53,973 nt of DNA, taken from NCBI GenBank assembly GCA_949283935.1, contig CASDUJ010000023.1, positions 1 to 53,973 of the forward strand, in the 5' to 3' direction. The position numbers and the translations under genes are program-made. Numbering within the stretch: the stretch's first letter is position 1; every line of letters starts with the position of its first letter. The notes below the pieces were generated by a model. The model was given only the letters and a program-made list of their open reading frames with translations, ran no database searches and was not told the origin of the DNA. Positions 1-53,973 of this stretch are shown here, piece after piece. The DNA is from an uncultured bacterium (GTDB lineage Bacteria; Cyanobacteriota; Vampirovibrionia; Gastranaerophilales; JAILCC01).

Positions 1-2013
1 CAACAACAAGCTCCAAATCTAATTAACTTTGCGGAATGTTTCAACAAACTAAAAGCAGAAACATTAAGCAGGTTACAAGAAATTGAAAAAACTTTGAAAG
101 AAAAAAATCAAGCATATGATAAAGCCAAAACTGAGAAAAACTCAGAGCAAAGAAAAGCTCTCGCAAAGGAAATAAGCGCTTTACAAGAAGAATACAAAAC
201 ATTAGAAAAAAGCTTCTCCCCAAGCGCACAACCATCCAAAACTTATGGAAAAGAATTTAATTTCTATTCAAATTTAGCAAAATCAGAGCTGGATACAATA
301 GAAGAAAAGAATACAGAAATACAAAACATGCAAGAACAACTAAAACGTCTTGAACAAGAAGTTATGAACAAAAAAAGTGCTATTGCTCAAAGAATGCAGC
401 AACTACAAACATTTGGCATAAATCCTTACTCAGTAAACACACAAATTTCAGTAGAAGAACAAGAGGCTATAAGAGCCCAAGAAAAGGAAATGAGCGATTT
501 AGCAAACAGCATAGTTGCAAAAAATCAAGATTTGAGAAATTATATAAAAAAAGCTGGCCAAAGCACAGACGAAGTTGACTTTTATGTATCAAAACTTGAA
601 ACTGGAAGAGAAACGGCAAAAACAGCTAAAACTGAAGCAGAAACAAAAGCTGAACAAGAAGTTCAAGTTGCAGGATTCGATGCAAATGGTAAAGCATTAA
701 ACGCAGATGCTGCCAAAGCAGCAATTCAAGATGCTTTAAAGAAGATACCTGATTCAGGATTATCGGAAGATGCTATTAAAGAAACAGCAACATTTATAGC
801 ACAAAAGATACAAGGTAAAACATATGAAGAATTGAAAAAATACTTAGCTTCTAGTGAATTTTATCAAGACATTAAAGATAAAGATAACTGTATATCAGCC
901 CTTGAAAGATATACTGATGCTGTCCTTGGGGAAAAAGGATCTTTCAAAACACACGCAATAAATGCAATTGCATCTGATATAGGAACTTTGGGCTCCTTAC
1001 AAGCAAAAATATCAAAATCTGATGCATACAACACTTATAGTTTAGACCAAACTATAGCCATATATAAAGCCAACAATAACAATGCAATTGCAAAGGGTTT
1101 AACAGAAGGTTCATTAAAAGAGCTAAAAAATGCTATTGAAAGAGCAACGGGCAAAGATCAAGAATATTGGCAAAATCTTAAAACAAGAATGAATAACTAT
1201 AAAGAAACTCTAGGAAATGACACTGAAATTAAAAAAGCATACGATGCATTAATGGAAACTATCAACAATAAAATAAATAATGTCAATAATGGTTCCAGCA
1301 CAGTTACAGACAGTAATAAATCAAGCACAAGCCAAACTCCAACTAAAGACGAGAAAGCTAAATTGGAAGAATTTATTAAACAAAATACAAAGAACGGAAA
1401 TTTAGACTTCAACAGTTTACTAAATCAAATAAACAACGATACTGATTTGTCAGTTGCTTCAAAAATAAAAATGCTAAATGAAGTTAGAAAGAAAACCAAC
1501 GACACAAAAGTACAACAAAACATTGAAAAACAATTGTTAGGACTTGAGATGAAACAAATAAGTGACAATGATTTAGTAAATACCGCAGTAGGCTTATATG
1601 GTAGTCTCGGTAACGCCGACTACATAAATAACTTGTCAGACGCGATGCTTGTAAAATTGCTAAGTGATGAAACCTATAGTGCCCAAATCAGTAATGCTTT
1701 ATTTGCTGGTACAAATTCAGAGCACAAAGAAGCATTCGCAGCATTTGTTAGAAGAATAAATAATATTTCTAGAAAAATAGGTTATGACAAAGAATTATAT
1801 ATCGGTTCTGTTTGGTTCGGAAAATGTTTAAAAGTTCGCTCACATCAAAACGCAGCTAAAGAAGGATTATGGAAAATTTCAGAATATACAAGTACAGACG
1901 ATATATATGATTCAATTACATGCTGGTGGTGGGCTGACTGGTTCGATAAAGTACCTGAACTCGCACGAAAAATAGACAAATATACAAAAGAACCATTACC
2001 AATAAATCAATAA
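1..2013 (+). CDS. Coiled-coil protein of unknown function (5' end outside window)
   Basis: The reading frame is open from base 1 (QQQAPNLINF...), so the gene starts upstream and the window holds only its last 670 codons. The visible first half is strongly helical, rich in Glu, Lys, Gln and Ala with heptad-like spacing, and looks like long coiled coils. A Ser/Thr/Asn-rich linker follows at about 1290-1350. The C-terminal part is different: it has a Cys-Trp-Trp-Trp-Ala-Asp-Trp cluster near 1920-1940 and several aromatic residues, suggesting a small folded domain. No signal peptide or enzyme motif can be judged because the N-terminus is missing. I do not recognise a family. A surface, flagellar or phage-like structural protein would fit the composition, but that is a guess. 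Confidence 0.85.
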   Translation, partial: QQQAPNLINFAECFNKLKAETLSRLQEIEKTLKEKNQAYDKAKTEKNSEQRKALAKEISALQEEYKTLEKSFSPSAQPSKTYGKEFNFYSNLAKSELDTIEEKNTEIQNMQEQLKRLEQEVMNKKSAIAQRMQQLQTFGINPYSVNTQISVEEQEAIRAQEKEMSDLANSIVAKNQDLRNYIKKAGQSTDEVDFYVSKLETGRETAKTAKTEAETKAEQEVQVAGFDANGKALNADAAKAAIQDALKKIPDSGLSEDAIKETATFIAQKIQGKTYEELKKYLASSEFYQDIKDKDNCISALERYTDAVLGEKGSFKTHAINAIASDIGTLGSLQAKISKSDAYNTYSLDQTIAIYKANNNNAIAKGLTEGSLKELKNAIERATGKDQEYWQNLKTRMNNYKETLGNDTEIKKAYDALMETINNKINNVNNGSSTVTDSNKSSTSQTPTKDEKAKLEEFIKQNTKNGNLDFNSLLNQINNDTDLSVASKIKMLNEVRKKTNDTKVQQNIEKQLLGLEMKQISDNDLVNTAVGLYGSLGNADYINNLSDAMLVKLLSDETYSAQISNALFAGTNSEHKEAFAAFVRRINNISRKIGYDKELYIGSVWFGKCLKVRSHQNAAKEGLWKISEYTSTDDIYDSITCWWWADWFDKVPELARKIDKYTKEPLPINQ

Positions 2014-2073
2014 ATATAACCAGCATTTAACTTGAAATATAAACTTATCATATTATTTATAAAAGTCATGTAG

Positions 2074-2271
2074 TGTAATAGAAACAAGTTAGAAGTAACA
2101 TTTCATGTTGACGAAGTTATTAATCTGGAGCCTTCAAGTAACAGTATCTGTCAGATTGGAAATAAGAAGGATCTTCGTGTAGAATCTGTTTCACTAATAA
2201 AACAATCAACTCAAAAATGTTACAATGTTAAAATTTGTATCACAAGTAAAGTAAAAGTCGTTTTACATTAA
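2074..2271 (+). pseudogene. Possible gene remnant, no start codon
   Basis: This open stretch of 65 codons sits in the otherwise empty gap 2014-2494 and translates to a plausible protein tail (LEVTFHVDEVINLEPSSN...). It has no ATG, GTG or TTG start and no ribosome site. Its base composition, notably around 2110-2180, is less AT-rich than its flanks, which is what a decayed coding fragment would look like. It may be the 3' end of a gene displaced when the restriction-modification genes arrived. The rest of the gap (2272-2440) is AT-rich with no other gene seen. An open frame by chance is a real alternative. Confidence 0.2.
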
Positions 2272-2443
2272 AAATTTAATCTGCAAAACAAATACAATAT
2301 TTTTTATAAAGTCTCCACGTATTTTGCATTTAACCTTTCTACAACTTTTCGGAAAGATAAATTTTCATTACAAATTTTTAATAAAAAGTTTGATAATTAT
2401 CTCTTATGTACAATATTATTTATAATTTCGTAAGTTTATTGCA

Positions 2444-2472
2444 TTGTGCGAATAAAAATAATTGTATACAAT
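2444..2472 (+). promoter_or_regulatory. Promoter of restriction-modification genes with overlapping palindrome
   Basis: A -35-like TTGTGC (2444-2449) is separated by 17 bases from TACAAT (2467-2472), a five-of-six match to the -10 consensus. A perfect 12-base palindrome, ATTGTATACAAT (2461-2472), covers the -10 box and could be an operator. The endonuclease start lies 37 bases downstream. No controller (C) protein gene is visible next to it. Confidence 0.4.
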
Positions 2473-2509
2473 AATTTATATAAAAATGCAATAGATGGAG
2501 ATTTTTATA

Positions 2510-3067
2510 ATGGCTCAATATAAAAAGTTTGGACAAATTAAAATTGATGATGCAAGAATTAATGAAGCTTGTAATGCATATTTTAAATGGAAAGATTTAA
2601 ACACCTATATATCAAATACTAGTCATCGTGGTATGAATATGCCGGATGCTATAAGTGAGCCTATGGGTTGTTACTGCTTAGGTTTATTGTGGAATAGAGG
2701 AGCTGAAAGTGGCGACGCAACGGATCCTGTAACCAAACAAAAAATAGAATTCAAAGCAACTTCAAGATTTGATGGAGATTTATCATCTTTTGGGCCTAAA
2801 TGTAAATTCGACAATCTGATTTATTTAAGATTTAAGCTGGATGATAATTTACTATATATATACGATTTAAAAATTAATTCTGAAGAATTTAGTAAATATT
2901 CTGCCAATAAAAAACAATCGATTCAAGAGCAAAAAGATGAAGGACGTCGACCTCATGTAAGTCTTCAAAAATTATTTGTTAATGCTAAAAATCTTTCTCC
3001 TGATATCATTTTTGATATAAGACGCTGTATAATTATAGAAGACAATCGCAAAAAGTCAGTTGTTTAA
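2510..3067 (+). CDS. Type II restriction endonuclease, Bsp6I-like
   Basis: This 185-residue protein resembles the Bsp6I restriction endonuclease family, which cleaves within GC^NGC. Supporting stretches are NMPDAISEPMGCYCLG, SGDATDPV followed by IEFKATS, and FDNLIYLRF. The acidic residue in GDATD and the E-x-K in IEFKATS fit a PD-(D/E)xK-type active site, and the length is close to the family norm of about 175 residues. An ATG at 2495 is in frame, but GGAG at 2497-2500 lies 9 bases before the ATG at 2510, so I take 2510 as the start. The cognate cytosine methyltransferase follows 66 bases later. Cleavage specificity is inferred from remembered family resemblance only. Confidence 0.65.
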   Translation: MAQYKKFGQIKIDDARINEACNAYFKWKDLNTYISNTSHRGMNMPDAISEPMGCYCLGLLWNRGAESGDATDPVTKQKIEFKATSRFDGDLSSFGPKCKFDNLIYLRFKLDDNLLYIYDLKINSEEFSKYSANKKQSIQEQKDEGRRPHVSLQKLFVNAKNLSPDIIFDIRRCIIIEDNRKKSVV

Positions 3068-3133
3068 AATTGTAAATTAATTGCAACGCGCCGCGATTTT
3101 TGATATAGAATGACATTAGAAGGAGGTAGTCGT

Positions 3134-4141
3134 ATGCTTAAATGTGCATCATTTTTTGCTGGCGTTGGAGGAATTGATTTAGGTTTTGAAGAAACTGGTT
3201 TCTTTAAAACTATATATGCTAATGAATTTGATCCTTATCCTGTTAAGACATATGAAGAAAACTTTGAATTAAAAGTAGATTGCCGTGATATTAGAGAAGT
3301 AAAAACATCTGATATTCCAGATTTTGACGTAATGTTAGCAGGTTTTCCGTGTCAAGCTTTTAGTATTGCAGGGAAACGTCAGGGGTTTGATGATGAAAAA
3401 GGACGCGGGGCTTTATTTTTTGAATTAGTACGTATCATAAAAGATAAAAAACCAAAAATTATATTTTTGGAAAATGTTAAAAATCTAGTTAGCCACGATA
3501 ATGGAAATACTTTTTTAGTAATTATCAATGAATTAAAAAAACAAGGATATTATGTTAAATATGCGGTTATGAATGCAATGGAATATGGTAATATCCCGCA
3601 AAATAGAGAGCGTATTTATATAGTTGCTTTCAGAAATAAGGAACAGTGGAAAAATTTTGAATTTCCATTACCGGTTAAATTAACTACAAAATTAAGTGAT
3701 GTAATTAATTTTCAAGGGAAATATGAAGAAAAATATTACTATACTAAAGATAAGTATAAAGGAAATTTATACGAAAAACTTGTAGAAGCAATGGATGATA
3801 ATTTTGCAATATATCAATGGAGAAGAAAATACGTTAGAAAAAATAAAAGTGGAGTTATTCCTACTTTAACAGCAAATCAAGGTGAAGGCGGACATAATGT
3901 TTGCATCGTAAGTACAAAATATGGAATACGTAAAATGACACCTCATGAATGTTTTAATGCTCAAGGTTTTAGTAAAGATTTTAAATTGCCTAAGAATATG
4001 AGTGATGCAAAGCTATATAAACAAGCAGGAAATTCTGTTTGTGTTTCTGTTATTAAAAGAATTGCAGAAGAAATTGAAAAAAGTTACCAAGAGAATACAA
4101 TAACTAATATACCAAGTAATAAAAAATCCGTTGCTGTATAA
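3134..4141 (+). CDS. dcm: DNA (cytosine-5) methyltransferase
   Basis: This 335-residue C5-cytosine methyltransferase protects host DNA at the sites cut by the neighbouring endonuclease. The canonical motifs appear in order: motif I FFAGVGGIDLGF at the N-terminus, motif IV with catalytic Cys in GFPCQAFS, motif VI ENVKNL, motif VIII QNRERIY, motif IX TLTANQGEG before the end of the variable region, and motif X QAGNSVCVSV near the C-terminus. The variable recognition region is short, as in mono-specific enzymes. An upstream in-frame ATG exists at 3110, but AAGGAGG (3120-3126) sits 7 bases before the ATG at 3134, which is the better start. With a Bsp6I-like partner the target is probably GCNGC, which is inference. 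Confidence 0.93.
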   Translation: MLKCASFFAGVGGIDLGFEETGFFKTIYANEFDPYPVKTYEENFELKVDCRDIREVKTSDIPDFDVMLAGFPCQAFSIAGKRQGFDDEKGRGALFFELVRIIKDKKPKIIFLENVKNLVSHDNGNTFLVIINELKKQGYYVKYAVMNAMEYGNIPQNRERIYIVAFRNKEQWKNFEFPLPVKLTTKLSDVINFQGKYEEKYYYTKDKYKGNLYEKLVEAMDDNFAIYQWRRKYVRKNKSGVIPTLTANQGEGGHNVCIVSTKYGIRKMTPHECFNAQGFSKDFKLPKNMSDAKLYKQAGNSVCVSVIKRIAEEIEKSYQENTITNIPSNKKSVAV

Positions 4142-4146
4142 AATAC

Positions 4147-4566
4147 TTATTTTTTGTTGTTATCTATAAAATTTGTAATTTTTTCAATTGTATTTGCGAA
4201 ATTAGATTTCTTAATTTCATGTTCCCAAATCCTCATTATATGCCAATTGTTGTCTTTATAATATTGGTTAATTTCAGCATCTCTTTCTATATTTCTTTTT
4301 ATTTTGGGTTCCCAATATTCTAAATTAGATTTTGGTTTTTTAAAATGTTCAGGGCATTTATGCCAAAAACAAGAATCCAAAAATATAACAATTTTATACT
4401 TTTGGATTGCAATATCAGGTTTGCCTGGTAGAGATGTTACATTTTTACGAAATCGGTAACCTAAATTCCATAATGCTTTTGTAACGGCTTTTTCAATTTT
4501 TGTATTAGTGCTTTTAATATTTGTCATATTTTTACGACGTTGTTCTTTTGTTAAATTGTCAGTCAT
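4147..4566 (-). CDS. vsr: Very short patch repair endonuclease
   Basis: Vsr nicks DNA 5' of T in T:G mismatches that arise when 5-methylcytosine deaminates, limiting the mutagenic cost of the adjacent methyltransferase. The 139-residue protein has the family pattern: an N-terminal RRKNMTNIKSTNT helix, the GYRFRKNV segment, the catalytic acidic loop GKPDIA, the FLDSCFWHKCPEH zinc and active-site block, and a C-terminal RIWEHEI. It is convergent with the methyltransferase, with only 5 bases between the two stop codons, so it must have its own promoter. Such Dcm-Vsr pairing is common in restriction-modification loci. Confidence 0.92.
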   Translation of the reverse strand: MTDNLTKEQRRKNMTNIKSTNTKIEKAVTKALWNLGYRFRKNVTSLPGKPDIAIQKYKIVIFLDSCFWHKCPEHFKKPKSNLEYWEPKIKRNIERDAEINQYYKDNNWHIMRIWEHEIKKSNFANTIEKITNFIDNNKK

Positions 4567-4631
4567 AAATATATTCTAATATTAAAATAATAAATGTAAA
4601 ACTTGATTATATAAATGTTTTAAGTGATTAA

Positions 4632-4656
4632 TACGACACCTAAAAAGGAGGTCGTA
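4632..4656 (+). promoter_or_regulatory. Hairpin that hides a ribosome binding site
   Basis: TACGAC (4632-4637) pairs with GTCGTA (4651-4656). CCT (4639-4641) pairs with AGG (4646-4648) across an AAAA loop, with a small internal bulge. The stem covers the AAGGAGG ribosome site and the A of the ATG at 4656, so folding would block translation of the following modification gene. Confidence 0.4.
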
Positions 4657-6187
4657 TGAGTAAAAGCAAGAAATACAAGATTAAACAAAAAGATTTCTAT
4701 GAAGAAAAAATTAGAAATTTTGCACAAAATAAAGAAAACAGGAATTTCTTCCCATGGAAACTGTTTTTGCAGATGCGTTTGAACAAGGAGGTTTTGATTT
4801 AGTAATCGGGAATCCTCCATATTTAGGAGAAGCAAAAAATGGCGATAATTTAAAACAACTTGCTGGAATGAAATACTATCAAGGGAAAATGAATATCTGG
4901 TATTATTTTACTTGCTTTGGTTTAGATATTTTAAAACAAAATGGGATATTAAACTTTATTGCTCCTAATAATTGGAATACAGCAGCTGGCTCTTCTATTA
5001 TGAGGAATAAAATATTAGAAGAAACTAAAATTATTGATTATAAAGATTTTGGAAATTATCACGCTTTTGAAAGTGCAGATCAACAAACAATGATTATGTT
5101 ATTGTGGAAAAATACAATCTGCAATGAGCATTATGAGCTAAGATATTCTAGAGTGCTAGATGATAATATTACCCTCCCTCAATTAGAATTATTTCTTGAA
5201 TCTAATTTAGAAGAACCATACGCGATTATATATAATACAATAATAATTAAAAAGGACTTAATTAATAAGTTTATTACTTTTAATAATTGTGAAGATGAAA
5301 AAATATTTTCAAAAATTGCAGACTCTAAAATGTTTTTACATGAGAACGAAATTGCACAAGGAATAGTTGCTCCACAAGATTTCATTAATAATAAATGTGC
5401 TAAAAATTCTGAAAATAAATTTAAAGTTGGGGAATGTGTCTTTGCTTTAACAAACGAGTATTTGAACAAGTTAAATATAACTGCGACTGAAAAAAATATA
5501 ATTAAACCTCTTTATAATTCAAGCGAAATAGATAGATATTATACTAATAATAACAATCAAAATTGGATAATTTATACTACTTCAAAATTTAAAGATATAA
5601 ACGAAATGAATAATTACCCAAACCTAAAAAAACATTTAGATCGTTATAATGAAGTTATTACTTCAGATAATAAGCCTTATGGACTACATAGAGCAAGAGA
5701 TGAAAAATTTTTTAAAGGAGAAAAAATTCTCTCTTTAAGAAAATGTTCTAGACCTTCTTTTTCATTTGTTGAATTTGACTGCTATGTATTACAAACTTTT
5801 TTTATTATAAAAACAGATAGATTAAATTTAAAATACTTGACAGGAATTTTGAATTCAAAATTAGTTGCTTTTTGGTTAAAGCATAAAGGGAAAATGCAAG
5901 GTAACAATTATCAAATAGATAAAGAACCTTTAATGAATATTCCAATATATAAACCTACTAAAGCGGAATCTAAAATACTAGAGCAAATAGTTGAAAATAT
6001 ATTAAAAATAACAAACACAAATGACTATTTAAAAAACACTGAAAAGCAACAGGCTGTCAAAGAATACGAAAATCAAATAGATGTTTTGGTTTATAAGCTC
6101 TATGCTCTTACATATGACGAAGTCTTAGTAATAGATAAAGATTTTTCTTTATCAGAGGAAGAATATAATGATTATGAAATCAAATGA
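4656..6187 (+). pseudogene. Truncated, frameshifted Eco57I/TaqI-class restriction-modification gene
   Basis: A strong ribosome site and ATG at 4656 open a frame reading MSKSKKYKIKQKDFYEEKIR and onward to NFFPWK, which then stops at 4806. A second frame carries on from about 4754 as TVFADAFEQGGFD and VIGNPPY. Together they match the usual Eco57I/type IIG order FPW...F...V-F...GGFD-VIGNPPY, so a single base is missing near 4750-4755 (tggaaactg where tggaaaactg would restore the frame). The catalytic NPPY motif is present, and the C-terminal 350 residues look like a TaqI-type target recognition domain. The nuclease domain and the SAM-binding motif I normally found about 150 residues before NPPY are absent. 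The gene is almost certainly inactive, unless it is complemented in trans. A 21-codon open frame (6174-6239) overlapping its end is probably meaningless. Confidence 0.8.
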
Positions 6188-6360
6188 AAGTGATTTCAAA
6201 GCACAAATTAATGGAATATCAAATTCATCAGAAAATTAATATCTGCAACAGCATCTACCTTAGCATTTTTATTTAGGTATATACTTTAATTAGGTGATTG
6301 TATATTGTTTTATAAATACTACTTATCCGATAGGACAAAATAGTTAAAAGCAATATTTAA

Positions 6361-6441
6361 TGTCGGTAGGGGGACTTGAACCCCCACAGATTACTCTGCA
6401 CGCCTCTGAAACGTGTGCGTCTACCATTCCGCCATACCGAC
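6361..6441 (-). tRNA. tRNA-Leu (anticodon CAG)
   Basis: Read on the minus strand it starts GTCGGTATGGCGGAATGGTA and ends with the T arm GGGGGTTCAAGTCCCCC, acceptor TACCGAC and discriminator A. The anticodon stem is CACGT/GCGTG with loop TTCAGAG, giving CAG, which reads CUG. A long variable arm marks the Leu class. The 3' CCA is not encoded. It is the second of a tandem pair, following the GAG isoacceptor. Confidence 0.95.
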
Positions 6442-6558
6442 ATATATGATATCTTAACTTATGTAATTTCAAAAACTTTACGATATAAATTTTTCAATTA
6501 GTTTATTGGTAAAATTTCAAACATTAAAGTCAATAGCCATTTTTATTTAAATAAAAAT

Positions 6559-6639
6559 TGTCGGTGGGGGGACTTGAACCCCCACAGATTACTCCACACG
6601 CCCCTCAAACGTGCGCGTCTACCATTCCGCCACACCGAC
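6559..6639 (-). tRNA. tRNA-Leu (anticodon GAG)
   Basis: This is the same class II fold as the neighbouring tRNA-Leu, with 81 encoded bases and no encoded CCA. The anticodon stem is CACGT/GCGTG and the loop is TTGAGGG, so the anticodon is GAG, which reads CUC and CUU. It differs from its partner at only a handful of positions, including one compensated acceptor-stem pair (A-T in one, G-C in the other). Tandem duplication followed by anticodon change is likely. Confidence 0.95.
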
Positions 6640-6677
6640 ACGCAATATAGTTAAACAAAACAATTACATCAAATTTT

Positions 6678-6707
6678 GTTATATTTTTACTTTTATTTAG
6701 TTGTCAA
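6678..6707 (-). promoter_or_regulatory. Promoter of the tRNA-Leu pair
   Basis: On the minus strand a perfect TTGACA (6702-6707) is followed after 18 bases by TATAAC (6678-6683), a five-of-six -10 box. Transcription would start about 30 bases before the first tRNA (5' end at 6639) and run through both. It lies just after the mutS stop codon. Confidence 0.65.
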
Positions 6708-6738
6708 ATCCAAAAAAATTATATCAAAGACTAATTTT

Positions 6739-9312
6739 CTAATCAACAAAAAGCGACAATTGTGAAGTATTAGCTCGCATATTTTTTTGATTTTGAACTT
6801 TTATTTGAGCTTGGTTATCTTTTTGAATGTGATTAATTAATGTCAAAGCTCTTGAAACAACAGAATTTGGCAATCCCGCCATCTTTGCAACTTGAATACC
6901 ATAACTTCTAGATGTTGATCCTTCTACAACTTTTCTTAGAAATTCTATTTCATTATTTTCTTCATTTACAGTAACTTTATAATTTTTAATTTGGTCAAAA
7001 CTATTTGCCATAATATTTAGTTCATGATAATGCGTAGCGAATATTGCTCTGGCACGAATTTTATTTGCAATAAATTCGCAGACACTCCAAGCAATAGCTA
7101 CTCCATCATATGTGCTTGTTCCTCGTCCAATTTCATCAAGTAAAATAAGACTTTTATCCGTAGCAAAATTTAAAATATTAGCAGTTTCGAGCATTTCTAC
7201 CATAAAAGTAGATTGTCCCATAGCTAAATCATCAGATGCACCTATTCTAGTAAAAATTTTGTCAATAATACCAATTTTAGCCTCAGATGCTGGAACAAAA
7301 GCGCCAATTTGAGCCATAATAGCAATCAATGCATTTTGTCTCATATAAGTAGATTTCCCTGCCATATTTGGTCCTGTTAAAATCATAAATTGTGCTATGT
7401 TTTTATTCTTTTGATTTGCACAAAGACGCACATCATTAGGAACATATGAACCCAAAGGTAATATCTGTTCAATCACAGGATGTCTTCCGTCTTTAATTAT
7501 TAAATCATCAGAATTATCTACCAAAGGTCTAGTATAATTATATTCAGCTGCACAATTAGCAAAAGACAAAAGCACATCTAAAACTGCAATTTCATAAGCT
7601 AACAGTCTTAATTCACTTACAAATTCTTTAGTATATTCTCTAAAATTACAAAAAATATTATATTCAATTCCTACAGATTTATTTTGAGCATTCAAAACCT
7701 CATTTTCATGATCTTTAAGTTCTTCTGTAATATATCTTTCCGCATTTGTTAATGTTTGTTTTCTTATATAGTTTGAAGGAACCAAAGATGTATTAGCGTG
7801 AGTTACTTCTATAAAATATCCAAAAGTTTTACTATAGCCAACTTTCAAAACTTTTATACCTGTTTTTTCTTTTTCACGTAATTCGAAATCTTTCAGCCAA
7901 TTTTCGCCATTTGTAAGTAAATTTCTTTGGTAATCTAATTCTTCACTTACTCCTGTTTTTATTATTCCACCTTCTTTGATTGTAGTTGGTGGTTCATCAG
8001 CAATTGTTTGCTCAATAATTTGGGCTAGTTTTTGTAATTCTTTTCTTTCATTTTTGAATACATTCAAAAATGAAGTCTGAGAATCTTTTAAAATTTGGTT
8101 TATTTCTGGAATATTGTACAAAGATTCTTTTAAAGCCAAATAATCTCTGGCATTTACGCTATTATTTGTAATTTTTGTAGTAAGTCTTTCTATATCATAA
8201 ACTTTGTTTAGTAAAACAGTTAAAGACATTCTTGTTTTTGGGTTTTTCAAAAGTTCTTCTACACTATCTTGACGCAAAGAAATTTCTTTTGTATCCAGCA
8301 GAGGTTGTCTTAGCCAATTTCGTAAAAGTCTTGCTCCCATAGGGGTATTAGTTTTATTAATAGAACTTAAAAGACTCCCTTTGTAAGAGTTATCTCTAAT
8401 AGTTGCTGTTAATTCTAACCCTCTTTGAGCATTAGCATCGATAGACATAAATTTTTCCAAACTATAAGGTTTTATGGTTTCAAATTTTGACATATTTTCC
8501 TTTTGCGAATTTTCTATATATGCCAAAAGCGCACCTGCCGCACATAAACCTAATTTGTAATTTGGATATCCAAATCCTTCCAAACTATCTACTTTGAAAA
8601 TTTTTTTTATAATATTTTGCGCAGTAATAAAATCAAAATCTTTGTTATCAATTATTGTGCAATTAAAATTTTCTCTTATAGCTTTAGGAACTTCTGCCAA
8701 CATTTCGGGAACAATTTGAAAAGCTTTTATTTCTTGTTTTTTCGCTTTACACAATAATTCTACAGGTTCTATTCTAATAAGTTCTTTTTCGAGATTTGTC
8801 AGATCAGATTGGGTAATTTTAAATTCACCTGTAGTAATATCAGTGTATGCCAAGCCAAATTTATTTTTAACTTCATCAATAATTACGGAAGAAATATAAT
8901 TATTTTTATTTGCATCTAAATATTCTTGTTCAACAATAGTTCCTGCGCTTATTGTTCTTGTAACTTCTCTTTTCACAAGTCCCTTAGCTGTTGCAGGATC
9001 TTCCATTTGTTCGCAAATAGCAACTTTGTAGCCTTTTGAGAGAAGTTTTTGCATGTAATTATGAATTGCTTTAACCGGAATACCTGCCATCGCAATTTTT
9101 CCATTTTCTCCTGCATCTCTACTTGTCAAAGTTATTTCTAAAGCTTTTGAAGTGATAATTGCATCTTCTAAAAATGTTTCGTAAAAATCGCCAAGTCTAT
9201 AAAACAAAATTATGTCTTGATGTTTATCTTTAACATCCATGTATTGTTTTAGCATGGGTGTTAATTTACTTCTGTCTATATTTTTACTCGTTAGTTCATA
9301 TACATTTGACAT
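6739..9312 (-). CDS. mutS: DNA mismatch repair protein MutS
   Basis: This 857-residue MutS has the normal length and domain order for the family. The mismatch-binding domain near residue 40 carries the G-D-F-Y-E-T-F version of the Phe-X-Glu wedge motif. Connector, lever and clamp domains follow, and then the C-terminal ABC-type ATPase. Walker A is GPNMAGKST near residues 645-653, and Walker B with signature is LLDEIGRGTSTYDG. The FATHYHEL switch follows and the helix-turn-helix dimerisation region lies at the end. It recognises base mismatches and small loops and recruits MutL. It is divergent from the small membrane peptide gene at 9396 and upstream of the tRNA-Leu pair on the same strand. 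No mutL is in the window. Confidence 0.97.
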   Translation of the reverse strand: MSNVYELTSKNIDRSKLTPMLKQYMDVKDKHQDIILFYRLGDFYETFLEDAIITSKALEITLTSRDAGENGKIAMAGIPVKAIHNYMQKLLSKGYKVAICEQMEDPATAKGLVKREVTRTISAGTIVEQEYLDANKNNYISSVIIDEVKNKFGLAYTDITTGEFKITQSDLTNLEKELIRIEPVELLCKAKKQEIKAFQIVPEMLAEVPKAIRENFNCTIIDNKDFDFITAQNIIKKIFKVDSLEGFGYPNYKLGLCAAGALLAYIENSQKENMSKFETIKPYSLEKFMSIDANAQRGLELTATIRDNSYKGSLLSSINKTNTPMGARLLRNWLRQPLLDTKEISLRQDSVEELLKNPKTRMSLTVLLNKVYDIERLTTKITNNSVNARDYLALKESLYNIPEINQILKDSQTSFLNVFKNERKELQKLAQIIEQTIADEPPTTIKEGGIIKTGVSEELDYQRNLLTNGENWLKDFELREKEKTGIKVLKVGYSKTFGYFIEVTHANTSLVPSNYIRKQTLTNAERYITEELKDHENEVLNAQNKSVGIEYNIFCNFREYTKEFVSELRLLAYEIAVLDVLLSFANCAAEYNYTRPLVDNSDDLIIKDGRHPVIEQILPLGSYVPNDVRLCANQKNKNIAQFMILTGPNMAGKSTYMRQNALIAIMAQIGAFVPASEAKIGIIDKIFTRIGASDDLAMGQSTFMVEMLETANILNFATDKSLILLDEIGRGTSTYDGVAIAWSVCEFIANKIRARAIFATHYHELNIMANSFDQIKNYKVTVNEENNEIEFLRKVVEGSTSRSYGIQVAKMAGLPNSVVSRALTLINHIQKDNQAQIKVQNQKNMRANTSQLSLFVD

Positions 9313-9395
9313 TTCGACCTCTCACAATATATACAATATAACAAAAATTCTGTTATAATTAACTTAATTGTTACAATTGTTTTTTGGAGATTATT

Positions 9396-9512
9396 ATGGG
9401 TTGTATCAAAAATTTAGTTGGACTTATTGTGATAATTCTTGCAGCTATTGGTTTTGTAGCCATCGGAGGAATTGATTTTGTTATGAATGGTTTGAACGGA
9501 ATTATTAAGTAA
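9396..9512 (+). CDS. Small single-span membrane peptide (38 residues)
   Basis: A short reading frame begins MGCIKNLVGLIVIILAAIGF and ends in -NGIIK. It is a single hydrophobic helix with a positively charged N-terminus and a Cys at position 3. GGAG (9386-9389) lies 6 bases before the ATG, and a perfect TATAAT (9354-9359) lies upstream with a poor -35. The stop codon is one base from the ATG of the U32 family gene, which has no strong ribosome site of its own, so the two are probably co-translated. No family is recognised. The good ribosome site, promoter box and coding-like composition argue that it is real. Confidence 0.6.
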   Translation: MGCIKNLVGLIVIILAAIGFVAIGGIDFVMNGLNGIIK

Positions 9513-9513
9513 A

Positions 9514-11265
9514 ATGAAAATTGAACTTCTTGCTCCTGCAAAAGATAAAGGATGTGCTATTTGTGCAATAAACTATGGAGCTGATGCTATTTACATTGGA
9601 GCAAATGCTTTTGGTGCAAGAAAAAATGCTTCTAATTCTTTAGAAGATATCAAAGAAATTATTGACTATGCTCACAAATTTTACGTGAAAGTTTACGTAA
9701 CAATAAACACCATTTTAGATGACAAAGAAATTTTAGAAGCACAAAAATTAATTTTTCAACTTTATGAAATAGGGATTGACGCAATTATTATTCAGGACAT
9801 GGGATTATTAGAACTCCCTTTACCTCCAATTGCGATAAATGCAAGTACTCAATGCCATAACAAAGATTTAAGCAAAATAAAATTTTTGGAAAAAACAGGA
9901 TTAAACCGAATAATATTAGCAAGAGAACTTTCCATAAAACAAATTGAAGAAATTTGTAAAAACACAAAAGTAGAAATTGAAACTTTTATTCATGGAGCTC
10001 TTTGTGTTTCATACAGTGGTCAATGTTATCTTAGTAGAAGCATAGGAAATCGTTCAGCAAACAGAGGAGATTGCGCACAACCTTGCAGAAAAAAATACTC
10101 TCTTTTAGATGCAAAAGGTAATTATTTAATAAAAGACAAATATCTTTTAAATCTTAAAGATTTTAATGCCTCAAAAGAAATTCCTGAATTAATAAAAGCA
10201 GGAGTAAATTCTTTTAAAATTGAAGGCAGATTAAAAGACAAAAACTACGTAAAAAATGTAGTAGGATTTTATCGCAAATTAATAGATAAATACGCCCAAA
10301 AAACATCTTCTGGCAAAATATTTTTTGATTTTACTCCTAATTTAAACAAAACTTTTAATAGAGGTTACACAAATTATTTTTTAAAAGAAAGAAATGAAAT
10401 TTTTAATTTTAATACGCCCAAAGCCATAGGAGAAAAAATAGGAAAAATAAAAAAACTTCACGGAAATTATTTTATATACGAAGGAGAAAAACTTTCTGTT
10501 CAAGATGGTTTATGTTTTTTAGACGAGAAAGGAATAAATGGTTTTTTAGTTAATAAAATTGAAGACAATAAAATTTACCCTAACAAAATTGATAATTTAA
10601 AAGAAAATGTAGTATTATACCGAAATATAGATTTTGAATTTAACAAAAAACTCAATAATTCAAAAACAGTAAGAAAAATAAAAGTTAATTTTGTTTTTGA
10701 TGACAAATATTTAACAGCAATAGACGAAGACAACAACAAAGTTTTTATAGAAACAAAAAACTATGAACCTGCTCAAAACTCACAAAAAGCAAAAACCAAT
10801 ATAATAACAGGTTTAGAAAAAACAGGTGAATCGGATTTTTATGTAGAAGATATAGAACTAAAATTTAGCAAAATACCATTCATCCCAATATCAAAAATAA
10901 ATAAACTACGCAGAAGAATTCTTGAATTACTAATGCAAGAACGCATTAGAAATTACAAAAGACCAAAAGCAAATGAAATCAAGAAAATTCCATATTACGA
11001 AAAAGAAGTAAACTACAAAGCAAACATCCACAATTCTTACGCCAAAAAATTTTACGAAAACAGAGGAGCAAAGATTACAGAATTTTCATACGAAACGAAC
11101 AGATTTGTCGAAGCTGAATTAATGAGAACAAAACATTGTTTAAAGTATGCCATTAACAAATGCCAAAGCAATGATACATTATATTTGGAAGATGAAACAG
11201 GAAAAAAATACAACCTAGAATTTGATTGTAAAAACTGTGAAATGATTATAAAAAGCCCAAAATAA
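9514..11265 (+). CDS. U32 family peptidase / 23S rRNA hydroxylation-type protein
   Basis: This 583-residue protein starts with the U32 TIM-barrel signature (ELLAPAKD, then YGADAIYIGANAFGAR). It carries the iron-sulfur cysteine cluster typical of the family in the segment GALCVSYSGQCYLSR followed by NRGDCAQPCRKKY. A long C-terminal extension ends in MRTKHCLKY and a further Cys pair, as in the RlhA and YhbU/PrtC groups. Family members are annotated as collagenase-like peptidases, but the best-studied bacterial ones hydroxylate RNA bases (RlhA on 23S rRNA, TrhP on tRNA). RNA modification is therefore the better guess for this one. It is likely co-translated with the 38-residue membrane peptide in front of it. 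Confidence 0.85.
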   Translation: MKIELLAPAKDKGCAICAINYGADAIYIGANAFGARKNASNSLEDIKEIIDYAHKFYVKVYVTINTILDDKEILEAQKLIFQLYEIGIDAIIIQDMGLLELPLPPIAINASTQCHNKDLSKIKFLEKTGLNRIILARELSIKQIEEICKNTKVEIETFIHGALCVSYSGQCYLSRSIGNRSANRGDCAQPCRKKYSLLDAKGNYLIKDKYLLNLKDFNASKEIPELIKAGVNSFKIEGRLKDKNYVKNVVGFYRKLIDKYAQKTSSGKIFFDFTPNLNKTFNRGYTNYFLKERNEIFNFNTPKAIGEKIGKIKKLHGNYFIYEGEKLSVQDGLCFLDEKGINGFLVNKIEDNKIYPNKIDNLKENVVLYRNIDFEFNKKLNNSKTVRKIKVNFVFDDKYLTAIDEDNNKVFIETKNYEPAQNSQKAKTNIITGLEKTGESDFYVEDIELKFSKIPFIPISKINKLRRRILELLMQERIRNYKRPKANEIKKIPYYEKEVNYKANIHNSYAKKFYENRGAKITEFSYETNRFVEAELMRTKHCLKYAINKCQSNDTLYLEDETGKKYNLEFDCKNCEMIIKSPK

Positions 11266-11289
11266 AAGTATTAACAAATGGTTACATAT

Positions 11290-11317
11290 TTGCTTTTTGA
11301 TACTGAAATTATATACT
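11290..11317 (+). promoter_or_regulatory. Promoter of secreted protein gene
   Basis: TTGCTT (11290-11295) and TATACT (11312-11317) are spaced by 16 bases. A GGGAG ribosome site follows at 11337-11341, just before the ATG at 11348. Confidence 0.4.
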
Positions 11318-11347
11318 GTTAGCTGAAAGTAATTTAGGGAGTAGAAA

Positions 11348-12487
11348 ATGAATTTAAAGAAAAATTTATACACATTAATAATTGCATCAGCAGCACTTTT
11401 TGCATATAACAATATAGATTCAGTAAAAGCGGAAACAGTTCCTGTAAAAATTAACAACGAAACACCAGCTTCAATATCAGCTGAAAAATCTACGGCAGAA
11501 AATCAAATTGAAGAAACAAAAGAAACTTCTCCTTTTGATAATAAAATTGAAACTATTTCAGAAGAAACAACTACCAAAACACAAATTAATATAGAAGACA
11601 TAGAGCCGGCAGTTTTAATGGAATTAAAACCTGAAGTTAAAGAAATTATACAAGAAAGAACTACAATAAAAGAAACTGTAACAGAAAGTGGAGAAACTGT
11701 AGAAATTCAAGAGAAAAGAATTGACAATGTAAAGGTAGAAGAGAACAAAGTTACTGACACAATAACAGAAGAAGTCAAAGTACAAGAAGTAAAAAAAGAA
11801 GAAGAACTTCCTGTTTTAGAAGAAATTGAGCTGCCAACATTAAACAAAAAGCCAATAAACAATGAACCTGTAAAAATAGAAGTTTCCTCGCAAAGAATTC
11901 CTGCAGGAACTGTCATTCCACTTAGACTAGAATCTTCAATTAATTCTATTGCCTCTGATATGGGAGATCAATTTAATGCTACATTAACTTCAGACATAAT
12001 GGTAGGAGACAATATAGTTTTACCGGCAGGAACAGTTGTTAGAGGAACTGTAGGAAAAATGCAAAAAGCAGGAATGTTTGTAAAAGAAGCTAAAATTCTT
12101 TTAGTATTTGACCATATAGTTACTCCCGTAGGGAAACAAATACCTGTTTTTGCATACATGACAGGTAGTCCCAAAATTAATTACGAAGGCTACATAACAG
12201 GAGGAACCTCTTATGGAAAAGCTTTTAAAGAAGATGCAAGCAAAAGTAAGGATATTATAGTAAATTCAACTACTTTTGGAGTAGACAAAGGTTTAGCATA
12301 TTTAGGAGGAGTTCCTGTTGTAATTACAGCTCCTTTGTGCGCAATTGGAGGCACAATAGGTGGCGGAGGTTATTTAATAGGAAAAAGTATATACAATATT
12401 TTCAACAAAGGGGGAGAAGTTTTACTTGAACCCGGAACATTAATGAATGTTACTTTATCAAAAGCAATGGATGTTCCTGTAAATTAG
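11348..12487 (+). CDS. Secreted/periplasmic protein with TrbI/VirB10-like C-terminal domain
   Basis: This 379-residue protein has a clear signal peptide of about 28 residues ending near DSVKAE. An acidic, Glu/Thr/Lys-rich low-complexity spacer of about 140 residues probably crosses the periplasm. The C-terminal 200 residues begin IPAGTVIPLRLES and contain the GDNIVLPAGTVVRG pattern, followed by Gly-rich hydrophobic stretches (IGGTIGGGGYLIG). The rhythm of an initial 'aGT-ip-l' strand, a 'lpaGt...G' strand and a final 'epGt' strand resembles the TrbI/VirB10 beta-barrel fold. No conjugation genes are nearby, so a role in cell-envelope assembly is more likely than DNA transfer. Its own promoter and ribosome site are visible. 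The fold match is from memory and should be treated as provisional. Confidence 0.7.
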   Translation: MNLKKNLYTLIIASAALFAYNNIDSVKAETVPVKINNETPASISAEKSTAENQIEETKETSPFDNKIETISEETTTKTQINIEDIEPAVLMELKPEVKEIIQERTTIKETVTESGETVEIQEKRIDNVKVEENKVTDTITEEVKVQEVKKEEELPVLEEIELPTLNKKPINNEPVKIEVSSQRIPAGTVIPLRLESSINSIASDMGDQFNATLTSDIMVGDNIVLPAGTVVRGTVGKMQKAGMFVKEAKILLVFDHIVTPVGKQIPVFAYMTGSPKINYEGYITGGTSYGKAFKEDASKSKDIIVNSTTFGVDKGLAYLGGVPVVITAPLCAIGGTIGGGGYLIGKSIYNIFNKGGEVLLEPGTLMNVTLSKAMDVPVN

Positions 12488-12541
12488 TAACTAATTCTCT
12501 TGATGATTTAATTAAAAAACAAATTAATATAAGATAAAAAG

Positions 12542-13336
12542 ATGAAAATTATAGTTTGCTTAAAACAAGTTCCAGACACTCAAGACATAAAATGGACCGA
12601 AAAGGGTACCATGATTAGAGAAGGGGTAGAAAGTATAATTAATCCATATGATGAATTTGCTTTGGAATATGCTTTGAAAATTAAAGATAAAATTCCTGAA
12701 ACAAAAATTATTGCTTTATCAATGGGACCTCAACAAGCAAAAGATTTGCTAAAAATTGCAATTGCAAAAGGAGCAGATGAAGGGATATTAATTTGTGACA
12801 AAAAATTTGCGGGCTCAGATACTTTTGCAACAAGTATGACTATTGCAAGTACAATAAAACAATACATCCCTGATTTTAATTTAATTATATGCGGACAATT
12901 TGCAATAGATGGAGATACAGCCCAAACTGCTCCTTCTTTAGCAGAACATTTAGGTATAGAACAAGTAACTTTTGTAAACAAATTAATTGATTCAGATCAA
13001 GAAAAAATAATAATAGCAAAAGAAACAGATGAAGGCTTTATTGAAATTGAAGCAAAATATCCAATAGTAATGTGTGTAATAAAAAATGAAGAAGAACCGA
13101 GAAATTATTCGATAAAAGGATATATTCGTTCATACAATATTCCAATAGAAATATTAAACAAAGAAAAAATAGAAATTGATGAAAATTTTATAGGATTTAA
13201 AGGTTCTCCAACTTATGTAGCCAAATCTTTTCCTCCAAAATTTGACAGGAAAGGTGAAATTTTAGAAGGAACAACAAAAGAAATTGCACAAAATTTACTG
13301 ACAATAATTGAGCAGAAAAAATTGGAGGGCAAATGA
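12542..13336 (+). CDS. etfB: Electron transfer flavoprotein, beta subunit
   Basis: EtfB (264 residues) forms the AMP- and FAD-binding heterodimer with EtfA that passes electrons from acyl-CoA or other flavin dehydrogenases to the quinone pool or to bifurcating enzymes. The N-terminus MKIIVCLKQVPDTQ is diagnostic, as are NPYDEFALEYAL and the segment LIICGQFAIDGDTAQT in the nucleotide-binding fold. The gene overlaps etfA by four bases (ATGA). No acyl-CoA dehydrogenase or butyryl-CoA pathway gene is adjacent, so the electron donor cannot be named from this window. Confidence 0.95.
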   Translation: MKIIVCLKQVPDTQDIKWTEKGTMIREGVESIINPYDEFALEYALKIKDKIPETKIIALSMGPQQAKDLLKIAIAKGADEGILICDKKFAGSDTFATSMTIASTIKQYIPDFNLIICGQFAIDGDTAQTAPSLAEHLGIEQVTFVNKLIDSDQEKIIIAKETDEGFIEIEAKYPIVMCVIKNEEEPRNYSIKGYIRSYNIPIEILNKEKIEIDENFIGFKGSPTYVAKSFPPKFDRKGEILEGTTKEIAQNLLTIIEQKKLEGK

Positions 13337-14307
13337 CACTAAGCATAATAGCCTTAAGAAGCAGAAATAATAAGCTAGAAAAAGTAGCCCTTGAATTATT
13401 GGGAAAAGCCAAAAGATTTTATAATGAAGAAATAAACGTAATAGTACCAATTGGAAGTTCAGATTCAAATGAAATAATAGCGGAATTAGAGCAAGCTGGC
13501 GCAGACAAAATATTTTTTCTCAAAAATGAACATCTTGAAAAATATTCAACAAATTTGTACCGAGAAGCCATTTTACAAGCACTAAGAAAAATACAACCAG
13601 ATATTATACTAACAGGAGCAACAACAAATGGCAGAGATTTAGCCCCAAGAATTGCTTCTGCTTTACAAACAGGACTTACAGCAGACTGCACAGAACTTAG
13701 TTTAAACGAAGAAAATAAATTAGCTGCAACCAGACCAACTTTTGGAGGTTCATTAATGGCAACTATTTTATCCAGAAAAATTCCTCAAATGGCAACAGTT
13801 AGACCCAAAGTTTTTCAGCAACCTACTCCAAACAAAGACAACAAAGCAATAGTAGAAATTATAGATATAAATTTGCCAGAAACAAGTTCTAACGTTAAAG
13901 AAATAAATTTTAGACCCAAAACATTAGAAAACAGTTCTCTTGAAGAAGCAGATATAATTGTTGCTGCTGGCAGAGGTATAAAAACAGCAGAAAATTTTAA
14001 ACTTTTAAGCAAATTTGCAGAAAAACTTGGCGGCAAGATTGCTGCTTCGCGAGGATTAGTTGACATGAAAATGTGTAATAGTAATATTCAAATAGGTCAA
14101 ACAGGAAAAACTGTAACACCTAAAATTTATATTGCTTGCGGAATTTCAGGAGCAACACAACATATTGAAGGAATGAAAGGCTCACAAACAATTATAGCAA
14201 TCAACAATGATCCCCAAGCTCCTATTTTTCAAATTGCAGATTACAAAATTATAGGAGATTTATCAGAAATTTTGCCTATGTTAATTGAAGAAGTAAAGAG
14301 GAATTAA
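13333..14307 (+). CDS. etfA: Electron transfer flavoprotein, alpha subunit
   Basis: EtfA (324 residues) binds the redox-active FAD through its C-terminal domain. This domain is clear here: VAAGRGIKTAENF, the SRGLVD segment, IGQTGKTVTPKIYIACGISG and GDLSEILP. The N-terminal half shows TGATTNGRDLAPRIAS and the TADCTEL segment of the alpha fold. The start codon lies within the etfB stop (ATGA overlap), and tmk follows one base after its stop, so the three genes are one transcript. Length and motifs are normal for the family. Confidence 0.96.
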   Translation: MTLSIIALRSRNNKLEKVALELLGKAKRFYNEEINVIVPIGSSDSNEIIAELEQAGADKIFFLKNEHLEKYSTNLYREAILQALRKIQPDIILTGATTNGRDLAPRIASALQTGLTADCTELSLNEENKLAATRPTFGGSLMATILSRKIPQMATVRPKVFQQPTPNKDNKAIVEIIDINLPETSSNVKEINFRPKTLENSSLEEADIIVAAGRGIKTAENFKLLSKFAEKLGGKIAASRGLVDMKMCNSNIQIGQTGKTVTPKIYIACGISGATQHIEGMKGSQTIIAINNDPQAPIFQIADYKIIGDLSEILPMLIEEVKRN

Positions 14308-14308
14308 A

Positions 14309-14914
14309 ATGCAAGGAAAATTTATAACTTTTGAAGGCGCAGATGGTTCAGGCAAAACCACACAAATTGAAAAGATAAAAAAATATTTAGAAGAAAAAGG
14401 ACACAAATGTCTTTTAACAAGAGAACCTGGGGGAAGTAAACTTGGAAATAAAATCAGAGAAATTTTGTTACATTATGATGGAGAAGTAGATTATTTGAGC
14501 GAATTACTTTTGTATATGGCAGATCGAGCTCAACACGTAAAAACCATTATACTCCCTGCACTAAAAGAAGGAATGATTGTTTTATGCGATCGTTACATTG
14601 ATTCAAGTGTAGCATATCAAGGTTATGCTAGAGGCTTAGATGTTGAACAAATTATGGAATTAAATAAAATAGCAACTTTTGGAATAGAACCTGACTTGAC
14701 AATAGTTTTTGATGTAGAAACTCAAACAGCCATAAAAAGGCTGGGAGAAACAAAGGATCGTCTTGAACAAGAAGGTATAGAATTTCATCAAAAATTAAGG
14801 TACGGATATTTAGAATTAGCAAAAAAATTTCCTCAACGAATTTCTGTTGTTAATTCAAATTTAACAATTGAAGAAGTTTTTAGTGAAGTAAAAAAAATAT
14901 TAAAAGATTTTTAA
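14309..14914 (+). CDS. tmk: Thymidylate kinase
   Basis: This 201-residue enzyme phosphorylates dTMP to dTDP for DNA synthesis. The P-loop FEGADGSGKTTQ lies at residues 7-18, the TREPGG segment contacts the nucleotide, and the DR(Y) catalytic motif is in CDRYIDSSVAYQGYARGLD. The lid ends in KDRLEQEG. It has a good ribosome site (GAGGA) and is the last gene of the etfB-etfA-tmk run. Its stop codon overlaps the stop of the convergent gene at 14911 by four bases, so the two transcripts share 3' ends. Confidence 0.96.
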   Translation: MQGKFITFEGADGSGKTTQIEKIKKYLEEKGHKCLLTREPGGSKLGNKIREILLHYDGEVDYLSELLLYMADRAQHVKTIILPALKEGMIVLCDRYIDSSVAYQGYARGLDVEQIMELNKIATFGIEPDLTIVFDVETQTAIKRLGETKDRLEQEGIEFHQKLRYGYLELAKKFPQRISVVNSNLTIEEVFSEVKKILKDF

Positions 14915-15375
14915 TATTTTTTGAGCTTTATTGCATTCATTTCTTCTTGATTTCTAATTTCATTGTCCACGTTTTTATGTATTTTTTGTATATAGTCTTG
15001 TCTTTCAGGAAAATCTTTTGTTAGGGTAAAAAGTTTTCTTCTCAAATTTCCTTCAATAAAAGCATTTAAAATTACTTCATCAAAAAATTTATTTTCGGCT
15101 TTTTTGATATTAGCAGCAACAGGTTCTCCTGGAGTAATATTAACCAGATAAACAGAAGCAGAATATTTTTGGGGAAATCTTATTGCAGCGATGTCATTTT
15201 TTTCTCCTTTACAAAAAAAATCAGAAACAGTAGTATTTTTAGAACCAGAATTTTTTATAATAGAACAAATCTCTTCAGCAACTTTTACTCCATGTTTTTC
15301 AGAAATTTTTTTGTACAAATCTCCAGAGATCTTTGCCATACCAAAGTTTTGAGTTGCAAGTGAATTTATTTTCAT
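14911..15375 (-). CDS. Small protein with MKIN...NFG N-terminal tag, unknown function
   Basis: This 154-residue protein starts MKINSLATQNFGMAKISGD and has no signal peptide or membrane span. The body is mixed alpha/beta with a basic C-terminus, and I recognise no domain. The N-terminal dozen residues resemble the starts of two other unrelated proteins in this window, the GH13 enzyme and the 75-residue Cys protein. It is divergent from the PxpA-like gene and convergent with tmk. Confidence 0.75.
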   Translation of the reverse strand: MKINSLATQNFGMAKISGDLYKKISEKHGVKVAEEICSIIKNSGSKNTTVSDFFCKGEKNDIAAIRFPQKYSASVYLVNITPGEPVAANIKKAENKFFDEVILNAFIEGNLRRKLFTLTKDFPERQDYIQKIHKNVDNEIRNQEEMNAIKLKKY

Positions 15376-15437
15376 AGAATTACCTTTTTATTAAATAATT
15401 GTCTGTATTAAATCTTGTGAAAAAATTTTTTGCTGTT

Positions 15438-15467
15438 TTGTGCAAAGAAATATTATTATTGTATAAT
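15438..15467 (+). promoter_or_regulatory. Promoter of the pxpA-yvcK-panBC operon
   Basis: TTGTGC (15438-15443) and a perfect TATAAT (15462-15467) are separated by 18 bases. The same -35 hexamer is seen in the restriction gene promoter near 2444. A palindrome lies directly downstream. Confidence 0.5.
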
Positions 15468-15470
15468 TAT

Positions 15471-15486
15471 TTTGTATTAATACAAA
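15471..15486 (+). promoter_or_regulatory. Perfect 16-base palindrome, possible operator
   Basis: TTTGTATTAATACAAA is exactly self-complementary. It covers the expected transcription start, between the -10 box and the PxpA-like start codon. A repressor bound here would block initiation. The same TTTGTAT half-site recurs as an inverted pair at 25528-25548, after the GH13 gene. Confidence 0.35.
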
Positions 15487-15501
15487 CAGAAAGTGAAATA
15501 T

Positions 15502-16311
15502 ATGTTATCTATAAATGATTTAAAAAAAGAACCAGAAAAAGAAAAAATCTTTTTAGACATTAATTGTGATTTAGCCCAAAGTTTTGGTGTATATCGAAAT
15601 GATACAGAATATGATCTTTTACCATATGTAAGTTCGGTAAATATTTCTTGCGGATTACATTCAGGAGATCCAATGACAATTAACAAAGCTTTACTATCTG
15701 CAGCTGAAAATAATCTTTCAGTAGGAGCACATATTGGATATCCTGATTTACAAGGTTTTGGATATAGAGAAATGAATTTATCCGAAAATGAAATTGAAGC
15801 TATAGTTTTGTACCAAATTGGAGCTTTACAAGCCATGGCAAAATCACATGGCTTAAAAATATCACACGTACGTTTACACGGAGCTTTATACAAAAAAGCT
15901 TTAAATGATTTTCAAACAATGTTAGCTATTACAAAAGCTATTAAAAAAATTGACAATTGGATGATATTACTTTGCGCCCCTTGTACAAATTTGGAAAAAG
16001 CTTGTCAAATGGTTGAAATAAAATATGCTACTGAAATTTTCTTAGATAAAAAATACACAGTAGAAGGATTACCAAATTTTGAGGCAAATGACGTAGTAGA
16101 TATAGCATACAGCACTAAACAACTTGAAAATATACTTTCAGGAGAAGGTATTATCAATAGTAATGGAGGAACAACTTTATTAAAAATTAATTCTGTACAT
16201 TTAAATATGAGAAATGAATTATCTCTAGAGGTTGCTAAAATGGTAAAAAGCAAAATAGAAGAACCTGCTCCATTATCTGTTAGTATTTTAGAAGATAAAA
16301 GTTGGATTTAA
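15502..16311 (+). CDS. pxpA: 5-oxoprolinase subunit A-like (LamB/YcsF family)
   Basis: PxpA (269 residues here) acts with PxpB and PxpC to hydrolyse 5-oxoproline to glutamate using ATP. The family core is present: DINCDLAQSFG, ISCGLHSGDP with the metal-binding His, GAHIGYPDLQGFGYRE, and RLHGALYKKA. Two usual residues differ: the N-terminal Asp/Asn-Cys-Asp-Leu-Gly-Glu reads CDLAQ, and the second block has GAHI in place of GAHP. No pxpB or pxpC lies nearby, so it may act alone or on another lactam. An in-frame GTG at 15493 abuts the palindrome and has no ribosome site, so I prefer the ATG at 15502. It leads the yvcK-panB-panC run. Confidence 0.82.
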   Translation: MLSINDLKKEPEKEKIFLDINCDLAQSFGVYRNDTEYDLLPYVSSVNISCGLHSGDPMTINKALLSAAENNLSVGAHIGYPDLQGFGYREMNLSENEIEAIVLYQIGALQAMAKSHGLKISHVRLHGALYKKALNDFQTMLAITKAIKKIDNWMILLCAPCTNLEKACQMVEIKYATEIFLDKKYTVEGLPNFEANDVVDIAYSTKQLENILSGEGIINSNGGTTLLKINSVHLNMRNELSLEVAKMVKSKIEEPAPLSVSILEDKSWI

Positions 16312-16326
16312 TTTGGAGAAAAGATT

Positions 16327-17661
16327 TTGAAAAAATACAGTGTTTCAAAATATGCAGCTTGGTTATTACCTGGTTTACAAGTAAAAAGATGGTTTATTTT
16401 AACATTTTTAGGCACCATTTTTTTAATATTAGGAATATTATTTGTTTTTAATTTAGATCCTATTTATGTAATTGTAAGTTTTTTAAAAAGCATTGTTTCC
16501 CACATAAATTCACAAATAGCTGGAATTATATTTCTTACAATTGGAGCTGTAGCTTTATATTTAGGTTCTAAAAAAATGAATGTTTCCATTTTGGATGCAA
16601 TAAGTCCTAAAGACAGAGACTACATATTAGAAAATTTGTATAAGAGAAGACGTTTAAACAAAGGGCCTAAGATTGTAGTTATTGGAGGTGGAACAGGTTT
16701 ATCCACTATTTTAAAGGGTCTAAAAACAATTACCAATAATCTTACAGCCATTGTAACTGTAGGAGATGATGGAGGGAGCTCAGGCAGATTACGCGATGAA
16801 TTTGGAGTATTACCTCCAGGGGATATAAGAAATTGCATAGCAGCTTTAGGAGATGAAGATGCATTAATAAATGAATTATTTCAATACAGATTCAAAAAAG
16901 GCACAGGTTTAGAAGGACATAGTTTTGGTAATCTTTTTTTATCAGTACTTTGCGAAATAACAGGAGATATGTTTAGTGCAGTAAAAGAATCTTCCAAAGT
17001 TTTAGCAATTAGAGGCAGAGTTCTTCCCTCTACTTTAGATGATATGCGTTTAGTAGCACAAATGGAAGATGGCAGAATAATTCAAGGAGAAAGCAACATT
17101 CCTGAAGCAGGAGGAAGGATAAAAAGATTGTTTTGCGAACCTGAAACTCCTAAAGCAATGAAAGAAGTTATAGATGCTTTAAAAAATGCAGACATAATTT
17201 TAATGGGCCCTGGAAGTTTATACACAAGTGTAATCCCCAATTTACTTATAGATGAAATCTCCAAAACGATTTCAAAATCTAAAGCTCATAAAGCATATAT
17301 TTGCAATGTTATGACACAACCTGGAGAAACTGACGGATACACTGTTTCAGACCATATTAAAGCCATATTAAAACATGCGAAATATGACAATATAATAGAC
17401 ACAGTATTTATAAACAATGAACTTCCTGAAAATTTAGCAGAAAAATACGAATTAGCAGGTTCTTTTCCTGTAAAATATGACAGAGAAGAAATAAAAAAAT
17501 TAAAATTAAAAGTTATAGGCAGAAAACTTATTGAAGAAGACAAAGAAGGTTTTGTAAGACATAGTTATATAAGATTAGCCAGACTTGTTTATATGTGGTA
17601 CAAATATCATTACGATACTAAAAAAGTTAACTCCAAAGTAAAACGAGGCAAAAATGCATAA
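16327..17661 (+). CDS. yvcK: YvcK/CofD-like gluconeogenesis and cell-shape factor with membrane anchor
   Basis: This 444-residue protein has two N-terminal membrane spans (about residues 19-41 and 52-76). A CofD-like nucleotide-sugar binding domain follows, starting VVIGGGTGLSTILKGLK, with TVGDDGGSSGRLR, PPGDIRNCIAAL and MGPGSLYTSVIPNL. YvcK proteins bind UDP-sugars and are needed for growth and normal shape on gluconeogenic carbon sources. Typical YvcK is soluble and about 320 residues, so the membrane anchor is an added feature. The start is TTG at 16327, supported by GGAG at 16315-16318, 8 bases upstream. The end overlaps panB by 8 bases. Confidence 0.9.
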   Translation: MKKYSVSKYAAWLLPGLQVKRWFILTFLGTIFLILGILFVFNLDPIYVIVSFLKSIVSHINSQIAGIIFLTIGAVALYLGSKKMNVSILDAISPKDRDYILENLYKRRRLNKGPKIVVIGGGTGLSTILKGLKTITNNLTAIVTVGDDGGSSGRLRDEFGVLPPGDIRNCIAALGDEDALINELFQYRFKKGTGLEGHSFGNLFLSVLCEITGDMFSAVKESSKVLAIRGRVLPSTLDDMRLVAQMEDGRIIQGESNIPEAGGRIKRLFCEPETPKAMKEVIDALKNADIILMGPGSLYTSVIPNLLIDEISKTISKSKAHKAYICNVMTQPGETDGYTVSDHIKAILKHAKYDNIIDTVFINNELPENLAEKYELAGSFPVKYDREEIKKLKLKVIGRKLIEEDKEGFVRHSYIRLARLVYMWYKYHYDTKKVNSKVKRGKNA

Positions 17662-18508
17662 TAAAATTACACCTGATATTGTGAAAAAAATGAAAATTGA
17701 AAAACAAAAAATTACTGCCTTAACTGCATATGATTATTCAACAGCACAAATAATAGACGAAGCAGGAATAGAAATTATATTAGTTGGAGATTCGGCTGCA
17801 ATGGTTGTTTTAGGATATCCAACAACACATGAAATAACAATGACTGAAATGTCTATTTTTACAAAAGCTGTTGCAAAAGGAACTAAAAGGGCTTTAGTTG
17901 TTGCGGATATGCCTTTTGGTTCTTATCAAACTTCTATTAAAAATGGAACAAAAAATGCTTGTAAATTTATTCAATATGGAGCCAATGCTGTAAAAATTGA
18001 AGGTGGAAGCAATTATATAATAGAATTAACATCTCATTTAACAACACAAGGTATACCTGTTATGTCTCATTTGGGCTTTACTCCTCAGTTTTTAAATTCC
18101 ATTGGAGGATATAAAGTTCAAGCAAAAGAATCAGAGCAAGCAGAATTAATACTTAACCAAGCATTAAAATTAGAACAAGCAGGTGCTTTTGCCTTAGTTT
18201 TAGAAATGGTAAGCGAATATGCAGCTGAATATATTTCGGAGCATTTATCTATACCGGTTATTGGAATAGGTGCGGGAAGATATTGTGATGGGCAAATATT
18301 AGTCATAGATGATGTTTTGGGTAAATACAAAGATTTTACTCCCAAATTTGCAAAAAAATATATAAATTTGAATGAAATGATTGGCACAGCTGTAAAAAAT
18401 TATATTTATGAAGTAAAAACAAGAGCTTTCCCAGAAAAAACACATATATTTGAAATGCAAGAAATAGAAAAGGAAAAATTAACATATGCAAATAATAAAG
18501 AAAGCTAA
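17654..18508 (+). CDS. panB: 3-methyl-2-oxobutanoate hydroxymethyltransferase
   Basis: PanB (284 residues) adds a one-carbon unit from methylene-THF to ketoisovalerate, making ketopantoate for pantothenate and CoA synthesis. Family motifs are ALTAYDYSTAQI, ILVGDSAAMVVLGYPTT with the metal-binding Asp, VVADMPFGSYQ, VKIEGG, and the C-terminal IGIGAGRYCDGQILVIDD. The first step is coupled to yvcK by an 8-base overlap, and the gene overlaps panC by 23 bases. This suggests tight co-expression of the two consecutive pathway enzymes. Confidence 0.97.
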   Translation: MHNKITPDIVKKMKIEKQKITALTAYDYSTAQIIDEAGIEIILVGDSAAMVVLGYPTTHEITMTEMSIFTKAVAKGTKRALVVADMPFGSYQTSIKNGTKNACKFIQYGANAVKIEGGSNYIIELTSHLTTQGIPVMSHLGFTPQFLNSIGGYKVQAKESEQAELILNQALKLEQAGAFALVLEMVSEYAAEYISEHLSIPVIGIGAGRYCDGQILVIDDVLGKYKDFTPKFAKKYINLNEMIGTAVKNYIYEVKTRAFPEKTHIFEMQEIEKEKLTYANNKES

Positions 18509-19367
18509 TGAATTAACTGAAATTATAAATGAATTAAAAAAAGAGGGGAAAAAAATTGGCTTAGTTCCAACTATGGGAGCCTTGCACAGAGGTCATAAAA
18601 GTTTAATTGATGCAGCAAGAAAAGACTGTGATATTGTAGTAGTAAGTATTTTTGTAAATCCTATTCAATTTGGAGAAAATGAAGATTTTGATAAATATCC
18701 AAGAAATTTTGAAAAAGATAAGCTTGTGTGCAAGGAAGCTGGATGCGACATAATCTTTAATCCTGAGCCTCAGGAAATGTATGCAGATTACAAAAAAGAA
18801 GCCTCTTTAAAAGAAAACTTAAAAATAAAAGAAGAATTTTACACAATAAAAGTTCCAACCAAATACACAAATAAACTTTGCGGAAAATCACGTCCTGACC
18901 ATTTTAACGGAGTTTGCACAATAGTACTTAAACTTTTCAATATAATTAAACCAAATGTAGCATATTTTGGTCAAAAAGATATTCAACAATTAATAATAAT
19001 AAAAAACATGGTAAAAAGTTTAAATATTAACACAAAAATTCAAGGTTGCCCTATTGTAAGAGAAGAATCAGGACTTGCTTTAAGTTCCAGAAATTCTTAT
19101 TTAACAGAAAGTCAAAAAGAAAAAGCTTCCACAATTTTTAAAGTCCTCTCTAATATTGAATTAATGTTTAATGAAGGATTTACAAATAAAAATGAAATTT
19201 TTGAACAAAGCAAAAAGTTATTACACAAAGATATAGAAATAGAATATCTAGAAGTTTGTGACATTAATACACTTGATTATTCTGAAAAAATCCTTCATAA
19301 TAGTTTTGTAGCAATAGCTGCAAAGATTGATAATATAAGATTAATAGATAATGTGGTTTTAAGTTAA
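18486..19367 (+). CDS. panC: Pantothenate synthetase
   Basis: PanC (293 residues) condenses pantoate and beta-alanine with ATP to give pantothenate. The HIGH-like nucleotidyl transferase motifs are seen as VPTMGALHRGHKSLI, SIFVNPIQFG, YFGQKDIQQL and LALSSRNSYL. It is slightly long because of a small insertion between VFNPEP-like and KLCGKSRPDHFNGV (about residues 95-120). It is stand-alone, unlike most cyanobacterial PanC proteins, which are fused to cytidylate kinase. The start overlaps the end of panB by 23 bases, and the next gene starts two bases after its stop. Confidence 0.96.
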   Translation: MQIIKKANELTEIINELKKEGKKIGLVPTMGALHRGHKSLIDAARKDCDIVVVSIFVNPIQFGENEDFDKYPRNFEKDKLVCKEAGCDIIFNPEPQEMYADYKKEASLKENLKIKEEFYTIKVPTKYTNKLCGKSRPDHFNGVCTIVLKLFNIIKPNVAYFGQKDIQQLIIIKNMVKSLNINTKIQGCPIVREESGLALSSRNSYLTESQKEKASTIFKVLSNIELMFNEGFTNKNEIFEQSKKLLHKDIEIEYLEVCDINTLDYSEKILHNSFVAIAAKIDNIRLIDNVVLS

Positions 19368-19368
19368 G

Positions 19369-20238
19369 ATGTATTTTTTTACAAATTTGTTAAAACTTTT
19401 TCAAATTATATCTGTAATAATGATTCCAATTGCTGTAATTAAATATTATTGGGAAGATGTTCATTTTTGCAATTTTATAGGGGGCTTTAACCAAATTTTT
19501 ATATCTTTTTTCTCAAATTTTACCTCAATGACAATAGGTGGCAACGATTTTACTTTAGTTTTTCTTGTTTTACCTTGGGTAATATTTGTAATTATAACAG
19601 GTAGTTTAATAAATTTTATAGATAGTTTAAGTTATAAAGTAGGTGAAGTTTATTCAAATATAAAGACTCAGAAAGTAACCGCTTTAACAGAACAAAAGAA
19701 AAAAATTCATTTAGAAGAACTTCAAAAAAAACATGCCGTATATTTGGTAATAGAATTAGTCTTTTCAAAATTTACCATTTCCAATTTAACTGATTCAGAA
19801 ATAGAAGAAAAAAAAGAAGAAGTAAAAGAAAGTTTATTTAAAGATGTTATTTCTTTCAGGGGTAATTTAATTGAAGATGATGAATTTGAAAATGAAAATA
19901 CAGTAGCTTTATTGTTTTTTTCTCAAGATGACGCTTTAAATTTTATATTTAAATTTAAAGAAGTAATAAGTATTGTAGATGATGATATTCAAAATTTTGG
20001 ATACAGTATCAATTTTAAAGCAATTTTAGATTCTCAAACAACAGAAGCTATTAGATTTTACATTTTACAATTTTTAGAAAAAGCACTTAAAACAGTAGAA
20101 ATAAATGAAATTTCGACAACCAATGATTTTGCCGAAAGATACAAAGCATATGGAGGAATGAAACATATTGATTTTCATTCTAAAGGCACTTACAGTATTA
20201 ATAAATCAAGAGTCGAATTAAATAGTCTCATCTATTAA
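19369..20238 (+). CDS. Two-span membrane protein with C-terminal cytoplasmic domain, unknown
   Basis: This 289-residue protein has membrane spans at about residues 8-25 and 63-85, a short basic coiled region, and a soluble domain of about 180 residues. That domain contains FRGNLIEDDEFENENTVALL followed by FFSQDDALNFIFKFKEVI. The pattern of a Gly-x-Ile/Val-Glu-Asp-Asp strand, a 'v-LLFF' strand and a 'DAL-F-f-f' helix is reminiscent of class III nucleotide cyclase cores. The metal-binding and substrate residues of active cyclases are not obvious, so at best this would be a degenerate relative. It starts two bases after panC and ends the operon. A weak hairpin (AAAGATT/AATCTTT, 20243-20267) follows it. 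Confidence 0.75.
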   Translation: MYFFTNLLKLFQIISVIMIPIAVIKYYWEDVHFCNFIGGFNQIFISFFSNFTSMTIGGNDFTLVFLVLPWVIFVIITGSLINFIDSLSYKVGEVYSNIKTQKVTALTEQKKKIHLEELQKKHAVYLVIELVFSKFTISNLTDSEIEEKKEEVKESLFKDVISFRGNLIEDDEFENENTVALLFFSQDDALNFIFKFKEVISIVDDDIQNFGYSINFKAILDSQTTEAIRFYILQFLEKALKTVEINEISTTNDFAERYKAYGGMKHIDFHSKGTYSINKSRVELNSLIY

Positions 20239-20308
20239 ATCTAAAGATTGATTATTTCTTAATCTTTTGGCGGATGGATGTTCAATAAAAATATTGCATC
20301 ATTAATAA

Positions 20309-20331
20309 CATAAAGTTCAAATAACTTTATG
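20309..20331 (+). promoter_or_regulatory. Perfect 9-base inverted repeat before a small gene
   Basis: CATAAAGTT (20309-20317) and AACTTTATG (20323-20331) form a perfect stem with a five-base loop. It lies directly upstream of the ribosome site and ATG of the 50-residue reading frame. It could be an operator or an RNA hairpin that tunes that gene. Confidence 0.35.
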
Positions 20332-20344
20332 CGAGGATGGGAAT

Positions 20345-20497
20345 ATGATACAAAATCTCCAATTAGTAGACAAGAAAAACAACTATAAAATAACAAGAAT
20401 AAAAAGAAACACATTTGCCCAAGAAATTATTTCAAAAAGTAACGAAAATATATTAAAAAATTATATTTATATTGAAAAAAGAAGAATTATAGCTTAA
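20345..20497 (+). CDS. Small basic protein (50 residues), unknown
   Basis: The frame runs MIQNLQLVDKKNNYKITRIK to a C-terminal KRRIIA. It is highly basic (Lys/Arg-rich), with no Cys and no membrane span. GGATGGGA (20336-20343) lies just before the ATG, which is close but usable as a ribosome site. It sits alone between the pan operon and a strong terminator, with an inverted repeat just upstream. It resembles no family I know. A nucleic-acid-binding peptide would fit the charge. Confidence 0.4.
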   Translation: MIQNLQLVDKKNNYKITRIKRNTFAQEIISKSNENILKNYIYIEKRRIIA

Positions 20498-20538
20498 GGG
20501 AAGAGGTTTTAGGTAAGATTAGAGAGAGGGAAAGCACT

Positions 20539-20564
20539 AAAAAACCGCTAAATAGCGGTTTTTT
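20539..20564. terminator. Bidirectional intrinsic terminator
   Basis: AAAAAACCGCT (20539-20549) pairs with AGCGGTTTTTT (20554-20564) around an AAAT loop. It gives a GC-rich core with a T run on either strand. It ends plus-strand transcription from the pan region and small gene, and minus-strand transcription from ispD, whose stop codon overlaps it. Confidence 0.9.
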
Positions 20565-21228
20565 AATTTGGCAAATCTGATTTACGCGTAATTTTAATAT
20601 TATCTTCGTTACCTTTAATTATTGCAATTTGAGCAAGATGAAAATATAAAACCATCCCACAATCATCTGTAACAAATAATTCAGGATTATCTTTTGCAAG
20701 TTTATGAGCTTTTTTTATGATAGAAGCCTTAAAAGCTTGAGGAGTTTGCATCCGCCGCAAAAAAGAACGGTTAGGAATTTCAGCAACAAATCCTTTTTCG
20801 TCTATTTTTACAATAGTGTCATTAGATTCTATAGCCACACCTACAGCTTCAAATTTATCTAGAGCTAAAATACAATCATTAATAATTTCTTGCTTAACAA
20901 AAGGTCTTGCAGCATCGTGTATAAGAACTTTTGCATTATTTTCCTTAACAAAAGATACTCCAATATATGAACTTTCTTGCCGAGTATTTCCTCCCTCTGT
21001 GATAATTTTAATTTTATTAAATTTTTCTTTTGTTAATAAATTTTTAGCAAATTCTAAATAATTAGGATGACAAACAACAATTATATCCGTAATTAATTTA
21101 TTATTATCAAAAGCTTCAACAGTATGTTCCAAAATTGTTTTGTTTTGAATTTTGACAAATTGTTTTGGCACTTTTTCGCCAAAACGCTTAGAAGATCCTG
21201 AAGCCAAAATTATTGCATAAACTTTCAA
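20563..21228 (-). CDS. ispD: 2-C-methyl-D-erythritol 4-phosphate cytidylyltransferase
   Basis: IspD (221 residues) makes CDP-methylerythritol in the non-mevalonate isoprenoid pathway. Motifs are AIILASGSSKRFGEKVPKQF at the N-terminus, LIHDAARPFV in the middle, RRMQTPQAFK, and the C-terminal NIKITRKSDL. The closely related TarI/ribitol-5-phosphate cytidylyltransferase shares these motifs, so TarI is the main alternative. No teichoic acid genes are nearby and a diderm is indicated, which favours IspD. It starts two bases after the aldolase stop and is the last gene of the flhB-fliA operon. Confidence 0.8.
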   Translation of the reverse strand: MKVYAIILASGSSKRFGEKVPKQFVKIQNKTILEHTVEAFDNNKLITDIIVVCHPNYLEFAKNLLTKEKFNKIKIITEGGNTRQESSYIGVSFVKENNAKVLIHDAARPFVKQEIINDCILALDKFEAVGVAIESNDTIVKIDEKGFVAEIPNRSFLRRMQTPQAFKASIIKKAHKLAKDNPELFVTDDCGMVLYFHLAQIAIIKGNEDNIKITRKSDLPN

Positions 21229-21230
21229 AA

Positions 21231-21794
21231 TTATACCCTCAATAATTTTTCTTGTATTATTACTTGCGCCATATATTCAAGTACTTCATATTTGTAAAAA
21301 GCTTCTTTTATTGAAGAAGCAACAACTATAGCACCGTGATTTTGTAAAATTGCAGCATCATAATTTTGCAATATTTCTGCTGTAGCATTTGCTAATTCCA
21401 TAGATCCCGGAGAATAATAAGGAACCAAAGGAACTTTATTTTTGAATAAATATTGAAGTTCTACAATAGAATTATTTTCTATTGTTTTCGCATTAAGCGC
21501 AAAAGTTGACAAAAAAGGGGAATGCGTATGCAAAATAGCATTAACATCTTTTCTTCTTTTGTAAATTTCTATGTGCATAAATTTTTCTGTAGATGCTTTC
21601 CCTTTGTTCAAAGAATTTCCTTCAAAATCAATTTCTACAATATTGTCAGAATTTACATCATTTAAAGAAACTCCTGAAGGACTAATTGCTATATGAGCAA
21701 ATTTTCTTATGCTTGCATTACCGGAACATCCGGGAGCTAAACCTTTTTCATAAGCTTTTTGGCAATATTGACTAAGTTCTAAATATCCATTCAT
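21231..21794 (-). CDS. Class II aldolase/adducin family protein
   Basis: This 187-residue protein has the family pattern: GCSGNASIR near the N-terminus, ISPSGVSL, the metal-binding HTHS (ILHTHSPF), and LQNHGAIVV with the third His. Relatives include L-fuculose-phosphate aldolase and methylthioribulose-1-phosphate dehydratase, all zinc enzymes acting on sugar phosphates. The substrate cannot be read from the sequence. The start codon overlaps the fliA stop by one base (TAATG) and ispD follows directly. Methionine salvage genes, which would suggest MtnB, are absent from the window. Confidence 0.88.
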   Translation of the reverse strand: MNGYLELSQYCQKAYEKGLAPGCSGNASIRKFAHIAISPSGVSLNDVNSDNIVEIDFEGNSLNKGKASTEKFMHIEIYKRRKDVNAILHTHSPFLSTFALNAKTIENNSIVELQYLFKNKVPLVPYYSPGSMELANATAEILQNYDAAILQNHGAIVVASSIKEAFYKYEVLEYMAQVIIQEKLLRV

Positions 21795-22459
21795 TAATAA
21801 TAGCTTTCAACATCATGCTCGTGCAAATATGTTCTTACGGTATTCAAAGCAGCCTGAACTATTCTTGTAACTCTTGATGAAGACAAACCTACAACAGTTG
21901 CTATCTCTTTAACTTGCATATTTCTGTAAAAACGATATTCCACTATAGTTCTTTCTTTTTGAGGAAGTTTAGCTATAGCTTCTTTAATCATTCTACTAAG
22001 TTCAGTTAGTTCATATTGTTCATCAGGCAGTGCACCTGAATCTTTCAAAAAGTCAAAAGGCGAATCATTGTCTGAAGAATCTGCCGCAATTGAATCTATT
22101 GACAAAATTGTTTCATAAATTGCTTCTCTAACTTTATCTGGAGAGACATCTACTCCTGAAGCATCTCCTTCACTTTCCGAATCAGAATTTACCTTTTGTT
22201 TATATGAATACCATTTATATCTGTTTCGTAATTCATTTCTTATTGCCCACCTTACAGCAGTTGCCATGTAAGAAATATTATACTTTTTAAGTTGCTCTGC
22301 TGTTTTATTTTTTATCAAAGCTTGAATACCAATAATTCCTATGCTTATTAACTCTTCAAGATCCACCATATGCGAAGGAATTCGCCTATATTCAACTTTG
22401 GCAACTTTTTCTATAAGTTCTATGTAATTTTTTATGTCAATTTTTTCTTGCACTGTCAA
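21794..22459 (-). CDS. fliA: RNA polymerase sigma factor for flagellar operon (sigma-28)
   Basis: This 221-residue sigma factor of the FliA/WhiG class directs transcription of late flagellar genes. Region 2 is seen in DLEELISIGIIGI and TAVRWAIRNELRNR, and region 4 in LPQKERTIVEYRFYRNMQVKEIATVVGLSSSRVTRIVQAAL-like helices. An acidic, Ser/Asp-rich linker of about 50 residues separates the two. The start is TTG at 22459, with GAGGA (22468-22472) about 8 bases upstream. The gene follows flhB by 15 bases and overlaps the aldolase by one. A promoter with both sigma-28 elements intact lies at 53843-53870, so the factor has a visible target here. No flgM anti-sigma gene is in the window. Confidence 0.88.
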   Translation of the reverse strand: MTVQEKIDIKNYIELIEKVAKVEYRRIPSHMVDLEELISIGIIGIQALIKNKTAEQLKKYNISYMATAVRWAIRNELRNRYKWYSYKQKVNSDSESEGDASGVDVSPDKVREAIYETILSIDSIAADSSDNDSPFDFLKDSGALPDEQYELTELSRMIKEAIAKLPQKERTIVEYRFYRNMQVKEIATVVGLSSSRVTRIVQAALNTVRTYLHEHDVESYY

Positions 22460-22474
22460 AAAATTATTCCTCTA

Positions 22475-23551
22475 CTACTTTATTTTATCTATTTTTTTAT
22501 TTTTACGCAAATTGTATACAAATAATAATATTTCTGCAACAGCTTTATACAGTTCTGGAGGGATTTCTCGGTTAAGTTCAACTAATCTAAAAAGTGCTCT
22601 TGCTACCGGTGGATTTTCAATAACAGGTATGCCATGCTCTTTTGCTATTTCTATAATTTTTTTGGCAATAAGTTCCGTTCCTTTTGCAATTAATTTTGGT
22701 GCACTCATTTCTGCTTGCTCATATTTTAAAGCAACAGCTACATGAGTAGGATTCGTTACAACAAAATCTGCTGTTTGAACAGCATCCATCATACTTCTTT
22801 GTAGTACTTGTTGTCTTCTTTGTCTTAAAGCCGCTTTGACGTGAGGATCACCTTCAGAGTTTTTGTATTCATCTTTGATTTCTTTGTAAGACATTTTTTG
22901 ATCTTTCAAAAATTTCATTCTTACAACCATATAATCAGCAGCCGATATTGCCAAAAAAATGATACAAGCTTTCGTTACAAAATCTACAACCAATTTACCA
23001 AATTCAAACAAAACAGCAAATTTATTATCAACTGCACTTAAGCCAAGAATTACAGGAAAATGAGCTTTGTATACGCTCCAACCTACAAAACCTAAAATTG
23101 CTACTTTGAAAATATTTTTTACTAATTCAAATGCAGTTTTAATTGAAAATAAATTTTTAAAATATTTTGTGGGATTTAATTTATCAAATTTAGGCTCAAT
23201 AGTTTTTGTAGTAAAAATAGGACCTATTTGAATAAAATCTCCCATTATTCCCATCAACATAGCCATAAAAAGTATAGGAGCTAAAATTAAAAAAACTGCA
23301 ATTATTGAAATAGTCAAAATATAGGTAATTCCCACATTTTCTATAGTTGCATTCGGAATTTGTTCGTAAAGAAGAACAAATAATTTAGAAATTTGTTCCC
23401 AAATAAAAGGAGAAAGATAATAAACTAGCAAAAACATAACCAGCATAGCTATTGCCATAGAAAAATCTTTGCTTTTTATAACTTGTCCTTCTTTTTTTAC
23501 CCGAGCAAGCTTTTGAGGCGTTGCCTCAAATTGTTTATCTTCATCAGCCAT
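22475..23551 (-). CDS. flhB: Flagellar export apparatus protein FlhB
   Basis: FlhB (358 residues) is the substrate-specificity switch of the flagellar type III export gate in the inner membrane. The N-terminus KQFEATPQKLARVKKEGQV is typical. Four membrane spans lie between about residues 28 and 210, followed by a cytoplasmic domain with the autocleavage motif N-P-T-H (TNPTHVAVALKYE, near residue 268). Self-cleavage at Asn-Pro shifts export from rod and hook proteins to filament proteins. It leads the flhB-fliA-aldolase-ispD operon behind a clear promoter. Confidence 0.97.
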   Translation of the reverse strand: MADEDKQFEATPQKLARVKKEGQVIKSKDFSMAIAMLVMFLLVYYLSPFIWEQISKLFVLLYEQIPNATIENVGITYILTISIIAVFLILAPILFMAMLMGIMGDFIQIGPIFTTKTIEPKFDKLNPTKYFKNLFSIKTAFELVKNIFKVAILGFVGWSVYKAHFPVILGLSAVDNKFAVLFEFGKLVVDFVTKACIIFLAISAADYMVVRMKFLKDQKMSYKEIKDEYKNSEGDPHVKAALRQRRQQVLQRSMMDAVQTADFVVTNPTHVAVALKYEQAEMSAPKLIAKGTELIAKKIIEIAKEHGIPVIENPPVARALFRLVELNREIPPELYKAVAEILLFVYNLRKNKKIDKIK

Positions 23552-23580
23552 AAATTAGCCTAACTAAACCTTTCAAATAT

Positions 23581-23608
23581 ATTATACGAAACTATTGCCA
23601 AAATTCAA
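23581..23608 (-). promoter_or_regulatory. Promoter of the flhB-fliA operon
   Basis: On the minus strand TTGAAT (23603-23608) and a perfect TATAAT (23581-23586) are separated by 16 bases. Transcription would start about 24 bases before the flhB ATG (23551). The form is housekeeping sigma-70 type, as expected for an early flagellar operon. Confidence 0.6.
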
Positions 23609-23659
23609 ATCTTTAATGTAAATATGCTGTTCTCCATCAGCAGCTTCTTTAAGATACAT
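23582..23659 (-). CDS. Possible 25-residue peptide upstream of flhB
   Basis: The frame reads MYLKEAADGEQHIYIKDLNF and ends GNSFV, lying between metW and flhB. It has a coding-like residue mix but only a weak ribosome site (AGAAG). Its last codons overlap the flhB promoter, so it could only be made from metXW read-through. A chance reading frame is about as likely. Confidence 0.22.
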   Translation of the reverse strand: MYLKEAADGEQHIYIKDLNFGNSFV

Positions 23660-23684
23660 TAATTTCTTCTAAAATTTTTTATAT

Positions 23685-24308
23685 TCAATTTGAAACAACA
23701 AAAATAACTTCTTCAGCAAAAAGATTCGGCAAAAATCTTGTTAAGGGAAATTTTTTTACTTGAGCCCTTGTTGTGTATATACTTTTCAATATTTTTATAT
23801 TTCGTTTTTTGGCAAATTCAAAAAAATCACTAATTGTTAGTAAATGAATATTAGGTGTATCGTACCATTCAAAAGGCAAAATTCTTGATTTGGGCATTTG
23901 ACCTTTGAAAAACAAATGGCATCTAACTCTCCAATAGGCAAAATTTGGAAAACTTACCACACATTTCTTCCCCACCCTAAGCATTTCTTGCATAACATAT
24001 TCCGGATTGTGAGTAGATTGAAGAGTTTGATTTAAAATTACGTAATCATATGATTTATCGGCAAATTCTTTTAGCCCAACATCTATATCTCCTTGAATTG
24101 CAGAAAGTCCTTTTTTTAAACAAGCAATAATATTATCTTGATCAATATCTACTCCTAAACCTTTTATGTCTTTTTGCTCTTTGAGCATTTGTAATAGCTC
24201 ACCACTCCCGCATCCTAAATCTAAAATACGTGAATTGCCCTCAACCATTTTACTAATAAGTGAATAATTTAAATGTAATCCTTTTGATTTTAAATAATGT
24301 TCATTCAT
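23685..24308 (-). CDS. metW: Methionine biosynthesis protein MetW
   Basis: MetW (207 residues) is a SAM-dependent methyltransferase-fold protein that partners MetX in homoserine acylation. The SAM-binding motif [15 protein letters not shown] lies at about residues 28-41, followed by [16 protein letters not shown], and the conserved [20 protein letters not shown] segment that is the MetW hallmark. The start codon lies inside the end of metX (8-base overlap), so the pair is translationally coupled. The substrate of any methyl transfer is not known. Confidence 0.93.
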
Positions 24309-25428
24309 TATCTACATCCTTCAAAAAACTTTTGATAATATTTGTTTGAGTTTCAAATTCAAGTAAAAATGCATCATGCCCGCAAGGTGATTCAATTTCG
24401 CAAAAAGAAACATCTTTGTTTGCATGAACAAGAGCATTAACCATTTCTTTAGATTGAGAAGTAGGAAACAACCAATCAGATGTAAACGACATAATTAAAA
24501 ATTTTGCATTTGTATGTTTAAATGCTTCTTCTAAAGAACCATATTTCCCGCTTAAATCAAAATAATCTACAGCTTTTGTGATATACAAATAACTGTTAGC
24601 ATCAAATCTATCTACAAAAACTTCTCCTTGATGTTGCAAATAACTTTCAACTTGAAAATCAATGTCCATAGTAAAATCTGGTTTTGTTTTATTTTGTAAT
24701 TTTCTACCAAATTTTTTATGCATTGCTTCTTCACACAAATAAGTAATATGTCCTACCATTCTAGCAATTGATAAACCTCTGTCAGGTTTGTTTTCTTTAT
24801 CATAATAATTACCATTTTGCCAATCAGGATCAGAAATAATAGCATTTCTACCTACGGCATTAAAAGCTATTCCCTGAGCAGATAATTTACTCGTTGTTGC
24901 TATCAAAATTGCAGATTCTACCATTTCCGGGTAAGAAATTGCCCACATCAAAGCTTGCATTCCTCCCATAGAACCACCTGCTACACTTAATAATTTTTTT
25001 ACGCCTAAATAATTTATTAATTCTTTTTGAACTTTTACAGTATCTTCTATAGTTATAACAGGGAATTCAATTCCATAAGCTTTTCCAGTCAAAGGATTAA
25101 TGGAAGAAGGTCCCGTTGTACCTTTACATCCACCTAACATATTAGAAGAAATAATAAAATATTTATCAGTATCAAAAGCCTTGCCTGGGCCAATCATATC
25201 ATTCCACCAACCTGGTTTAATATCTTTTTCACTATGATAACCAGCTGCGTGAGCATCTCCTGTTAAAGCATGTAAAACTAAAATTGCATTATCTTTTTTC
25301 CCATTTAATCTACCATATGTTTCGTATGCAACTGTAATTGGCCCAAATTCTTCTCCTGATTCAAGCTTAATATTTTTATCAATTGTATAATATTTAGTTT
25401 CTACTATTCCAACGCTTTGTTTTATCAT
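24301..25428 (-). CDS. metX: Homoserine O-acyltransferase MetX
   Basis: MetX (375 residues) is an alpha/beta-hydrolase that acylates homoserine with acetyl-CoA or succinyl-CoA, the first committed step of methionine synthesis. Catalytic elements are the nucleophile Ser in [12 protein letters not shown] (near residue 156), the Asp in [13 protein letters not shown], and the His in CGHDAFLLE. The N-terminal [10 protein letters not shown] and [10 protein letters not shown] segments are also typical. Pairing with MetW is common where the enzyme uses succinyl-CoA, so acyl specificity is open. The upstream gap (25429-25551) is AT-rich, and no SAM riboswitch is seen. Confidence 0.95.
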
Positions 25429-25551
25429 CTTTTTACCATATAAAGTGATTTGATTTTAGCATTGAAAAAATAAATAAACAAGTTAAAAAAATTCTCAAAT
25501 ATAAAATAAAATATTATATAAACCTACTTTGTATTTTAATTATACAAAAAT

Positions 25552-27285
25552 TTAACATCCGAATTGTTTGTAAACTTCTTTGGCTTCTTTTTCTATGTTA
25601 GGAGTATTTATTTCAAAAACATGAAACCTTGCAGGACCCAAATTCACATTTAATACGCCCTCTGCGACCGAAAATCCGCTTTTTTCTCCATAAGGCATTG
25701 TTAAATCTTTCAATACTTGATTTGCTTTCAAGCCAGGTATTTTAATTTCGCCAACAACATTACCATTTACATCCCTGTTCGCTACTATTAATAAAGTTTT
25801 TCCGTTTTTATGGCGAATATATGATATTATTCTATCACGTGCATCACCTGTTTCTCTTAAAGGAATAAAAGAACCCTTAGTAATAACTTCTTTATATTTT
25901 TCCCTTAATTTAGACATACTAGTCATAAAAGTACCAATTTCAGGATGTTTACCTCCAGGTTTTCTTGACAAATTAAAGATATCTATATGTTCATTATTAG
26001 GTATAGCGTAAGTAAAATCATCCGTAAAACTTTTATCTGCAATTTTACCTGCATAAGAATAGTTATATGTGTCTCCACTTTCAAAACCTGTAACATAATA
26101 AGGATTAGTCATTGGAAGAGTATTTCCTAAACCTGTTGTTAAATTACAATAATCTACACCACCAGATGACATAGGGCTTTTGTCATCGTGAGTAGCAAAA
26201 GATGCAATCAAAGATTTACCTGCAGGAAGTCTGTGAGACATATCTAGATTTTCTATAACATAATCAAATAATTCGCCAGCTTTAAACCAAGATGGGAAAA
26301 TATGATATTGTCCATAATATGCATCAAAACCAACAGCTAAAAGATCTTCTGGTCTATCATGTGGCATATTCAAAATAGGAGATGCATCTTCATATGTGTA
26401 TGATTCTGCTAAAAATGCGAATTCAGGATCTTTACTTCTTGCATAAGAAATTATTTCATCCCAAAATTCAACAGGTTTAGCTCTGGCAACATCTGCTCTT
26501 ATTCCATCTACTTTACATTCAAGCATTAAATCTACAAATTTTTTATGATAATCTATTAATTTTTGATTTAAAATTTTGTTGTCTTTGTCTGAATAAGGCG
26601 CAAACATTCTAATATCTTCCCAACCTTGTGGAACTTCAGGAAGATTTCTTTCATCTACTGCCATTAAATCAGGTCTTGCATTATATAAATCAACTGATGC
26701 ACAACTTGGAAGATCTATCATTACACTTATACCTCTCTTATGGCATTCATCGACAAAATATTTAAAATCTTCTTTTGTTCCTAACATTTTATCAAATGAA
26801 AGATAATCTTCTGGAGCATAAACAGAACCAGCTGTTCCTTTAGCCGCAATTTTACCTATAGGAGTTATGGGAAGTACGTGAAATGTATTAATTCCAAGTC
26901 TTTTTATTTCATCTAATCTTTCCACTGCATTTCTGAATGTACCTATTTCTTCGTTTTCATCAATTAATTCGTTACCATTTTTATCTTTTGCATTAAATGT
27001 TCTCATTATCATGGCATATAAAGAAACTTCATTATTTAAAAATTTAGTACGTAAATTATTTTTCCATTCAACATTTTGTTTGTTTGCATCTTTAATATTT
27101 TCAATAGCTTCGGGCTTTGTTCTATTTATTAAAATTTGTGCATAATTTTTAATAAAATCATTACTCGAAACAACATTACTAGCTTTTTGAGAATTTACAG
27201 GCATTTTGTTTGTTTTGTCTTCTGAAATTTTCCCAACATTTAATTGCATATTACTATTTCCAAAAGAAAGAAAATTAATCTTCAT
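25552..27285 (-). CDS. GH13 alpha-amylase family enzyme with MKIN tag
   Basis: This 577-residue GH13 enzyme has the catalytic set in order: IDLPSCASVD (region I, which lacks the usual Asn-His), GIRADVAR with the nucleophile Asp near 265, FLAESYT with the acid/base Glu near 294, and ATHDDKSP with the stabilising Asp near 367. The TIM-barrel start is seen in SLYAMIMRTFN and RLDEIKRLGINTFHVLPITP. A small C-terminal beta domain ends the protein. There is no classical signal peptide. Instead it begins MKINFLSFGNSN with a variable linker of about 60 residues. Substrate is unclear (alpha-glucan hydrolase or transferase). It is coupled by TAATG to the 871-residue membrane protein, and that gene in turn to another, so all three are one operon. 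Confidence 0.88.
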   Translation of the reverse strand: MKINFLSFGNSNMQLNVGKISEDKTNKMPVNSQKASNVVSSNDFIKNYAQILINRTKPEAIENIKDANKQNVEWKNNLRTKFLNNEVSLYAMIMRTFNAKDKNGNELIDENEEIGTFRNAVERLDEIKRLGINTFHVLPITPIGKIAAKGTAGSVYAPEDYLSFDKMLGTKEDFKYFVDECHKRGISVMIDLPSCASVDLYNARPDLMAVDERNLPEVPQGWEDIRMFAPYSDKDNKILNQKLIDYHKKFVDLMLECKVDGIRADVARAKPVEFWDEIISYARSKDPEFAFLAESYTYEDASPILNMPHDRPEDLLAVGFDAYYGQYHIFPSWFKAGELFDYVIENLDMSHRLPAGKSLIASFATHDDKSPMSSGGVDYCNLTTGLGNTLPMTNPYYVTGFESGDTYNYSYAGKIADKSFTDDFTYAIPNNEHIDIFNLSRKPGGKHPEIGTFMTSMSKLREKYKEVITKGSFIPLRETGDARDRIISYIRHKNGKTLLIVANRDVNGNVVGEIKIPGLKANQVLKDLTMPYGEKSGFSVAEGVLNVNLGPARFHVFEINTPNIEKEAKEVYKQFGC

Positions 27286-29900
27286 TAAGCTTTCCTCCTT
27301 TCTCTATATATATCAGGATTAAATTCATTTCTTTTTCCTATCATTGCTATAGAAATTGCAGTGACTCCACACAAAGCTGCAAAAGCTATTCCAACTTTTT
27401 TGAACCAACCTTGATATGTAAAGATTTTCTTTGCACTATCTTTCATAAATGAACTAAAAGTCTTACCCTCAATACTAGCAACTCTTCCAACTTTTGATTT
27501 GGAAATAGTAAATTCTCCTAATTCATCAATGTTATTAGTTCCGAAGAAATGTAAAAGATGTTTAAATCTAAATCTTCCGTTGTCTAAATAACCTTTACCT
27601 ATTTCCTTAGAACCTTTTAATGCTGCATAAATAGAACTTGTATCTCCTAGTTTAATATTTTCTACATCCTGAGCTGTTAATTTCAAAATACCTCTAAGTT
27701 CATCTAATTTTTGATTATTATTTTTTGCTAGTTCTACTATTTTATCTGCTAGTCCATCTTTGTTAGAGAAAAATAGTTCAAAGTATTCATCAATATAACT
27801 TTCAAATTTTGTTCCTTTTAATGCATTTTTAACTTCATTTCCGGATGGAATAGGAAACTTAGTATTTACATCATCAGAAAGAGCAGGAAGCATAACTCGC
27901 ATAATCTGCGTATTTACATTTATTTTTTTCGCCAAACTTTCCGGAAGCATCTCACTTATTTCAGGAGAAAGCTTACCTAACAAAATATCTACGTATTTAT
28001 AATAATCATCTGTATTTTTAATAACATCTTTGTAATTATCCAGTTTGTTTATAAATGTTTCCGCATTTTCTGAATTAAAAATAATTTTTTTCAACGTTTC
28101 GTAATCAATATTCTGATTATCTTTGGCAGCATTTAATATACTTAAAGCTTTTATTGGAGCAAATAATGTATTGTTGGTACTCATATATTTCGCCAAAATT
28201 TCTTTTCTGCGGATTCCAAGCAACATATTTAATTTTTCACTAATTTCTGCTAATTCGCCAGTTTTGTCATATGCATTTAACATACTTTGCAAAGTATCAA
28301 CATATGACAATGCAAAATCAAGAGCTCTTTCATTTTTTGTGCTTAATTTTGTGGCAATACCTGCCAAATTTTTAATGGTACTCTTTAATCGATCTGGGTT
28401 ATTTACTATACCATCCATAACTTCTCCCAAAATTTTGTTGCTTTGATCAAGAGAAGTACAATTTGCAAGAGCTTTTATAGTTTTTCTGTCCAATTTCAAA
28501 GCTTTTGCAATATCATTTGATGCTTTTTCCCAAATATAAGCATTTGTAGAACTATCTCCGTGTAAAGTATATCGAAAATATTTATCCAAATCCCCAACTA
28601 CTTTTAGTTTATATGTATCAATCATATTAGCTAAGTCTACAAGAATTGCTTTTGTTTTGTCTGTAGAATTTATTTGAACAACTTTTTTTGTTTGTAAAAA
28701 TTCTTGCATATCATCCAAAATTTTGTCCATTTTTCGCGGATTTTTTATCCACCGGTTTGCCTTTATTAAATTATTTAATGAACCAGTTACATAACTATTT
28801 ACTTCTGCAGTAGAATTCAAAGCAATTTCAGTTTTTCCACGCAGAGTTGCAAATTTTTTAGCTTTTTCTGCAAATTTTTCCAAAATTTCAGCAGAAGGTT
28901 CTTGCCCCAAAACCATTTTTGCCAAATCTTTATTAATTTTTTCATCAAGTACAATTTTAAAATCATTTGAATTTGAATTTTCCAAAATATTGTCTATTGT
29001 TTCAGCCAAAAGTGCTCTTAAATTTACATCGTCTGTTTTTTTCATAAATAATTCTTTCAACTCATTTTGAGTTGTTGCTGAGATATTTGGGGTAACTTTT
29101 TTATTAATAATATCAACTAAACTTTGATCATGAACAAGATCATTCATATTTGCAAGCATTTTATTTCTTAAATTAGAAGCATCGAGTTCTTGTTTTCTTT
29201 CTAATATAGGAGTATAAATTACCTTACCTATTTTGTCTGCTGCTAATGATGCTATAAGTGGTGTAGCAAATCCAGCTGTAATAAGAGCAAGCGTATTACC
29301 TTGAATAGCTACTTGACGAGCTTTATTTTCAATAGCTTGTCTTCTATTACGAATATTTCTTGGAACACCTAATTTGTCTCCCATTTTATGAATATCTTTG
29401 TCAGATATTAAATCCCAGCACAAGAATTGAGGATCTTGGAAGAAATTTTTTCTTCTTCCTGCACTACTTTCATACTCTAACCCAAGATCAACTCCTTTTA
29501 GAGCTTTAATAGGAAGATTAATAGCAAGTTTGGGCCACAAAGACATTGCGCCAAACCAACAAGCCAATCCTATGAATTCCATCCCTCTTTTGAAAGGAGA
29601 ACCACTACTAGCTGCCAAAACACCTGCAATACCTAAACTGCCAAGTTTCACAGCTACATCATTAATTCGACCTACAGAATAATCGTTACCTTTCCCTTGA
29701 ATACCATTAGCAAAATATTTTAAAGATTCAATATCGGCTTGAACGGCTCTGCGCAAACTAAACGGATTACTTTTTATTAAATGTCCTTTGGGAGAATAGG
29801 CTTTTACATTTGTTCTCAAAGAATTTTGCAAATAATTTGGAGAAGCATTTTTATTACGTTCTTGCATTATGTTTATGTAAGATTGAATCATAGAAGACAT
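27285..29900 (-). CDS. Large membrane-anchored helical protein, novel family, paralogue of next gene
   Basis: This 871-residue protein has hydrophobic segments at about residues 85-125 and 205-230 and a last span near 840-858 (FAALCGVTAISIAMIG). Between them lies a long, Asn/Lys/Leu-rich, all-helical region of about 600 residues. The block LPIKALKGVDLGLEY (129-143) followed by a WDLI motif (162-165) and a KLGV motif matches the neighbouring gene in order and spacing. Such an architecture, anchored at both ends with a long helical body, suggests a scaffold or spacer in the cell envelope. No known domain is recognised. It is translationally coupled on both sides (TAATG at 27285 and at 29900). 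Confidence 0.8.
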   Translation of the reverse strand: MSSMIQSYINIMQERNKNASPNYLQNSLRTNVKAYSPKGHLIKSNPFSLRRAVQADIESLKYFANGIQGKGNDYSVGRINDVAVKLGSLGIAGVLAASSGSPFKRGMEFIGLACWFGAMSLWPKLAINLPIKALKGVDLGLEYESSAGRRKNFFQDPQFLCWDLISDKDIHKMGDKLGVPRNIRNRRQAIENKARQVAIQGNTLALITAGFATPLIASLAADKIGKVIYTPILERKQELDASNLRNKMLANMNDLVHDQSLVDIINKKVTPNISATTQNELKELFMKKTDDVNLRALLAETIDNILENSNSNDFKIVLDEKINKDLAKMVLGQEPSAEILEKFAEKAKKFATLRGKTEIALNSTAEVNSYVTGSLNNLIKANRWIKNPRKMDKILDDMQEFLQTKKVVQINSTDKTKAILVDLANMIDTYKLKVVGDLDKYFRYTLHGDSSTNAYIWEKASNDIAKALKLDRKTIKALANCTSLDQSNKILGEVMDGIVNNPDRLKSTIKNLAGIATKLSTKNERALDFALSYVDTLQSMLNAYDKTGELAEISEKLNMLLGIRRKEILAKYMSTNNTLFAPIKALSILNAAKDNQNIDYETLKKIIFNSENAETFINKLDNYKDVIKNTDDYYKYVDILLGKLSPEISEMLPESLAKKINVNTQIMRVMLPALSDDVNTKFPIPSGNEVKNALKGTKFESYIDEYFELFFSNKDGLADKIVELAKNNNQKLDELRGILKLTAQDVENIKLGDTSSIYAALKGSKEIGKGYLDNGRFRFKHLLHFFGTNNIDELGEFTISKSKVGRVASIEGKTFSSFMKDSAKKIFTYQGWFKKVGIAFAALCGVTAISIAMIGKRNEFNPDIYRERRKA

Positions 29901-30982
29901 TATTGTTTGCCTCCTACAACACTGTTATTTTTTTCTTTTAGGGAAGTTTTTTTCAATATCATAGCATTTGCCAAAAGAGTCATTCCTACAGCAGCAATAA
30001 TTGCTCCCCTACCCATAATTTTGGAAGCAACTGAACCACCTTGCCATAATTCTTTGAAAGAATTAACAAATGGTTTAGCTATATTTTCTTTAATACCTAT
30101 TCCTAATTTAGCAAATCTATGTTCTGTTGAAGGCTTAAACATATTCACAGTATCTTTGAACAAACTTCTTACATTAATATCAGCAAAACTTTTTTGATAA
30201 GCAAGTCCTAACGCTACAGTAACAAATGGAACAGAAAGCATGTACTTCCAAGAATTTGCCATAATAATAAGTTTTTTAATTTTCCCTTTAAGTTTAGAAT
30301 CAGAATCTTTTTGTGGTTTAGTAACCCCAAATTTTTTGGCTAATTTATCAAAGGTTTCATTTATTTTTTTGTTTTCGTCATAATTATAAAGCAAATCCCA
30401 TCTGGTAAATTCAACACTTTCGAAAACTTTTTGAGTACCTTGTTTTTTGTTATTTGGTAAATTTAAAGGATTACCTTCACGCAAAGCAGTAATTTTTCTA
30501 TATGGCATATTCAAATCAATACCCCTAAACCATTTTACAGGAGCATCTATTGCCATATTTGCAGCTTCTCTACCTACATAATACATCAAAACGCCAGAAA
30601 GAATTTTCTTAAACAAATCATGATTAGCTTTTTTAGCAGAAGGACTAAAATTATTTCTTCCAGCAAGACAAACTGCAGCCAAGCCCAAACCACCTAAATA
30701 ATAAGGGATTTTAGATACTTTAAGATATTCAAAAAAATTAAAATCCGGATCCCCTTTCATTCCTCTATAAACATACCCAGGAGTATTCATTATATTTTCT
30801 ATATTAATTTTAGTTTTTGTAAGCAAATCAGTTTTTCTCAACTTATCTTTTTCTTTTTGTTTAAGAACAAAAAACTCAGGACGACGTTTCATTCCTCCAC
30901 AACGACGTTCTATAGAATCTCTTCTTGCCTCAAAACTATTATTTTTATTTACAATTGCATCAGTTGCTACAACAGATACCAT
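29900..30982 (-). CDS. Membrane protein, paralogue of the 871-residue neighbour
   Basis: This 360-residue protein shares a core with the following 871-residue protein. APVKWFRGIDLNMPY corresponds to LPIKALKGVDLGLEY, and RWDLL to CWDLI, followed by K-K-FGV and a hydrophobic span. Both proteins end in a membrane segment, here GRGAIIAAVGMTLLANAMIL. Hydrophobic stretches lie near 92-112 and 125-145. An in-frame TTG at 31003 is possible, but GAGGTAGG directly precedes the ATG at 30982, so I choose that. It begins the three-gene operon and is divergent from smc. No known family is recognised. Confidence 0.78.
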   Translation of the reverse strand: MVSVVATDAIVNKNNSFEARRDSIERRCGGMKRRPEFFVLKQKEKDKLRKTDLLTKTKINIENIMNTPGYVYRGMKGDPDFNFFEYLKVSKIPYYLGGLGLAAVCLAGRNNFSPSAKKANHDLFKKILSGVLMYYVGREAANMAIDAPVKWFRGIDLNMPYRKITALREGNPLNLPNNKKQGTQKVFESVEFTRWDLLYNYDENKKINETFDKLAKKFGVTKPQKDSDSKLKGKIKKLIIMANSWKYMLSVPFVTVALGLAYQKSFADINVRSLFKDTVNMFKPSTEHRFAKLGIGIKENIAKPFVNSFKELWQGGSVASKIMGRGAIIAAVGMTLLANAMILKKTSLKEKNNSVVGGKQ

Positions 30983-31108
30983 GCCTACCTCTAATAACGA
31001 CAAATATAAGAAATAACCTAATTATTATAAATTGCTATTACAAGAAATCATCTTAATAATATTTTACAAAAAATATAAAAAAATAAAAAAGTTACGTTCT
31101 TAATCTTT

Positions 31109-31137
31109 TTGACAAAACCATGCCTGTAAGGTTTACT
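31109..31137 (+). promoter_or_regulatory. Promoter of smc-scpA-scpB
   Basis: A perfect TTGACA (31109-31114) is followed after 17 bases by TTTACT (31132-31137), a four-of-six -10 box. The smc ATG lies at 31183. The 180-base gap also has to hold the promoter of the divergent membrane-protein operon, which I could not place. Confidence 0.5.
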
Positions 31138-31182
31138 TAATAGTGGGAGATAATCTGAATCAGCTAGGAAAATAAAATTAAT

Positions 31183-34100
31183 ATGCATATTAGAGAATTA
31201 GAAATAGACAATTTTAAATCATGCGCAGGAAAGGTAACCATACCTTTTTGCGAAGGTTTTACGGCTATTGCAGGACCCAATGGATCAGGGAAAAGTAACA
31301 TTATAGACAGCATATTGTTTTGTTTAGGATTATCTGCTTCCAGAACAACTTTTAGAGTAGAAAGTTTAAAAGATTTTATAAGCTGGCACAATGGAAGAGA
31401 AGAAGCATCTGTTAGAATTACTTTTGGAGACAAAAACAATAACGAAATTATGACTGTAAGAAGAGAAGTTAAAAAGACTTCAGCTGGTTATATCAGTTCA
31501 TATCAACTAAATGGCAAAACATCATCTCTTTCAGAAATTCACGAACAATTATTAAAATACAATGTTTCTCCAGGAAGTTACAATGTAGTTATGCAGCATG
31601 AAGTTACCAAAATAACAGGTTCAAGTCCAATAAACAGGAGAAAAATTATTGACGAAATTGCAGGGGTGGCAGATTTTGACAGAAGAATAGAGCAAGCGAC
31701 AAAAGAACTTGACATAGTAGAAGACAGGATTTCGAAATCTTCAATAGTTTTAGGAGAAATAGATATAAGGCTTGAAGTTTTAAAAGCCCAAAAACAAGAA
31801 GCATTAAAATACCAAAAATTAAGAGAAGAAAAGGCACAATATGAAAGTCAAAAGTCTACAGTAAAATATTTTGACATAAAAAATTCCCTTGAAAGAGTTC
31901 ACGAGAACATTCTTGAAACAAACAAAAGCAAAAAGGAACAAGAAAAAGCTCTTGAAAAAGCGGATAAAGAACTAGAAGCAGCCAAATTAAAATTACAAGA
32001 ATTATCCGAACTAGTTAAACAAAAAGGTGAGGACGAACAATTAAGAACAAAAGCACAAATTAACGCACTACAAGGAAACATAAATACAAAGCAGAATTCT
32101 ATAGAATTTATGGAAAATCAAAAAGAAAAAAATCTTTTAGCAATTAAAAATGCAAACTTCAATATAGAAACGCTAAACGGTAAAATAGATGATGCAAAAT
32201 TAAGAATAGAAAACAAAAAGGATGAAATCAAATCACTTGAAAAAAATATTGAGCACGAAAAAGAGGAGCTTGAAAAAGTTTTAAAAGATATAGAAAATGT
32301 AAGTTCTCAAAGTGATGAAAGTGTAAAAAAACGTGCTGAACTAAGAAGCGAACTAGAAAACAAAAAAGATGAAGAAAATAATATACTAAAAGAAATTTTC
32401 CCACTTGAAGAAGACATTCGCAGGTACAATAAAGACATAATAGAAGCTAATGAAATTATTAGCGAATTTGACAATGTTCAAAAAGAAAAGCTGGAAGAAA
32501 AAGATAAACTAGATGTTAAGATAGAAGAATTACAAAAAGAATTAAAAGACTACGAATTAATGCAAAAGAACACTTTAGCTAATTTGGACAATGTTAATGG
32601 AAAGCTTGACGAAGTATACAGGAATCTTAATTTAGCTGTTCAACAAGTAACAAAATTGGAAACACAAAAACAAACGATGGCAGATTTTAATTTTAATCGA
32701 CCCGTTGATTTTATAATAAATTCCAAAATTCAAGGAGTTCACGCACCTTTAGCAAAACTTGGCAAAGTAGAAGACGAATATGAAACAGCTTTAGAAATTG
32801 CAATGGGTGGAAGAATGGCATCAATTGTAGTAGATAATGAAGATGTAGCAGGTATATGTATAGACACATTACAATCTGCCAGAGCAGGACGTGCAACATT
32901 TTTACCATTAAACAAAATAAGAAGAGCCCCAAACAATTTGAATCCTCCGAACATAAATGGAGTAATAGACTACGCCGTAAATCTTATTGATTTTGAAGAT
33001 CAATACTATGATGCATTTTATCATGCTTTAGGCGACACTTTAATTGTTGAAGATAGAATAACTGCTCAGAAACTAATAGGCAAATACAGAATGGTAGTTT
33101 TAGACGGTTCTTTATATGAAAAATCAGCCGCAATAACTGGGGGAAGTATTTCACAAAACAGAATAAAATTTTCGAATAATGAAAATAAAGAATTAGAAAA
33201 CTGCAAGAAAAAACTTAGAGAATTTCAAGACAATGCTGATAATTTAATGAAAAAGAAAACAGAACTTGAAAACAAATTAAATATAATTCGAGGAGATTAT
33301 TCTCTTGCAACTTCAGAATTGGGCAAACAAAGTAACTTAAGAGATAATTTAGTTCAAACATTAACCAATGCTCAAAAAACTCTTGAATCCAAAAAAATAT
33401 TACTAAAAGAAATTACCCCAAAACTTAATGAAAGCAAAGCAAAATTAGATATTCTACAAAAAAAACAAGAGGAAATAAAAACCCAAATTGAAAAACTTCA
33501 AAACGAAATAACAGAAGTAGAAAAAGCTATTCCAGAAGATGAACTATCTAAACTAGACGAACTTAGTGATGCAATAAATGCAGAAATTGCTCGTTTTCGC
33601 ACAAATATTGTCAATGCCCAAAGTGAAATAAACAATATTAACAACGAAATAGGTTTTACAGAGCAATCAATTGAAATGCAAAAAAATCAAATAGACAAAC
33701 TTGAAAAAGAAAACGAAGATTTTGCAAAAAACAAAGGACTCACAGAGGAACAAATAGAACAAATTAAAATTCAAGTAGAAGAATTAAAGATTAAAGTTAA
33801 AGAAATTGATGAAAAATTATATGAGCTTCAAGCTCAAAGAGACATTGTACAAAATGAAGTTTTAGAATATCAAAACCAAAAAAATAATTTAAATTTAAAT
33901 TTAGAAAGAATAGCAGAAAATATAGAAGCTTTAAAAGGCAGAAGAAAAGAACTTGAACCTGAACTTGAACAAATTAGAAATGATTTACTTGAAGCAGGAT
34001 ACCAAATAGCCTCATTAGAACCTGTACAAATATCGACAGAAGAACTGGAAAAAGCAATAAACAAACTTGAAAAAAAGATGGCCGAAATGGGTGATGTAAA

Positions 34101-34680
34101 CATGGTGGCAATAAAAGAATACGATGAATACAGCGAAAGGAAAGAAGAATTAAAATCTAAAATTGACACATTAAGCAATGAAAAACAAGAAATAAAAAAT
34201 CGAATGCAAGGTTATGAAGAAATGAAGAAAAAATCATTTCTTGATGCATACAATAAGATCAATGAAAATTTTCAAGTTATTTGCACAAAATTATTTGATG
34301 GAACAGGTTCATTAGTTTTAGAAAATCCAACAGATCCACTTACAGGAGGTCTAACTATAACAGCACAATTTAGAGACAAAGATGAAGCTAAAAAGCTTAC
34401 AGGATTAAGCGGAGGAGAAAAATCTTTGACAGCTTTAGCTTTTGTATTTGCAATTCAAAGATATATGCCTGCTCCATTTTATGCTTTAGACGAATCAGAT
34501 GCATCATTAGATTCAATAAACGCAACAAAACTTGCAAAAATGATTAAAGAGCAATCAGAAAATACGCAATTTATAGTAGTTAGTCACCACAAATCTATGA
34601 TAGAATCAGCAAGTCGGACTATAGGTATTACTCAAGGCAAAGGTATAACAAAAGTTACGGGGATCAAATTAAGTGATTAA
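31183..34680 (+). CDS. smc: Chromosome segregation protein SMC
   Basis: SMC (1165 residues) is the ATPase of the bacterial condensin that compacts and separates chromosomes. Walker A GPNGSGKSN is at residues 31-39, a first coiled coil runs from about 170 to 495, and the hinge follows with VHAPLAKLGKVEDEYETAL and AGRATFLPL. The second coiled coil extends to about 1010. The C-terminal head carries the ABC signature LSGGEKSL near 1075 and Walker B FYALDESDASLD. Length and order are normal. It overlaps scpA by 8 bases. Confidence 0.97.
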   Translation: MHIRELEIDNFKSCAGKVTIPFCEGFTAIAGPNGSGKSNIIDSILFCLGLSASRTTFRVESLKDFISWHNGREEASVRITFGDKNNNEIMTVRREVKKTSAGYISSYQLNGKTSSLSEIHEQLLKYNVSPGSYNVVMQHEVTKITGSSPINRRKIIDEIAGVADFDRRIEQATKELDIVEDRISKSSIVLGEIDIRLEVLKAQKQEALKYQKLREEKAQYESQKSTVKYFDIKNSLERVHENILETNKSKKEQEKALEKADKELEAAKLKLQELSELVKQKGEDEQLRTKAQINALQGNINTKQNSIEFMENQKEKNLLAIKNANFNIETLNGKIDDAKLRIENKKDEIKSLEKNIEHEKEELEKVLKDIENVSSQSDESVKKRAELRSELENKKDEENNILKEIFPLEEDIRRYNKDIIEANEIISEFDNVQKEKLEEKDKLDVKIEELQKELKDYELMQKNTLANLDNVNGKLDEVYRNLNLAVQQVTKLETQKQTMADFNFNRPVDFIINSKIQGVHAPLAKLGKVEDEYETALEIAMGGRMASIVVDNEDVAGICIDTLQSARAGRATFLPLNKIRRAPNNLNPPNINGVIDYAVNLIDFEDQYYDAFYHALGDTLIVEDRITAQKLIGKYRMVVLDGSLYEKSAAITGGSISQNRIKFSNNENKELENCKKKLREFQDNADNLMKKKTELENKLNIIRGDYSLATSELGKQSNLRDNLVQTLTNAQKTLESKKILLKEITPKLNESKAKLDILQKKQEEIKTQIEKLQNEITEVEKAIPEDELSKLDELSDAINAEIARFRTNIVNAQSEINNINNEIGFTEQSIEMQKNQIDKLEKENEDFAKNKGLTEEQIEQIKIQVEELKIKVKEIDEKLYELQAQRDIVQNEVLEYQNQKNNLNLNLERIAENIEALKGRRKELEPELEQIRNDLLEAGYQIASLEPVQISTEELEKAINKLEKKMAEMGDVNMVAIKEYDEYSERKEELKSKIDTLSNEKQEIKNRMQGYEEMKKKSFLDAYNKINENFQVICTKLFDGTGSLVLENPTDPLTGGLTITAQFRDKDEAKKLTGLSGGEKSLTALAFVFAIQRYMPAPFYALDESDASLDSINATKLAKMIKEQSENTQFIVVSHHKSMIESASRTIGITQGKGITKVTGIKLSD

Positions 34681-35533
34681 CATAACAGAAACTCAACAAT
34701 CATCTAGAATTATAGGAACTTTAGCAATTCAACCCAAAACTGAATCTGAACTAGAAAGTAATTTTATTAACGAAACTCTTGCCAAAATGCAAACAGATTC
34801 GGATGGAATAGATATTTTGCTTGAAATGGTTAAAAAAAATAAACTAGATCCTTGGAACATTGATGTAGTAGAACTTGCTGATCAATATTTTGCCAAAACA
34901 GTTGAATTGCACATAAATAATTTACACGTAACAAGTCGAGTAATTTTATTTGCTTGCATTTTATTGAGATTAAAATCTGATATATTAGAAGGACTAGATC
35001 CATTTGCCCAAACTGAAGAAGTTGAAAATTTTGAAGCAGATTATGACAATCCTGAATTTGAAGATAATATTGTTCCATTTAATGCTCCTTCTTTAGACGA
35101 AGTAATTCAAAGAAGGACAAGTGTAAGATTAAACCGAAAAAGAAATGTTACATTAAAAGATTTAATTAAACATCTTGAATTTTACGAAGCACTTGACAAA
35201 AAGCGTGCAGTGAAAAATGCCTTCGAAAGAGCCAAACGTCGTAGTAATTCTTTTGCAGATTTTACAGCTGAAGACATTATTGAAATGGCACATTCAAGTG
35301 AAACCGATCGTGATGTAGATACTATCAGAGATGTTTTGACAAAACTTTTCACAACAGAACAAAAAATTGAGATAAAAGAACTTAGTTCAACTGGATTAGA
35401 TAAAATTTCTATTTATCTTGCACTCTTGTTTTTAACTGCAGATGACAGAATAGATTTAGAGCAAAAGGAATTTTATTCAGATTTATATATAATTCCCTCC
35501 AAAAATCTTATGCCGGAGGAAATGGTACAATGA
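34673..35533 (+). CDS. scpA: Segregation and condensation protein A
   Basis: ScpA (286 residues) is the kleisin that bridges the two SMC heads and carries ScpB. The N-terminal kleisin pattern is seen in IDILLEMVKKNKLDPWNIDVVELADQY-like sequence, with ARVILFACILLRLKSD as the next helix. The C-terminal winged helix near 245-280 includes ALLFLTADDRIDLEQKEFYSDLY. The start is GTG at 34673, inside the end of smc. That leaves about 40 residues before the conserved part, so an internal ATG near 34787 is a less likely alternative. It overlaps scpB by four bases. Confidence 0.93.
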   Translation: MINITETQQSSRIIGTLAIQPKTESELESNFINETLAKMQTDSDGIDILLEMVKKNKLDPWNIDVVELADQYFAKTVELHINNLHVTSRVILFACILLRLKSDILEGLDPFAQTEEVENFEADYDNPEFEDNIVPFNAPSLDEVIQRRTSVRLNRKRNVTLKDLIKHLEFYEALDKKRAVKNAFERAKRRSNSFADFTAEDIIEMAHSSETDRDVDTIRDVLTKLFTTEQKIEIKELSSTGLDKISIYLALLFLTADDRIDLEQKEFYSDLYIIPSKNLMPEEMVQ

Positions 35534-36030
35534 GTTTAAAATCACGCGTAGAAACAGTTTTGTTTGTTACAGCAAAAGCTATGTCTTCACAAGAAATAGC
35601 AGAAATTCTTGGAGAAAACACTGATGAAGTTGAAGAAGCCCTCCTTGAACTTATAATGGACTATTCTACTAGAGAAGGGGCACTTGAAATTGACGATGAA
35701 GACGGATATATACTTCAAGTTAGAGAAGAATACATAGACATAGTAGAAAAACTTGTTCCCGTAGAATTAACCCAAGCAGTCATGAAAACCTTGTCAGTAA
35801 TTGCATTAAAAGAACCAATAAGACAATCTTATGTAAAAGAACTAAGAGGTGCCGGTGCATATGAACATATTCAAGAATTATTGCAAAAAGGTTTAATTAG
35901 CAGAAAAAAAGACACAAACGGACGTTCTTTTAATTTAAGAACTACACAAAAATTTAAAGAATATTTTAAATTAAAAGGTGACACAGAATTGTTATCAAAA
36001 CTTATAGATAAAGAAGGTATAGCAGAATAA
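35530..36030 (+). CDS. scpB: Segregation and condensation protein B
   Basis: ScpB (166 residues) forms a dimer of paired winged helices that binds the middle of ScpA. Typical segments are ETVLFVTAKAMSSQEIAEILG, the GYILQVREEY strand, LSVIALKEPIRQSYVKELRG, and the terminal GLISRKKDTNGRSFNLRTT with the phenotype-critical wing. The ATG overlaps the scpA stop (ATGA), completing a three-gene SMC complex operon. It is convergent with the M16 peptidase, 24 bases away, with no visible terminator. Confidence 0.94.
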   Translation: MSLKSRVETVLFVTAKAMSSQEIAEILGENTDEVEEALLELIMDYSTREGALEIDDEDGYILQVREEYIDIVEKLVPVELTQAVMKTLSVIALKEPIRQSYVKELRGAGAYEHIQELLQKGLISRKKDTNGRSFNLRTTQKFKEYFKLKGDTELLSKLIDKEGIAE

Positions 36031-36054
36031 ATAAAACAATTCCAATAAAACAAA

Positions 36055-37401
36055 CTAACTAAAATTTTCAGGTAAAAGTATCGATAAAACGTAAGAATTC
36101 AAATCCAAATAATAATTTGCAGCTTCTTTTACATCTTCTAAAGTTATATTTTCCAAATCTTTTAGATAATTAGCACAATTATCTAAACTATTACAAACAG
36201 TCATGTAATAACCTATAGATTCAGCGATTTCTGAAACAGTTTCTGCACTTTCTGCAAATTTTACTTTTAATTTCTTTTTGGCTTTTAAAAGTTCTTGCTC
36301 ACTAACAAAATTCTCTTGAATTTCTTTAATATTTTCTTTGATTTTTTCAATTGCTTCATTTTTAAATTTAGGATTAAAATTTGCATTAATCATAAATACA
36401 TTGCCATCTTTAAATTGATATTGTCCTGAATCTACAGAATTAAAAATTGATTTTTGATTTTTTTCTATAAGATTTTGGAAAAGTCTGGAACTAATACCTT
36501 CTCCTAAAATCATACTTATAATTTCAAGAAGAATAGTTCCTTTGTTATCAGCAGCTTTCGCTCCATGAAATCCCATAATCATAAAACCTGTATCTATATG
36601 CCCTTTGTTTTCAATTAATACAGGCGCATTTAATTTTGTAACCAAAGGTAATTGCAAATCAGGAACAGTTTTTGTTTCTTTAAATTTGAATTCTTCCAAA
36701 ATCATTTTTAAAACTTTTTCTTTATCAAAATCTCCGACAACAATCGTTGTCATATTTTCAGGCACATACCAACTTTTATAATAGTTCATAATTTCATCCC
36801 GGGAAATTTGCGCAATAATTTCTTTTGTTCCTATAACGTCTCTTTTGTACGGATGATTGTCATACATATTTTCATTTGCAGCATTGTATGTTTTGGTCCA
36901 AGGTTGATCATTTCGCATACCTATTTCTTCTATTACGACATATCTTTCACGTTTTTCATTAATTTGAGGATTTGAAGGATCAAATTTAGGGCCTATTTCA
37001 TTTTCGGGAATAACAGGATCAACCATCATATCGGCATGAAGTTTTATAGCCAAATCTACATTTTCATTTTGAGAACCTTTGGGAATAGTTACGTAGTAAA
37101 ATGTATAATCTTTCCAAGTAGCAGCATTTATTATTGCTCCGTTAGATTCTAAAATTTTGTCGAATTCACCTGCTTTATGCTTTGAAGTTCCCTTAAACAT
37201 TAAATGTTCCAAAAAATGAGAAACTCCATTGTTTTTATCATTTTCGTGAATTGAACCAGTTTTAACCCAAGTACTTATATTTATTAAACCACCTTCTTTT
37301 TTTGCAAAAATAATTGTGTGACCTTTATTAGTAGTATAAATCTCAAGCGAAGCAGGTAAGAACGGATAATTTAAAGTTTTTATTTGTGTAATTGTTGACA
37401 T
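36055..37401 (-). CDS. M16 family zinc peptidase (insulinase/processing peptidase type)
   Basis: This 448-residue M16 peptidase has the inverted zinc motif HxxEH as HFLEH at residues 62-66, inside GVSHFLEHLMFKG. The downstream Glu ligand is expected in the ENVDLAIKLHADMM helix. The second, inactive M16 domain follows (GFHGAKAADNKGTILLEIISM and the region with SRLFQNL). Such single-chain proteases of about 420-450 residues degrade or process peptides in many bacteria. There is no signal peptide, so it acts in the cytoplasm or is exported by another route. The ribosome site AAGGAG lies upstream of the ATG. It is divergent from the nitrilase gene. Confidence 0.93.
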   Translation of the reverse strand: MSTITQIKTLNYPFLPASLEIYTTNKGHTIIFAKKEGGLINISTWVKTGSIHENDKNNGVSHFLEHLMFKGTSKHKAGEFDKILESNGAIINAATWKDYTFYYVTIPKGSQNENVDLAIKLHADMMVDPVIPENEIGPKFDPSNPQINEKRERYVVIEEIGMRNDQPWTKTYNAANENMYDNHPYKRDVIGTKEIIAQISRDEIMNYYKSWYVPENMTTIVVGDFDKEKVLKMILEEFKFKETKTVPDLQLPLVTKLNAPVLIENKGHIDTGFMIMGFHGAKAADNKGTILLEIISMILGEGISSRLFQNLIEKNQKSIFNSVDSGQYQFKDGNVFMINANFNPKFKNEAIEKIKENIKEIQENFVSEQELLKAKKKLKVKFAESAETVSEIAESIGYYMTVCNSLDNCANYLKDLENITLEDVKEAANYYLDLNSYVLSILLPENFS

Positions 37402-37427
37402 AAAATAGTCTCCTTAATGTATTATGG

Positions 37428-37433
37428 TATAAT
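37428..37433 (+). promoter_or_regulatory. -10 box of the nitrilase-family gene
   Basis: A perfect TATAAT lies here, with no good -35 at the normal distance. Transcription would start near 37440, so the in-frame ATG at 37444 would be almost leaderless. GAGG at 37447-37450 favours the ATG at 37462. Confidence 0.45.
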
Positions 37434-37461
37434 TTTAGCATAAATGCGAGGTATCGTTAAT

Positions 37462-38226
37462 ATGAAAAAGAATCTTAAAATTCTTAGTTTACAATTCAAA
37501 TCTTTTTTGGGAGATAAAGAAAAAAATTTCAAAAAAGTTGCAAAATTAATGAAAGAAAATATTGATTTTCAGGCAGACATAGTTATTTTACCTGAAGTTT
37601 GGAATACAGGCTTAGACTACAAAAATTTTCAAAAGACTGCAGAATATATTCCTGAACAAACTACTATGCTTTTAAGTGGTTTAGCAGAAAATTATAAAAC
37701 TTACATAATAGGAGGAAGTTTTATAGAGAAAACATATGATGGCAAATTTTATAATACTTGTGTTATTTTTGACAGACAAGGAGCTGTAGTAGGGACTTAT
37801 AGAAAAAATTATATTTTTTCACATTGCGGCAGTTTAGAAGGAAAATATATTGAAAACGGAAATGAAATTTGCATAGTAAATATTGAGGGAATAAAAGTAG
37901 GCATAGGTATTTGCTACGACATAAGATTCCCAGAATTATTTAGAAAAATGGCAAAAGAAGGTGCAGAAATTTTTGCAATTCCTGCAGCTTTTCCGCAAGA
38001 AAGAATAAAACACTGGAATATTCTTAATCAAGCACGTGCATTAGAAAATCTTGCATTTCTTTTGTCTTGCAATCAATTTGGCAATTCTAATTTAATTTCG
38101 CCATACGGAGAAATTATACAAAGCTCATCTCAAAAAGAAGAAGTTATAAGAAATATCATTCAAATAAATGAAATTTTCACAGCAAGAAAAGATATGCCAT
38201 TTTTAAAAGATATTAGAAATATTTAA
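37462..38226 (+). CDS. Carbon-nitrogen hydrolase (nitrilase superfamily, omega-amidase-like)
   Basis: This 254-residue amidase has the Glu-Lys-Cys triad: Glu in VILPEVWNTG, Lys in TYRKNYIF, and Cys in GIGICYDIRFPELF. The segment NQARALENLAFLL and the NSNLISPYG strand are also typical. The closest class by motif is the Nit2/omega-amidase group, which hydrolyses alpha-ketoglutaramate-like substrates, but the exact substrate is open. I start at 37462 because GAGG precedes it by 11 bases. A longer form from 37444 would add six residues. It is followed by the flagellar fliJ operon, with 79 bases between. Confidence 0.9.
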   Translation: MKKNLKILSLQFKSFLGDKEKNFKKVAKLMKENIDFQADIVILPEVWNTGLDYKNFQKTAEYIPEQTTMLLSGLAENYKTYIIGGSFIEKTYDGKFYNTCVIFDRQGAVVGTYRKNYIFSHCGSLEGKYIENGNEICIVNIEGIKVGIGICYDIRFPELFRKMAKEGAEIFAIPAAFPQERIKHWNILNQARALENLAFLLSCNQFGNSNLISPYGEIIQSSSQKEEVIRNIIQINEIFTARKDMPFLKDIRNI

Positions 38227-38305
38227 ACTTCCTATTTTTAGAGGATGATATTACACACCCATATAATGTAAGCTTATGGTAGCGACTAACGTGGGATGAG
38301 GTTAA

Positions 38306-38749
38306 TTGAAAAAATTTAAGTTTTCTTTGCAAAATCTACTTGATTTGCGAGCCAAACAATTAGAAGAAAAACAAATTGAATTTGGCAAGCTTCAGTTTGT
38401 TATGAAAACTTTAGAGACAAAACTGAACGAACTAGAAAGGGAACTTAAAACATCAAAAGAAAATTTTGAAGAATTAATATCTTCAGGCAAAAAGATTTCT
38501 GTAGATTTTGTAAATAGTAACCAACGTTACACAATTCAAAAAGAAAAAGATATTACTAAGCAAAATGAAACAATAGAAGAACACAAAATTAAACTTGAAG
38601 AAAAGCAGCAAGAAATGATTGAAGCGCTAAAAGCCAAAACTATGTTAGAGAAACTAAAAGAGAAACAATACAAGATTTTTCTCAAAACTATAGAAGAAAT
38701 AGAAAGAAAAGAATTAGACGAAATAGGATTGGTGAAATACACAAGGTAG
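38306..38749 (+). CDS. fliJ: Flagellar FliJ protein (export chaperone escort)
   Basis: This 147-residue coiled-coil protein begins MKKFKFSLQNLLDLRAKQLE, the usual FliJ opening, and is helical throughout. FliJ sits in the centre of the FliI ATPase ring, promotes ATP hydrolysis and recycles export chaperones. The start codon is TTG at 38306, with GAGG (38298-38301) four bases upstream, a rather tight spacing. A perfect TATAAT lies at 38262-38267, which could drive the operon, though no clear -35 is seen. fliK follows after five bases. Confidence 0.85.
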   Translation: MKKFKFSLQNLLDLRAKQLEEKQIEFGKLQFVMKTLETKLNELERELKTSKENFEELISSGKKISVDFVNSNQRYTIQKEKDITKQNETIEEHKIKLEEKQQEMIEALKAKTMLEKLKEKQYKIFLKTIEEIERKELDEIGLVKYTR

Positions 38750-38754
38750 GAAAA

Positions 38755-40071
38755 ATGCTAGACTTAAAAATAAATATTGCTATTGATACAGAAAAAATGA
38801 ACAATCATATAACTCAAAAAACTTTCAACCAAGAACAAAATTCTTTTTTGAAAGTGTTCGAAGATGTGAATAAAAGTTTTGAAGCAACAAAAGAAGCAAT
38901 TTCTGAAGAAAAACAAGATAATAATAAATCAGCTCAAAAAGTAAAAGAACAACCAGAAGAAAACAAAGAAAAAGAAGATACATCAAAAGAAGAATCACCA
39001 GAAACAGAATCAAACGAAAAAAGTAATGAAACAATTACATTGGAACAAATTTTATTAAATTACAAAAACTCAATAGGAGAAAAACCTTTCCAAGAAACAA
39101 CCCAAACTACTCAAAACTCTCTTGAATTAAGAGAAACAAGCGAAAAACTTTTACACCAAAGAGAACAAACTCTTGAAATGACAGCAAAATTAATAAATGA
39201 ATTAAGGGCATCCCAATCACAAATTGCAACGCAAAATCCTATAAAAACACACAGCTATTCGGAAAAAGATTTAACAGCAAAAATTGATGCTCAAAACTCA
39301 AAAAATGTATTGGTAAACAGCGATACTATTTTAAATTTACAAAATTTAGCAAACACAAAAACAAATGAAACTAATTCATTAGCAGATATACTTTCAGAGC
39401 TTGATATAGAAGTTACTTCAGTAAAAACAAACACAAACATTCAACAAGAATCTAAAGGGTTTGATTTTAACAGTTCTACATTTAGTAATTTGAACAGTCA
39501 TATTACTAAATTAAATCTTAATAAAACTGCAGATTTCTCAAAAGTTATCAATCAAAAACTTACCCAAGAACAACAAATTTTAAACCAAATAAAAGATGGA
39601 GGAATAAATCAATTAGGGAAAGGCACCTCTAGTATTAACATCGTTTTACGACCGGAAAGTTTAGGAAGAATTAACATAAACATAATTTCAAACAATGGTA
39701 TACTAAGTGCACAATTTACAGCCCAAAGCCAACAAGCAGCTGATACTTTAAACAAAAATATTGATACACTTCGCCAAAATTTAATAGACCAAGGATTAAA
39801 AGTATCTGATGTAAACATAAAAGTTCAAGAAAGTGCCCAAAGCGAAACATTCTCCGACACAAGAAATTTTGACGAAGATAAACTAGGTAATTTTAGAGAA
39901 AATCACTCGAACAAAAATTCATTCAACGCTGAAAAAGGCAACAACAATAGTAGCTCAAAGCAAACATATATTGATAACGAAGAAGAAAATAAACAAGAAG
40001 AAAACTTAGTAGCTACTAATCAAAAAAGCAAAGATTTAGGAATATACAATAATATGGGGAGAAAAATATGA
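38755..40071 (+). CDS. fliK: Flagellar hook-length control protein FliK
   Basis: FliK (438 residues) measures hook length and triggers the FlhB specificity switch. The N-terminal 280 residues are low-complexity (Glu, Lys, Asn, Gln, Thr), as in other FliK rulers. The conserved C-terminal domain starts near residue 285: SSINIVLRPESLGRININII, LSAQFTAQSQQAADTL and LRQNLIDQGLKVSDVNI. It lies between fliJ and flgD and overlaps flgD by four bases (ATGA). Its partner flhB is encoded elsewhere in the window, on the other strand. Confidence 0.92.
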   Translation: MLDLKINIAIDTEKMNNHITQKTFNQEQNSFLKVFEDVNKSFEATKEAISEEKQDNNKSAQKVKEQPEENKEKEDTSKEESPETESNEKSNETITLEQILLNYKNSIGEKPFQETTQTTQNSLELRETSEKLLHQREQTLEMTAKLINELRASQSQIATQNPIKTHSYSEKDLTAKIDAQNSKNVLVNSDTILNLQNLANTKTNETNSLADILSELDIEVTSVKTNTNIQQESKGFDFNSSTFSNLNSHITKLNLNKTADFSKVINQKLTQEQQILNQIKDGGINQLGKGTSSINIVLRPESLGRININIISNNGILSAQFTAQSQQAADTLNKNIDTLRQNLIDQGLKVSDVNIKVQESAQSETFSDTRNFDEDKLGNFRENHSNKNSFNAEKGNNNSSSKQTYIDNEEENKQEENLVATNQKSKDLGIYNNMGRKI

Positions 40072-40673
40072 GCTACGCAGACGTAACAAGCTCTATTAAC
40101 ACAATGAAGAGCCAAACAAACGCAACAAATTATGAAAAAAACAAAGCAAACACTGACAACGAAATAAATCAAGATATGTTTTTGCAATTAATGATTACCC
40201 AACTTCAAAATCAAGATCCTCTTGAACCAATGGACAACACAGAATTTTTATCACAACAAGCAATGTTTACTCAAGTAAATACTCTCCAAGAAATGAATCA
40301 AAATTTAGCCACATACGGAGATGCTATTTTGTCTTTAAATGCTTCAATGCTAAATTCTAATACATTAAATCAAGCAATGAATCTTGTAGGCAAAGAAGTT
40401 ACAGCAATAAATCCTGACAACAAAGACGAAACAATTTCAGGAATAGTAGACTCAGTGAAAATAACAGACAACGGTCTAACATTTACTATAAACGGACAAG
40501 AAATTAGCTCCGAATACATAACAGGAGTAAACAATATAACAAACGAAACTACAGATCCAGACGCAGAACTAAAAGCAAATGCAAAAGACTTTCTTAGTGA
40601 TATTTTGCAAAATCCTAAACTGAAATCTGCCGCAGATAATCTTATTAATAATTTAGCTGGAAGTTTACTATAA
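40068..40673 (+). CDS. flgD: Flagellar hook capping protein FlgD
   Basis: FlgD (201 residues) forms the cap under which hook subunits polymerise. The N-terminal signature is DMFLQLMITQLQNQDPLEPM followed by DNTEFLSQQAMFTQVNTLQEM. The middle domain has NLVGKEVTAINPDNK and a beta-rich segment GIVDSVKITDNGLTFTING typical of the hook cap. Length is normal for the short form. It overlaps fliK and is followed by flgE after 26 bases with a good GGGGAG ribosome site. Confidence 0.94.
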   Translation: MSYADVTSSINTMKSQTNATNYEKNKANTDNEINQDMFLQLMITQLQNQDPLEPMDNTEFLSQQAMFTQVNTLQEMNQNLATYGDAILSLNASMLNSNTLNQAMNLVGKEVTAINPDNKDETISGIVDSVKITDNGLTFTINGQEISSEYITGVNNITNETTDPDAELKANAKDFLSDILQNPKLKSAADNLINNLAGSLL

Positions 40674-40699
40674 TTAATAAAAGACAAGGGGAGAAATTT

Positions 40700-42088
40700 A
40701 TGTCACAATCATTATTTACATCTATTACAGGTATGACAGCATCTCAATCCAAAATTGATGTTGTAGCAAATAATATTGCCAACATGAACACAACTGCATT
40801 TAAATCTTCGAATTTAACTTTCTCAGATTTATACTCCAAAACACTATCAGCTGGCTCCAGTCCTACAACAGGAGTTGGAGGTACAAACCCAATGCAAGTA
40901 GGGCTAGGAGTAGGTCTAGCAGGTATTACGACTGATTTTACAGGAGGAAGTATTCAATCAACAGGGAATAGTAATGATTTAAATATTCAAGGAAACGGCT
41001 GGTTCACAATTCTAAACACAGACGGAAGTATGGGACTTACAAGAGATGGTAGTTTCAAACTTGACGAAAACGGTAATTTGGTTACCCAAGCAGGTTTAAA
41101 GGTTTTGGGAACTAATTCAGCTTATTCTGCTACAGGAAGCACCACAAGTATTTTTGTTCCAAATAAACTAAATCTTGTAACATCAGGAAAAGATTTAACT
41201 GCAGGTGCGGCAGGAGTTTTAACAAATTTAAATAATGCTAGTATTACTCCGGGAAGTTTTTCTTTTGATGTATATAGTGACGCAGGAACATTAATTTCGA
41301 CCGTTAATGTTGACGCAAATACAGCAACGAGTTTACAAGATATTGCAACAGCTATTAACACAGCTATAGGAGCAGACCCAAATTTAACAAGCGGAGGTAA
41401 TTCTATAGTTACAGCGAAAGTTAATTCCGATGGAACTTTTACAATTGAAACTCAAAATGTAGGAGGATTGGGAAATGTAGGAGAAATTGATTTCAGTACA
41501 ACAGGAGACACGAGTAATTTCTTGTATGAATCAGATTTAGCAACTTCTACATTTGAAAATGGTAAATACACAAGCAAAATTTTGGCATACCAAGCAGACA
41601 TAGGACCTGCAACAAATAATAACAGCACTGTTTCTAAAGCTTCCTATGCAGTTACTTCAAATGGAGCAATAGAAGTTACTTACTCTAACGGAGATACAAT
41701 AACTGTTGAAGAAAAAAATGGAAACATGGTTCTCAAATACATAACTTCCGACGGCAAAACCATAAGTTCTACAGATATAAATGTAAGTGGAGATGTAATA
41801 TCTGCTGCTAATTTACAATTACAATTAGCTTCTGTTTTAAATGAACAAGGTTTAATGTCTCAAGGTGGAAATGTGTACACAACAGGTCCAAACAGCGGAA
41901 CTTTGACTTTTTCAATAGGTAATGCAAACGGTTACGGGCAAATAGGTTCTGGCGGATTAGAATCATCTAATGTTAATTTAGCTATAGAATTTGCAAATAT
42001 GATTGTTGCTCAACGCGCTATTGATGCAAATAGCAGAGTATTTACAAGTACAAGTGAAGTTTTACAACGTCTTGTAAGTTTACAATAA
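40700..42088 (+). CDS. flgE: Flagellar hook protein FlgE
   Basis: FlgE (462 residues) is the hook subunit. The N-terminal rod/hook signature is SLFTSITGMTASQSKIDVVANNIANMNTTAFK, shown here only in part as ASQSKIDVVANNIANMNTTA. The LNIQGNGWFTI strand and the C-terminal VNLAIEFANMIVAQRAIDAN helix are also typical. The central domain is Gly/Thr/Asn-rich and less conserved, as expected for the exposed hook surface. It is the last gene of the fliJ-fliK-flgD-flgE operon and is followed by a long structured element at 42181-42273. Confidence 0.95.
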   Translation: MSQSLFTSITGMTASQSKIDVVANNIANMNTTAFKSSNLTFSDLYSKTLSAGSSPTTGVGGTNPMQVGLGVGLAGITTDFTGGSIQSTGNSNDLNIQGNGWFTILNTDGSMGLTRDGSFKLDENGNLVTQAGLKVLGTNSAYSATGSTTSIFVPNKLNLVTSGKDLTAGAAGVLTNLNNASITPGSFSFDVYSDAGTLISTVNVDANTATSLQDIATAINTAIGADPNLTSGGNSIVTAKVNSDGTFTIETQNVGGLGNVGEIDFSTTGDTSNFLYESDLATSTFENGKYTSKILAYQADIGPATNNNSTVSKASYAVTSNGAIEVTYSNGDTITVEEKNGNMVLKYITSDGKTISSTDINVSGDVISAANLQLQLASVLNEQGLMSQGGNVYTTGPNSGTLTFSIGNANGYGQIGSGGLESSNVNLAIEFANMIVAQRAIDANSRVFTSTSEVLQRLVSLQ

Positions 42089-42180
42089 AATCATTTTACT
42101 TTATTTTTAGGATTGTAAAATTTTGTAAATTATATTAACAAAAACGTTTAAATTCTAAAAAAAAGGGTATATATAAACTG

Positions 42181-42273
42181 GGTGACAACGAAGAAAATAA
42201 ACAAGTATTCTTATTAAAGAAGGGGGCTCGTGTACGAGTGGAAGGTTTAGATTTCTTTGTTGGCACCTTTTTT
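42181..42273 (+). ncRNA. Structured RNA / long-stem terminator after flgE
   Basis: Bases 42181-42196 pair with 42252-42267 as a 16-position stem with one mismatch and one G-U pair (outer part GGTG/CACC, then CAACGAAG/CTTTGTTG). A T6 run follows at 42268-42273. The enclosed 55 bases can form two further hairpins: TTCTT/AAGAA (208-212 with 217-221, prefix 42) and CTCG/CGAG (42227-42230 with 42235-42238). The result is a three-way junction with a G5 tract. An AT-rich TATATA box lies at 42168-42173, about 10 bases before the stem, so the RNA may also be made on its own. It is at least an unusually elaborate terminator for the hook operon. Confidence 0.5.
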
Positions 42274-42278
42274 GATGT

Positions 42279-43196
42279 TTATAAATAATTATGGGAATAA
42301 ATATTTTTATTTAGAAGTATTTGTGCAGTTTTATATATAGCAATTTGTTGAGAATCTTTAGCATCATATTTAATTTCTTCTAATTCTGCAAAATTTTGCA
42401 TCATACAATAAAGTTGTAAATATAAATTATCATAAGATGTTTCAGGATTTTGAGTTTGAATTACTTTGTGAACTCTTAGAAGTTCTTTGTCAAAACTATC
42501 TACAATAGCACTATCTAAACCACATCCCATAGCTAAAACCATAAAAACTATATTTATAAGAGATCTATTTCCTTTTGGAGCACCATTAGATATGTTAGAA
42601 AGTCCTATAGTAGTTAACACAGGTGGTTCAAAAGATTCTTTAAACATTCTAATAGCATTTAGGGATTCCAAAACTTGTTCTTGCGCAACTGAAACGGGCA
42701 ATACAAGTGGGTCAAAAAAGATTTTATTATTTTCTATTTCATATTCTGTAGTTTGTTCAATTATGTTAAATGCTATTTCCAATCTTGCATCAGCTTCTTT
42801 GGGAATTCCTGTTTCATCGCTTAAAGTTAATGCAATAAGATTAGCCTGAAATTCTTTTGCTAAAGGCAAAAAATTGTCAAGTCTTTGTTTATCTGCACTA
42901 ATAGAATTAATTATGCAATCTTGGGGATTTTTTACAAATTCCAATCCGGCTCGCATTTCATCACAATTTGTAGTATCAAAAGAAATTGGAATGTCCGAAA
43001 CTTCTCTAATTACTGAAGCAAGCCATTTCATAGAACCCAAAGCCTTTCTTGCTGGTCCAATGTTTAAGTCTATATAATTTACATTAGCTTCTAGCATTTT
43101 GTTTATGTAATTAAAGATATAATTTTTGTCTTTATTTTCTATAGCTGTTTTTGTATTTTTAGAAATAATATGTATATTTTCGCCAATTAATTTCAA
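42279..43196 (-). CDS. Methyltetrahydrofolate-binding methyltransferase (pterin-binding, AcsE/MetH-like)
   Basis: This 305-residue TIM-barrel protein opens LIGENIHIISKNTKTAI and has the pterin-binding features NYIDLNIGPAR, PISFDTTNCDEM and IINSISADK, as in AcsE and the folate domain of MetH. These enzymes move a methyl group from methyl-THF to a corrinoid protein. The C-terminal part (VLTTIGLSNISNGAPKGNRS) is also typical. No corrinoid protein, CODH or metH gene is in the window. Its 3' end lies six bases from the structured RNA. The upstream neighbour on the same strand is a formyl-THF-using transferase, so the pair may share one-carbon chemistry. Confidence 0.82.
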   Translation of the reverse strand: MKLIGENIHIISKNTKTAIENKDKNYIFNYINKMLEANVNYIDLNIGPARKALGSMKWLASVIREVSDIPISFDTTNCDEMRAGLEFVKNPQDCIINSISADKQRLDNFLPLAKEFQANLIALTLSDETGIPKEADARLEIAFNIIEQTTEYEIENNKIFFDPLVLPVSVAQEQVLESLNAIRMFKESFEPPVLTTIGLSNISNGAPKGNRSLINIVFMVLAMGCGLDSAIVDSFDKELLRVHKVIQTQNPETSYDNLYLQLYCMMQNFAELEEIKYDAKDSQQIAIYKTAQILLNKNIYSHNYL

Positions 43197-43246
43197 TATT
43201 TTCTCCTTAAAATTTTAACAAAACTAATTATAATATAAATTAAAAT

Positions 43247-44200
43247 TTAAACAAATCTAGAACCTTTAGTTATACCAAATTCTTTCACCAATTCATTAGT
43301 TTGAGCAAAATAAGTTTGTTCATTAGTTCCCAATACTTTTGTTTGAATAAAACCATCATTTGCTGATATAAAAATTGAATTTTCTGTTATATCACAAATT
43401 GTTCCAGAAGGTAAAACTGCTGCCGATTTATTATAAACAAATTCAACTTCCCAAAATTTTATTTCTTTTCCATTAAAAAAGGAAACTGCACCAAAAAATG
43501 GATTCAATGCTCTTACAAATCTTTCTATATCTTTTATAGATTGATTCCAATTAATTTTGACATCATTAGTACCAGAAAAAATTTTGGGAGCTTTTTTGTA
43601 ATTTTCTGTTTTGTTTTGAGGAATTCTTGGTAATATTTCCTTTTTCTCTATTCTTTCTATAGTTTCCACACATAATTGAGCAGTAGCTTCATTCATTCGA
43701 TTAAAAAGCGAACCCATGGTATCGTTTTCCATTATAGGAATTTTAATTTGTTTTACTATATCTCCAGTATCAAAAGTTTCATCCATAAAATGCATAGTTA
43801 TTCCCGTTTCTTTTTCATTGTTATTTAAAACATGGAAATATGGATTTGCACCACGATAATCAGGCAAAAGCGATGGATGAAAATTTAAAGTACCTAATTT
43901 AGGAATTTCATAAAGTTCTTTTGGCAAAAGAAAATTATACGAACAAACAAAAGCAATATCCGGATTTAAATCTTTAATTGTTTGCAATAATTTTTCGTCT
44001 TTAAAATTTTTATTGTTGTCTATATGAAAAAGTTTATTTTGTTTTAAAAAATCTTTCATATATTCATAAGTAGGATCATCATTTGGAGAAGTTATTACTC
44101 CTACAATTTTTTTTCGAGCCTGTTTTAATGCAAAAATACAATAAAGAACTAAATCAGGCATTCCTATTATTAAAATTCTCTTTTTATTAAAACCAAACAT
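43247..44200 (-). CDS. Formyltransferase, methionyl-tRNA formyltransferase-like
   Basis: This 317-residue protein has the formyltransferase core, with the catalytic Asn-His-Asp set in LNFHPSLLPDYRGANP and FDTGDIVKQ. The C-terminal half (NWNQSIKDIERFVRALNPFFGAV) matches the tRNA-binding/C-terminal domain of Fmt. Overall length fits Fmt, which formylates initiator Met-tRNA with 10-formyl-THF. The N-terminal region (ILIIGMPDLVLYCI) departs from the usual Fmt opening, and the gene is not next to def. A sugar-amine N-formyltransferase (ArnA/FdtF type) is therefore an alternative. Confidence 0.7.
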   Translation of the reverse strand: MFGFNKKRILIIGMPDLVLYCIFALKQARKKIVGVITSPNDDPTYEYMKDFLKQNKLFHIDNNKNFKDEKLLQTIKDLNPDIAFVCSYNFLLPKELYEIPKLGTLNFHPSLLPDYRGANPYFHVLNNNEKETGITMHFMDETFDTGDIVKQIKIPIMENDTMGSLFNRMNEATAQLCVETIERIEKKEILPRIPQNKTENYKKAPKIFSGTNDVKINWNQSIKDIERFVRALNPFFGAVSFFNGKEIKFWEVEFVYNKSAAVLPSGTICDITENSIFISANDGFIQTKVLGTNEQTYFAQTNELVKEFGITKGSRFV

Positions 44201-44263
44201 AGATTTTTTCCATTCATTTATGTTACCATAGTATTACAAAAATTTGTATTGGGTAAGCTGTTA

Positions 44264-45319
44264 ATGTCAAAATCAAAAACATCAACTGTTTTTAATATTA
44301 TAGGTAATGGCACAAGATTATACATACAAAATCTTTTTACTTTAAGTGCACCTGTTGTTGCACCTGTTTTGGGGATGTTTTTGGGAATTTTCTTAATGAT
44401 TTTACCAGTTTATTTACTTCCTAAATTCTATCCTATGTGGACTAATATATTTCCTTGGTTAAAAGAATTTTTTGCCATTTTAACAATTGTATTTGTTTGT
44501 ATTTTACCAGGTCTTATAGTTTTTAAATTAGCTTTTTGGAATTATATGCTCAAAGTAGTTTCTTTAAATGCTATGGTAGGAGATATAGTAAAAAGAAAAG
44601 TTTTAAAATCTCATCAACACTACACTCAAATAATTGCTTTAAGAACAAAAGATTACATTTTAATGTTAACTATTTGGGCATTAATAATTTTAATGGGATT
44701 GACCTTGCCTGCAAGTATATTTTTGTTTGATATCGAACCTGTGTTTTTACCATATTTATTCATTGGATTTGAATTTTTAGCTGCATTTTTGTTAATAATT
44801 CTTTCTGTATATTTAAGCTTAAGTTTCCAAGTTTTTGCTTTCGAAACTTCTTTTGGACCTATGCAAACTTTAGAAGAAAGTTTCAAATTGGTTTTAAATA
44901 ATTTTTGGAGACTTGTTATGCTTATTTTAGCACTTGCTATAATTACTACTATTTTAGTTCCCCAAATTTTTGTCTTTCTTGCAGATATTTTAATGCTAAA
45001 AAATACTCTTGCTATACCTTTCAAAAATCTTTTGGAAAATATTTTTGAAAATTATAATGAATTATATAATTCATTACAAACTTTACCAATTTTTACATAT
45101 GATTCTCAACAAAAATTTATACTGGAAACATCAAAATGTTTTTCTATTAGTATAATTTCAACTTTAATAAGTCTTTTAATGTTACCTTTGGGTTCTTGTT
45201 ATTTTACATTGTTTTACTTTGATACAAAAAAAAGATTGATTTCTCAAAAAGAAGAAACAAAAGAAATAGAAAATACTTCTAAAAACAAAAGCAAGAAAGC
45301 TAAGAAAAATAATGTTTAA
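44264..45319 (+). CDS. Polytopic membrane protein, unknown
   Basis: This 351-residue protein has about six membrane spans in pairs: near residues 32-52, 66-90, 125-150, 155-180, 215-240 and 285-310. It ends in a Lys/Glu-rich tail. The arrangement and the NFWRLVMLILALAI and ESFKLVLNNF segments resemble the DUF975/glycerophosphodiester-type membrane domain proteins, but not clearly enough to name. A TTG at 44249 is in frame, but the ATG at 44264 is more natural. The stop overlaps the start of the small zinc-ribbon gene by 8 bases, so the two products probably act together. Confidence 0.75.
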   Translation: MSKSKTSTVFNIIGNGTRLYIQNLFTLSAPVVAPVLGMFLGIFLMILPVYLLPKFYPMWTNIFPWLKEFFAILTIVFVCILPGLIVFKLAFWNYMLKVVSLNAMVGDIVKRKVLKSHQHYTQIIALRTKDYILMLTIWALIILMGLTLPASIFLFDIEPVFLPYLFIGFEFLAAFLLIILSVYLSLSFQVFAFETSFGPMQTLEESFKLVLNNFWRLVMLILALAIITTILVPQIFVFLADILMLKNTLAIPFKNLLENIFENYNELYNSLQTLPIFTYDSQQKFILETSKCFSISIISTLISLLMLPLGSCYFTLFYFDTKKRLISQKEETKEIENTSKNKSKKAKKNNV

Positions 45320-45542
45320 ATGTACAAAGTGCAAAAAGGCAGACAAATTTGAATTAATGTTTAGCCCTGATTACAAAGGGAAAAAAATTATGGAAAAAAA
45401 GATAAATGAAAAAGGCCATATAACTATAACTGTAGATGGTTATACTTTTGTTCCAGATTTAAATTTTATGAATGGACATGCAGTTTGTAGTTATTGTGGT
45501 TCAATAAATTGTTGGGAATATTCTTTTCCAAGAAAAAAATAA
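45312..45542 (+). CDS. Small zinc-ribbon protein (76 residues)
   Basis: Two Cys pairs, CTKCKK at residues 4-7 and CSYCGS near 58-61, would bind one zinc as a ribbon. A late extra Cys (NCWEY) follows. The middle has a GHITITVDGYTFVPD beta segment. The gene overlaps the preceding membrane protein by 8 bases. No specific function is evident. Confidence 0.7.
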   Translation: MFKCTKCKKADKFELMFSPDYKGKKIMEKKINEKGHITITVDGYTFVPDLNFMNGHAVCSYCGSINCWEYSFPRKK

Positions 45543-45702
45543 TTTTTACAATTTTTCTCCTCCAAATCGAGTATTTTTTAGCAAATAAATTTAAGATAAC
45601 AAAAAAAAATATTAAAATATATGTAGGCTAGGTGTATCAATTATTGACATGCCAAAATTAATCATTAAAACAATGTAAGAAAGTAACTGTTAGGAGAAAA
45701 TT

Positions 45703-46248
45703 ATGGGTATAGCAGCAAGTCAAGCTAGATATTTATATCTAACTGCAAGACAAACTAACGTAGAATTTGAAGGGCAACAAATTAACCAAGCAAGAACAAA
45801 TCTTGCAAATGAACAAGCTGGATTATTTCAAGATATGTTGGAAATAGAAGCACCAACAGTTCCTACTTTATATGAAATAACAAATCAAATTAATGCTTGG
45901 GCCTCTCAAAGTCCTGCAGGTCCACATGCGGAAGATTACACAGGTGGAGAAAATGATCCAAAATACAAAAGTGATATGTCATTGTGGCTAGCTTCCAACA
46001 ATGGAACCGATGCAAATGCAGCTTATGATGTAGCAATGAACCAATACAATTCGGATCAATTGGCATATGAAAATGCTTTAGATGAAATAAATGCAAAATC
46101 AGAAGATATTCATCAACGAGATCAAGTATTAGAATTACAACTTAGACAACTTGACACAGAACAAGAAACTATTGTTACAGAACTTGAAAGTGTCAAGAAA
46201 GTAATTGATAAAAATATTGAAATTGTATTCAAAACATTCCAATCTTAA
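45703..46248 (+). CDS. MGIAASQAR-type helical protein, unknown function
   Basis: This 181-residue protein begins MGIAASQARYLYLTARQTN and continues as a helix with EFEGQQINQARTNLANE. The C-terminal 45 residues form another conserved helix pair (LELQLRQLDTEQETIV). The central part is Asp/Asn/Ala-rich. I recall proteins with this opening as repeated families in gut Melainabacteria, with no assigned role. There is no signal peptide. GGAG lies 8 bases before the ATG. The following gene is 16 bases downstream on the same strand, and its C-terminal helix has a similar character. The gap in front (45543-45702) holds a perfect TTGACA (45644-45649) but no good -10. Confidence 0.75.
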   Translation: MGIAASQARYLYLTARQTNVEFEGQQINQARTNLANEQAGLFQDMLEIEAPTVPTLYEITNQINAWASQSPAGPHAEDYTGGENDPKYKSDMSLWLASNNGTDANAAYDVAMNQYNSDQLAYENALDEINAKSEDIHQRDQVLELQLRQLDTEQETIVTELESVKKVIDKNIEIVFKTFQS

Positions 46249-46264
46249 TTAATGGAGTACCAAA

Positions 46265-47071
46265 ATGGCATATAAAAACGACAGTTATTTAGTTATAGCA
46301 AACAAATTTGGTTCGGCTAGTTCAGATGCCAAAGCAGAATTGTTTCAATTATATGACCAAATAAGAGATATTTCTGTAAATGGATCAACTTATTCAGGCA
46401 GTGGTTTTGAAGGCGTTGCAAGTTGGTTGATTAATATGTCAAGACTTATTGCTCCAAGTGCATATGCCCCCTTGTATGGTTATTCCGTTAATGTGCCCGG
46501 CACTTCTTATTCAACTCCAATAAGTGGAGGTAATGCAGTTTATTCAAGTGGAACTTCTGCTTTTGGACTATCAAATCTTTCAAATTATGGAGGATTTTCT
46601 ACCGGCTATGCAGCAGATTTAGGAAATCTTACAGGAATGGCTACTTCTATTACAGAAGGAGTTGAAACAGGATATGCTGCATCTATGGTAGATTGGCTGC
46701 CATCTACTGCTGCAGCTGCTGCTGGTATGTATTCTGGCTTTGGAGGAACTGGTACTAATCTTGTAATACCTCTTGCAGGATTTGTTTCAGGTATTGGAGG
46801 AATTGCAACTGCTTTAAGTCCTTATATGGGGGTATATGGCTTAGGTGCCACGCTTGCAGGAAATTTAATGCAAGGTTATGGAAGTGCTGTTTTAGCCGGA
46901 TATCAAAATATTAGTGGACGAATCCTTGCTAATGCTGACACTATTATGACTAACAAGGTTAGAAATATTGAAACCGTTGCCAAAATGCTTGATACCCAAG
47001 GAGATATTGTAAGAAAAATGCTCAAAGATAGTATTGAAAGCGATAGCAAAGCTATTCAAGATATGGGATAG
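46265..47071 (+). CDS. Gly/Ser/Ala-rich protein with helical C-terminus, unknown
   Basis: This 268-residue protein is rich in Gly, Ser, Ala and Tyr from about residue 30 to 210, with repeated Gly-x-Gly and Tyr-Gly patterns and hydrophobic stretches such as IPLAGFVSGIGGIATAL. The last 45 residues form an amphipathic helix (TNKVRNIETVAKMLDTQGDI). The composition resembles secreted or membrane-inserting proteins such as pore formers or type III substrates, but no signal peptide is present. It follows the MGIAASQAR gene by 16 bases with a GGAG site, so the two are co-transcribed. No family is recognised. Confidence 0.7.
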   Translation: MAYKNDSYLVIANKFGSASSDAKAELFQLYDQIRDISVNGSTYSGSGFEGVASWLINMSRLIAPSAYAPLYGYSVNVPGTSYSTPISGGNAVYSSGTSAFGLSNLSNYGGFSTGYAADLGNLTGMATSITEGVETGYAASMVDWLPSTAAAAAGMYSGFGGTGTNLVIPLAGFVSGIGGIATALSPYMGVYGLGATLAGNLMQGYGSAVLAGYQNISGRILANADTIMTNKVRNIETVAKMLDTQGDIVRKMLKDSIESDSKAIQDMG

Positions 47072-47073
47072 TT

Positions 47074-47301
47074 TTATAAATATCTCCCTCGCTCTGTGTT
47101 AGCAAGTTTAGTAATTTTTCCATTGTGTATTACGCATATTAAATCCGAATCTTCTATGATTTCTTTTAGTTTTTGTGCTTCCAATTTGTCATTTTCAAAC
47201 ATTTTTTTACATTGTTTTTTATGACATTTTCTTGTATGGGGACATTTTTTTTCAAAAGCATTTGCTTTAAATCCTAAATTCTTGATTAAATTTATTTTCA
47301 C
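47074..47301 (-). CDS. Small Cys/His-rich protein with MKIN tag (75 residues)
   Basis: It begins MKINLIKNLGFKANAFEKKC. A compact CPHTRKCHKKQC cluster (four Cys/His pairs in 13 residues) could bind a metal. A helix and a short VIHNGKITKL strand follow. The N-terminal dozen residues share the MKIN...G-F-G/K look of two other proteins in the window. It is convergent with the Gly-rich gene, 2 bases from its stop. The 90-base gap behind it, towards the autotransporter, has only A/T-rich inverted repeats. Confidence 0.6.
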   Translation of the reverse strand: MKINLIKNLGFKANAFEKKCPHTRKCHKKQCKKMFENDKLEAQKLKEIIEDSDLICVIHNGKITKLANTERGRYL

Positions 47302-47392
47302 TTGCGGTTTCCTTAAATAATTGTAAAAATTATCTTTGATTATTTTACAAATTAACTAAACAAATATTAAATAAAAATATTTCAACCACTAA

Positions 47393-50300
47393 TTAAAATT
47401 TCCAAGTTAGTCCGCCTTGAGGTGCAATACCTGTTCTTCCACCATTACGGAAAGAAAGTTGTAAATAACCTGTTAATCTGTCTTTGAAACGCTTAGTTAC
47501 ACCTATTCCATATTCCATATAACCATGTCTCATTTCTAAGTCAGGTAAATCTACATTCCCTGCACGTCCATCTATTTTACCATACAAATTATACATGTAT
47601 TGAGCTCCCAAATATAGACTAAATGTATCTTTTTGCCATATTAAATTCGCCCCTGGAGCTATATTAACTCCATTTAACATCCCTGAATTCATTCCCATCA
47701 TACCAAAATCAGTTTCCCAATTTTGTTTGCCAAATGCATTGTATGAAAGAAATAAATTAGGTTGAAATATAAAGTTTGCAGGAAGTTCTACATTGTATGC
47801 TGTTTTAGAAGCAGCTCCAGCGAACCAATTTCCTGTTCTATCTTTAACCCCTGCTACACCCATTTCATTGGAATATCCTCCACCATAACCTAACAATGAA
47901 GTTATAAAATTACCTTTATACAATGTACCCATTAATCCCATTTGCCCACCATTTTGGTAAGCATGTATTCCATAATTTCTTTGATTTGCTCCATTATAAG
48001 CCATAAAAAATGTTGGAATAAACTTCCATCCGTTTTCTAAATTTTTCAAAGGAAAATCTATTCCTACAATTGTTCCGTAAGAATTGTTTTGGAAACTAAT
48101 ATCTTCTGTCATAGCTACAGTTTCGAAGCCTCCATATATTTTGCCCCAAACTCCACCGTCTTTAGTTGAATATTGATAAGGAGCGAATAATGGATCAACA
48201 GAAGCATATTCGTTTGCATTGTTTCCATCAGCAAGCAATTGTCTTGAAACAACATCCATATGATCAAAAATCATATTACTTATAGATAATTGATTCATCC
48301 ATTGAGCAGCTGTTGTCATCTGTCCTCTAAATACTTTTGGATTAAACTCGGTTAATTTCAAAGAATATAAACCATTATCACCCTTATAACCAAATCTATA
48401 TTTACCTATAGGAGTATTAATCTCTGGAGCAACACTTATAAAATTGATGTTAGGATCAACAGTTCCCAAAGGATAAAAAACACGAAAATCTATTTCGCTA
48501 TCAATAGGTTGCTGAGAAGGATTTACCAAATTAATATTTGTTATTGCAATGTTGGCATTAGCAGCATTTGCGATAATATCTCCTCCTATTAAAAATGCAT
48601 CAGTTTCGCCACTTCTAACATCAATATCTAAACTATGTGAAGCTGTATTGTTTTCAGCTGAACCTACATAATAATTTTCAGCAACATAGTTGTATTCAAA
48701 ATCATTACTTATAGTATTTATTAAACCTGCATTGGAAAGATTATCAAGCTCAAATACATCCCTTTCAATATTCAAAACAGAACCTGCACCTATATCTAAA
48801 TTACCACCAGCAAATACTGAAGCATCTTTTAATGTTAATGTAGTATTGTTAAGTTCAGTCGTACCATATACTTGGTAAAAATCTGATGTGTTATTTATAG
48901 TTTTGTTTATGTCTTTTAAAGTCAAATATGCTTCATCAGAAATAACTGCAACTTGTCCTTCCCACAAATCATTGCTATCTAAAGTTACTTGGGCATCTCC
49001 ATATAAATACAATTCATTCCCCGAATATAATGAAATATTTACAGGTTCATCAATAATTGCATTTAAAACACTTACTGTATTACCTTGTGAACTTAAGGAA
49101 CCTATATTTAAATTTCCACCATTTAAAACAGAAATAAAATCTGGAACAACTATACTTTTGTCTAAATCCAAATGAGTTCCGCCAATTACAGATAAAGACG
49201 AACCAGGCATAATTATTGCAGCTTTGTTGTATGCCCCATTATTTAAAACCAAATCAGAATTGTTGAGATAAACAATACCTCCAGATATACTCGAACCATT
49301 TGTTAATTCCAAAGAAGAATTATTATTAAGTTTTAAAACACCCTCCTGCGGTACTCCGCCATATATCATGCCAGATTGGTAATAAGTAGCTTTTTCATCA
49401 GTGGTTTTTTGCACTCCATCTAATGTCAAAGTACCATTTAAATTATTTAATGCCCCATCCCAAATATCACTACCTTCTAAATCTACTTTTGCATCTATAT
49501 TGTTAATATTTAATGTAGAACCTTCATTGAGATTCACAATTGTTTCAGCTGTAATATAGTCATTCGAACCATCGAGATTTAAAACAGTACCAGTTCCTGT
49601 AATATTAAGATTTCCAGTATTTGCATTTAGCATACCTTCTTTGAGAATTGTTTTGTTATAATTTAAGGTGCCTCCATTTAAATTGACATCACCTTGCCAA
49701 ATAGTATTTTCTGCTAAATCCGTTGTGCCAGATATAATATTCAAAATACTGTTGTGGTAAATTTCTTTAGCAACAGAAGAATCTAAATCTCTTTCTACAT
49801 TAAGTTTACTTATTGTAGAACTATCTCCAACAATAAATTTTCCACCATTTATAACATCGTTATTATCTGTAGTGTAATTACCCAAAATTGTTGTTTGTCC
49901 AGCTGTAGTCATTTCCAAACTTCCACCTGCATTTTTGGAAGCATTTTTTAATATTAAATTTCCTCCATTTGAAACCACAGTTGAATTCCAGCTGTCATTT
50001 TCATTAATTGTTACTTGTCCTAAATCTACAGACATTTTAGATCCTGATGCTACATTAAGAGCAACAATTTCATCTATATAATCATTGCTATTATTTAAAA
50101 CCAAAGAAGTTCCATTAATAGTTAAATTCCCTTCTTGAGCATTTAAAAAACCACCGGCAGATTTTGAAGTATCATTTAAAATTAAATTAGCATTTTCATT
50201 TGTGATTACCTCTCCATCCCAAATTGTAGCATTGGACAATGTAACATTTCCATTATTTATTTGTAACTGAGCATCAGCATCAATTATTGTTCCTCTTGTT

Positions 50301-53128
50301 TGCGAATCTACAATTAAATCATTTGCATTGTTCAAAGTTAATCCACCAGACATAATTTGTAAATTACCATCTGTTGAATTTATGGAAGTATTTTGTGTAT
50401 CAGAAGTAGAAATACCAGATAAATATAAACTTCCACCAGTTTGATTAATTTGAGAATTATTTTGGAGTGTATCATTTGAATCTAGTGTAATTGAACCATC
50501 TTTTAATGCTAAATTATTTTCAACCACAACTTGTGTGTTAGCAGTAATGTTATCTATACTATTGTTTAAAGTAACATTATCTAATTTCAGTGAACCTCCG
50601 TCAGAATTTATTGAACGACCATCTGTTGTATTAGTTTCAAATCCTACAATGTTTACAGTACCACCTGTTTGATTTATTACTGAATTATTCCACACATCAC
50701 TTGCCGCATTCATATTCAATTGAGCATTATCTGAAACATCTAGATCTCCTAATAAGGTAAGATTTACATTTTCAGCAATAACATCATTATTTCCAAGCAA
50801 TACATTATCCGAATTAATTATAAGATTTCCTTCTAAAGCATTCAAAATCCCTGTTTTATTTGCATCAAGAGCACCTGCCGATGCATCAGAATCTTTAATG
50901 TAATTAAGTACTAAAGTAGCATCAGAACTATTTAGATTTACAGTACCATTCCAAACTACATTAGAATAATCGCTGCCTCCATTAAAAGTAACATTCGTAC
51001 TATCAAATATATTTAACACAGCATCTGAATTAATAACAACATTGACTGCACCTGAAATAGTAGTGTCTCCAGTTAAATTAGTTATACCATCATCAACAAC
51101 AAATTGACCATTTGCATATGTAAAATCATTAGCTGCAGCATCTTTAGTAACATTTATTGTATTATTTCCACTAAGTTTTAAATTTCCGGAATAATTACCA
51201 TTTTGAGCAGTAATTGTTATATTACTATTGGAAATTTCAGCATTATCTCCAAAATTATTTATACTATTAGCATTTAAATTAGAAGTATTTAAATTAATCC
51301 CATTTCCGCCAGATGCAACAGATAAATCTTTATTAACTGTCAAAGTTGAACCACTAAGATTTATTTCACTAAGATTAAAATTATCTGTATCATTTTTAAT
51401 GGTAATATTAGAATTAGTTAAACTAAACTGCCCATCATTAATATTTACGCTTAATCCATCATCTGCAGAATTCACATTATTAAAATTAAATGCATCCGTA
51501 TTGGTAGAATTAGAAGAAATTAAGGCTGCATCTGAACCAAGAATAGTTAAATTGTTAGCATTGCCTACATCTAGAGCCTTGGCAACCAATGTTCCATTCC
51601 AATTACTACCTTCACTTAAAGTTACTTTTTGTGTAGATGAAAGAATTGAAGCATTGTCTATATTTATAACACCTACAACATCTGAATTGAAACTTAAATT
51701 ACTCCCAACTAGATTTACATTACCGCCTGTAATACTGGAACCTGCTCCTACAGAATTTACATCAGTAAAATTAGCTTCCCCTGAATTAATGTTAACAACT
51801 GAACCAAGATTTTTATCTACTCCAGTAGCTCCAGAAAAATTAACATTCAAAACTCCGCCATTTTGACTTATAGTAGAACCGGAAAAAACAATTGTATCAG
51901 CATTATTAGATAATATATCAGCATTTCCATTAGTTGATATGCTAACATTACCTGTAAATATATCTCCGTCATTAATTGTAATATTACCAGCACTTACATC
52001 TAAAGTTGAGCCTGCAGCTATTTGCAAATTTACATTTCCATCTATATTATCATTTGCATTATTTAATTCTAAAGTTCCATTGTTTATAATGTTAAAATTA
52101 CCATTTACAGCACTGATAACTGAGCTTGTAGCTTTTTTACCGCTAAAATCTCCATTAATAGTAATATTCCCAGAATTTTGAGTTAAAATAGCATCGGATA
52201 AAATACTATCATTTGCGTCTAAAACCAGACTGCCATTATTAATGTTGAAAGTATTGCTTATATTAACAACAGCATTGTCAATAGAATCATTGAGTCCATT
52301 CATAGTAAAATTACTAAAATCAACTGAGCCACCTTGTACCCTAAAACTATTAGTAGAATTTGATGAAGTTGCTAAATTTGAAATTACAGCTGTGCCACTT
52401 GTTTGAGAATAAGTAGCATCAAAATTATTTAAACCATCAATTGTTAAATTTCCATTATTTAAATTTAACGTTCCATCTACAACATCTCCATCACCATTAA
52501 GTACCATCTGTACTTGAGAACCATTCAATTCAACTGTTCCATTTATAGTAACAATAGCATCAGAAGCTATGTTAGCGACGTTTGCAAGCGAAAAATTATT
52601 AAGGGTCAAATCTCCGCCCAAACTTTGTAAATTTCCACTAAATTCACCAAGAGAAGTTCCATCAATATTTAAATTACCTGCAGTTTGATTAATAACAGCA
52701 TCATTTAATACATCGTCTGTACCTATTACAACATCCCCGCCATTAATATTTAAATAGGAACCAGTTTGTAGTGTTAAATCAATCAAATCTCCAATACTAC
52801 TACCAGTATTTACAGTCAAGGCATTTGAAGTTTCATTAATAATACTTCCTGCAGTTGCTTCTAACAAACCATTTACTACACTTCCATCTACAGGATAACC
52901 TGATATGCTAAGAGAATTAGACGAATCATTTAAAATAACCTTATTTCCAGAATTAGAATCCCAAACACCTTGTGGAGCTCCTGTATCATCGTAAATTTGA
53001 TAATTAGCGTCTGTATACCAACCTGCACTATTTACAGTAATATCTGCAGAAAAACCATGTCCAGCACAACAAAAAGCAGCAACACTAGCAGCAAAAACCA
53101 TAGCTGATAAACTTTTCCTAAGATACAT
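47393..53128 (-). CDS. Giant autotransporter with repetitive beta-helix passenger
   Basis: This 1911-residue outer-membrane protein has a signal peptide at the N-terminus (MYLRKSLSAMVFAASVAAF, cleavage near GFSA). The passenger of about 1600 residues is rich in Asn, Ser, Asp, Gly and Thr, and is built of degenerate strands with recurring N-D-x-I, Q-T-G-G, W-x-G/W-x-S and N-L-x-I units, as in pectin-lyase-like beta-helices. The barrel starts near residue 1655 (GGVWGKIYGGF) and runs to the terminal Phe (GLTWKF), the usual outer-membrane C-terminus. The longer in-frame start at 53164 would add 12 residues, but the promoter start lies near 53162 and TTGGAG precedes the ATG at 53128. A surface adhesin is likely. 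It proves a diderm envelope. Confidence 0.92.
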   Translation of the reverse strand: MYLRKSLSAMVFAASVAAFCCAGHGFSADITVNSAGWYTDANYQIYDDTGAPQGVWDSNSGNKVILNDSSNSLSISGYPVDGSVVNGLLEATAGSIINETSNALTVNTGSSIGDLIDLTLQTGSYLNINGGDVVIGTDDVLNDAVINQTAGNLNIDGTSLGEFSGNLQSLGGDLTLNNFSLANVANIASDAIVTINGTVELNGSQVQMVLNGDGDVVDGTLNLNNGNLTIDGLNNFDATYSQTSGTAVISNLATSSNSTNSFRVQGGSVDFSNFTMNGLNDSIDNAVVNISNTFNINNGSLVLDANDSILSDAILTQNSGNITINGDFSGKKATSSVISAVNGNFNIINNGTLELNNANDNIDGNVNLQIAAGSTLDVSAGNITINDGDIFTGNVSISTNGNADILSNNADTIVFSGSTISQNGGVLNVNFSGATGVDKNLGSVVNINSGEANFTDVNSVGAGSSITGGNVNLVGSNLSFNSDVVGVINIDNASILSSTQKVTLSEGSNWNGTLVAKALDVGNANNLTILGSDAALISSNSTNTDAFNFNNVNSADDGLSVNINDGQFSLTNSNITIKNDTDNFNLSEINLSGSTLTVNKDLSVASGGNGINLNTSNLNANSINNFGDNAEISNSNITITAQNGNYSGNLKLSGNNTINVTKDAAANDFTYANGQFVVDDGITNLTGDTTISGAVNVVINSDAVLNIFDSTNVTFNGGSDYSNVVWNGTVNLNSSDATLVLNYIKDSDASAGALDANKTGILNALEGNLIINSDNVLLGNNDVIAENVNLTLLGDLDVSDNAQLNMNAASDVWNNSVINQTGGTVNIVGFETNTTDGRSINSDGGSLKLDNVTLNNSIDNITANTQVVVENNLALKDGSITLDSNDTLQNNSQINQTGGSLYLSGISTSDTQNTSINSTDGNLQIMSGGLTLNNANDLIVDSQTRGTIIDADAQLQINNGNVTLSNATIWDGEVITNENANLILNDTSKSAGGFLNAQEGNLTINGTSLVLNNSNDYIDEIVALNVASGSKMSVDLGQVTINENDSWNSTVVSNGGNLILKNASKNAGGSLEMTTAGQTTILGNYTTDNNDVINGGKFIVGDSSTISKLNVERDLDSSVAKEIYHNSILNIISGTTDLAENTIWQGDVNLNGGTLNYNKTILKEGMLNANTGNLNITGTGTVLNLDGSNDYITAETIVNLNEGSTLNINNIDAKVDLEGSDIWDGALNNLNGTLTLDGVQKTTDEKATYYQSGMIYGGVPQEGVLKLNNNSSLELTNGSSISGGIVYLNNSDLVLNNGAYNKAAIIMPGSSLSVIGGTHLDLDKSIVVPDFISVLNGGNLNIGSLSSQGNTVSVLNAIIDEPVNISLYSGNELYLYGDAQVTLDSNDLWEGQVAVISDEAYLTLKDINKTINNTSDFYQVYGTTELNNTTLTLKDASVFAGGNLDIGAGSVLNIERDVFELDNLSNAGLINTISNDFEYNYVAENYYVGSAENNTASHSLDIDVRSGETDAFLIGGDIIANAANANIAITNINLVNPSQQPIDSEIDFRVFYPLGTVDPNINFISVAPEINTPIGKYRFGYKGDNGLYSLKLTEFNPKVFRGQMTTAAQWMNQLSISNMIFDHMDVVSRQLLADGNNANEYASVDPLFAPYQYSTKDGGVWGKIYGGFETVAMTEDISFQNNSYGTIVGIDFPLKNLENGWKFIPTFFMAYNGANQRNYGIHAYQNGGQMGLMGTLYKGNFITSLLGYGGGYSNEMGVAGVKDRTGNWFAGAASKTAYNVELPANFIFQPNLFLSYNAFGKQNWETDFGMMGMNSGMLNGVNIAPGANLIWQKDTFSLYLGAQYMYNLYGKIDGRAGNVDLPDLEMRHGYMEYGIGVTKRFKDRLTGYLQLSFRNGGRTGIAPQGGLTWKF

Positions 53129-53168
53129 AAAACACTCCAATACTAACCTTAACTCACAAACCATAAAA

Positions 53169-53197
53169 ATTCTAGCATAATTACCTGTGTTTGTAAA
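53169..53197 (-). promoter_or_regulatory. Sigma-70 promoter of the autotransporter
   Basis: On the minus strand TTTACA (53192-53197) and TAGAAT (53169-53174) are spaced by 17 bases. A TGC before the -10 box gives an extended -10. Transcription would begin near 53162, leaving a leader of about 34 bases. Confidence 0.7.
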
Positions 53198-53220
53198 ACA
53201 ATATTAGACCAAAACCCAAA

Positions 53221-53246
53221 TAAAAAGCCAAGTATAAAAACTTGGC
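53221..53246 (-). terminator. Intrinsic terminator of the sigma-28 dependent gene
   Basis: GCCAAGT (53227-53233) and ACTTGGC (53240-53246) form a seven-pair stem with a six-base loop. On the minus strand it is followed by T5A (53221-53226). It lies just after the stop codon of the 181-residue gene and insulates the autotransporter promoter from it. Confidence 0.8.
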
Positions 53247-53268
53247 ATAAATAAGATTATAAAATTAT

Positions 53269-53814
53269 TTAAGCTACAATATTTACATTTCCGCTATTTT
53301 CTGTGCTTTCTTCTTTTTGAGTCGAAGGTAATTTAGTGTAAGAAAAAGGATTTGAACCTTTTCTGTCTTTTTCTAAAGAAAAAGCATTTAAAACACTTGT
53401 TGGGTGAGGCAAAGCAAAAACAGTTTCAACGTCTGATTTCGGACTATTATCAACAGGAATAAAAATTTTCCCTTCATTTAATTTATGAACATTTGTTTGC
53501 TGAACTGCAGCTAAATTTTTTAATGCTTCAATGTTTTGCATGGCTTGAGGAGAAAGTTGTACATTAAAATCAACTTTGGCTTGGGCAACTTGTTGGGTTA
53601 AATTAATATCTGTATTTCTGTTATAAAGATTTATTTGAGATTGAGATGTTTGTATTGTAGGAGTCTGTTGGTTAACTTGAGAAGTTTGTCCTACTTTTTC
53701 TCCAGTTTTAATTTGAGCTCCGCCAAAAATTTCTTGAGAAACACGTTCAAGTTCAGCTCCTGTTACTATACCAGAATATGTTGTTCCTATGTTTCCGTAA
53801 AAATTAACTGACAT
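53269..53814 (-). CDS. Unknown protein transcribed from a flagellar sigma-28 promoter
   Basis: This 181-residue protein begins MSVNFYGNIGTTYSGIVTG. It has a Gln/Thr/Asn-rich middle and a helical block AQAKVDFNVQLSPQAMQNIEALKNLAA, and ends in a low-complexity tail. There is no signal peptide or membrane span, as is usual for flagellar export substrates. An in-frame start at 53835 exists, but the promoter start site lies there. CGAGG precedes the ATG at 53814, which I choose. The promoter at 53843-53870 has both sigma-28 elements, so the product belongs with filament, motor or chemotaxis functions. No known late flagellar protein is recognised in the sequence. Confidence 0.75.
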   Translation of the reverse strand: MSVNFYGNIGTTYSGIVTGAELERVSQEIFGGAQIKTGEKVGQTSQVNQQTPTIQTSQSQINLYNRNTDINLTQQVAQAKVDFNVQLSPQAMQNIEALKNLAAVQQTNVHKLNEGKIFIPVDNSPKSDVETVFALPHPTSVLNAFSLEKDRKGSNPFSYTKLPSTQKEESTENSGNVNIVA

Positions 53815-53842
53815 TTCAAACCTCGTTTCGACCACATTATTT

Positions 53843-53870
53843 TTATCGGCACCATTTACATAAAACTTTA
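53843..53870 (-). promoter_or_regulatory. Flagellar sigma-28 (FliA) promoter
   Basis: On the minus strand TAAAGTTT (53863-53870) and GCCGATAA (53843-53850) are both perfect eight-base matches to the sigma-28 consensus. They are separated by 12 bases (the usual spacing is 11). The expected start lies near 53835, about 20 bases before the chosen ATG. The remaining bases to the window end (53871-53973) are very AT-rich with no gene seen. Confidence 0.85.
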
Positions 53871-53973
53871 GTATTTTTAAAGATTATTTTACAAAGCTTT
53901 ACAATCTTTTATAAAATTAGAAAACTATATATAATAAATAATATAAATTTAATTTATAAGTAATATTTTATTC

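Follow-up and report, generated by a model that had tools for sequence, protein, structure and literature searches.

Two predicted membrane proteins of one undescribed family encoded with a GH13-type enzyme in Gastranaerophilales

Organization of the locus

ORF calling in the window, i.e. the whole stretch of 53,973 nucleotides of DNA that was analysed, placed three genes head-to-tail on the minus strand in the order M1, M2 and GH13a. M1 (P0001; 29900..30982, minus strand), the first gene of the trio, encodes a short membrane protein of 360 aa with orthologs in 53 of 60 related genomes. M2 (P0002; 27285..29900, minus strand) encodes a long membrane protein of 871 aa, and GH13a (P0003; 25552..27285, minus strand) a protein of 577 aa, in which a variable N-terminal tail is followed by a catalytic barrel matching Pfam PF00128. 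An exact TAATG overlap could be read in the sequence at the M1/M2 junction (29900) as well as at the M2/GH13a junction (27285), so that the joins described in the first-pass annotation are indeed there. Strong Shine-Dalgarno sequences are situated just upstream of both overlaps, AGGAGG at 29910-29915 for M2 and AAGGAGG at 27294-27300 for GH13a, while the ATG of M1 at 30982 has its own upstream AGAGG (30988-30992).

Some other regions of the window were assigned by inspection. Flagellar genes are found at 21794-23551 and 38306-42088 (FlhB-like, FliA-like sigma factor and FliJ/FliK/FlgD/FlgE-like), which indicates that the host organism is probably motile. A DNA-modification cluster at 2495-6187 includes a cytosine methyltransferase (3110-4141), a Vsr-like endonuclease (4147-4566) and a piece of an Eco57I-like methylase (4754-6187). 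An autotransporter-like protein of 1923 aa (47393-53164, minus strand) combines a long repetitive passenger with a barrel-like C-terminal end. Several proteins of these genomes share a short start, 'MKIN...FG' or '..FKG/FSA', followed by a variable tail; in the window it occurs at 25552-27285 and 14911-15375, and in related loci at the N-termini of M1 and of a second GH13 protein, GH13b, described below.

The M1 and M2 proteins

BLASTP aligned the single sequences of M1 and M2 over approximately 189 residues (E=6e-7), and hhalign aligned their family profiles over about 200 residues (96.7%, E=4e-10; columns 43-277 against 42-246). The motif pairs from which a core shared in the same order had been proposed (APVKWFRGIDL/LPIKALKGVDL, WDLL/WDLI and K-FGV/KLGV) fall inside these alignments. 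At the level of sequence, M1 and M2 could thus be confirmed as distant paralogs of one undescribed family. The homologous core domain comprises residues 43-277 in M1 (30152..30856, minus strand) and about residues 49-246 in M2 (29163..29756, minus strand), where it contains the conserved GRKK.f.QDPQ..PWDL region and, in the AF2 model, helices 73-98, 102-135 and 186-250.

Both proteins end in a membrane segment, as the first reading had it. Family hydropathy peaks at residue 335 of 360 in M1 and 847 of 871 in M2, marking a clear terminal hydrophobic helix in each. The C-terminal transmembrane helix of M1 is predicted at residues 325-345 (29948..30010, minus strand; family-mean hydropathy 1.86 at residue 335, AF2 helix 318-345) and that of M2 at residues 834-852 (27345..27401, minus strand; hydropathy 2.32 for the single sequence and 1.69 for the family mean). 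The three core helices are moderately hydrophobic (hydropathy 1.0-1.5), so only the C-terminal helix is taken as a secure transmembrane segment. M2 has the same core and C-terminal helix as M1, and adds before the latter a large, poorly conserved helical region which varies between lineages, the M2 orthologs ranging from about 635 to 1163 aa. This layout bears out the first-pass description of M1 and M2 as one scaffold in two versions, short and long. M1 is usually 340-400 aa long; one M1 homolog lies in a far longer ORF of 631 aa close to a contig end (L079:1763-3658, genome G008).

AF2 models, built from 50 orthologs for each protein, were of moderate confidence (pLDDT 77.7 for M1 and 74.1 for M2) and had a common layout of two helices, a small beta hairpin, a long helix and the C-terminal helix, with the hairpin adjoining the conserved ES.EF.RWDL / QDPQ..PWDL region. 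A Foldseek search of both models against the PDB retrieved no similar fold (best E 0.54 and 0.11, query-normalised TM-scores below 0.2). Searches of Pfam, NCBIfam, PHROGs, PADLOC and PDB sequences, performed with single sequences and, in Pfam, also with every member of the alignments, returned isolated weak matches of single members and no family, and no carbohydrate-binding module was recognised in these libraries. Profile, sequence and fold searches alike placed neither protein in a characterised family, in line with the earlier remark that no named family has this core, and we rate the putative scaffold family as itself new.

The GH13a enzyme

The assignment of the third gene to the GH13 enzymes was upheld by a match to PF00128 (E=2.4e-10; 40.7 bits against a gathering cut-off of 22), by amylase relatives in the PDB (E=5e-22) and by an invariant catalytic triad. 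The nearest PDB entries by sequence, 4gkl and 3dhu, are both named alpha-amylase. No NCBIfam equivalog was found for GH13a, the MalA, TreS and cyclomaltodextrinase models scoring far below their cut-offs. The predicted catalytic nucleophile Asp265 (DGIRADVAR; 26491..26493), acid/base Glu294 (LAES; 26404..26406) and transition-state stabiliser Asp367 (THDD; 26185..26187), all on the minus strand, are invariant in 25 orthologs. The canonical DxxxNH of region I is absent: D191 is invariant and is followed by L-P-S-C, with PSC in place of N-H. Since the triad is intact while region I lacks N-H, GH13a is an atypical member of the GH13 superfamily. Its orthologs are 50-77% identical.

No signal peptide was recognised in GH13a, whereas a paralog with 35-42% identity, encoded elsewhere in genomes of family f2, does begin with one. 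In genome G015 this secreted paralog (L084:5550-7082) has GIRASV for GIRADV and LAQA for LAES, and with these catalytic residues lost it is probably a pseudoenzyme.

An N-terminal motif common to M2 and GH13a, [NS]L[IL]xxY[LIV], was suggestive: 63 of 120 GH13 tails passed at 5%, versus 8-19 in shuffles. It was set aside as evidence for docking because the rows are related, the GH13 of the window itself obtains a poor score (p=0.28) and the fused protein described below retains a similar stretch.

Distribution and gene order

Among the 60 related genomes, M2 was found in 54 and M1 in 53, and the genomes with a GH13a ortholog were essentially the same ones. In about 53 of the 60, belonging to several families, the trio is kept in order and strand with gaps of near zero (few bases), while in the fetched loci its flanking genes change from family to family. 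The gene order is hence a property of a wide group of genomes and not of the one in the window, and an arrangement conserved in more than 50 genomes exceeds a chance resemblance. A scan of genome contigs with the GH13a profile identified 344 encoding stretches; the same type of scan with M2 alone gave no match. The best 80 of these 344 loci were mostly named Candidatus Gastranaerophilales, Melainabacteria or uncultured bacterium; 73 of the 80 have all three genes in order, and the remaining 7 are truncated by a contig end.

In the phylum, M2 was detected in 173 of 386 genomes, all from the order of the window except G362, which belongs to the same class. Within the order it is absent from the genomes of family f3 and from some of f4 and f5; in the class, eight f8 genomes and one f10 genome have neither the trio nor GH13b. 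The trio is a near-universal feature of the order Gastranaerophilales, carried with few exceptions. Searches of viral contigs with M2 and of plasmids with M1 retrieved no relatives, and thus no mobile-element origin was seen.

Fusion of M2 and GH13a in a related genome

Genome G362 (family f9) is a one-contig assembly from the same class, outside the order. Its locus L205 encodes M1 at 8684-9823 and then a single ORF of 1030 aa at 9820-12912, which matches M2 at 129 bits as well as GH13a at 439 bits; PF00128 covers residues 598-691 of this ORF. The M2 part of this fused protein ends in a hydrophobic helix near residue 502, and is followed by SKTSRRRKEG and then by the GH13 domain. By the positive-inside rule, a transmembrane helix followed by RRRK predicts that the GH13 domain is cytoplasmic, and this predicted location agrees with the signal-less GH13a. 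In comparative genomics a gene fusion is classically read as a hint that the two partners act next to each other; in this case a single genome shows it.

A second GH13 enzyme and a sugar symporter

A giant protein of 1100-1450 aa (about 1300), GH13b, also contains a GH13 barrel (PF00128, E down to 5e-25), with an invariant set D774/E821/H921-D922. GH13b adjoins the trio in several families. It does so in G362 too, where the neighbour of the fused gene was identified as a member of this family (L205:4345-8412; hhalign E=2e-42); other loci are L042-L046, L049, L051, L053 and L208. In the genome of the window it is encoded away from the trio, at G000:C4:7541-11386 (L216). GH13b was present in 52 of the 54 trio-bearing relatives versus none of the 6 trio-less ones (Fisher p=6e-7, phylogeny ignored). 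Genomes with and without the trio occur within single genera, namely g6 (G021 without; G006 and G031 with) and g13 (G016 without; G027 and G029 with), which implies several separate losses or gains. Exceptions are G044 and the draft genome G025, with the trio and no GH13b, and G379, in which GH13b is present and the trio was not found.

A GPH/sucrose/SLC45-type MFS symporter (G000:C4:5268-6668 in the genome of the window) is a neighbour of GH13b in family f1, to which the window belongs, and in G362, with 38% identity between the two. It adjoins GH13b in these two families only; homologs occur in most relatives, including some trio-less ones. As these homologs separate trio-bearing from trio-less genomes unclearly, the symporter is treated as supporting context only.

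Proposed function

We propose, with a probability of roughly one half, that the products of the trio make up a GH13 enzyme assembly tethered to the inner membrane on its cytoplasmic side, which would take part in alpha-glucan or alpha-glucoside processing. The proposal builds on the homology of M1 and M2, the order-wide conservation of gene order, the M2-GH13a fusion, the co-occurrence of GH13b and the invariant catalytic residues; the physical complex, its topology, catalytic activity and substrate are what we infer. M1 and M2 would form a hetero-oligomeric platform via their shared core and C-terminal transmembrane helices. GH13a, signal-less and with a full triad, would dock on M2 near the C-terminal transmembrane helix, the point at which it is covalently fused in one lineage. 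Together with GH13b, the assembly could act on intracellular alpha-glucans or alpha-glucosides, and the sugars would plausibly be imported by the sucrose/SLC45-type importer.

The coupling of two paralogs of an undescribed family to a GH13 enzyme, as noticed in the first-pass annotation, stands; the envelope or storage-granule role attached to it obtained no specific support. For a storage granule, M1 and M2 would tether a granule of glycogen or another alpha-glucan to the membrane while GH13a and GH13b remodel the chains. The presence of two GH13 enzymes in the module, and of GlgA above cut-off in most of the order members tested, that of the window included, are consistent with such a function. 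However, genomes lacking the trio have GlgA equally, and the trio-bearing G009, G014 and G362 have none above cut-off; a role strictly tied to glycogen granules is therefore not favoured. Phosphorylase-family matches likewise do not split trio-bearing from trio-less genomes, and no carbohydrate-binding module was recognised in M1 or M2. Granule anchoring is considered unlikely.

Still less likely is an envelope glycan system, in which a lipid-linked or exported glucan is made or trimmed, with M1 and M2 as a flippase or export platform. The dedicated membrane partners could suit it, and in family f2 the trio comes after KpsF-, KdsC- and UppP-like genes (by inspection). These neighbours are confined to f2 and absent in other families, and an envelope role is therefore not favoured; moreover, the module has no conserved glycosyltransferase or exporter, GH13a lacks a signal peptide and the fusion predicts a cytoplasmic side.

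The symporter that neighbours GH13b in f1 and G362 could also point to a transporter-accessory complex, in which M1/M2-GH13a would assist a sugar importer from the cytoplasmic side and cleave the incoming sugar. In most lineages, though, the symporter is not adjacent to the trio, and the match in distribution is inexact, making this explanation distinctly improbable. A plain operon of lineage-specific genes, co-occurring by shared descent and with no physical coupling, would agree with every carrier being a relative within one class and with a fusion seen once, but is very improbable given that the order is kept while the flanks reshuffle and that GH13b is co-absent in several separate lineages, even inside genera.

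The membrane-tethered assembly proposed above can be extended further, in a doubtful and tentative way: M1 and M2 might represent membrane scaffolds of a new class, by which alpha-glucan metabolism is organised at the inner membrane in a membrane metabolon or a membrane-attached glucan body, and this trait might be ancestral to Gastranaerophilales and to one or more related lineages in the class. The order consists of common, rarely cultured gut bacteria that are related to Cyanobacteria and are predicted sugar fermenters. If the assembly exists, such a unit, in which two membrane proteins are tied to enzymes of the amylase type, would be central to their sugar uptake, storage or processing. 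With one fused protein and three small genes, the trio offers a testable entry point to a family that has no fold match.

Comparison with known systems

Literature text searches found no description of the trio locus. Starch and glycogen are among the substrates predicted for Melainabacteria in published genome papers, where alpha-amylase is named only in a general way (PMC3787301, PMC4040986).

GH13a resembles other members of the GH13 superfamily in its PF00128 barrel, in D265/E294/D367 and, like many of them, in a DxNxN...E loop of the Ca type following beta1; it differs in the PSC of region I, the long variable N-terminal tail, the dedicated membrane partners and the missing signal peptide. 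With bacterial glycogen (glg) operons the trio shares alpha-glucan-type enzymes. In contrast to these, its locus carries no glgA, glgB, glgC or glgP, its distribution is independent of GlgA, with phosphorylase equally non-discriminating, and it includes two membrane proteins of an undescribed family. Among the neighbouring genes that were read, no shell protein of a bacterial microcompartment or encapsulin cargo system stood out. The neighbour of GH13b in the genome of the window belongs to the family of GPH/sucrose symporters and SLC45 (SUC1, 8bb6; SLC45A4, 9giu), but it is encoded outside the trio, and its adjacency to the trio is not conserved in most lineages.

The 4F2hc/rBAT heavy subunits of SLC7 transporters are another case in which a membrane protein tethers a GH13 fold, a GH13-like domain there serving as the membrane partner of a transporter (PMC8537225). 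In 4F2hc/rBAT the ectodomain sits on one N-terminal transmembrane helix, whereas GH13a is a separate, signal-less and predicted cytoplasmic protein with an intact triad, whose partners are helical membrane proteins of an undescribed family. Nor does the fused homolog have the 4F2hc/rBAT arrangement of an extracellular GH13 after one N-terminal transmembrane helix, as its GH13 domain is C-terminal. A membrane-tethered GH13 is thus an already known idea from 4F2hc/rBAT; here the partners are of an undescribed family, and their genes form with that of the enzyme an order-wide unit.
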